This document shows, in pieces, positions 1 through 31,035 of a stretch of 31,035 bases of DNA (its first letter is position 1; each line of letters starts with the position of its first letter). Position numbers and translations under genes: made by a program. The stretch is from a virus. The notes beneath the pieces were generated by a model. That model was not told the DNA's origin, made no database searches, and saw only the letters and a program-made list of their open reading frames with translations. The stretch lies in IMG/VR virus record IMGVR_UViG_3300030389_002524, positions 1 through 31,035 of that record; one strand, written 5' to 3'.

Positions 1-315
1 TTGACTTTGTGTAGTAGCTATCGCACCATTTGCTAGTGTTACAACACCACTTGTAGCTGATATAGTGTTTCCATCTATATTTATATTATCAACTTGTAGA
101 TCACCTGTTACAAGTACATTACCTGTTACATCTAACTCTTTACCTGATGATGCTGCACCACCAATACCTACTCCTGCTGTAGATAAAAACAAAATACTAT
201 TGTTACCCTCGCCATCAGTTATTTGCTGACCTGTAGAGGATAATACTGTATTAGCACTTGTTTTTAAAAGCCCTACATATGTTACCGATATTTGAGTATT
301 AGTTAATGCTGCCAT
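1..315 (-). CDS. Tail fibre protein, N-terminal part (cut by window edge)
   Basis: The gene starts at ATG 315 and stays open through base 1, giving exactly 105 codons with no stop. The N-terminus (MAALTNTQISVTYVGLLKTS) and the following LDVTGNVLVTGDLQVDNI stretch are the typical opening of marine phage fibre or adhesin proteins, which continue as long beta-rich repeats and often end in an S74 chaperone domain. Such proteins form trimeric fibres that contact the host surface. It lies downstream of the head-tail connector and overlaps a tiny basic ORF by 17 bases. The right-hand end of the window carries a same-strand, 5'-truncated fibre with the matching rest of such a protein, so both may be one gene cut by linearisation. 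The role is inferred from composition and family resemblance. Confidence 0.75.
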   Translation of the reverse strand, partial: MAALTNTQISVTYVGLLKTSANTVLSSTGQQITDGEGNNSILFLSTAGVGIGGAASSGKELDVTGNVLVTGDLQVDNINIDGNTISATSGVVTLANGAIATTQSQ

Positions 316-388
316 TTACAATTTTTTTTAAGTACACAATTAATTTTTGTACGTTTTTATTTTTTGGTTTACTTTTTCTTTTTTTCAT
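299..388 (-). CDS. Small basic peptide, 29 aa
   Basis: ATG 388 overlaps the TGA of the connector gene in an ATGA arrangement, and the ORF ends inside the first codons of the fibre gene. The peptide begins MKKRKSKPKNKNVQKL and is almost all Lys, Asn and hydrophobic residues, with no recognisable domain. The tight coupling on both sides follows the packing style of this genome and fills what would otherwise be a 70-base gap. It could equally be a chance ORF in an A-rich leader. Function unknown. Confidence 0.35.
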   Translation of the reverse strand: MKKRKSKPKNKNVQKLIVYLKKIVNGSIN

Positions 389-894
389 AATACCCAACCA
401 TTAAATAAAGAATCTTTATCTGGATCAATATCATCATTTGTATTGCTTGTATATTCTGGAAATAGTGATTGATTAAAACTCATATAGTCAATAAATCTTC
501 TTGTGTAATATTCTGCAATATTTCTTTCTTTAGCTATCAAAAAATCAACTTCGCTTTTTGACACAGTTTCTGCATTTTCGCTTGTGTGTTTAAATACACC
601 GCCATTTTTTATTTGGTATGCTGCAAATGGCAAATAATCTACCATTGCAAAGTGTATTAGCATTGGTTGTATATATGTTGTAACAAGTGTTAAATAATTA
701 CCTGATAAACTTGCACCACCAACTCCTGCAATATCATTACTAATTTTATTATATAAATCAGTACCTAAATAATTCCTTATATGAATCTCTTGTGCAATTT
801 TGATAAACTGAATAAATTTATCTGTATCTACATTGCCATCAAGTATAGAATTTTGTACTAATTGCTTTCTTGTAATAAATAATGCTGTCGCCAT
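385..894 (-). CDS. Head-tail connector / adaptor protein
   Basis: The 169-residue protein begins MATALFITRKQLVQNSILDG and is mostly helical, with many Ile/Tyr-rich segments and an acidic C-terminus (NTNDDIDPDKDSLFNGW). It lies 3 bases downstream of the portal gene, where head completion (adaptor) proteins that ring the portal usually sit. The N-terminal pattern 'L.T...L.....D.NVD...' followed by helices resembles connector proteins of flavobacterial siphoviruses. The assignment rests on position, size and overall look rather than a diagnostic motif. It would act in the virion neck, sealing the filled head before tail attachment. Confidence 0.55.
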   Translation of the reverse strand: MATALFITRKQLVQNSILDGNVDTDKFIQFIKIAQEIHIRNYLGTDLYNKISNDIAGVGGASLSGNYLTLVTTYIQPMLIHFAMVDYLPFAAYQIKNGGVFKHTSENAETVSKSEVDFLIAKERNIAEYYTRRFIDYMSFNQSLFPEYTSNTNDDIDPDKDSLFNGWVL

Positions 895-897
895 CTT

Positions 898-2628
898 TTA
901 ATTTTTTCTCCAATAATTATTTCTTGCAGAAGCTATTTGTGCCACCTCTGGTGCATTAACTTCAAATCTTGCATCTTTTTTCTTATTTTTTGGTAATGCA
1001 CTTATTATTTTTCTTGCTCTTGCTACAGATATTTTTTTGTTATCTTTTTTAAGGTAAATTCTTCGCATCCAATAATGACTGCAATTCACGCCACCTTTAT
1101 ATAACCAAATGTTATAACCCTCGCCTTTTGCATCTGCAGGGCTAAAACCAACATTTGCTTTACTTGTTTTATCAAGATCTTCTTTACGATATACTTTATT
1201 AGCTGCCATCATCTTACGACAAAATTCTCTACTTTCTCCCTCTGTAGATCTACCAGCTGTGTACACATATCTAATTTTAAATACGCTTGTATCTTGACTG
1301 CTTTTTTTTCTTGCATCTCCTGTTATGACACTTGCAAATTCGAAATAATTATTAATTTCACTTTCATCTTCAAATGCAGGTTGCTCATCAATAAGTTGCC
1401 ATTCTTCACCCATCTCTTCGCCTTTTTCTATAATTTGATCAGCTATAATAGACCCATCTTTACTATTTAAAGAAAAATGTTTTTTTAAATCTTCTTTTAT
1501 ACCTGTTTCTTCTTCTTTTGTTTCTTCATCATTTACATTTTCTAAGTCAGTAAATTCTAATGGTTGAAGTGTTTTAAAATATAAATTAAGACTGATATTA
1601 TTATAACTTAATATCTTATCAAAGTGGTCAATTAAAAGTGTTTGAAATGGTCTTATTACAGTATTATCCATTAATATAGATGCTGTTTTTAATTCATCTG
1701 CATTGTTACCTAATCCTGTTTGATCTTTAATACCTAATAACATAGGACTTACAACTCTGTGTGAAACCATTATTTTTTTGGTACTTTCATCACTTAAAAA
1801 CTGATATTGATTATGTGCATCACTTAATTGTACAGGGTCAATATTTGCTTGACTTTCTGCATTATCATTAAATGCTAGTATAAATTTTCCTGCATTACTT
1901 GACCCACTAAATTTTTGGTATATTCTTTGCTCGATAAGTTCTCTTTCTTCTTCGTTTGGTACACCATTATTAAAATTAATTAACATACTTGGTGCTAAAC
2001 CATTCATTATGTTGTTTAAATGATAGTTACTAACTTCTTCTTCAAGTTCTGCATATTGTAACCCACCTTGGTAATCAACAGGGCTGTAATAAAAAAATCC
2101 TGCTCTGTATGGTTTAATATACATAATTTCTAAATTTTCTTTGCTCATACCAAAAGCTGGTATTTTCTTTAATTTAGTATTAGGTTTTACTTTTGTCCAA
2201 TCATTCGCATAATAATACGCTTTTATTTCTCCATCCTCGCTTTTTTCTGCTCTTAATGTTTCAACGGGCATATGTTCTAATCTTGCAATCTTACTTCTGT
2301 CTTGTGAATAAATAACTTGCACTGCACACTGCCCCATTAATTTAAAATCATAACATAATTTTCTAACACAATCATTATGAAATAAAACACGCATTTGTGC
2401 ATATTCATTTGGCTTACTTGATGAATCTGTAGCATCTAATCCTTTGCCATAAATCATTTCACTAATACCATTTATTATAGCATTATTTGTAGGGCTGCCA
2501 TTATATCGATCTATTAAGTACTGAAAGTACATATTATCTTCGCCATATTGTATGTAATCTTTATTTTTTACTTCTGTAATTACAGGACTTGTATATGTAC
2601 TTAAATTAACTATTCTTAAATCGCTCAT
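898..2628 (-). CDS. Portal protein with extra C-terminal domain
   Basis: The 576-residue protein has the look of Bacteroidota phage portals: an early IQYGEDN / YFQYLIDRYNGSPTNNAIIN region, a Tyr-rich wing, and a helical stem and crown region around residues 215-350 (LAPSMLINFNNG, LGIKDQTGLGNNADELK). Portals form the dodecameric ring through which DNA enters and leaves the head. Ordinary portals are about 400-450 residues. Here residues 450-576 add a module rich in Arg/Lys, with FCRKMMAANKVYRKEDL, YNIWLYKGGVNCSHYWMRR and a basic tail, which I associate with head-morphogenesis or protease proteins in related phages. The start overlaps the stop of the 130-aa gene by 4 bases (ATGA). The connector gene follows at 3 bases. 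The portal lies far downstream of the terminase, after capsid and tail-tube genes, an unusual order. Confidence 0.82.
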   Translation of the reverse strand: MSDLRIVNLSTYTSPVITEVKNKDYIQYGEDNMYFQYLIDRYNGSPTNNAIINGISEMIYGKGLDATDSSSKPNEYAQMRVLFHNDCVRKLCYDFKLMGQCAVQVIYSQDRSKIARLEHMPVETLRAEKSEDGEIKAYYYANDWTKVKPNTKLKKIPAFGMSKENLEIMYIKPYRAGFFYYSPVDYQGGLQYAELEEEVSNYHLNNIMNGLAPSMLINFNNGVPNEEERELIEQRIYQKFSGSSNAGKFILAFNDNAESQANIDPVQLSDAHNQYQFLSDESTKKIMVSHRVVSPMLLGIKDQTGLGNNADELKTASILMDNTVIRPFQTLLIDHFDKILSYNNISLNLYFKTLQPLEFTDLENVNDEETKEEETGIKEDLKKHFSLNSKDGSIIADQIIEKGEEMGEEWQLIDEQPAFEDESEINNYFEFASVITGDARKKSSQDTSVFKIRYVYTAGRSTEGESREFCRKMMAANKVYRKEDLDKTSKANVGFSPADAKGEGYNIWLYKGGVNCSHYWMRRIYLKKDNKKISVARARKIISALPKNKKKDARFEVNAPEVAQIASARNNYWRKN

Positions 2629-3017
2629 ATTATTATGTAATCGTTATCATTCATTGCTGCTTGACTATCAGTTGTATATTCACCACTATTAATATCGTAA
2701 TAATTATTATTTGCTTGATTAATAGTTTGATTTGTAACAAAGATCTTATCTTTATACATAATGCCGCTACTATCATTAACCGATAGGGTATAAAATCTAC
2801 CTTCTTTCAATATAGTATTATTATCTGAATCTACATAACCAGCACCTTGATTAGTTATACTTATATAGTTATTAAAAGCTGTACTTGTATTAATATTTGT
2901 GTATGTAAAACTTTCATTTGTGCTTTCATCTCTGACTACAATATTACTAACTGACCCAAATCTTCTTGGTATTAATTTAATTGATTGACCAGTTGCACTT
3001 GTCGTCATAATCTTCAT
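2625..3017 (-). CDS. Conserved phage structural protein of unknown role, 130 aa
   Basis: The protein is short and beta-rich, with the segments IKLIPRRFGSVSNIVVRDES and GRFYTLSVNDSSGIMYKDKI, and it ends NDNDYIII. I recognise this pattern from marine phage genomes, where it sits beside head or neck genes, but I know no assigned function. It is the first gene after a terminator and a TTGTTATAT element, and it is coupled to the portal gene through a 4-base overlap, so it probably opens the portal transcription unit. A second in-frame ATG at 3008 is possible. A small neck or decoration protein would fit, but that is only inference. Confidence 0.55.
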   Translation of the reverse strand: MKIMTTSATGQSIKLIPRRFGSVSNIVVRDESTNESFTYTNINTSTAFNNYISITNQGAGYVDSDNNTILKEGRFYTLSVNDSSGIMYKDKIFVTNQTINQANNNYYDINSGEYTTDSQAAMNDNDYIII

Positions 3018-3018
3018 A

Positions 3019-3031
3019 CCTATATAACAAA
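3019..3031 (-). promoter_or_regulatory. TTGTTATAT promoter-like element before portal unit
   Basis: The minus strand reads TTTGTTATATAGG directly before ATG 3017 and about 19 bases after the T-run of the terminator at 3050-3077. The TTGTTATAT core recurs before other genes that follow terminators in this window. The box TATATAGG is an imperfect match to the flavobacterial -7 consensus TAnnTTTG. It would restart transcription for the portal and connector genes. Confidence 0.45.
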
Positions 3032-3049
3032 GTAAATTAAAATATTTGT

Positions 3050-3077
3050 AAAAAAAAAGAGGGCATATAGCCCCCTT
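3050..3077 (-). terminator. Rho-independent terminator after tail tube gene
   Basis: On the minus strand AGGGGGC pairs with GCCCTCT around a TATAT loop (7 pairs, one G-U) and is followed by a run of nine T residues. It sits 23 bases past the stop of the tail tube gene and just before the promoter-like element of the portal unit. Confidence 0.8.
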
Positions 3078-3100
3078 TACATTTATAAACCATAACTCAT

Positions 3101-3625
3101 TTATGCATTCGGATCAATCGGTGAAGAAGCATCATCTGATGGTGCTGCTGCACAGAAGAAAGGTGGGTTAGTTTCTTGTGCAGTCAATACTAATGTAAAT
3201 CCTGACAAGTCACCCATCGCTGCGCCTGTTACCATACTTCCCCCACTTACTTCGCAACCGTGTAATTTACCTAATAAAAAAGCATTACCGTTATAATCTT
3301 CTACTACAACTTGTGGTCTACCGTGAGCAAGTAATTTAATTTGCTCTTGTGTAGCTTTATCTAAAAATTGTAGTGTTAAATTAAGTGTACTTTCGTAAAA
3401 AGTTGTCCCATTTTCTCTTGATGAGTTTATGGCTGTTTCTAAAGATGAATTGCCTTTTAAATCATATCTAAAAAAATCAACAGAGCCATCAAGCGTTACA
3501 GAACCATCCCCTGCAATAGCTAAATCTCTTGTTGTATTGCTGTAGTTAGAAAAGAAAACATATCGTAATCCACCCACACCTGATTTACAAGCTAAACTTC
3601 TTCCGTTTGTTATATTACAAGCCAT
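3101..3625 (-). CDS. Major tail tube protein (probable)
   Basis: The 174-residue protein is beta-rich, Gly/Ser-rich and probably a single domain. It has an internal segment with LNLTLQFLDKATQEQIKLLA and a C-terminal part (GDLSGFTLVLTAQETNPPFF) that resembles the closing strands of siphovirus tail tube subunits. Many copies would stack as hexamers around the tape measure. It is isolated by terminator hairpins on both sides (3640-3673 and 3050-3077), as expected for a highly expressed gene needing its own transcript level. It lies after the major capsid gene rather than beside the tail chaperone and tape measure. A decoration protein is the main alternative. Confidence 0.6.
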   Translation of the reverse strand: MACNITNGRSLACKSGVGGLRYVFFSNYSNTTRDLAIAGDGSVTLDGSVDFFRYDLKGNSSLETAINSSRENGTTFYESTLNLTLQFLDKATQEQIKLLAHGRPQVVVEDYNGNAFLLGKLHGCEVSGGSMVTGAAMGDLSGFTLVLTAQETNPPFFCAAAPSDDASSPIDPNA

Positions 3626-3639
3626 ATTTTTAAATTTTT

Positions 3640-3673
3640 AAAAAAAGGCAGATGGATTAACACCCACCTTTTT
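3640..3673 (-). terminator. Rho-independent terminator after major capsid gene
   Basis: Minus-strand hairpin AAAAAGGTGGGTG / CATCTGCCTTTTT, about 13 pairs including three G-U wobbles, with a 6-base loop and a T-run. It lies between the major capsid stop at 3686 and the tail tube start at 3625. It is weaker than the others because several pairs are A-T or wobble, so read-through is likely. Confidence 0.65.
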
Positions 3674-3685
3674 AATTAAACACTA

Positions 3686-4582
3686 TTACGAATATAGTAC
3701 AATGTCAGAGCCAATACCGTGTTGTACTCCTGCACTACCTCTTAATACTACCCTTACATTTTGACTTCCGTCAATGTCAGCCATATCAATTAACTTAACC
3801 TCTTGCCAATCATTTAATAGACCAGTACCAAAAAATAAGTTTGATGACTCTGCTGCTACCATTTTATCATTTCCTAGACCCGGTGCAGTAAATAATGGAA
3901 TACCTTGGAAGTTCATTTCTGTTTTTCCAACGTTGTATAGTTCTCTATAACCTAATGCTGCTTGTGCTTGAATATAAAATTTAGCTGCACTAGTTGGAAT
4001 GTAGATCTTAACATCTTCTTTTCCATATACTCCTCCTGGTATTGCATCGACAACTTTACCTAACTCTGCAACAATATTTGATGCTGATAAAGTAGTTCCT
4101 GATACATCAACAACATCTGAATCTGCTGCTAATAAAGCTTGAAAGCCATTAAACTCGCCTGCATTTGCTGTTGCACCTTGCCATATATTTTGCTCTACCT
4201 TTTCTGCTACTTTAGCTGCAACTTGTGCAATCATAAAGTCTGAAAATCTTTTTGGTAAATTGTCATACTGACTGAATCCCATACTTTGAGCGTCCCAATC
4301 TTGTCTAAAATCTTTTTTACAAAGTTGTAGATTTACTTGGAACTCCTCTGGTTGGAGTATTCTTTCAGTTAAAGTTACATTTGAAGTTGGGTCAAAGTCA
4401 CACGAAGCATCTTTTAAAATGCTGTTCATAGATAACTTTTTGATCACTTCTTTAAACTTAATATTGGGTTTTATTGTAACCCCTCCTTGTGATAATGTTA
4501 CACCACTTAATAAAGCTGCTGCTATATACTCACCAGCAAATTCGCCTGCATAAGTAGTTGTTATCGAAGTTGTAGTCGCCAT
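3686..4582 (-). CDS. Major capsid protein (HK97 fold)
   Basis: The 298-residue protein has the organisation of Bacteroidota phage major capsid proteins. A short N-terminal arm (TTTYAGEFAGEYIAAALLSG) leads to a P-domain region with FQVNLQLCKKDFRQDWDA and helices around AQVAAKVAEKVEQNIWQG. An A-domain with VKIYIPTSAAKFYIQAQAAL and a beta-rich end (VRVVLRGSAGVQHGIGSDIV) follow. It forms the icosahedral shell. The cassette protease, scaffold, decoration-like protein, capsid is in standard order upstream. It is followed by a hairpin terminator. The role is called from overall pattern and context, with good certainty. Confidence 0.85.
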   Translation of the reverse strand: MATTTSITTTYAGEFAGEYIAAALLSGVTLSQGGVTIKPNIKFKEVIKKLSMNSILKDASCDFDPTSNVTLTERILQPEEFQVNLQLCKKDFRQDWDAQSMGFSQYDNLPKRFSDFMIAQVAAKVAEKVEQNIWQGATANAGEFNGFQALLAADSDVVDVSGTTLSASNIVAELGKVVDAIPGGVYGKEDVKIYIPTSAAKFYIQAQAALGYRELYNVGKTEMNFQGIPLFTAPGLGNDKMVAAESSNLFFGTGLLNDWQEVKLIDMADIDGSQNVRVVLRGSAGVQHGIGSDIVLYS

Positions 4583-4611
4583 ATCTTTTTATCTTTTTTA
4601 TTTAGTTAATA

Positions 4612-5028
4612 TTATAATTCGCCAACTGTAATTGAAGAAGCAGCGTTACCATTACCCTGTAGGTAATAGTTTGTGCCATCAGAATGTATTTCAACATAAT
4701 CTCCAATACTTTCTGCATCATCTTCAAATGTCACTCTGTCTACTGCATCAGCTTCAACAATTGCTCCATTTACAATTACTCCACCATTCATAACATCTCT
4801 GTTATCTGCAGGTGTTTGTATTACAAAGTCTGTTGAAAATGCTGCTGCAACAACAAATTTTGCTTTCCATCCTGCTGTTGGTGCAGGTAATGTTACTGTA
4901 TATCCAGTTCCAGATATTCTGAAAACTTTTCCAGAATCTGATAAATTTAATGAACCTGTTGCTGTTACTGTTTCGTAATCATCAAACATTCTCATTACAT
5001 CGTCGCTTACGTGCGTTAATACTGCCAT
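4612..5028 (-). CDS. Capsid decoration / head fibre-like protein
   Basis: The 138-residue, beta-rich protein begins MAVLTHVSDDVMRMFDDYET, followed by GKVFRISGTGYTVTLPAP and repeated short strands with Gly/Asn turns. Acidic residues are frequent, and no Cys, signal peptide or membrane segment is visible. It sits between scaffold and major capsid genes, the usual place of small head decoration proteins that stabilise the expanded shell. The strand and turn pattern also resembles small head-fibre proteins. Function is assigned from position and composition. Confidence 0.55.
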   Translation of the reverse strand: MAVLTHVSDDVMRMFDDYETVTATGSLNLSDSGKVFRISGTGYTVTLPAPTAGWKAKFVVAAAFSTDFVIQTPADNRDVMNGGVIVNGAIVEADAVDRVTFEDDAESIGDYVEIHSDGTNYYLQGNGNAASSITVGEL

Positions 5029-5042
5029 AATTATTTTAATTT

Positions 5043-5618
5043 TTATTTATTACTTATAGTTTCCATTACTCTGTCTAGAGTAGATTTTGTTCTTTCACCT
5101 GCGAACTTGAACTTAAACTCAGCTTTTTCTTCTTCTGGGCTGTGTTTGATCGGCTCTGTTGCTGGTGTTTTACTCATTTCTACTGCAATTTCAGTAGCTA
5201 TCTGAGATGACATTTCTTCTTTTTCTTTGTCTTTATAATGTTTCATTTCTTCGATAGATTTTTTAAGGTCGTCCATTTCTTTACGAAATTCTTCCCTTGT
5301 AACATATCTCATTTCTTCTTTATCATCTTCCTTTTCATCTTCCTTTTTTTCTTCTTCTTTTTCATCTTCCATATAAGACTCATTCAATTCAGAAATTATG
5401 CCCTCCTCAGTTACTTCTAATCCTCTACCATCTTCAAGCTGATACTCTCCAATTGGTAATGGGATTTTTTGATCTTCTGACAAAATAAAAACTTCTTTGC
5501 CAGTTTCAAATGACTCTGCTTCTAAAACAGTACCATTTTCTAAATTTAATTTTTCTAGTTGTATATCTTCCATACCTAGTAAATTTTTAATTTGAGACAA
5601 TAATTCTTGTGATTTCAT
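5043..5618 (-). CDS. Capsid scaffolding protein (probable)
   Basis: The 191-residue protein is highly charged. Residues about 80-150 hold a Glu/Lys/Asp-rich segment leading into a predicted coiled coil (VTREEFRKEMDDLKKSIEEM). The C-terminus is basic-aromatic (FKFKFAGERTKSTLDRVM), which in scaffolds contacts the capsid protein. It is encoded between the maturation protease and the capsid genes, where scaffolds occur. Such proteins fill the procapsid core and are cleaved and released. An unrelated-looking long frame on the opposite strand here is only a shadow of the Glu/Lys-rich codons. Confidence 0.7.
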   Translation of the reverse strand: MKSQELLSQIKNLLGMEDIQLEKLNLENGTVLEAESFETGKEVFILSEDQKIPLPIGEYQLEDGRGLEVTEEGIISELNESYMEDEKEEEKKEDEKEDDKEEMRYVTREEFRKEMDDLKKSIEEMKHYKDKEKEEMSSQIATEIAVEMSKTPATEPIKHSPEEEKAEFKFKFAGERTKSTLDRVMETISNK

Positions 5619-5662
5619 ACTTAATTAACAATAAGTATAAATTAATTTGCATTTAAGAAATT

Positions 5663-5836
5663 TTAACCTGTTGTACTACCTATACCTTGAGCCCTGAGTG
5701 AGCCATCGCAACATTCTATACGATAGGTTTCTTCGTCCCAACATAAACAAGCTCTTCGCCCACCTCTTGGACTAGCGTGTTTTCCATAAGAAAGATCTAT
5801 ATATTTGTTTCTGTAGTTTTTTTTTGCTTTATACAT
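5663..5836 (-). CDS. Small Cys-rich protein, 57 aa
   Basis: This gene fills the gap between the protease stop (5839) and the scaffold start. The protein opens MYKAKKNYRNKYIDLSYGKH and continues with SPRGGRRACLCWDEETYRIE, then CCDGSLRAQGIGSTTG. Four cysteines in a CxC...CC arrangement suggest a small metal- or disulphide-stabilised fold. I recognise the ACLC...ECCDG...AQGIG pattern from small ORFs in related phages but know no function. The start 2 bases after the upstream stop and normal codon use support it as real. It may be a minor virion or assembly component, by position only. Confidence 0.6.
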   Translation of the reverse strand: MYKAKKNYRNKYIDLSYGKHASPRGGRRACLCWDEETYRIECCDGSLRAQGIGSTTG

Positions 5837-5838
5837 TA

Positions 5839-7419
5839 CTAAGTACTTTTAGGGTGTTTTTTTGGTAGTAGGTCATTGTCTTGCTTGTAACCTTTATTTT
5901 GTGGTCTGCCATTTTTAACAAGATACATATATGCGTTAACTCTTGCGTGTGCCCATTGTGAAGCACTTCTGACTCTTGGACTGCTACTTGTATTGAATGC
6001 ACCTAACCCTCTTTGAAAAACTGCTGATAGTTGACCAATTGTAACACCATAACCTAGTTTGTCTTTATATCTTTTGTTAAAGTTATCTACTTTTTTTTGT
6101 AATGCTGCACGATCTTTTGCTGTAACTTTAGCACCTGTTCTACCTTTAGCAGAACCTCTAGCTGTACCTTGCCCTTTTGGGTTTGTATTTTTTTTACTGC
6201 CTGGTGCCTTTGGGCTTTTTACTATACCACCTCTTGGTCCAACTTTCGCATATCGATCAATTTTAACGCATTTATGTTTTTGATAATCTTTTCTATATCC
6301 TTTTGGACACTTATATTTTTTAAATTCTTCTTCCGATAAAGCGTGTTTTTCGCAAGGCATATACCAAGTTTTACCTTCAAACTCGTGTTCGTGTGTACCT
6401 TTACAACCAATATCTTCAGCAATTTTTTCAGCCATATCTTTTGTTGAATAAGCTAATCTATCCATTATAATAGCAAAGTCATCATTTACAACTTGACTTT
6501 CTAATTCTATTTCTCCTAACTTTTTTAATTTGCTTTTTGCCCAATTTTTAGCAGATAAACCACCCCACAGTAAAAAAGATATTGTACCACAAGCAGTGCT
6601 GTCATCAGGTTTATAGTATGCTTCTGCCCTACTTAAATAACTATACAATCTTTTAATAGTTGTTACAGATAATTTTTCTTTTGCTACAAGTTGTCTTGCA
6701 CGGTTTTTTCCAACCAATGTTGCACATTTATTATCTACTTTTTTGTTAAGTTCGATACCTCTTTTTGCATTATTAACAACTGATTGTGGGTAGTCGTTAT
6801 AACTTTCAAGTGTTATTTTTTCACTAAATAATTTTCTAACTGCTTCTAGTATTTCTTCACTTTCTTGTTCTGCAAGATCTTTTATTGTTGGGTCTTTGGG
6901 TCTTTCCATTTTATCAGCAAAATAACCTTCTACTGAAAAACCTTTTACTTTACCTGTCTTTACATATTCATTCCAAACTTCATCATTATTTACTTTAATT
7001 GCACCCATCCAAGTACCAACAGGAACATCCATTCCATACTTTCTTGATTTATCGTGTACCTCATCTTCTACAAGCCAACTTTCTACTAATGTTAGTCCTT
7101 TAATGCTATGTTGGTGTTCAAGTGTAGATTTACTTTGATTACCTTTCATTAAAAAGCCTTCTGATGCTTTGCGAACTGTATCTTTTGAAAAATATATATA
7201 ATATTCTTCATCTTTGCTTTTTCTGTAAATTGGTTTATTTGGTATTAGTAATGGACCTAATAATATTCTTTTTTCTTTATCCATTTCTGCAAGTGTGATC
7301 TCTTGCTGATTTTTTAAAGCGATAAAATCTTCTTCGATTGCTGGGTTTTCTACAACAGAGATTGCTTCAATACCTGCTAATTCATCAAGTTCGTCAATTA
7401 CTAATTCTACTATTCTCAT
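5839..7419 (-). CDS. XkdF-type prohead protease fused to two further domains
   Basis: The 526-residue protein has three parts. Residues 1-170 resemble XkdF/prohead protease families: H102 or H104 in LEHQHS, then ESWLVEDEVHD, VPVGTWMGA and S162 in GFSVEGYF, in the order of the His and Ser of HK97-type (S78) proteases. Residues 205-305 form a helical module (SYNDYPQSVVNNAKRG, KCATLVGKNRARQ, TACGTISFLLWGG). A Cys/His-rich linker (C339, H343, H345, C356, H359, C371, C384) could bind metal. Residues 430-526 (GVTIGQLSAVFQRGLGAF, SASQWAHARVNAYMYLVKNG) match a domain I know from phage head proteins, perhaps DUF5824. It would cleave the scaffold during capsid maturation. It precedes scaffold and capsid genes. 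The catalytic assignment is by motif order only. Confidence 0.72.
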   Translation of the reverse strand: MRIVELVIDELDELAGIEAISVVENPAIEEDFIALKNQQEITLAEMDKEKRILLGPLLIPNKPIYRKSKDEEYYIYFSKDTVRKASEGFLMKGNQSKSTLEHQHSIKGLTLVESWLVEDEVHDKSRKYGMDVPVGTWMGAIKVNNDEVWNEYVKTGKVKGFSVEGYFADKMERPKDPTIKDLAEQESEEILEAVRKLFSEKITLESYNDYPQSVVNNAKRGIELNKKVDNKCATLVGKNRARQLVAKEKLSVTTIKRLYSYLSRAEAYYKPDDSTACGTISFLLWGGLSAKNWAKSKLKKLGEIELESQVVNDDFAIIMDRLAYSTKDMAEKIAEDIGCKGTHEHEFEGKTWYMPCEKHALSEEEFKKYKCPKGYRKDYQKHKCVKIDRYAKVGPRGGIVKSPKAPGSKKNTNPKGQGTARGSAKGRTGAKVTAKDRAALQKKVDNFNKRYKDKLGYGVTIGQLSAVFQRGLGAFNTSSSPRVRSASQWAHARVNAYMYLVKNGRPQNKGYKQDNDLLPKKHPKST

Positions 7420-7450
7420 AATTATATAACATTTTTTTAAAAATTATTTG

Positions 7451-9388
7451 CTAACCTAAACTACTTTCTTGTATTATATTTCTTTCTAATCCTTGTGCTG
7501 TCGTTACATCACCTGCAACTACAAATGCTTTTACAGGTTTTTGTTGTTGTGCTGATATTGTTTGTGCTAATTGATTTTCGGGTGCTGCACCTACAATATT
7601 AAAACTTGGTGCAGAAGTTTGTATGCTTGGTGCATCTATACCAACAGAGCCACCACCACCACTTGCACCTGCACTAGCTGCTACTGATTTTGTTTTACCG
7701 ATTGCTGATTTTACTGCTGCAATAATTCCTATTGCTTGTGCTGCATATGCAATTATTAATGGTATGTTTTGTGGAAAACCAACCTTTGCTGTTTCTGCTG
7801 CACCTGTTGCTACTGCACTACCTGCTTTTGCGCCCTCGACAGTTGCTTCAGTAGATGCTTGTTGTGCTTTTATTAATGTCTTTTTTACTTCCATTATATT
7901 TTCTTTAGCTGCTAGTATTGTTTTTGCAACTAAAAGGGCTTTACCTAGTCTACTTTCTTCCCCTGCTAATCTTATTGCTGTATTAAAAGTTTTTTCTCTA
8001 ATTGCTATTTTCTGCTCTTCAATAGCTTTTATTTTATCAGCTCTACTTTGTTCATCTTCGATAATTGCTTGTGATATTTGCGCATTAAAAAATTTAATTG
8101 CTTCTGCTTTTTGTTCATCTGTTGCTTTTAAATCTTCTAATTCTTTTAAACCTCTTTCTTTTTGTCTTATTGCTCTTTGTTCTGCTGATAGATCTTCTGC
8201 ATCTTCATTTAATTTTCTAAATTTGTCTCTAATATTTTTTATTGCTTCTTGTCTTTTTGACTCATCTGCTATTGCCTTTGCAATATTATCAGCAATTTCT
8301 TTATTGGCTTTATCTTGTGCTTTTTTATCATCTTCTTCGATTTTATTTAAAAAACCTGCTCGTCTATTTCTAAGTTGTCTAAGTTTCTGCTCTGTCTCTT
8401 TTATAGCATTATCGCCTTCTTCATCTACGCCTGTAAAAATAGCACCTGCTATACTTGCACCAGCACCACCTACTTTATCTGCTAAACCAAAATCTTTACC
8501 AAAAAATTCTCCTACTTTATCCAACCCTTCTGCAAGTTTTTCAATAGGTTTCAAAACAAAATTTAAAATACCTGTTAATATTTTTTTATTTCTTTCTGCT
8601 GTTTTTATTTGCTCATTTCTTATTGTTTTTTGTGCTGTGAGTTGTGCTTCTAGTGCAGCGATTGTTTCTTCTGTTTGTTTAATTTTTAAGTTTGTTATTT
8701 CTCTTTCTGTTTTACCTTGTCTTTTTAAAGTTTCTTCTGTCTCTGTTAATGTTTTAAATTGTTCTTCTGCAGCGGTTGCTGATTTTGTTGCTTCTTCTGC
8801 AGCTTTTTTCTGTTCTTCATTTACACCTGTTAATGACTCTTTTATTTTATCAAAGTTTGCTACCAAAGTACCAACCAAAACTACCAATGCGCCTATACCT
8901 GTAGAAATTAAAACCTTTTGAAAAAGCGATAAACTTGCTGTTGCTACTTTTATACCACGACCAAGTGATAAGAATAATTTACCAAACGATTGAAATTGTA
9001 ATGACAAACCACCTGTAGCTTTACTAAGTCCTGTAGTTATGTCTCTGTTCTTTAATAAACTTTCATTAAATTGTGCTGCTTGTATTGTTCCTGCTTTTCT
9101 TGTTTTTGTATTTTGATTTAAAACATTCTTTAATTGTTTTTGTTTTACAATCAATTCTTTAAGTGCTGCTGCTTCAACTGTTTGTTGTGACTTTGCTGTA
9201 TCAATACCAGCTTGTCTTGCTTGTCTTTGTGTAAAACTTAGATCTTTTAAACTTGCTTCTGCTTCTTTTATTTGGCGATTATTACGAGCCAAAAATTCTT
9301 CTTGCAATTGTATTGTCTCAGTTAAATCGTTAAATTCTTTTTGAGCTTTTTGCGTATTAACATCTACATTTATGAATTGTGTTGCCAT
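7451..9388 (-). CDS. Tail tape measure protein
   Basis: The 645-residue protein has a long N-terminal coiled coil (residues 1-110, Gln/Glu/Lys-rich), a hydrophobic helix near residue 160 (VLISTGIGALVVLVGTLVA), further coiled coil from about 185 to 480, and an Ala/Gly-rich region with GASGGGGSVG near residue 575. This is the pattern of siphovirus tape measures, which set tail length and are ejected with DNA. At about 0.15 nm per residue of extended helix it would give a tail near 100 nm, by the usual rule of thumb. No lysozyme or peptidase domain is seen. It follows the large tail genes and precedes the head genes, so tail and head cassettes are inverted relative to lambda. Confidence 0.85.
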   Translation of the reverse strand: MATQFINVDVNTQKAQKEFNDLTETIQLQEEFLARNNRQIKEAEASLKDLSFTQRQARQAGIDTAKSQQTVEAAALKELIVKQKQLKNVLNQNTKTRKAGTIQAAQFNESLLKNRDITTGLSKATGGLSLQFQSFGKLFLSLGRGIKVATASLSLFQKVLISTGIGALVVLVGTLVANFDKIKESLTGVNEEQKKAAEEATKSATAAEEQFKTLTETEETLKRQGKTEREITNLKIKQTEETIAALEAQLTAQKTIRNEQIKTAERNKKILTGILNFVLKPIEKLAEGLDKVGEFFGKDFGLADKVGGAGASIAGAIFTGVDEEGDNAIKETEQKLRQLRNRRAGFLNKIEEDDKKAQDKANKEIADNIAKAIADESKRQEAIKNIRDKFRKLNEDAEDLSAEQRAIRQKERGLKELEDLKATDEQKAEAIKFFNAQISQAIIEDEQSRADKIKAIEEQKIAIREKTFNTAIRLAGEESRLGKALLVAKTILAAKENIMEVKKTLIKAQQASTEATVEGAKAGSAVATGAAETAKVGFPQNIPLIIAYAAQAIGIIAAVKSAIGKTKSVAASAGASGGGGSVGIDAPSIQTSAPSFNIVGAAPENQLAQTISAQQQKPVKAFVVAGDVTTAQGLERNIIQESSLG

Positions 9389-9519
9389 TTAATTTCTTTT
9401 TTTAATAATTTGTAACCATCAACCAAATTCTCAGGTAACTTGTATTTGCCTTGTGCAATTCTAATATTCTCAGTTTCACCATTTGCAAACTCTAATAGAT
9501 CTAAAATATTTACTATCAT
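9370..9519 (-). CDS. Small protein upstream of tape measure, 49 aa
   Basis: ATG 9519 overlaps the TGA of the 862-aa tail gene (ATGA), and the ORF overlaps the first 19 bases of the tape measure gene. The peptide begins MIVNILDLLEFANGETENIR and ends in a Lys-rich helix. Coupled overlaps on both sides indicate a translated gene. Its function is unknown. It is too small to be the frameshifted chaperone, which lies at 14256-14995. Confidence 0.55.
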   Translation of the reverse strand: MIVNILDLLEFANGETENIRIAQGKYKLPENLVDGYKLLKKEIKWQHNS

Positions 9520-12104
9520 ACTTTATTTAATAATTCTAAAGTGCTCTCGCCTGTTTGTAGATTTGTTGTAATTTTATTAATTATAAACTCCTCATTAGAT
9601 ATAACAATTGTATCAGACAATTTATAATTTAAAAGGAAACTTTGTGGCAATAATGCTTTAACTTTAACTAATCTTCTATTGTAACTAAATATATCACTTA
9701 TATACTCTCTGTAAAATGATTTAAATAATGTATTATCATCTATTTGACCTGTAACAAAAGGATTTATTTCTCTACTAAAATTTAATGTTTGACTATCAAC
9801 AGAGGTCGTATAAGTTATAGTTATATTGCCAGGGTCATCTACATTACTTGTTATTACAACACTATTTTTTATTACAGGGTTTATTGTTGTGTTAGCACCA
9901 TTTGCAACTGTAACAGTTTGTGTTGCATTATTACCATCTAAATAACTAAATGTAATGCTATTTGGCTCACCTAAAACTGCTAAAAATACACTTGCTGTAC
10001 CCTCTTGAAAATTTGTACCTCTATTTATTGTACTTATACTTGCTGGTGTTCCTATACCTCCACCATTAAACATTTGTATTGGCGTGCTACTTACACTTGT
10101 ATTTTTCTTAATAAATAATAATGGTTTGCCAATAGTTGGACTTTGGTTGTCATCTACAAAGTATCCAAAACCAATATTAGTATCTGCACCTCCATTAACA
10201 TTTTTCAGTCTTTCAAATAACATCTTTTCGTATGGTGTTTTAATTATATAATCTTGACCCCTGTTTAATCTTGGGTCACGACCACTATTACTTGCATCAC
10301 TTGCTTTTACTGCCCCATATTCTCTTGAATTTAATTTATTATAATAAAATGCAGCAAATGTTTTTGGCTCTTCAAACGTAAATTCTATATCATTAAATGG
10401 TACACTAAAGTTACTCTCGCTTTCATCTATAATTACAAATTCTGTTATATCTCTACTTGTACCACTTGCATAAAAGTTATCTAATGTTTGTACTTTTATT
10501 TGACTGAATGTACTACTTGTAACATCATTATCTACAAATGCTGTTAAGTTAAATGTTTTAAAAAGACCTGTTAAAAAATTTAATATTTTCATATCAGGTA
10601 CTTGATCAGCTACATAAATTGTATCTACAACAGAACTCGGACCAACACTACCTGCATTTATTGTTCGTGTATTTTCAAAAGGGTCTTCACCTAATCTAAG
10701 TAATGTTTTTTTAAATTGTAGAGCATAAGTTAAATTTAAACTTGTTTCTGTTGTTTCTATGACGAACTCTACATTATGACCATCAACTGTATTAAATACA
10801 TCAGTTTCAAAATCAAATTCTAATATTGTGCTTGTTGTACCTGAAGTGTGCGCAAGTTCTGCAATAACTTCATTTGTACCAGCTTTTCTGAATCGTACTG
10901 TAAATTGTTTTGTATTTACTGATGGGGTTACCGTCCATTTTATATTATAGCTTTCTTTATCTGAGGTACCATTTAATATACCTGTTTGAAACCTAAATAT
11001 ACCACCATCAAATACAGGCATAAAACCTGTAAAACTATTTGGCTCTGCACCTGTCGTAACATTATCAAAAAAAGTTAATACATCTCCTGTAAAACTTTGT
11101 ATCGTATCAACAACAATTAAATTTGTATTGGTTTCGTTACTTGGTGTAACTCCGATCTCGCCCTTATTTCTGTGCAACCACATATATATGTTGGCAAAAA
11201 ATCCTGTTGTTTTAAAAAAGTCATCTGTAAAGTTTAACCCGATCTCATTATCTTGTTCTATAACTTTAATTATATCGATAATTCTTAATGCTGGTTTTAA
11301 ATCTGTAAACTGAAAACCTTTTGTTGTTCCTAATCTTTGATTTACACCCTCACCACCACTATCAGCTTGGCTTCCACTTGCATATAAGTTTCTTGTTGTA
11401 TCACTTCTTGCTTGACTAGTTAATACACCCCCTGCTGTACTATCATATATGAATCTTTGTGTGTGTGATATTAAAGGGTATATAATGTGAGGTACTGATA
11501 CAGTTTGACCATTTAAAACAGATACAAAACTTTCTAAACCTTGTTTAACTCTTGTAACATTATAATCGTGATTAAATTGTGAAAAATCTAAGCTACTTAG
11601 TTTTCTGTCTTTTACACGATCTTTTAATTGTATAGTTTGACCATAAAATGTGATATTGTAACTATATGGTACATTGTTTTTTAATTTAACACCATTCATA
11701 ACAATGTAACCTGCTCTAAATGGCTTATAGTTTAATTCAAGTATTGCATCTAATTTAGAGTTTGCATCAAATATTCCATTTGGAATTGCATCACTTATAA
11801 GATCTCTACGATAGTAATGTTTAAATAGTTTATTATTTACATCACTTGCTGGTAAATTAAATGTTTTACTAAAATCTGTGAATACCTTTTCAATGTCTCT
11901 AATATCTTGTATTGTTTGTGTTAGTGTTATTTGTTCGTCTTCGAATAAATCTAAATGCTGAAAATTAATATCAGTAATTAAATTAATTTCGTTCCATTTC
12001 CTAAATGTATTTTCCCACAATGTTTCTGTTAAGTTCCAAATATCTGGGTTTGGTTGTGGACTATCTAATAATATACTTGGTATTGCTAACCCTACTTGGT
12101 TCAT
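9516..12104 (-). CDS. Large tail protein, probable baseplate/tail tip component, 862 aa
   Basis: The N-terminal 130 residues contain LFEDEQITLTQTIQDIRDI, FSKTFNLPAS and LFKHYYRRDLI, a segment I associate with tail tip proteins of flavobacterial siphoviruses. The rest is beta-rich with many Thr/Asn/Ser residues. A region near residues 240-330 (KDRVKDRKLSSLDF upstream, LKPALRIIDIIKVIEQDNEI) looks like the core of a hub-type protein. The protein ends in a beta-rich segment with ISNEEFIINKITTNLQTGES. It overlaps the upstream tail gene by one base (TAATG coupling). It is likely part of the tail tip joining tube and fibres. I could not assign a named family. Confidence 0.5.
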   Translation of the reverse strand: MNQVGLAIPSILLDSPQPNPDIWNLTETLWENTFRKWNEINLITDINFQHLDLFEDEQITLTQTIQDIRDIEKVFTDFSKTFNLPASDVNNKLFKHYYRRDLISDAIPNGIFDANSKLDAILELNYKPFRAGYIVMNGVKLKNNVPYSYNITFYGQTIQLKDRVKDRKLSSLDFSQFNHDYNVTRVKQGLESFVSVLNGQTVSVPHIIYPLISHTQRFIYDSTAGGVLTSQARSDTTRNLYASGSQADSGGEGVNQRLGTTKGFQFTDLKPALRIIDIIKVIEQDNEIGLNFTDDFFKTTGFFANIYMWLHRNKGEIGVTPSNETNTNLIVVDTIQSFTGDVLTFFDNVTTGAEPNSFTGFMPVFDGGIFRFQTGILNGTSDKESYNIKWTVTPSVNTKQFTVRFRKAGTNEVIAELAHTSGTTSTILEFDFETDVFNTVDGHNVEFVIETTETSLNLTYALQFKKTLLRLGEDPFENTRTINAGSVGPSSVVDTIYVADQVPDMKILNFLTGLFKTFNLTAFVDNDVTSSTFSQIKVQTLDNFYASGTSRDITEFVIIDESESNFSVPFNDIEFTFEEPKTFAAFYYNKLNSREYGAVKASDASNSGRDPRLNRGQDYIIKTPYEKMLFERLKNVNGGADTNIGFGYFVDDNQSPTIGKPLLFIKKNTSVSSTPIQMFNGGGIGTPASISTINRGTNFQEGTASVFLAVLGEPNSITFSYLDGNNATQTVTVANGANTTINPVIKNSVVITSNVDDPGNITITYTTSVDSQTLNFSREINPFVTGQIDDNTLFKSFYREYISDIFSYNRRLVKVKALLPQSFLLNYKLSDTIVISNEEFIINKITTNLQTGESTLELLNKV

Positions 12105-13219
12105 TATCGTATAGTATTTAGTTTGTCAAAAGCAAATTTAAAGTTTATTGTATAGTTTGAAAGTTTATCGTTTAAACTTGTTTTAAATGTAACTTGTTTA
12201 TTTTGTGGTATTACAGGTAATTGCTGATTATCTTTAAAAAGCCAACATCTTGGAGACATTAATAATTCTTCTATGACTTGATTGTAACTATCATTTACAT
12301 ATCCTGTGTTTAGTGTAATACTTTCTCTGCTTGTTACATTTCTTGTTTTATATTGATGATTATTAATTGAATATGTAGCACCTGTTGTTAATGTATTTGC
12401 TTTGTATTCTTCACGATTAACATCTATGCTTTCAATAGATTTTAAAAAGAAATTGACTCTTTGTAATGCGCCAAAACGATTAACAAATGTTATTGGCATA
12501 TTCGTAAATTTTTTACAAGTTTGCTCATCAACTTTAATTGTTTCTGTACTACCACCTGTCACAACATCTACACTTGTCAAAGATGCTGTTGTGCTTGTTG
12601 CATATTCTATTGCTGTATTAGTTGTATCTATTCCTGTACCAACTGTTACACTTGATACTGTTGTACTACCATTTTTGAAATTTACTGTTGTTGCACCTGA
12701 TAATGTATCTGCACCTGAGTTTACACTTAAGTTAGCAAGAACAGGTATTTTTAAGATCTCTTGACTTTCTCTAAATATAGTATCGTTTGACATTAATTTT
12801 GTAGTACTTCCTTTAAATGTATTTAGTGTTTGTGTTGTTGTACTATTGGTTTGTGTTTCTGTTGTAAAACCATCTTCGAAATATCCAACACCATCAAAAG
12901 CTAACATATTTGTTGTTATGGTTGGTAAATTACTTGTGCCATCATTTGGCGTTGCTATAGTTTTAACCCACAAATTAAGACCATTGTTACCAAAAGACCC
13001 ACTAAAACTATATTCAATATAATCTTTAATCAATTCACCAATTTCAAAAATGACAAAGTTATTATTAGCAACTTCGTTTTTTCTTAATTGATATGTTGTT
13101 GTTGGACTTGTTTGGTATGTACCACTATATATTGCAATATTTAAGGTACAATTCGCTAATGTTGCATTTGCAACTTTAATATATACAGGTGTATTTATAT
13201 TTATTTTAAAAATTGCCAT
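12104..13219 (-). CDS. Minor tail protein, 371 aa
   Basis: The protein is beta-rich throughout. The N-terminal region (MAIFKININTPVYIKVANAT, later FVIFEIGELIKDYIEYSF) is followed by a Thr/Ser/Val-rich stretch at about residues 165-235 that looks like an inserted Ig-like or spacer module. The C-terminal part holds FVNRFGALQRVNFFLKSIE, RESITLNTGYV and IEELLMSPRCWLF. The last part resembles conserved minor tail proteins of related phages that sit between tail terminator and hub genes. It is coupled to its neighbours by zero or one-base spacing. A distal-tail-like role is plausible but unproven. Confidence 0.5.
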   Translation of the reverse strand: MAIFKININTPVYIKVANATLANCTLNIAIYSGTYQTSPTTTYQLRKNEVANNNFVIFEIGELIKDYIEYSFSGSFGNNGLNLWVKTIATPNDGTSNLPTITTNMLAFDGVGYFEDGFTTETQTNSTTTQTLNTFKGSTTKLMSNDTIFRESQEILKIPVLANLSVNSGADTLSGATTVNFKNGSTTVSSVTVGTGIDTTNTAIEYATSTTASLTSVDVVTGGSTETIKVDEQTCKKFTNMPITFVNRFGALQRVNFFLKSIESIDVNREEYKANTLTTGATYSINNHQYKTRNVTSRESITLNTGYVNDSYNQVIEELLMSPRCWLFKDNQQLPVIPQNKQVTFKTSLNDKLSNYTINFKFAFDKLNTIR

Positions 13220-13789
13220 TTATTTATTTTTATCAAATATTAATTGTATTTCAGCATCAAAGTCATCACCTATTGCTTTTGCAATTTCTAGTGGTAAATT
13301 AGTATAGTATTTAAAAAAAGGTTTTGTAAAAAATAATGTTGGCTTTATACCTTTGCCATATATAGATCTCGCTATTAGAAAAGTTAAAGATTTTTTAAAA
13401 CCAACAGAATCTACACTTCTTTTTACGAATCTACCTTTTGTGTCTCTTATTCTTTTGTTAAACTTGCCACCTCTTCTAATTACCCATTGATCAAATGCTG
13501 ATGGTGGCGGCATTTTATCTGTGTATTTAAATTCTGGAAAATTATTACCATAATATTTTTTACCTAAACTTTCACCTTTTTTTGTACCTTTTACACCAAG
13601 ATCTTGGTATTGTCCGTACCTCTCCATAAAAAATGTAATTAAACTTCTTTTTTCTGTAATATTATCTTTAAAACCAATACTATTTAATAATTTACCACTC
13701 AGTGCATTTCTTTGTGCATTAAATTTAGCTTCATAAACAACCTTAGCTGCGAATGTTCTTAATACCTCTGTTAATTTATTTAAGACCAT
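13220..13789 (-). CDS. Neck / HK97 gp10-like morphogenesis protein (possible)
   Basis: The start chosen is ATG 13789, which overlaps the upstream TAA as TAATG. A longer reading begins at a TTG six bases earlier and is less likely. The 189-residue product is basic, with an N-terminal helix, then LLNSIGFKDNITEKRSLITF, FMERYGQYQDLGVKGTKKG and PPPSAFDQWVIRRGG, and it ends in a helical segment with FFKYYTNLPLEIAKAIGDDF. The 'Y....D.G.KG' and 'L.....W' arrangement resembles gp10-like head-tail joining and virion morphogenesis proteins. The position between the tail terminator-like gene and the large tail genes agrees. Assignment is by pattern only. Confidence 0.5.
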   Translation of the reverse strand: MVLNKLTEVLRTFAAKVVYEAKFNAQRNALSGKLLNSIGFKDNITEKRSLITFFMERYGQYQDLGVKGTKKGESLGKKYYGNNFPEFKYTDKMPPPSAFDQWVIRRGGKFNKRIRDTKGRFVKRSVDSVGFKKSLTFLIARSIYGKGIKPTLFFTKPFFKYYTNLPLEIAKAIGDDFDAEIQLIFDKNK

Positions 13790-14259
13790 TAGCAAATATT
13801 TATATCATTATCAATTAAAATATCCATAGTAGCAACCCAACCAGCAACTTCGTTTTCAAATCTGTCGTAAAATGGCTCACAACTAACAACACCATCTAGT
13901 TGGTATTTATTTGTATATAATGTACCACTTCTAAGTAATTCAATAAGTTTATTTGCAACTGCAAGTTGTGTGTTTAATATATCGTGTTCATTATTGTTAC
14001 CAAAAAATATATCTGTTGTTTCATCTTTACTCTGATCTACAATATCCATACATATAACACTTATGTTAAATCTTAAAATTTGCTCTTCCTGTGTTACTGT
14101 ATTTATAATAATGTGACTTAATGGATATATTGTTTGTTTCGATAAATCTACTTTTGTAATATCTCCTGTTGTTACAGTATTAACATTTTCGTCATTTAAC
14201 AAATTATCTCTTATTGTTGTTGTTATTAAATAAAAACCTCTTACGCCAATGTTACTCAT
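13789..14259 (-). CDS. Tail terminator-like protein
   Basis: The 156-residue protein has an N-terminal helix (GFYLITTTIRDNLLND), then VTTGDITKVDLSKQTIYPL and HIIINTVTQEEQILRFNISV, a helix near LNTQLAVANKLIELL, and closing strands (FYDRFENEVAGWVATMDI). This mixed alpha/beta order and length fit tail terminator / tail completion proteins, and I recognise the GDI..VDLSKQTI.PL.HI pattern from flavobacterial phages. Its ATG overlaps the TGA of the frameshifted tail chaperone product (ATGA), so translation of the two is probably coupled. It would cap the tail tube at the head end. Confidence 0.55.
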   Translation of the reverse strand: MSNIGVRGFYLITTTIRDNLLNDENVNTVTTGDITKVDLSKQTIYPLSHIIINTVTQEEQILRFNISVICMDIVDQSKDETTDIFFGNNNEHDILNTQLAVANKLIELLRSGTLYTNKYQLDGVVSCEPFYDRFENEVAGWVATMDILIDNDINIC

Positions 14260-14995
14260 TTTATTGTTTTATTAATTTGTTTTTGTTCTAGTTCGTTTTT
14301 TTCTTTTATAAATTCTAAAGCGTATAAACATTCGTGCATATTTAATTCAGTGATATCTTTGTACTTTGTAATATCTCCTTTAGCGAGTGCATAAATTGAC
14401 TGATACCAGCCCCACCGAGTTCCGAAGTTTGCAACTGCTGAAAAGTTTCCATCTCCTGTGGACTCAAATAGTCCAGAATATTCTTGCTCAAGTCGTTCCC
14501 TAAATTGTAAAAAAAAACAATGCTGCTAAAAACTACATCTAATGGCATTTTTTTCATTTCTGTAAATTCACCACCTTCATATTTTTTTATTGTATATCTG
14601 TCATTGTATTTATGTACCAAAGGTCTATACAAAACACCCATTGCTCTATGTATATTTTGCCAATCTTTAAAATAAGTGTCAAGATCTACATATTCGCCAA
14701 AAGTCATTTCGTCTAATGATGGTATAAAACCATACTTAATGTTGTCTAATTCAAAGTGTCTAATTAATATTTTGGTTTCTTGCTCAAATATATTGGTTAA
14801 AGTTTTTGATATTTTATTTATATGTGACATTCTAAACTCTATAATGTTTTTATAAGGTATATCACAAAAAATCTCAATCATTTTTGAGCCAATAACAAAC
14901 TGATCTTCTTCTTCTTCTTGCATTTTTAGAAACATCTGATATTGTTCTAAAGTAATATCATTTAAAGAATCAGGAACATTAATTTTTAACCTCAT
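14256..14995 (-). CDS. Tail assembly chaperone, -1 frameshift fusion (gpGT-like), about 246 aa
   Basis: Reading the zero frame to F162 and then stepping back one base at the T-run gives an 84-residue extension beginning LQFRERLEQEYSGLF and containing FGTRWGWYQSIYALAKGDIT and MHECLYALEFIKEKNELE. The Trp/Tyr-rich WGWYQSIYALAKGDI pattern is characteristic of the C-terminal half of phage tail chaperones, yet no start codon introduces it upstream. The -1 frame has a stop (TAG at 14528-14526) just 8 bases before the run, so it can only be entered there or later. The fusion ends with TGA at 14258-14256, overlapping the next ATG. The alternative, a sequencing indel in the run, would not explain why both frames stay open and protein-like. 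Confidence 0.72.
14342..14995 (-). CDS. Tail assembly chaperone, unshifted product (gpG-like)
   Basis: The 217-residue product begins MRLKINVPDSLNDITLEQYQ and is mostly helical, with an early acidic stretch (QEEEEDQFV). It is the short product of a gene with programmed -1 frameshifting. The zero frame continues 55 codons past the slippery run after F162 and ends IKISLN-like (KISLN) at 14342. Chaperones of this type coat the tape measure before tube polymerisation. It follows a terminator and a TTGTTATAT element, so it heads the tail unit. The shifted extension is listed separately. Role inferred from frameshift architecture, length and the position as first tail gene. Confidence 0.65.
   Translation of the reverse strand: MRLKINVPDSLNDITLEQYQMFLKMQEEEEDQFVIGSKMIEIFCDIPYKNIIEFRMSHINKISKTLTNIFEQETKILIRHFELDNIKYGFIPSLDEMTFGEYVDLDTYFKDWQNIHRAMGVLYRPLVHKYNDRYTIKKYEGGEFTEMKKMPLDVVFSSIVFFYNLGNDLSKNILDYLSPQEMETFQQLQTSELGGAGISQFMHSLKEILQSTKISLN
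14509..14517 (-). promoter_or_regulatory. Slippery site for -1 ribosomal frameshift
   Basis: Nine T residues on the minus strand follow a G. In the zero frame they read GTT TTT TTT TAC, so the canonical heptamer T TTT TTT occupies bases 14516-14510. Both tRNAs can re-pair with TTT after slipping back one base, after which the next codon is TTA. No strong downstream stem was established by eye. Confidence 0.7.
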
Positions 14996-14997
14996 AA

Positions 14998-15009
14998 CTA
15001 TATAACAAT
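14998..15009 (-). promoter_or_regulatory. TTGTTATAT promoter-like element before tail unit
   Basis: The minus strand reads ATTGTTATATAG two bases before ATG 14995, directly after the terminator at 15026-15055. It is the same core as before 3017, 16617, 16856 and 24737. The very short leader to the ATG would mean a nearly leaderless message if this is a -7 box, so the true start site needs mapping. Confidence 0.45.
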
Positions 15010-15025
15010 TTAATTAATATATTTT

Positions 15026-15055
15026 AAAAAAAAAAGGTAGCCATTTCTGACTACC
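15026..15055 (-). terminator. Strong Rho-independent terminator ending the small-gene cluster
   Basis: Minus-strand stem GGTAGTCA / TGGCTACC with a GAAA tetraloop (8 pairs, one G-U), followed immediately by ten T residues. It is the cleanest terminator in the window. It lies between the last small gene (stop 15112) and the tail chaperone (start 14995). Confidence 0.9.
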
Positions 15056-15111
15056 TATCAAACAACTAACATAAAAATAAAAACAATTATTTATAACCTA
15101 TGAAAAAAACC

Positions 15112-15234
15112 CTATTGAGTTAGCTGCTCGTGTTTTTTATCAAAAGGTTTACTTGGATATTCTTTACTTAGAATAAATTTAAAGTATTCCTTTTTACTAA
15201 CAAATTCTTTTTTTAATGGGTGCAAATATTTCAT
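15112..15234 (-). CDS. Small hypothetical protein, 40 aa
   Basis: ATG 15234 overlaps the TGA of the gene before it (ATGA). The peptide opens MKYLHPLKKEFVSKKEYFKF and is basic and Lys-rich with no membrane segment. It ends in TAG about 55 bases before the terminator, making it the last gene of its transcription unit. I do not recognise it. The tight coupling is the main support. Confidence 0.5.
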   Translation of the reverse strand: MKYLHPLKKEFVSKKEYFKFILSKEYPSKPFDKKHEQLTQ

Positions 15235-15374
15235 TTATCTTTATTTACAAGTATATTACCCTCTAGATCAAGTATTGTGTAATTATGTTTTAACAATAAC
15301 TCAATAGAGTTCTGTATTGCTTTAGCTTTTTGCTGCATTCTGTATGTTTCAAATATTTCGTTACTTATTGGCAT
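15231..15374 (-). CDS. Small hypothetical protein, 47 aa
   Basis: The start at 15374 overlaps the end of the 55-aa gene by 14 bases, and the TGA overlaps the next ATG. The product begins MPISNEIFETYRMQQKAKAI, a predicted helix, followed by SIELLLKHNYTILDLEGNIL, which resembles a helix and beta hairpin. No family is recognised. It belongs to the run of small, possibly host-directed genes between terminase and tail. Confidence 0.5.
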   Translation of the reverse strand: MPISNEIFETYRMQQKAKAIQNSIELLLKHNYTILDLEGNILVNKDK

Positions 15375-15528
15375 CTTTAATTATAACATTTTTATTAACA
15401 AATTTTTCATATTTTTTGATCATTTCTTGCTTTTCTTTGTTTGAATTTACAAATTTAGGTATTGATAACCAATACTTTGGCTCATTTTGTGCAAAAAATC
15501 TCTTTAATATCCAACCTAATACTCTCAT
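15361..15528 (-). CDS. Small hypothetical protein, 55 aa
   Basis: ATG 15528 overlaps the TGA of the upstream gene (ATGA). The product begins MRVLGWILKRFFAQNEPKYW and continues with WLSIPKFVNSNKEKQEMIKK. It is basic, with an amphipathic N-terminal helix (WILKRFF) that might associate with membranes. No family is recognised. Confidence 0.5.
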   Translation of the reverse strand: MRVLGWILKRFFAQNEPKYWLSIPKFVNSNKEKQEMIKKYEKFVNKNVIIKDANK

Positions 15529-15746
15529 TTTTTTGTAATCATAGGTTTTAATCTCATACCATCTTCTGCTATATTAATTTGTATATGTGTACCATTAAAG
15601 CAGCAAGGTATGTCATTATCTAAATCGTAACAAGTTTTATCATTTGGGTTCCAAACAAATATTCTTTCACTTGCCATTTCTAATAAATTTATAAGATCTT
15701 CGTTTGATAATCTATTATATATATTTAATAATTCTTTAGCGTCCAT
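15525..15746 (-). CDS. Hypothetical protein, 73 aa
   Basis: The start chosen is ATG 15746 (MDAKELLNIYNRLSNEDL), which overlaps the upstream stop by 11 bases, in keeping with spacing elsewhere. An in-frame extension to 15794 would overlap the upstream gene by 59 bases and is less likely. Residues 1-25 form a helix, then SERIFVWNPNDKTCYDLDND leads to a Cys-Cys pair and a beta-rich end. Function unknown. Confidence 0.55.
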   Translation of the reverse strand: MDAKELLNIYNRLSNEDLINLLEMASERIFVWNPNDKTCYDLDNDIPCCFNGTHIQINIAEDGMRLKPMITKK

Positions 15747-16086
15747 AATAAGGGTTGGTTTGCATTTTTGGTGTACCATCCCACAAATAAGCATTGCTGT
15801 ATGAATTTATATTTATGCTTGGGTCTTTAGAATCTCTGTAATATTTAATTCTACATAAAAATTGTTTAGATAAATGCTGTGATGGTAAATAAGGTACAAC
15901 AGCATCGTGATATGTATCACTTTTTTCATCTAACTTTCTATTTTCTAAATAAGCAAACATTGCACTTGATTTACCTATTTTCTTTGTTACAACATAATAA
16001 TCTATGTTTGTTTGATCGTAACCCCAAGATCGGTAGAATATATCTCCAACCTTTATATGTTCGTTATTGTATGTATATCTACGCAT
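15736..16086 (-). CDS. Hypothetical protein with KVGDIFYRSWGYDQTN motif, 116 aa
   Basis: I choose ATG 16086 (MRRYTYNNEHIKVGDIFYRS), an 8-base overlap with the upstream stop. The longer frame from 16176 begins inside the preceding gene. The segment VGDIFYRSWGYDQTNIDYYV is a pattern I have seen in small phage and plasmid proteins, followed in them by a basic, SH3-like beta fold. The C-terminal half contains HLSKQFLCRIKYY and NAYLWDGTPKMQTNPYYG. The pattern suggests a compact protein or nucleic acid binding domain, but the function is unknown. Confidence 0.6.
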   Translation of the reverse strand: MRRYTYNNEHIKVGDIFYRSWGYDQTNIDYYVVTKKIGKSSAMFAYLENRKLDEKSDTYHDAVVPYLPSQHLSKQFLCRIKYYRDSKDPSININSYSNAYLWDGTPKMQTNPYYGR

Positions 16087-16354
16087 AAGGTAATCTTGTA
16101 TTAAGCATTGCTGTGATCTTATCTTCGTGTGAACCAATGTATTTACCACATATTGGTGTACATTCTGTTGTAACAATAATACCTTTTTTGTATTTCTTGT
16201 TTTTTAATATTGTATCTTTTTCTAATACAACATTTTTTCTACCTGTATAACCCAAAACTTCTCTGTCAGGTTTATCAGTTCTAATTCTACCAATAAGTTT
16301 ACCTCTAAAATAGTAATCTATTGTGTAGCCAAGTATTTCAAATGTATTTCCCAT
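16079..16354 (-). CDS. Hypothetical protein, 91 aa
   Basis: The protein begins MGNTFEILGYTIDYYFRGKL and looks beta-rich, with RIRTDKPDREVLGYTGRKNV and KKGIIVTTECTPICGKYIGS. Two nearby cysteines (CTPIC) might bind a metal. It starts on the last base of the preceding gene's stop and overlaps the next gene by 8 bases. No family is recognised. Confidence 0.55.
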   Translation of the reverse strand: MGNTFEILGYTIDYYFRGKLIGRIRTDKPDREVLGYTGRKNVVLEKDTILKNKKYKKGIIVTTECTPICGKYIGSHEDKITAMLNTRLPYA

Positions 16355-16617
16355 TATATTACGGATATTAAATAAGATCTATCGCATTCTGTTAGATATT
16401 TACTATCAAATCTATTTTTATATTCTTCTTTTAAATCTTCTTCTGTAATATCTAAATAAGAATCTTTTAATAAACCAAATGTATATTTATCTACACTTAA
16501 ATCGGTAACACATCTTGTATCAGGTACAGGGTGTTTGCTTTCAGTTATATATTCAACTGTTTTTGTTTTGGTAGGGTGTGAACCCCATTCGGTAACTCTT
16601 TTAATAATTTTTGTCAT
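16354..16617 (-). CDS. Hypothetical protein, 87 aa, first gene of small-gene unit
   Basis: The product begins MTKIIKRVTEWGSHPTKTKT, with a C-terminal half of charged helices (LDITEEDLKEEYKNRF). It follows a terminator, a TTGTTATAT element and the leader AAATAAACATAA, so it is probably the first gene transcribed in the cluster that ends at 15055. Function unknown. Confidence 0.6.
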   Translation of the reverse strand: MTKIIKRVTEWGSHPTKTKTVEYITESKHPVPDTRCVTDLSVDKYTFGLLKDSYLDITEEDLKEEYKNRFDSKYLTECDRSYLISVI

Positions 16618-16635
16618 TTTTATGTTTATTTGTAT

Positions 16636-16646
16636 CTAATATAACA
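16636..16646 (-). promoter_or_regulatory. TTGTTATATTAG promoter-like element with AAATAAACATAA leader
   Basis: The minus strand carries TTGTTATATTAG, then ATAC and AAATAAACATAA before ATG 16617. The same leader follows the elements at 24754 and 21545. The box TATATTAG differs from the flavobacterial TAnnTTTG by one base. The T-run of the terminator at 16663-16696 lies about 19 bases upstream. Confidence 0.55.
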
Positions 16647-16662
16647 ATAATTTGTCAGAACT

Positions 16663-16696
16663 AAAAAAAACAGGGTTACTATTTTTCGCCCTGTTT
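16663..16696 (-). terminator. Rho-independent terminator after the 50-aa gene
   Basis: Minus-strand stem AAACAGGG / CCCTGTTT (8 pairs) with a 13-base loop, followed by eight T residues. It lies 8 bases past the stop of the 50-aa gene and before the promoter-like element of the small-gene unit. It likely ends the terminase transcript. Confidence 0.85.
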
Positions 16697-16703
16697 GTTT
16701 GAA

Positions 16704-16856
16704 TTATTTATTACTAAAAAACCCTGTTACAGTCCATTTACCAAGACCCAGCTTATATTCTTCGCTGCTTGGTTTGGGACCCCATACATTCTGTACTTGA
16801 AATTTAGGGTTATCTAGTAGGTTATCTAATTCGTCTTTAGTTATATTCTCATACAT
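16704..16856 (-). CDS. Small hypothetical protein downstream of terminase, 50 aa
   Basis: ATG 16856 follows a TTGTTATATTAG element by only 4 bases. The product opens MYENITKDELDNLLDNPKFQ and continues with VQNVWGPKPSSEEYKLGLGK before ending FFSNK. The Trp/Gly-rich middle and clean stop just before a terminator suggest a real, perhaps separately transcribed gene. I do not recognise it. Confidence 0.55.
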   Translation of the reverse strand: MYENITKDELDNLLDNPKFQVQNVWGPKPSSEEYKLGLGKWTVTGFFSNK

Positions 16857-16860
16857 ATTG

Positions 16861-16871
16861 CTAATATAACA
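16861..16871 (-). promoter_or_regulatory. TTGTTATATTAG promoter-like element after terminase
   Basis: The minus strand reads TTTGTTATATTAG between the terminase stop (16884) and ATG 16856. It is the only such copy not preceded by a terminator. CTAAT and ATTAG flank it as a short inverted repeat. It could serve the single 50-aa gene. Confidence 0.4.
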
Positions 16872-16883
16872 AATTAGTATTAA

Positions 16884-18044
16884 CTATCGTATTGCATATT
16901 TTCCAAAGTTTGGTTTCGATAATATTGAATAGGTTGCGTATCTGACTGCGTCTGTAATATGATTATGTTTATCCTCTGGTATGTTTGTTAATTTACCTGT
17001 ACGATCTTCTTTCCATTTATAATTACGAAATTCTTGTATTGCATTTTTACTATCTTTATGTATATACAGCTTATACCTTTTTAAAAGATCTATACCTGCA
17101 TTAACAGAATCTTTACCTTTTAAACTTGGACGAATATTCCAACCCATTCGTCTTAACTCATCAATAAGTCGTGGCTCAGCACTATCTAAATAAATCTGTT
17201 CTTTACTTATACCAACCTCTTTAAATTTATTATGTATATCTAATGTTGTCATCATTGTTCTATATAAATGCTCTTTTATATATAGATCATAACCATTTTT
17301 ATATACACTAACAAGTGTAGAAGGGTCATTTGTATAACCTGCATCTGCACCATACGAAATAAAAGTAGCTTCTTCAGGCAATACAGTATATTCATAATAA
17401 TTAAATATTACAGCTTTACTTGTACCTTTTTCTCCAAGACCATATATTTGCCAATACTGCTCATCTGTCAATCGTAACCTTTCAATCTCATCTACAAGTG
17501 TTTGTTCTAAAAATGGGTTGTCTAAATAGTTTGTTTTTAAAAAACTTGCATCGTCTCTTGGTATTATCTTGTCATATATCCAATGATACTCTTCGCTTGG
17601 GTTATAATCTAAAATAATTTTCTCGCTTGTTCTAAATAATAATTGTTGCCAATCTTCGTAATATAATTCGTTTGCTTCATTTATAAATAGCAAATCTCGT
17701 TTTCTTCCTCTAACCTTAACAGGCTGATCTAAACTTATAAATTCAATAAGATTACCAAACAAAGTATATTCAGAGCTTGATTTGTTGTGATAATCTTCAT
17801 TATATATATTATATTTTCTTAATATACTTAAAAAATCTCTTAAAACAGTTGCCCTAAGAGCAGGAAAAGTTTTACGACATATAGTAATAATCTTTTTACT
17901 ATTTCGTAGGCAATAATAAAAAATAATAAAAAGAAGAATATTGTAGGTTTTTCCACTTCTTGTGCCCCCTTGGTTAATTATAATTTTCTTGTCACTCTTT
18001 ACAAGGTGTTTAAAGACAACATTACTCTGTATCTTTATTTGCAT
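16884..18044 (-). CDS. terL: Terminase large subunit
   Basis: The 386-residue protein is the DNA packaging motor and nuclease. The ATPase half has Walker A GGTRSGKT (residues 26-33), a Walker B strand DLLFINEAN with catalytic E123, and a coupling motif LDYNPS (145-150). The RNase H-like nuclease half has D234 (GADAGYTNDPS), D287 (LDSAEPR) and D365 (HNHITDAVRYA), the three acidic positions expected. It resembles PBSX-type (Terminase_3) enzymes and is slightly short but complete. It overlaps the small subunit by 23 bases, so the pair is co-translated. The packaging mode (headful or cohesive end) cannot be read from the sequence. Confidence 0.95.
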   Translation of the reverse strand: MQIKIQSNVVFKHLVKSDKKIIINQGGTRSGKTYNILLFIIFYYCLRNSKKIITICRKTFPALRATVLRDFLSILRKYNIYNEDYHNKSSSEYTLFGNLIEFISLDQPVKVRGRKRDLLFINEANELYYEDWQQLLFRTSEKIILDYNPSEEYHWIYDKIIPRDDASFLKTNYLDNPFLEQTLVDEIERLRLTDEQYWQIYGLGEKGTSKAVIFNYYEYTVLPEEATFISYGADAGYTNDPSTLVSVYKNGYDLYIKEHLYRTMMTTLDIHNKFKEVGISKEQIYLDSAEPRLIDELRRMGWNIRPSLKGKDSVNAGIDLLKRYKLYIHKDSKNAIQEFRNYKWKEDRTGKLTNIPEDKHNHITDAVRYATYSILSKPNFGKYAIR

Positions 18045-18378
18045 CTATTATTTCAATTTTTACATCTTTTGGTATGCCATCTGCACCTGTTATTTCTTGC
18101 CTTTCGACATATCCTCTTTTTTTACCTCTTGTTTTTAATAAGAATATTGTTGCTGCTGTAGAGCCATCTTGTATTTGTTTATGTAATTGACTCTCTGCAA
18201 AATCTAATGCAACATTTTCAATATCATCTACTTTCTTTGCAAATTCTTTATCCTCGTTATAGTAATTATAAAAGGTTGTTCGCCCAATACCAACTTGTTT
18301 ACAAGCAGTTGTAACAACTCCCAAAGATTTCTCCAATGCTTCAATCAATCCTTTTTTTATGTGTTCACTTTTGTTCAC
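18022..18378 (-). CDS. terS: Terminase small subunit
   Basis: The 118-residue protein uses a GTG start at 18378 overlapping the previous stop. Residues 8-50 form a helix-turn-helix (ALEKSLGVVTTACKQVGIGR then TTFYNYYNEDKEF), like homeodomain-type small terminases of Gram-positive and Bacteroidota phages. The central helix (FAESQLHKQIQDGSTAATIF) would mediate oligomerisation, and the acidic C-terminus (KVEIIDANKDTE-type end) may contact the large subunit. It recognises viral DNA to start packaging. Its place directly before the large subunit supports the call. Confidence 0.85.
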   Translation of the reverse strand: MNKSEHIKKGLIEALEKSLGVVTTACKQVGIGRTTFYNYYNEDKEFAKKVDDIENVALDFAESQLHKQIQDGSTAATIFLLKTRGKKRGYVERQEITGADGIPKDVKIEIIDANKDTE

Positions 18379-19220
18379 TTCTTATAGTTTATATTTAATA
18401 TTTTTGGTGCTGCATTATTCCAGCTTACTCTGTGGTGTAATCTTCTAAAATTTAAACCCATCATACTTACTTTTACACAACTTGGTGAATATATTACACT
18501 ATAAAATGATTTCAGATAAGTGCCTTGATCTAAATAAATATCTGTCAGACCACCTTTATTTTGTTGTGTTGGTGTTTGTTCTAATCCTATTTCACATATT
18601 GTAAAAAAAAGATCTCCCACTTCCCCCTGCTTTACATATGTTGTAACATCTTCATTTACTCTGCCTAAAAATGTGAAAGGTCTTTCAGTACTACAAATAA
18701 AAAAATTCATTGCTTTTCTTGTAATACCATTTTTAAATACGTGGCAATTACTACCACCAATAAAATCACCCCCCTGTGCTATTGCTAATGTTTTTAAATT
18801 TGTGCTTCTAAAATATTTTAATAATATTTCTATTATATTACTAACATTTTTTATTAATGATTTTCTTGTAATATACTTACCTTTTTCATTTACCTTAAAT
18901 CTAAAACCTGTATAATCGTCATCTAATACTAAAAAATATTTATAATTAAGATCTTTTGCTATTTTAAAAACTTCGTTTCTAGCATAAACAACTACCTTTT
19001 CGTTGTCGTAATTATCGCCAATGTCAAAGTATTTTACTTTTTTTTTGTCAAAGACAACAACTTCGTCTTGAAAATTTTCTTTATACTTATATAATTCTTT
19101 ATCATCTGTGCTACAAACAATCTTTATATCTCCTGTATAGTTTTGTTTTTTAAGTGTGTAATATGTTTTTACATTGTCAGCACGACCATATGATAAAATA
19201 AAAGTGCAAAAATTATTCAT
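18375..19220 (-). CDS. TET-associated-type glycosyltransferase (TAGT family)
   Basis: The 281-residue protein has an N-terminal ILSYGRADNVKTYYTLKK, then GDIKIVCSTDDKELYKYKEN, VVVYARNEVFKIAKDL, and the acidic YFLVLDDDYTGF (D100-D102) expected to bind a metal-nucleotide sugar. The SYGR.DN...Y and LDDDY pattern matches, to my recognition, TET/JBP-associated glycosyltransferases of phages, which are thought to add sugars to oxidised bases in phage DNA. It is a putative DNA-modifying enzyme located between a ParB-domain gene and the terminase. No TET/JBP oxygenase is visible in the window, so its acceptor is unclear. A conventional GT-A enzyme modifying another target is the main alternative. Confidence 0.7.
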   Translation of the reverse strand: MNNFCTFILSYGRADNVKTYYTLKKQNYTGDIKIVCSTDDKELYKYKENFQDEVVVFDKKKVKYFDIGDNYDNEKVVVYARNEVFKIAKDLNYKYFLVLDDDYTGFRFKVNEKGKYITRKSLIKNVSNIIEILLKYFRSTNLKTLAIAQGGDFIGGSNCHVFKNGITRKAMNFFICSTERPFTFLGRVNEDVTTYVKQGEVGDLFFTICEIGLEQTPTQQNKGGLTDIYLDQGTYLKSFYSVIYSPSCVKVSMMGLNFRRLHHRVSWNNAAPKILNINYKK

Positions 19221-19932
19221 TATTCATATATTCGTTATATATCTCCTCTTGTAGTTTTACATAACCATTTCTAAGTGCTTTGTCAAAATCAATAATTACA
19301 AGTGCGCTTTGCTCCATTAAATTTTGTACATTTTTTTCAGAGTGTGCATAATAATCTGCAACTTTACTATAATCAAATACCAAATGTCTTTGTGCAGCTT
19401 TTATTAAAAACTCTTTTTCTTCTTTTGGTAATTTACTTGATTTTATATTATTTAATAATTCGTTAGTTTTTTCTTGATTTATAAGATCTTTAATTTTTGG
19501 TTTTTCTTCGCTTGGTGTGTAAATTGGTGCATCAATTTTTTTTGTATATATACTTTCATCATCTTCTAATCTTTGTGGTACATTTATAGCCCAATCATCA
19601 AGCTCATCTATTTCCCAATCATTCGCCAATAAATCCCAATCCCAATCGCCATATGCGACATTGTCTTTTACAATAAACTCTTTTTCTTGTTTCTTTGTTA
19701 AATTCTCTGCTCTTATAATATATATATCTTTAAAACCTGCTTCAAGACAAGCTCTGTATCTCATATTACCACCAATAATTATATTTTGTTCGTTAATTAC
19801 AATTGGTCGCAGTTTTAACATTTCTGGAAATTGCTTTACGCTTTTGACTAATTTTTTAAATTTACCATCAGTTATATTTCTTGGATTTTCTGCATTTAAA
19901 GATATAGCGTTAATTTTTACTTTTTCGATCAT
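19213..19932 (-). CDS. ParB-like nuclease domain protein
   Basis: Residues 1-100 form a ParB/sulfiredoxin-type domain: ISLNAENPRNITDGKFKKLV, RPIVINEQNIIIGGNMRYRA with the GGNxRxRA core, and AENLTKKQEKEFIVKDNVAY. The C-terminal part (about 140-239) is helical, with LPKEEKEFLIKAAQRHLVFD, SKVADYYAHSEKNVQNLMEQ and SALVIIDFDKALRNGYVKL. I recognise this second segment as a frequent companion of ParB domains in phages with DNA-modification genes. The enzyme might act as a nuclease or bind modified DNA. It overlaps both the upstream sigma-like gene and the downstream glycosyltransferase by a few bases, so the three are one unit. Confidence 0.72.
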   Translation of the reverse strand: MIEKVKINAISLNAENPRNITDGKFKKLVKSVKQFPEMLKLRPIVINEQNIIIGGNMRYRACLEAGFKDIYIIRAENLTKKQEKEFIVKDNVAYGDWDWDLLANDWEIDELDDWAINVPQRLEDDESIYTKKIDAPIYTPSEEKPKIKDLINQEKTNELLNNIKSSKLPKEEKEFLIKAAQRHLVFDYSKVADYYAHSEKNVQNLMEQSALVIIDFDKALRNGYVKLQEEIYNEYMNNE

Positions 19933-20495
19933 AAAGTATTTATTAATTTATTTTTTAATATTTCTTTAGCTTTTGTATAGCTATTATAAACTGAATAGTA
20001 ACCCTTGTTTTTTATTTTTGAATATTCAGTTACACTTAAATTGTTGGTGTCTATTTCTTCAAAAACTTTAAAATGCTGTTGATGAAAATATAGATTACTT
20101 TTTTTATTTTTTTCTTCATTAAGTATTTTTAAATACCTTTTGTAATATAAATCATAGTTAAAAATTTTTGGTGCCTGTAATTTTGTAACAGTTTTTGTTA
20201 AATATTTACCATCACGATTAACAATAATAATGTCTCCATTAATATCTATTTTTAAATATAGCTTTTCAATTTTTTTATATTTTCTAACATAATCGGTATA
20301 AATACCTTTTAACATTTTATATATATACCAATAGTTTGGTTTTCCATTATATAATATATCTTGACCCTTATAAATTTTTTGATACAATCTTAAATACATT
20401 TCACTAACAACATCTTTTGCAGTATTTTTACTTGCGCCAAAACTTCTAGTTATACCAAGCCATTTTTTATGATTTAAAAAAACTTCTTTTATCAT
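19929..20495 (-). CDS. Sigma factor-like protein A, 188 aa
   Basis: The N-terminal region (HKKWLGITRSFGASKN, then AKDVVSEMYLRLYQ) looks like sigma region 2 (helices with 'AEDlvQEMYlR' type), and GQDILYNGKPNYWYIY follows. The C-terminus (LSVTEYSKIKNKGYYSVYNS then KAKEILKNKL) resembles the helix-turn-helix of region 4. It is similar over its whole length to the protein at 22256-22747. Such proteins in Bacteroidota phages are probable alternative sigma factors or transcription regulators. The middle (YLKIDINGDIIIV) is a beta-containing insertion absent in the paralogue. It is coupled to its neighbours by 4-base overlaps. Confidence 0.6.
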   Translation of the reverse strand: MIKEVFLNHKKWLGITRSFGASKNTAKDVVSEMYLRLYQKIYKGQDILYNGKPNYWYIYKMLKGIYTDYVRKYKKIEKLYLKIDINGDIIIVNRDGKYLTKTVTKLQAPKIFNYDLYYKRYLKILNEEKNKKSNLYFHQQHFKVFEEIDTNNLSVTEYSKIKNKGYYSVYNSYTKAKEILKNKLINTL

Positions 20496-21226
20496 AATGT
20501 ACCCCTTAATGTATAACTATCAATGTCAGCGTCATCTACGAAAAATTGTTTATATCTTGCTATTGCTTCGTAGGTTTTTTGTTTACCACTATTATAAAAA
20601 TCTTCACTACAATCCATAATACCTATATCTAAACTGCCTTTGTCTATAACTAAAAATACAAAATTTTTATAATTAATATTAAATATTGAGCAGTATATAA
20701 ATACTTGCACATCATAATGTAATTTATATGGACTACCAACAGAGTATTTTCTCTCTGGTTGCCATAAACTTATGTCTGCTGTGGTTTTTAAATCTACTAT
20801 TCTATCGTTACATAATACATCTGCTTTACCTCTAAAAGGTATGTCATTAATTTTACCAATTTGTGGAACTTCATATTCACAATTAGTTAGTAATTTCATT
20901 GCTTGTTCGTTTCTGTATATAGCATCTTGCAGCCTTTCTGTTTCTGACCTCTCTTTTGCTGTAAATATATTTTTATTATCTTTTTCAGCATCTTTAAATT
21001 TTTTTGTATTTCTACTTTGTACATCTATAAATACTTGCTTGGAAAATTTATGTGGCTCTAATACAGCACAATGTAACAACCAACCTGTTTTTAAAGCAGT
21101 TGTCATTGGCTGTGCATATTCTGTAAGGTATTTATATTTTTTTGGACTTTTTAATAAATGTTTTATTGATGAACTACTTAATGCTGCTTTACCTAAATAA
21201 TCGTAGTAAAAATCATCATCTGTCAT
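20492..21226 (-). CDS. RecE-type PD-(D/E)XK exonuclease
   Basis: I choose ATG 21226 (MTDDDFYYDYLGKAALSSSS), which overlaps the upstream stop by 11 bases. A longer frame from 21286 would overlap it by 71 bases. The 244-residue protein has SSIKHLLKSPKKYKYL, H52 in WLLHCAVLEP, a GKADVL strand (D136) and VDLKTT (D145, K147), then QVFIYC with the Gln and Tyr of the RecE/AddB-type motif (Q174, Y178). This matches the DUF3799 / RecE exonuclease family that degrades one strand of duplex DNA for recombination. No annealing protein of the RecT type is seen nearby. It may process replicating phage DNA or host DNA. Confidence 0.8.
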   Translation of the reverse strand: MTDDDFYYDYLGKAALSSSSIKHLLKSPKKYKYLTEYAQPMTTALKTGWLLHCAVLEPHKFSKQVFIDVQSRNTKKFKDAEKDNKNIFTAKERSETERLQDAIYRNEQAMKLLTNCEYEVPQIGKINDIPFRGKADVLCNDRIVDLKTTADISLWQPERKYSVGSPYKLHYDVQVFIYCSIFNINYKNFVFLVIDKGSLDIGIMDCSEDFYNSGKQKTYEAIARYKQFFVDDADIDSYTLRGTL

Positions 21227-21527
21227 CTTTTTTAGTAAATCGCTTACTTCCCAAGTCTGCGAATCTAATAGTGTCATTTGCTTCATTCAGTTTATTTTTT
21301 AATGCCTGTATCTCTTTTTTATACTGCAAATCTAATTTTTGGTATTTTTCTTGCAATAAATTGTGATCTATTTTTAGCATATGTGTGTACATATACATTT
21401 GATTTATACATTTAATTTTATCTTGTATATTAGATTTTTGTTCGTCTAATAATCTTTGCTCGTATTCTTTAATTAATATTTGTCCTATAAAGTTAAAAGC
21501 TGCTTCGAAGATTAAAAATTGTTGCAT
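21216..21527 (-). CDS. Coiled-coil protein of unknown function, 103 aa
   Basis: The product begins MQQFLIFEAAFNFIGQILIK and then forms a long heptad-rich helix (LLQEKYQKLDLQYKKEIQAL), ending KRFTKKDDR. It follows a TATATTTG element and the leader AAATAAACATAA, so it heads a transcription unit running into the exonuclease. No family is recognised. It might be a regulator or partner of the nuclease it overlaps. Confidence 0.55.
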   Translation of the reverse strand: MQQFLIFEAAFNFIGQILIKEYEQRLLDEQKSNIQDKIKCINQMYMYTHMLKIDHNLLQEKYQKLDLQYKKEIQALKNKLNEANDTIRFADLGSKRFTKKDDR

Positions 21528-21544
21528 ATTATGTTTATTTACTA

Positions 21545-21552
21545 CAAATATA
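21545..21552 (-). promoter_or_regulatory. TATATTTG promoter-like element before the exonuclease unit
   Basis: The minus strand reads TTTTTTATATTTGTAGTA, then AAATAAACATAA before ATG 21527. TATATTTG matches the flavobacterial -7 consensus TAnnTTTG exactly. A T-rich stretch lies just upstream, and no TTTG at the -33 distance was found. The leader is shared with the genes at 16617 and 24737. Confidence 0.5.
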
Positions 21553-21557
21553 AAAAA

Positions 21558-21971
21558 TTAATTTATATTGGTAATTATAGCATCTCTTTCATTAATTAAA
21601 TAGCAAGTTTTTAAAACTTTTTTGCTTTTCCATAATGTAGTTTCAGGACACCATAGTTTTGTAGTTTCTTTTAACTCTAATTTGTTTAACCAAAATAAAT
21701 AATTAGCTTTTGGATCATTAACAAAATATAATTTTACAATATCTTCATCCATCTCCATTAACTTATCATACTTATATTTCTCTAAAAGTTTTTTTTCGTA
21801 GTAATCATTTCTGAATTTCATTTCAATAACACACTCAAAACCTTTTGGTGTCAAACCTCTTGCATCAAAATGTTCATATTGATTTTTACTCCATTGTAAA
21901 TCCCAACCAAGTATGTTAAGTATTGCAACAACTGCTTTTTCCCATTTTTGTATGTTATTTATTTCAGACAC
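21558..21971 (-). CDS. PD-(D/E)XK nuclease-like protein, 137 aa
   Basis: The protein uses a GTG start at 21971 overlapping the previous stop. It has E11 in an N-terminal helix (KWEKAVVAILNILGWDLQWS), D36 in HFDARG, and the catalytic-looking pair E50-x-K52 in CVIEMKFRNDYYEKKLLEKY. This D-x13-ExK arrangement fits a small restriction-fold nuclease or resolvase. The later part (LYFVNDPKANYLFW) suits the closing strands. No catalytic demonstration is possible here. A Holliday-junction-type or nicking enzyme is plausible. It lies among replication genes. Confidence 0.55.
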   Translation of the reverse strand: MSEINNIQKWEKAVVAILNILGWDLQWSKNQYEHFDARGLTPKGFECVIEMKFRNDYYEKKLLEKYKYDKLMEMDEDIVKLYFVNDPKANYLFWLNKLELKETTKLWCPETTLWKSKKVLKTCYLINERDAIITNIN

Positions 21972-22165
21972 TCACTCACCTCTTTTATCCATTGATTAAT
22001 CATTTTGGCATTACAGCTACAAAAGCTGGGCTCGTGATATTTATGTTTCATATATTTTGAATGCAGCGCACACATAACCTGAAAATCTTCATAGACCATT
22101 TCACTTTTAAGTGTTGATCTAATTTTTTTCCATACTTTACGATCTACAATTTTATCTTGTTCCAT
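21959..22165 (-). CDS. Small Cys/His-containing protein, 68 aa
   Basis: The product begins MEQDKIVDRKVWKKIRSTLK and continues with VYEDFQVMCALHSKYMKHKY, then HEPSFCSCNAKMINQWIKEV. The MCALHSKYMKHKYHEPSFCSC pattern suggests a small zinc-binding or DNA-binding fold; related phage ORFs I recall share the 'CALHSKY.KHKY..P..C' signature. It overlaps genes on both sides. Function unknown. Confidence 0.55.
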   Translation of the reverse strand: MEQDKIVDRKVWKKIRSTLKSEMVYEDFQVMCALHSKYMKHKYHEPSFCSCNAKMINQWIKEVSECLK

Positions 22166-22269
22166 TTTTTTCGTCTTTCATCACACCCGCAATTAGGATA
22201 TATTTTTTTCCATATATACCTAATGCCTGTATATTTAGTAATGTAATAAACTAAGTCACCTAATTTCAT
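22144..22269 (-). CDS. Conserved small phage protein, 41 aa
   Basis: This short gene lies in the gap between the sigma-like gene B and the 68-aa gene, overlapping both (14 and 22 bases). The product opens MKLGDLVYYITKYTGIRYIW and ends with PNCGCDERRKKWNKIKL. The GDLVYYITKYTGI...NCGCD.RR..WN.I pattern is one I know from many Bacteroidota phages as a tiny conserved protein of unknown role. The near-perfect pattern makes it a real gene despite its length. Confidence 0.7.
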   Translation of the reverse strand: MKLGDLVYYITKYTGIRYIWKKIYPNCGCDERRKKWNKIKL

Positions 22270-22747
22270 TTTTTAATATATCTTTTACTTTGTTATAAGT
22301 TCTGTACAAACTATAATAACTGATTTTACTTTTCCTGCTCAACTCTTTGATACTCATACCGCCTTCAATAATTCTATATACTTTTGCATCATACCAAAAC
22401 ATATCATCTAATTTTTTATTTATTCTCTTATATGTTTTTTCTATGTCTTGATCTAAATTATTGCTTTTTTTAAGCTTATATAAATACTCATCTATATTAA
22501 TAACATTTATTTTTGCCTTTTTTAGTTGTAAATTAATTGTCATATGTCTTAAACATTGATATATGTACAAATAATTTATATCTCCTTTATAACTAATGTC
22601 TTTGCCTTGATCAATATACTTTATAACTCGAATGTACATTTCTTGTACAAGATCTTCTGCATAATCTTTAAGTCCAAAAGATTTTACAATATTAATCCAA
22701 TCGTTATGTTTGTTTGTTAACTTTTTTTTTAGATCAGAAGGGTGCAT
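22256..22747 (-). CDS. Sigma factor-like protein B, 163 aa
   Basis: I choose ATG 22747 (MHPSDLKKKLTNKHNDWINI), overlapping the upstream stop by 14 bases. A TTG twelve bases earlier would extend it slightly. The N-terminus (KSFGLKDYAEDLVQEMYIRV) looks like sigma region 2 and the C-terminus (IEGGMSIKELSRKSKISYYS, then YRTYNKVKDILKNEIR) like the helix-turn-helix of region 4. It is a paralogue of the protein at 19929-20495, sharing FG..K..A.D.V.EMY.R and GKDISYKGDINYLYIY. It follows the helicase and precedes the recombination genes, so it could control middle or late expression. Role inferred. Confidence 0.65.
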   Translation of the reverse strand: MHPSDLKKKLTNKHNDWINIVKSFGLKDYAEDLVQEMYIRVIKYIDQGKDISYKGDINYLYIYQCLRHMTINLQLKKAKINVINIDEYLYKLKKSNNLDQDIEKTYKRINKKLDDMFWYDAKVYRIIEGGMSIKELSRKSKISYYSLYRTYNKVKDILKNEIR

Positions 22748-23648
22748 TAATTTGTTCAACTAATGCTAAATTTAGTGTTTTTTTACCATTAATCTCAAAC
22801 CCAACATTATTTTTGATGCTTTTCATCATTATTGGTTTGTCAATTGGTGTTGGTCTTCCCCCTGTATCATTGTCTTTTACCTTTCTAATATGTATGTAGT
22901 TATTCATCCAGTCAGTTCTGTGCTGTGTGTATCTATGTATAACAAGAAAGTCATCTGCTCTATTTACAAACTTGCCCCCACCCTCTACATCACTTGCAAG
23001 TGGTGGTATAGGATGACCTGCATATTCGTGTTGTAATGGGTGTTTAATTCTAAGTGCGTTGGTTGCTGCGTGTGTGGTTAACCATATACTTATATTGTTT
23101 CTTTTACAAAATAATCTCATTTCACTTGTTGCTTCATAATCGTATTCGTGTCCATTTAAACCTTGCAATATATCCCGATCTTTTACCAAACTATTATAAG
23201 GGTCTATTAAAAACCCATCAAAAGACCAAGCATTTTTTACTGCTTCTGCAAATTTAATTAGCTGTTTATATGTATATAATTCTGAAGTATCTACAAATTT
23301 AAAATGGTCAAATATAAATTGACAATGCTTATCAAATCTGTCTGTTGGTACTTTATTAATTGGTTGCGAATCTAAAAACTCAACAAGTTTTTTTATAATT
23401 GTATGTGGGTCATTCTCACTACTAAAGACAAGCCATTTTAATTTATGCTTTAAAGAATAAAGTAACATTAAAAAAAGTGTTACAGTTGTTTTGCCTGTAT
23501 TGGCGTGTCCTAATATTAAATTAAAATTACCTTTTTTAAATCTGAAATATTCATCTATTTCTGGAAGATCTAATTTATAACCCTCATTTAACTTACCTTT
23601 TCTTATCTTAATTAGTTTATCAATCTCGTCATCATAGTTTATGAGCAT
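22734..23648 (-). CDS. RecA/DnaB-like AAA ATPase (replicative helicase-like)
   Basis: The 304-residue protein has Walker A GHANTGKTT (residues 47-55), Walker B GFLIDPYNS with D149, and ISIWLTTHA (residues 187-194) as sensor strand. A region VEGGGKFVNRADDFLVIHRY resembles the DnaB/RepA-type loop and Arg-finger part. It is a single RecA core without the N-terminal primase-binding domain of full DnaB helicases. It probably unwinds or loads at phage replication forks together with the SSB-like proteins encoded just upstream. No phage DNA polymerase or primase was found, so host replication proteins are probably used. Confidence 0.8.
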   Translation of the reverse strand: MLINYDDEIDKLIKIRKGKLNEGYKLDLPEIDEYFRFKKGNFNLILGHANTGKTTVTLFLMLLYSLKHKLKWLVFSSENDPHTIIKKLVEFLDSQPINKVPTDRFDKHCQFIFDHFKFVDTSELYTYKQLIKFAEAVKNAWSFDGFLIDPYNSLVKDRDILQGLNGHEYDYEATSEMRLFCKRNNISIWLTTHAATNALRIKHPLQHEYAGHPIPPLASDVEGGGKFVNRADDFLVIHRYTQHRTDWMNNYIHIRKVKDNDTGGRPTPIDKPIMMKSIKNNVGFEINGKKTLNLALVEQINAPF

Positions 23649-23661
23649 TTAGTAAATATAA

Positions 23662-23919
23662 TCAAAAAGGTAAATCATCTCTGTCAGGGCTGTGATCTTG
23701 TGAAGTAACCTCTGGTTTTATTTGATCTTTTTCTTTAAAATATAATGTACCTTTTTTACTAAGTAGCATTTCTATTTCGTGGTAACCTTTTTCGTTCATC
23801 TGTTTTTTCCAATTCTCAATATTTTTTTCAAGTGTTGGTATGTGAAACGACATTCTTGTTAACCACTCTTTATATTGTTTGGCATAAATGCCTTGTACGA
23901 AGTTTATATTCTTATCCAT
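23662..23919 (-). CDS. Small protein with SSB-like acidic tail, 85 aa
   Basis: The start chosen is ATG 23919 (MDKNINFVQGIYAKQYKEWL), an 8-base overlap with the upstream stop. A longer frame from 23979 lies inside the neighbour. The body contains LTRMSFHIPTLEKNIENWKK and IEMLLSKKGTLYFKEK, a mixed alpha/beta pattern, and the C-terminus ends SPDRDDLPF. The terminal Asp-Asp-Leu-Pro-Phe resembles the partner-binding tip of single-stranded DNA-binding proteins. With the OB-like protein next door it may form a two-subunit SSB system. Role is inferred. Confidence 0.55.
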   Translation of the reverse strand: MDKNINFVQGIYAKQYKEWLTRMSFHIPTLEKNIENWKKQMNEKGYHEIEMLLSKKGTLYFKEKDQIKPEVTSQDHSPDRDDLPF

Positions 23920-24286
23920 TGTATACATAATTTTCAAATTTTCTTGCAAGATTAAATATATCATCTTCCGACCAATCACTTGTATTAGCTAATAAATCGG
24001 TTGCCCTATTTAAACTGCTTTGTCTTATAATGTACTTTTGCACATCATCTTTTGGATTGCTATAATTATGAGTTGCTTTTGCAGGTAATAATTTAGCTTT
24101 ATTTTTTACTTGATCTAAGTTATATGTCACTTCATCTCCAACATTATACGACATTTCTTTTGTTGTAAAAACATTTGGATTGTGACCATTGGCGAATTGC
24201 ACCACATATTTATTCATTAGTGCGCCATCTTTTGTATTAAAACTTTCTTTTTTAATTATTGATTTTATCGTGCTAGTATATTCCAT
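23912..24286 (-). CDS. SSB-like / OB-fold replication protein, 124 aa
   Basis: The product starts MEYTSTIKSIIKKESFNTKD, then MNKYVVQFANGHNPNVFTTK and MSYNVGDEVTYNLDQVKN, a strand order fitting an OB fold. The helical C-terminus (VQKYIIRQSSLNRATDLLAN, then DIFNLARKFENYVYNG) is a segment I know from marine phage ssDNA-binding proteins. It has no acidic tail of its own. The next gene provides one. It lies directly upstream of the helicase unit. Confidence 0.6.
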   Translation of the reverse strand: MEYTSTIKSIIKKESFNTKDGALMNKYVVQFANGHNPNVFTTKEMSYNVGDEVTYNLDQVKNKAKLLPAKATHNYSNPKDDVQKYIIRQSSLNRATDLLANTSDWSEDDIFNLARKFENYVYNG

Positions 24287-24298
24287 TTTACTAATATA

Positions 24299-24499
24299 TT
24301 ATTTTTTTGAATTAAAATATTGTTCACTATTTCTGTTATGTGCTATCTCATCTTTTGCTGATAGTAACCTAACCTTTATTTCTTCGTCTCTTAATTTGTG
24401 TTTAAGTCGTTTATTCTCAAGTTCAAGTTTCATATTTTCCTTAAGAAGTTTTGTTTTATCTTTTTCTAATTGTTCTAATCTTGCTAATAAAAAATCCAT
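24299..24499 (-). CDS. Short coiled-coil protein, 66 aa
   Basis: The product is a single charged helix with clear heptads: MDFLLARLEQLEKDKTKLLK, then ENMKLELENKRLKHKLRDEE. It would dimerise as a coiled coil. No other domain is seen. It follows the 78-aa gene at one base. Function unknown. Confidence 0.55.
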   Translation of the reverse strand: MDFLLARLEQLEKDKTKLLKENMKLELENKRLKHKLRDEEIKVRLLSAKDEIAHNRNSEQYFNSKK

Positions 24500-24500
24500 T

Positions 24501-24737
24501 TTATCTATTTAAGTGTATTTCTAATGTTTGATCTTCTAGATCTTCAATATAGTCATCGTGGAGTAAATCTGTAATATCTATATTGTCTTTATATACTTTG
24601 TTTATGGTCGTATGCTCGTATGTACCTGTACCATTAAAGTAGTCCAATTCTGCTTCTATGAATGTATATTCTATTGTAATATGGCTGTTAAAAAATTTTA
24701 AATCAGCAATATGTTTTGTGGTATTTGATTTAATCAT
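24501..24737 (-). CDS. Hypothetical protein, 78 aa, first gene of the replication unit
   Basis: The product begins MIKSNTTKHIADLKFFNSHI and contains EYTFIEAELDYFNGTGTYEH and NKVYKDNIDITDLLHDDYIE. It is acidic and beta-rich. It lies directly behind a terminator, a TTGTTATATTTG element and the AAATAAACATAA leader, so it opens the unit that carries the SSB-like and helicase genes. It may be a small regulator. No family is recognised. Confidence 0.6.
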   Translation of the reverse strand: MIKSNTTKHIADLKFFNSHITIEYTFIEAELDYFNGTGTYEHTTINKVYKDNIDITDLLHDDYIEDLEDQTLEIHLNR

Positions 24738-24753
24738 TTATGTTTATTTGATA

Positions 24754-24765
24754 CAAATATAACAA
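24754..24765 (-). promoter_or_regulatory. TTGTTATATTTG promoter-like element before replication unit
   Basis: The minus strand reads TTTGTTATATTTGTATC, then AAATAAACATAA and ATG 24737. TATATTTG is an exact match to the flavobacterial -7 box. The terminator T-run of 24779-24811 ends 17 bases upstream, where a -33 element would be expected. Confidence 0.6.
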
Positions 24766-24778
24766 ATTATTGTGATAT

Positions 24779-24811
24779 AAAAAAATAGGGGCTAACAAAA
24801 GCTAACCCCTA
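24779..24811 (-). terminator. Rho-independent terminator after the NinG-like gene
   Basis: Minus-strand stem TAGGGGTTAGC / GTTAGCCCCTA (11 pairs, two wobbles) with a TTTT loop, followed by seven T residues. It lies just behind the stop of the NinG-like gene. Confidence 0.9.
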
Positions 24812-24839
24812 AATAAATAAACATAAAATCTCTATGAAG

Positions 24840-25220
24840 TTATAGAGATGCGTTCAAACTCTTATAATGATCAATCATTTTTAAGAGATCAAAATTATTA
24901 AATTTTTTTGTATTTCGTGCCAATAAAAAAAGATTTTCTGCTTTATTTGGACTTATTGCATTTAATTTTAAACCAAATTTGTATTGTTCACCTGATCTGA
25001 ACATATTACAACCCACACATTGTACTTGACAATTATCTTCATTCCATCTTGTTATATAATGCTTTCTACTTTGAAAATGACCACATTGCATTTTTCTCCA
25101 ATGATCTTTTTTACCACAAGTAAAGCATTCTACATAACCTTTATCATCTGCATTTCTTCGTCTTATATATTCAGAAAAAACTTTATCTAAAGATTTTATA
25201 ATTTGTTTTCTGGATTTCAA
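24840..25220 (-). CDS. ninG: NinG-like recombination protein
   Basis: The 126-residue protein has the Cys/His framework of lambda NinG proteins: ECFTCG (C32, C35), MQCGHFQSR (C46, H48), YITRWNEDNCQVQCVGCNMF (C64, C68, C71), then a helical end. NinG helps process recombination intermediates, and the zinc-binding fold resembles HNH nucleases. It is somewhat shorter than lambda NinG because the N-terminal part is missing. It lies behind the AT-rich repeat and before the strong terminator, suggesting a small own unit. Confidence 0.75.
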   Translation of the reverse strand: MKSRKQIIKSLDKVFSEYIRRRNADDKGYVECFTCGKKDHWRKMQCGHFQSRKHYITRWNEDNCQVQCVGCNMFRSGEQYKFGLKLNAISPNKAENLFLLARNTKKFNNFDLLKMIDHYKSLNASL

Positions 25221-25295
25221 AAATTTTTGTTATTTTTTACATTATACAAGTATTATATAATACTTATATTATAAATATACTTATATATAAATATA
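25221..25295. repeat. AT-rich region with palindrome and tandem ACTTATAT repeats
   Basis: This intergenic stretch holds the perfect 18-bp palindrome AAGTATTATATAATACTT at 25248-25265, followed by two near-copies of ACTTATAT.ATAAATAT at about 25262-25293. It is almost pure A/T. It sits between the tiny basic protein gene and the NinG-like gene at the boundary of lysis and replication modules. It could bind a regulator, act as an easily melted origin, or be a leader of the NinG gene. No function is shown. Confidence 0.5.
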
Positions 25296-25430
25296 CTATC
25301 TGCCTTGGCCTATATATCTTTTTTTATAGTTTTTACTATTTTTAACTTTGCTTGATTTTGTTTTAGAGTGTATGCCTTTTCTTTTTCGGCTTTTACTTTT
25401 ATATACTTGAACTTTTAATTTACGAGCCAT
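25296..25430 (-). CDS. Small highly basic conserved protein, 44 aa
   Basis: The product begins MARKLKVQVYKSKSRKRKGI and ends SKNYKKRYIGQGR. About half of its residues are Lys or Arg and it has no acidic residue, so it may bind DNA or RNA. I know the 'K.Y.SKS..KRKG.H.KT.....SKNYKK.Y.GQGR' pattern from many marine phage genomes, where its role is unknown. The start overlaps the stop of the preceding membrane peptide gene by 11 bases. Confidence 0.7.
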   Translation of the reverse strand: MARKLKVQVYKSKSRKRKGIHSKTKSSKVKNSKNYKKRYIGQGR

Positions 25431-25551
25431 CTTTTGTTATATAGTATAAAAAAATACCACTTAAATATGATAATAAAAAAAATAAAACAATATAATATAT
25501 ATTAATATGTGACTCACCACATATACCTAATAAGTGTTCTAATACTTCCAT
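25420..25551 (-). CDS. Single-pass membrane peptide, 43 aa
   Basis: The product begins MEVLEHLLGICGESHINIYY and continues with one hydrophobic helix (IVLFFLLSYLSGIFLYYI), ending TKDGS. It lies between the holin gene and the basic peptide, overlapping the latter by 11 bases. Similar 'LLG.CGE.H..' peptides occur next to such basic peptides in related phages. A lysis accessory is plausible. Confidence 0.6.
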   Translation of the reverse strand: MEVLEHLLGICGESHINIYYIVLFFLLSYLSGIFLYYITKDGS

Positions 25552-25553
25552 AA

Positions 25554-26012
25554 TTATTTCTTAAAAATACTTGTTGCTTTTTCTGTAGTTCGTCCACCAA
25601 AATATGCTAAAACAACTGCCATCATTACTTTTTCAAAAGTATCATTCCATACTTCGTTTATATGAAATGGTATGTTGTCAACACTATCTAATATGCCAGC
25701 AAAAGAAAATATTACAATACACCAAACAAGTACAATAGGTCTAACATTCTTACTTAACCAAGAATCACTGTTTGCATCGGCTTGCCATCTATTAGTTATT
25801 GCTTCGATCTCTTTATTTTGTTGCTCGTAAATAAGCTGTTGTAAACGAATTTTATCTTCATTTGATATTTTAGATCTCCCTATTTCTTTAATGGCTTCTT
25901 TTGGGCTTGTAACGCCCTGTAACACGCTACCAAGTGTAGGGTTTACTAATCCTGCTGCACCAAGCAACATTTTACCAATTGTTGTATCTTTAAATTTTTT
26001 CTTATCAGGCAT
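25554..26012 (-). CDS. Holin of the 3-TM type
   Basis: The 152-residue protein has a Gly-rich N-terminus (MLLGAAGLVNPTLGSVLQGV), a charged central helix (LQQLIYEQQNKEIEAITNRW), then RPIVLVWCIVIFSFAGILD and a C-terminal hydrophobic segment (VMMAVVLAYFGGRTTEKA). The WLSKNVRPIVL and YFGGRTTEK features match the GTA_holin_3TM family. It would form the membrane pore that releases the endolysin. It directly follows the M15 peptidase gene with an 8-base overlap. Confidence 0.75.
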   Translation of the reverse strand: MPDKKKFKDTTIGKMLLGAAGLVNPTLGSVLQGVTSPKEAIKEIGRSKISNEDKIRLQQLIYEQQNKEIEAITNRWQADANSDSWLSKNVRPIVLVWCIVIFSFAGILDSVDNIPFHINEVWNDTFEKVMMAVVLAYFGGRTTEKATSIFKK

Positions 26013-26469
26013 TTGTAATATCTATATATTTTGTTTTGCCATCATCTCTAACAGCTTTTAATATTCTATTTCTATTTTTATCATCTGATACATAACTAAT
26101 ATGTACCCAATCAGGGTTATCTTCGTTACCAAACTCCCAAATCATCTGATCAAAGTTTAAGTTATCTTTAATATAGTAAAACATTTCAGCATTTGTTTTG
26201 TGTCCGTAAATATCATCTAAGTCCATTGCTTTGCCTTGACAATGTTGTGATCTTGAACTACCACCAATTGCTTCGTTTAGTGCTGTGCTTCTATAAAATG
26301 AATTAATTTTTATAGGTCCACCTACCCATTTTCTTAATGGCTCGAATATTTGTTCAGCAATTAATTTCATATTACTTAAAGCATCACCGTTGGGTGTGTT
26401 ATCAATGCCTAACCTTAATGCTGTAACACTTTTGGTTGCTTCTTTTTCAGATATGTGCTGACTAATCAT
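26005..26469 (-). CDS. M15-type peptidase endolysin
   Basis: The 154-residue protein carries SFYRSTALNEAIGGSSRSQH, then GKAMDLD and NPDWVHISYV, giving the zinc ligands H76, D83 and H123 of the M15A (DD-carboxypeptidase-like) fold. It has no signal peptide, so export would depend on the holin. The family cuts peptide cross-links in peptidoglycan. The gene lies beside the holin. It is of usual length for a single-domain M15 endolysin. Confidence 0.85.
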   Translation of the reverse strand: MISQHISEKEATKSVTALRLGIDNTPNGDALSNMKLIAEQIFEPLRKWVGGPIKINSFYRSTALNEAIGGSSRSQHCQGKAMDLDDIYGHKTNAEMFYYIKDNLNFDQMIWEFGNEDNPDWVHISYVSDDKNRNRILKAVRDDGKTKYIDITNA

Positions 26470-26475
26470 AATTTA

Positions 26476-26811
26476 TTAATTTGTAGCTACCCTTGTGTAT
26501 TTTGTTTTTTCTATAACACCCTGTATTTCTTCAACAGGTACTTTAATAGATAGTGAAATACCTGCATCCCATCTGCCAACTAAATTTCTACCTCTATATA
26601 AAAATATAACAGGCACAGATTTAATTTGTGATTTTATAGATGCTTTTTGTTCTTCTAATAAAGCTCTAACAATTTTAGCACCCTGTATTTTATTAAGGTC
26701 TTTATAATCGTTTCTGTAATTCCAAGAACTGTTTATATGTAAAACTGTGTACTCTTGTGAACTACTTATTGCATATACAAATAATGCAATGAGGACAAAT
26801 ATCTTTTTCAT
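26476..26811 (-). CDS. Secreted thioredoxin-like protein without cysteines
   Basis: The 111-residue protein has a signal peptide (MKKIFVLIALFVYAISSSQ) without lipobox. The mature part reads EYTVLHINSSWNYRND, then KIVRALLEEQKASIKSQIKS and VPVIFLYRGRNLVGRWDAG. The helix, the Ser-Val-Pro and following strands resemble a thioredoxin fold, but no cysteine exists in the whole protein, so it is not a redox enzyme. It lies between a membrane/coiled-coil protein and the endolysin. It may bind or protect a partner in the periplasm. Alternative: an unrelated secreted protein. Confidence 0.5.
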   Translation of the reverse strand: MKKIFVLIALFVYAISSSQEYTVLHINSSWNYRNDYKDLNKIQGAKIVRALLEEQKASIKSQIKSVPVIFLYRGRNLVGRWDAGISLSIKVPVEEIQGVIEKTKYTRVATN

Positions 26812-27089
26812 TTTTGTATAATTTCATATAATTTCTCATCTATTTTATCTAGTTTTTCAGAGTTCTCTTGTACTTGCTCTGCTGTATTTTCAATAGTTTC
26901 CCTTATCAATTGATCTTTTAAATCATATTCTGTTCTTGTTAGCTCTGGTTTAGGTAATTCTTTTGCTAACTCTATTTCTGCTGTTAATGTAAAATAAAGT
27001 CCAGCAAGAGATATTGCACCTGCTAAAATTAATCCTATTGTTTTTAAATCAAGTTTTACTTGTGTATCTTCATTCAGTACTTTGCTCAT
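26808..27089 (-). CDS. Membrane-anchored coiled-coil protein, 93 aa
   Basis: One hydrophobic segment at residues 16-36 (TIGLILAGAISLAGLYFTLT) is followed by a long charged coiled coil (LIRETIENTAEQVQENSEKL then DKIDEKLYEIIQK). The layout fits a lysis accessory such as an i-spanin-like protein or a small holin relative. No spanin partner with a lipobox is visible beside it. It overlaps both neighbours. Confidence 0.55.
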   Translation of the reverse strand: MSKVLNEDTQVKLDLKTIGLILAGAISLAGLYFTLTAEIELAKELPKPELTRTEYDLKDQLIRETIENTAEQVQENSEKLDKIDEKLYEIIQK

Positions 27090-27339
27090 TGTTTTCTATT
27101 TCTTGAATCGAGCCATCTTCTAAATTAATATTGACCTTGCCATATTTACCTTGTAACTTTTGCATATTTTTATTAAAGTCATTTTGAGTTTCTAAATTGT
27201 CTTTTACTAAGTTATTTATCTCAGAAAGTAAAAGTTCTCTTTGCTCATACTTTTGACCTATTGCAATATAGTTTTTAGTTTTACTATCAAATAATTCTTT
27301 GATATACTCTAATTCTGATTGTTCTAATTTTTTACTCAT
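27070..27339 (-). CDS. Coiled-coil protein, 89 aa
   Basis: The product begins MSKKLEQSELEYIKELFDSK and has a long helix through YEQRELLLSEINNLVKDNLE, then a short beta turn (KYGKVNINLEDGSIQEIE) and an acidic end. No membrane segment is seen. It follows a TATATTTG element, so it is first in the lysis cassette. Similar proteins with a 'GKVNINLEDGSI' end occur in many phages beside lysis genes. Function unknown. Confidence 0.55.
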   Translation of the reverse strand: MSKKLEQSELEYIKELFDSKTKNYIAIGQKYEQRELLLSEINNLVKDNLETQNDFNKNMQKLQGKYGKVNINLEDGSIQEIENNEQSTE

Positions 27340-27355
27340 AATTTTATATTTTATT

Positions 27356-27363
27356 CAAATATA
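27356..27363 (-). promoter_or_regulatory. TATATTTG promoter-like element before lysis cassette
   Basis: The minus strand reads ACTATATTTGAATAAAATAT, 16 bases before ATG 27339. TATATTTG matches the flavobacterial -7 consensus exactly. It lies in the 29-base gap after the 106-aa gene. No TTGT precedes it and no AAATAAACATAA leader follows. Confidence 0.5.
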
Positions 27364-27368
27364 GTAAA

Positions 27369-27689
27369 TTACCAACTAGGTCGTAATACAACATCAGTTG
27401 GATTTTCTAATTTATCAATTTGACCTGCAAGATTGCTTTTCATAGAATCTACATCTAATCCAGCTTCAAGCCATTTTGTTACATCAGACTTTTTTAATTT
27501 ATCATATTCAATAAAATTATCTTTGTCATATACAACACCATAAGTACCTATCATACTAACAGATATATCTCCTTTGTCAGCATAATAACCCCAATGAACA
27601 TTGTATATTACATTATCGTGATCTTCCTCTTTTAATTTTGCATCAAGAGCATTTATCACCCATTTGTAACTTATTTTTGTTTTTGCCAT
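27369..27689 (-). CDS. Tail fibre-linked conserved protein, 106 aa
   Basis: The product begins MAKTKISYKWVINALDAKLK and holds VIYNVHWGYYADKGDISVSM, VTKWLEAGLDVDSMKSNLAG and a C-terminal KLENPTDVVLRPSW. The 'ISYKWVI..LD.K......D.V..VHW.Y' and 'NP.DV.L.P' patterns match a widespread small phage protein (DUF7936-like), often encoded beside tail fibre genes. It may be a fibre accessory or unrelated. The start is 2 bases from the fibre stop. Confidence 0.6.
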   Translation of the reverse strand: MAKTKISYKWVINALDAKLKEEDHDNVIYNVHWGYYADKGDISVSMIGTYGVVYDKDNFIEYDKLKKSDVTKWLEAGLDVDSMKSNLAGQIDKLENPTDVVLRPSW

Positions 27690-27691
27690 AA

Positions 27692-30600
27692 TTATTTACT
27701 TTTTAAAATTTCTATCTCTTTTTTAAGCTCTTGTATTGATTGCACTAAATAAGGAATAATACCCTCATAATTTAGCGACAAGTCGCCATCTACATTTTTA
27801 TTTACTAAATTAGGTAAAACCTTTTGCACTTCTTGCGCTATAAATCCTGCATCTTCTTTTTTACCTATTTTGTGAGCATCTGATTTGTCGTTCCAGTCAA
27901 ACTCAACAGGATTTAATTTTTCTATTTTGTCAATACCATTAGATATTGTTTTAATATTTTCTTTATATTTTTTGTCTGATGGGCTTCCGTTTTGTGTTAA
28001 ACCTCCTGCAATTATTAAAGCACCATTACTAATACCAAACTCGTGTCTTGTATGTATTCCACCTGAGCCATCATAGTCTCTGAAAAATAATTCATCATTC
28101 GCTTCTCCTTGAAAATCAAAGAAAGTGTTTGCATTGTTAGTGTGTATTCGCATACCTCTATTCGAGCTACTTGCAGTTATTACATTACCAAAATATAAGT
28201 TTGAACTACCTCCACTACCTATTGCTACATCCCCACTTCCATTAATTAACATTCTTTGGTTTGAAGGTGGGTTACCACAGTCGCTATTTGTAAAAAACTT
28301 AATTGTAGCAGCTGATGCTATTTGTAAATCATTTGTAGTAGTACCCTCAAGATTAAATATAGCTTGTTTGTTTCCGTTTTGATCTTGTAATTGTAAACCA
28401 TTATCTTGACTTGCACTAGCTCTTTTTATTTGTAATTGAGTAGCATCTCCGTTACTTGAGAGCAATACATTTCCTGAACTATCAATAGTAAACGGAACAG
28501 TACTTCCTTGCCTTATTCTAATTGCTTTTGAGGTTCCTAAATCTATACTTGCTAAATTACTTGAATGCCCTAAAACTATGCTTCCGTTATCATTAGCAAA
28601 ACTAACAATGTCTGAAACTGCGCCAGAATCAAAAAATCCTCTTACTGCCGTTATATTTCCTGCAAAAGTTGCGTCAGTACCGCTTAAAGTTAAATTGACC
28701 CCTGAGTTTGTTTCAAGTTTTAAAGCACCTCTTTTATTACCTAAGTGAGATACACCAAAAGTATTATTTATAAAAAATTGTTCTGCATCTGGATTAGTAG
28801 CTGTATTATATATACTAAAGGCAGTCGTGCCATTTTCGCCAGATTGTATTCTAATTTCTGGGTATTCACCGCTACCTGGATGTAGTAGATTTATCACACC
28901 GCCATTAGTTGATGCAGTGCCTACATATACATTACCAGCAAAAGTTGAATTCTGTGAAGCATCTATGGTTAAAGCATTTGTGCCACCAGTTGAAAACCCT
29001 AAAGAATTTGTAGTTGCTCGATACATACCAGAATCAGAATCCGAGTCAAATGAATATGATGGCGTTGAAGCAGAGCCATTAGCAAACCTACCTTGAACGC
29101 TTGCTTTTATAGAGCCAACAACATCTAATTCATAACTAGGCAATGTTGTCGCAATTCCCAATCTTATATTTGTTAAATCAAAAACAAATGGTGCTGAACT
29201 TGAAGCTGTATTAGTTCCAGAAAGTATTCTTAGATAATCGTTTGTTGAATGAAAAGCGTCAATGTGTGCCGCTAAAGTACCACTAGTACCTTTATGTAAA
29301 ACTATTTGCCCGCCTTCATTTGCATTTGTAGCCCCGATAGCCAATTTTGCTTCAGTTCCTAAACTTGTAGTTCCAATGCCTACACTTCCTGAACTGTCTA
29401 TTCGCATTCTTTCATTTGAATTAGTCATTATTCTATAAGGATGATTAGATAAAGTACCTGTACTCATCCCATTAGTAGCATCAGGGTAAATAAAACCATC
29501 TATTGAATTATCTGCACTTCTTAAGTGTATTGCACCAGCTTTTGAATTAACTTTGCCTTTAATGTGTAGTGTAGTAGCATTTGATGAAAACGAGCTGGGG
29601 TTTGTTTCGTTAAGTCCTAAATTACCTGAACTATCAATTCGCATTCTTTCATTTGCACTCGTATATAACCTTATTTCACTAATACTACCGCTTCCTGCTC
29701 TTAATTGTAATAAACCACCATTTCCATTTTCATTACCTGCTATATGTACTGATGCACCTCTACTATCGATACCTAATCCACCACCACCAACAACTATTTG
29801 TGCATCATCTGACCCGTCAGAAGTATTTGATGAAATCAAAGTAGTTCCACTAAGTTTAATATCCCCAGAACTATCTATACGCATTCTTTCTGTTGAAGCT
29901 GTACCGAAAGCTAATGTATTACTTGCAGGTCTAAAAATAGTATTACCTGTTGGTGTAGAAACATTACCTGTAAATTTTATACTATCTGATGCTATAATTT
30001 GACCTACAAAAGTTGCTGAAGTTGAGCTGTAGGTTGCAACATCTGAGTTGTTTATTCTAAGTTTGATTTCTTGACCTGATGCTGCATTTAAAAATGTACC
30101 CCCAATATGATTTTGTAGTAAAGCATAACTGCCTGTTCCGTTTTGGTCGATATGTGAAAAACCTGCGTGGTCGGAATGTCCAATATTACCAATATGAGCT
30201 TTACCAAATTCAAAACTTGTGTCATTATCTACTGATGCACTTATTGAGCCACCTAAAAATAAATCTTTGAATCTGATATTAGACACTCCTAAATCGACAG
30301 CATTGTCATTATTAGCTGTTGCAGTAGTCGGGCTTATTGCAGAAGCAGCATCATTTATTCTAAGTCCAATAGACCCTTGTGTTATTGCAATATCACCACC
30401 TATATCTTTTTTTATTATACCTGTTCCTATTGTTACATTACCTAAAGCAACAGTTAAATTAGCACCAAAAAAAGCATTCTGCGAAGAATCTAATGTCAAA
30501 GCCGCAGTTCCACCATTAGTTTGAAGTATTAAACTACCACTTGACCCTCTTAAAAAAGTATTTGTGTCATCAGCACCTAATAATAGATTAACATTATTAG

Positions 30601-31035
30601 TTGTATCTAATAGTTTTAATAAAGGTGTTGCAGCTTTGCTTATGGTAACATCACCTGAAAAAGTTGCACTTCCACCATTTGTAGTGTCAAGTGTTATGTT
30701 GTTTGTAGCATTACTAATACTTCCGATTATAAGTGTATTGTTTCCACTATTACCTGCTTCTATTTTCCAATTACCATTTGTTTGACCAAACTCTAATTTA
30801 GTTGCACCTGATGATGCAAATAAATTTAGATTACTACCTGTTACTTTAGCACCTGTACTCGTAGTTTCTAATTTTTTACTATTGTTGTGATATAATTCTA
30901 CTGCACCATTACCAATAATAGTTATACCTGCTTCTCCGTTTTGTGGAAATAAAAATATGTCATCTTGAGCTTGTATTATTATATCATCACCAGTACATCT
31001 TAAATACAAATCTCCAGTTTGATTATCCAAAAAAC
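27692..31035 (-). CDS. Tail fibre with S74 chaperone domain (5' partial)
   Basis: The frame is open to the window edge. A TTG at 31030 is not a convincing start, and the true 5' end lies outside. About 1,113 residues are present, rich in Gly/Ser/Asn/Thr beta repeats. The phrase ERMRIDSSG recurs three times (near 29400, 29640 and 29880), and related TIDxSxN phrases follow each module. The last 95 residues form an intramolecular chaperone of the S74 type: SDKKYKENI (a Ser and the Lys five residues later as the usual cleavage dyad), IEKLNPVEFDW, EDAGFIAQEVQKVLP and a C-terminal helix. In this family the chaperone trimerises the fibre and then cleaves itself off. It probably binds the host surface. 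Confidence 0.85.
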   Translation of the reverse strand, partial: FLDNQTGDLYLRCTGDDIIIQAQDDIFLFPQNGEAGITIIGNGAVELYHNNSKKLETTSTGAKVTGSNLNLFASSGATKLEFGQTNGNWKIEAGNSGNNTLIIGSISNATNNITLDTTNGGSATFSGDVTISKAATPLLKLLDTTNNVNLLLGADDTNTFLRGSSGSLILQTNGGTAALTLDSSQNAFFGANLTVALGNVTIGTGIIKKDIGGDIAITQGSIGLRINDAASAISPTTATANNDNAVDLGVSNIRFKDLFLGGSISASVDNDTSFEFGKAHIGNIGHSDHAGFSHIDQNGTGSYALLQNHIGGTFLNAASGQEIKLRINNSDVATYSSTSATFVGQIIASDSIKFTGNVSTPTGNTIFRPASNTLAFGTASTERMRIDSSGDIKLSGTTLISSNTSDGSDDAQIVVGGGGLGIDSRGASVHIAGNENGNGGLLQLRAGSGSISEIRLYTSANERMRIDSSGNLGLNETNPSSFSSNATTLHIKGKVNSKAGAIHLRSADNSIDGFIYPDATNGMSTGTLSNHPYRIMTNSNERMRIDSSGSVGIGTTSLGTEAKLAIGATNANEGGQIVLHKGTSGTLAAHIDAFHSTNDYLRILSGTNTASSSAPFVFDLTNIRLGIATTLPSYELDVVGSIKASVQGRFANGSASTPSYSFDSDSDSGMYRATTNSLGFSTGGTNALTIDASQNSTFAGNVYVGTASTNGGVINLLHPGSGEYPEIRIQSGENGTTAFSIYNTATNPDAEQFFINNTFGVSHLGNKRGALKLETNSGVNLTLSGTDATFAGNITAVRGFFDSGAVSDIVSFANDNGSIVLGHSSNLASIDLGTSKAIRIRQGSTVPFTIDSSGNVLLSSNGDATQLQIKRASASQDNGLQLQDQNGNKQAIFNLEGTTTNDLQIASAATIKFFTNSDCGNPPSNQRMLINGSGDVAIGSGGSSNLYFGNVITASSSNRGMRIHTNNANTFFDFQGEANDELFFRDYDGSGGIHTRHEFGISNGALIIAGGLTQNGSPSDKKYKENIKTISNGIDKIEKLNPVEFDWNDKSDAHKIGKKEDAGFIAQEVQKVLPNLVNKNVDGDLSLNYEGIIPYLVQSIQELKKEIEILKSK

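What the first reader, a model, noticed from the sequence alone, without database searches (positions are those of the whole stretch)
14256..14995. Programmed -1 frameshift in the tail assembly chaperone at a run of nine T residues
In the zero frame the gene ends at 14342, but the -1 frame is open from a stop at 14528 to a TGA at 14258-14256 and encodes an 84-residue, Trp/Tyr-rich segment (FGTRWGWYQSIYALAKGDIT) typical of the C-terminal half of phage tail chaperones. The frame has no start of its own before it. The heptamer T TTT TTT at 14516-14510 lies just inside the point where the -1 frame opens. The shifted product ends exactly on the ATGA of the next gene. This architecture is known for lambda G/GT and many siphoviruses. 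What is unusual is that 55 zero-frame codons overlap the extension, so a long stretch codes in two frames.
Basis: partly seen in the sequence, partly recalled or inferred. Interest (0 to 1): 0.65.

Follow-up and report, generated by a model that had tools for sequence, protein, structure and literature searches.

The report
Phage gene read in two frames
A tail-building gene in a large group of phages of Flavobacteriia and their kin makes two proteins by slipping at a run of at least nine Ts; the run length itself looks protected by evolution, which suggests that the RNA-copying enzyme slips rather than, or as well as, the ribosome.

Summary
It is not a sequencing error. All 291 relatives examined, including cultured Nonlabens phages P12024L/S, have the same -1 split at a run of at least nine T. 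None is fused in one frame and none has seven or eight T. Both frames are under selection: in 21 diverse relatives the overlap has no zero-frame stop, against 73 expected. A ribosomal heptamer T_TTT_TTT needs seven T. Here the run stays at nine or more while its codon phase and flanking residues changed at least 12 times on the tree. In-phase T_TTT_TTT occurs in 49 other genes of these phages, but runs of nine or more T are nearly absent (1 seen, 8.4 expected). No downstream RNA structure or Shine-Dalgarno-like signal is evident. This favours RNA-polymerase slippage (one extra U gives the -1 frame), about 0.58; ribosomal -1 slippage is the main rival. The tail-chaperone role is likely (about 0.75) from architecture and weak structural matches, not from family hits. 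New variant of a known kind.

The parts
14342..14995 (-). zero-frame gene (217 aa plus stop), presumably the abundant shorter product; PHROG 32199, function unknown; similar to Nonlabens phage P12024L gp40
   Evidence: AlphaFold mean pLDDT 80, residues 192-217 below 50
14509..14517 (-). run of nine T, the slip site; contains the in-phase heptamer T_TTT_TTT at 14516-14510
   Evidence: T>=9 in 291 of 291 relatives, in three codon phases
14256..14510 (-). -1-frame extension of 84 residues (LQFRERLEQ...WGWYQSIY...) plus TGA; helical C-terminal domain of the fusion protein
   Evidence: AlphaFold mean pLDDT 80, all helical
14345..14509 (-). 55 codons read in both frames (dual-coding overlap)
   Evidence: 0 zero-frame stops in 21 diverse relatives against 73 expected
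14256..14259 (-). ATGA overlap: stop of the extension and start of the next gene (14259-13789)
   Evidence: stop written ATGA in 79 of 142 unique relatives
15035..15056 (-). terminator-like stem (9 pairs) followed by T10, about 40 bases upstream of the gene start; probably ends the upstream transcript

Best explanation
The gene makes two proteins in a set ratio. Most transcripts give the 217-residue zero-frame protein. On a fraction of transcripts the RNA polymerase slips on the nine-T run and adds one U, so that ordinary translation continues in the -1 frame and gives a protein of about 246 residues: 162 shared residues, then the 84-residue helical WGWY domain. By analogy with lambda gpG/gpGT, the short form would coat the tape-measure protein and the rarer long form would recruit tail-tube subunits through its extension. 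The 55 shared-DNA codons code for both C-termini. Shown: the two frames, their conservation, selection on both, and conservation of a run of nine or more T whatever the phase. Inferred: that slippage happens, that polymerase rather than ribosome does it, and the chaperone role.
For: (1) The same -1 split and T>=9 in 291 of 291 relatives, including cultured P12024L/S. The search query begins after the run, so neither run length nor upstream frame was selected for. (2) Both frames selected: 0 zero-frame stops against 73 expected in lineage A, 0 against 41 in lineage B; the third frame is near its expectation (131/144 and 150/163), and after the zero-frame stop the zero phase is full of stops again (72, expected 62). 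Zero-frame identity is 0.43 against 0.30 expected. (3) For polymerase slippage: T9 occurs as GTT TTT TTT Txx, TTT TTT TTT Nxx and GGT TTT TTT TTG; at least 12 phase changes on the tree; no run under nine, where 13.2 of 115 would be expected if the two ends varied independently. (4) In 754 other genes of these contigs, runs of T>=9 are nearly absent (1, expected 8.4) and A>=9 are depleted (12, expected 51.6), while 49 genes carry an in-phase T_TTT_TTT (expected 86). (5) No structure downstream (mean z -0.1 and 0.0) and no Shine-Dalgarno-like element recognised upstream by eye. (6) Literature: slippage in bacteria at nine A or T (PMC5009743); mostly single-base insertions, rising exponentially with run length (PMC5574713); 15-55% in Shigella genes and about 20% in Citrobacter tssM (PMC4256274). 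(7) BFVD matches named tail assembly chaperone (prob 0.98 over 52 residues, and 0.89).
Against: Every run also holds the in-phase ribosomal heptamer, as any nine-T run must. P2-like tail genes use T6G or T7G and are explained by ribosomal slippage (PMC3931495). Most lineage A members have similar residues at the site ([VILF]FFY), so amino-acid constraint explains part of the run there. The avoidance of long A/T runs could partly reflect replication errors. No RNA data were available. PDB fold searches found nothing. The gene is not next to the tape measure gene (7451-9388).
Confidence: 0.58

Rival explanations
1. Programmed -1 ribosomal frameshifting at T_TTT_TTT with faithful transcription, as in lambda G/GT and P2 E/E'. 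The extra Ts come from hydrophobic residues or raise efficiency.
For: An in-phase heptamer is present in every relative. This is the established mechanism for tail chaperones, including T-run sites (PMC3931495), and low-level phage shifts need no stimulator (PMC5009743). The frame is always -1.
Against: Seven T would suffice, yet none of 291 has seven or eight, across three codon phases. In-phase heptamers are tolerated in 49 other genes, but runs of nine or more T are not. No stimulatory signal was found.
Confidence: 0.35
2. The extension is a separate protein made by re-initiation near the zero-frame stop or by internal initiation, as annotated for P12024L gp41.
For: In P12024L an ATG overlaps the zero-frame stop (TAATG), and gp41 is annotated as its own gene. 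In the window an ATG lies shortly after the TAA.
Against: The conserved part begins right after the run (LxFRxR), upstream of any start. 82 of 115 representatives have no ATG/GTG/TTG between the opening stop and the WGWY motif, and 109 have no ATG between the run and the motif.
Confidence: 0.04
3. Sequencing or assembly error in a homopolymer, or a decayed gene.
For: Homopolymers are error-prone.
Against: Identical architecture in 291 loci from many projects and in cultured isolates; no relative is fused; both frames are under selection.
Confidence: 0.01
4. The two-product gene is not a tail assembly chaperone but another structural or assembly protein (for example a head-tail completion factor). 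This concerns the role and can be combined with either decoding mechanism.
For: No family of known function matches. The gene lies after TerL and four genes away from the tape measure.
Against: A -1 two-product gene in the structural operon with a helical extension is the hallmark of tail chaperones. Of the named BFVD hits shown, two are tail assembly chaperones (prob 0.89 and 0.98); the only other with a functional name, a baseplate protein, has prob 0.08.
Confidence: 0.25

Closest known systems
Phage lambda gpG/gpGT and the conserved siphophage tail-chaperone frameshift (Xu, Hendrix and Duda 2004, cited through PMC5009743)
   Same: Two products from one gene, -1 transition towards the 3' end, C-terminal extension without a start of its own, tail-module setting.
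   Different: No family match by sequence; T9+ run instead of a short heptamer; 36-65 shared codons in most members; gene lies after TerL and not next to the tape measure; probable polymerase slippage.
Phage P2 E/E' and Smp131-like relatives (T6G / T7G sites; PMC3931495)
   Same: T-run slip site, -1 extension lacking its own ribosome binding site.
   Different: Run of six or seven T, overlap of 37 nt, myophage; here never under nine T and about 165 nt of dual coding.
Bacterial genes decoded by transcriptional slippage: Shigella mxiE, spa13, spa33, mxiA; Citrobacter tssM1 (PMC4256274, PMC5009743)
   Same: A/T homopolymer slip site; ratio of two length variants; no RNA structure needed.
   Different: Those are secretion-system genes; none of the papers found describes a phage tail gene of this kind.
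Nonlabens phages P12024L and P12024S gp40/gp41 (Inhavirus)
   Same: Direct relatives (31% identity), T9, same -1 frame and WGWY motif.
   Different: Annotated as two unrelated hypothetical genes; the overlap is only 24 codons.

Membership tests
Phage two-product tail assembly chaperones (G/GT type) | Extension in the -1 frame, without its own start, conserved in relatives | tested here: met
Phage two-product tail assembly chaperones (G/GT type) | Slippery heptamer X_XXY_YYZ in phase at the transition | tested here: met
   T_TTT_TTT in all relatives
Phage two-product tail assembly chaperones (G/GT type) | Gene lies between major tail protein and tape measure | tested here: not met
   It follows TerL and small genes; four genes separate it from the tape-measure match at 7451-9388. 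Same module, not adjacent; so it is described as working like a tail chaperone, not filed as a proven member.
Phage two-product tail assembly chaperones (G/GT type) | Sequence or fold match to a known tail chaperone | tested here: inconclusive
   No Pfam/PHROG family of known function; no PDB fold; BFVD hits named tail assembly chaperone at prob 0.89 and 0.98 but E 0.1 and 0.69
Phage two-product tail assembly chaperones (G/GT type) | Binds tape measure; long form binds tail tube protein; absent from virions | not testable with these tools
   needs biochemistry
Genes decoded by programmed transcriptional slippage | Run of about nine or more A or T kept irrespective of codon phase | tested here: met
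Genes decoded by programmed transcriptional slippage | Such runs avoided elsewhere in coding sequence of the same genomes | tested here: met
Genes decoded by programmed transcriptional slippage | mRNA population with extra or missing bases at the run | not testable with these tools
   needs RNA from infected cells
Programmed -1 ribosomal frameshifting with stimulators | Conserved downstream hairpin or pseudoknot, or upstream Shine-Dalgarno-like element | tested here: not met
   mean z -0.11 (60 nt) and 0.02 (90 nt) over 26 relatives; pseudoknots not modelled; upstream region only inspected by eye. Stimulators are not obligatory in phages.

The most novel reading that the evidence does not exclude
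A large group of phages of Flavobacteriia and relatives sets the ratio of its two tail-chaperone forms by RNA-polymerase slippage on a T run held at nine or ten bases. This would be a phage tail-assembly switch run at transcription, with 36-65 codons under selection in two frames.
Probability: 0.5. Interest if true: 0.72.

Novelty: new variant of a known kind. Interest (0 to 1): 0.6.

Why it matters
Tail-chaperone frameshifting is textbook ribosomal recoding. If this group does the same job by polymerase slippage, two unrelated decoding mechanisms have converged on one tail-assembly ratio, as is known for dnaX. The gene family is abundant in environmental viromes but is annotated as two hypothetical genes even in the cultured isolates, so the fusion protein is missed. 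P12024L/S and their host are cultured, which makes the question testable by sequencing RNA. The long dual-coding overlap, in hundreds of diverse sequences, is also a good natural data set for overlapping-gene evolution.

Tried and rejected
Sequencing error or pseudogene: rejected by relatives and by selection on both frames. Separate initiation of the extension: rejected as the main route, because conservation starts at the run and most relatives have no start codon. Stimulatory RNA structure: fold z-scores centred on zero; the hairpin at 14475-14459 is not shared by relatives. Family identification with Pfam and PHROGs, also with every member of the alignments, gave nothing of known function. 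PDB fold searches gave nothing. Modelling the fusion with four-letter words does not work for a -1 shift, so the two parts were folded apart. Flavobacterium phage 6H gp10, a weak fold match (E 3e-4; taken to be that protein from its length of 191 aa), was checked: it ends at TGT TTT TTC (T6) and its -1 frame meets a TAG at once, so it is not the same device. Conservation of GVGINQF in the zero frame is partly an echo of the invariant WGWYQS of the -1 frame; the simulations allow for this by keeping the -1 protein fixed.

Full report
OBSERVATION. Every coordinate in the finding holds. The minus-strand gene 14995-14342 carries nine T at 14517-14509. The -1 frame is open from 14525 to TGA 14258-14256, overlapping the next gene as ATGA. 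The 84 residues after the run have no start codon before the WGWY motif, and 55 zero-frame codons lie in the overlap.

RELATIVES. A search of IMG/VR with the extension alone (the query begins after the run, so run length and upstream frame were not selected for) gave at least 594 related stretches. Further queries gave more divergent sets. In the species genomes there are few: one Flavobacteriaceae MAG and, in a sample of 397 genomes of its family, that genome plus two more. The cultured relatives found are Nonlabens phages P12024L and P12024S, annotated as gp40 and gp41, two hypothetical proteins. In P12024L the record itself shows T9, a zero-frame protein ending 24 codons later, and the -1 frame encoding LSFRERLRDLYPELY...KWGWYHT.

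RUN LENGTH. Lineage A (209 unique): T9 172, T10 35, T12 2. Lineage B (74 unique): T9 73, T10 1; 14 loci missed by the motif scan also have T9. No relative has seven or eight T and none is fused in one frame. In lineage B the run sits in three codon phases with different residues: GTT TTT TTT TCG/TAC, TTT TTT TTT GTG/GCG/CTG/ATC, GGT TTT TTT TTG. On a maximum-likelihood tree of the region upstream of the run (115 representatives, short search, SH-aLRT support only) the phase changed at least 12 times. If the T content of the two ends were independent, 13.2 of 115 runs would be shorter than nine (minimum of 2000 shuffles, 8); none is. This count does not correct for relatedness, but the tree count shows repeated changes. 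Where codon four is Phe in lineage A it is TTC in 13 of 15 unique sequences although TTT is 79% of Phe codons, as if runs beyond ten were avoided (related sequences, so suggestive only).

REST OF THE CODING SEQUENCE. In 754 non-redundant other genes (475 kb) of these contigs: T7 70 (expected 106.5 from synonymous shuffles), T8 6 (19.4), T>=9 1 (8.4); A7 151 (205), A8 67 (87), A>=9 12 (51.6). 49 genes have an in-phase T_TTT_TTT (86 expected). In a smaller set, depletion did not depend clearly on phase. In the window the only coding T>=9 is this one; the other two (15035-15026, 3058-3050) are intergenic.

DUAL CODING. Among 21 lineage A representatives under 70% identical, redrawing synonymous codons of the -1 protein puts 73 stops in the zero frame across the overlap (minimum 54 in 400 trials); observed 0. 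The third frame has 131 against 144 expected. Beyond the zero-frame stop the zero phase has 72 against 62. Lineage B: 0 against 41 (minimum 27), third frame 150 against 163. The converse also holds: given the zero-frame protein, the -1 frame would be open with probability mostly under 0.03. Zero-frame identity in the overlap is 0.43 against 0.30 expected. Synonymous codons are conserved in the overlap more than in the single-coded part upstream. Both C-termini are therefore under selection. The overlap is 52-65 codons in most of lineage A, 15-24 in the P12024 group and about 36-53 in most of lineage B.

MECHANISM. No RNA structure follows the run (mean z -0.11 and 0.02), and no upstream Shine-Dalgarno-like element was recognised by eye. 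The ribosomal heptamer needs seven T; P2-like phages use T6G or T7G (PMC3931495). Bacterial polymerase slippage is reported at nine A or T (PMC5009743). Insertions at runs are mostly single bases and rise exponentially with run length (PMC5574713). One inserted U gives exactly the -1 frame. Efficiencies of 15-55% are reported for bacterial genes (PMC4256274). A run kept at nine or more irrespective of phase, and avoided elsewhere while seven-T heptamers are tolerated, is what polymerase slippage predicts. I put it at about 0.58 against 0.35 for ribosomal slippage; both may act. The junction peptide is the same either way. The other slippage frame (one T lost) closes after a median of two codons.

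ROLE. No curated family of known function matches either part (PHROG 32199 and 38404 are of unknown function). Models are moderately confident (pLDDT about 80) and match no PDB fold. BFVD returns the P12024S protein, many uncharacterised phage proteins, and two named tail assembly chaperones at modest scores. The gene lies in the structural region between TerL (16884-18044) and the tail genes; the tape measure (7451-9388) is separated from it by four genes. Tail chaperone is the best reading, by analogy, at about 0.75.

NOVELTY. The two-product tail-chaperone architecture is known. New here: a widespread unannotated family, a long selected dual-coding overlap, and run-length conservation that points to transcriptional slippage in a phage tail gene. 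A full-text search found no paper describing that, within an open-access library only.

Noticed in passing
L260 23946-24640 (Nonlabens phage P12024L gp40, gp41): Deposited annotation splits the two-product gene into two hypothetical proteins; gp41 is called from an ATG inside the extension.
   Followed up: yes
window 898-18044: Unusual gene order on the minus strand: TerL, chaperone-like gene, tail genes and tape measure first, then protease, scaffold-like gene, capsid-like gene and portal.
   Followed up: partly
window 18375-19220: TET-associated glycosyltransferase (Pfam TAGT, E 9e-30) next to a ParB_N-domain gene; suggests modified phage DNA. P12024L also has an oxygenase and a glucosyltransferase annotated side by side.
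   Followed up: no
window 19929-20495 and 22256-22759: Two similar-looking small proteins; the second has a weak Sigma70_r2 match. Possible phage sigma-like factors, relevant to which polymerase form transcribes the late genes.
   Followed up: no
L341 10047-10927 (Flavobacterium phage 6H gp10, minus strand): The gene is followed by an unannotated start-less open frame in the -1 register, blocked by a TAG just after a T6; how it would be reached is unclear.
   Followed up: partly
window 3058-3050: A second nine-T run in the gap between 3101 and 3017 on the minus strand, probably part of a terminator.
   Followed up: no
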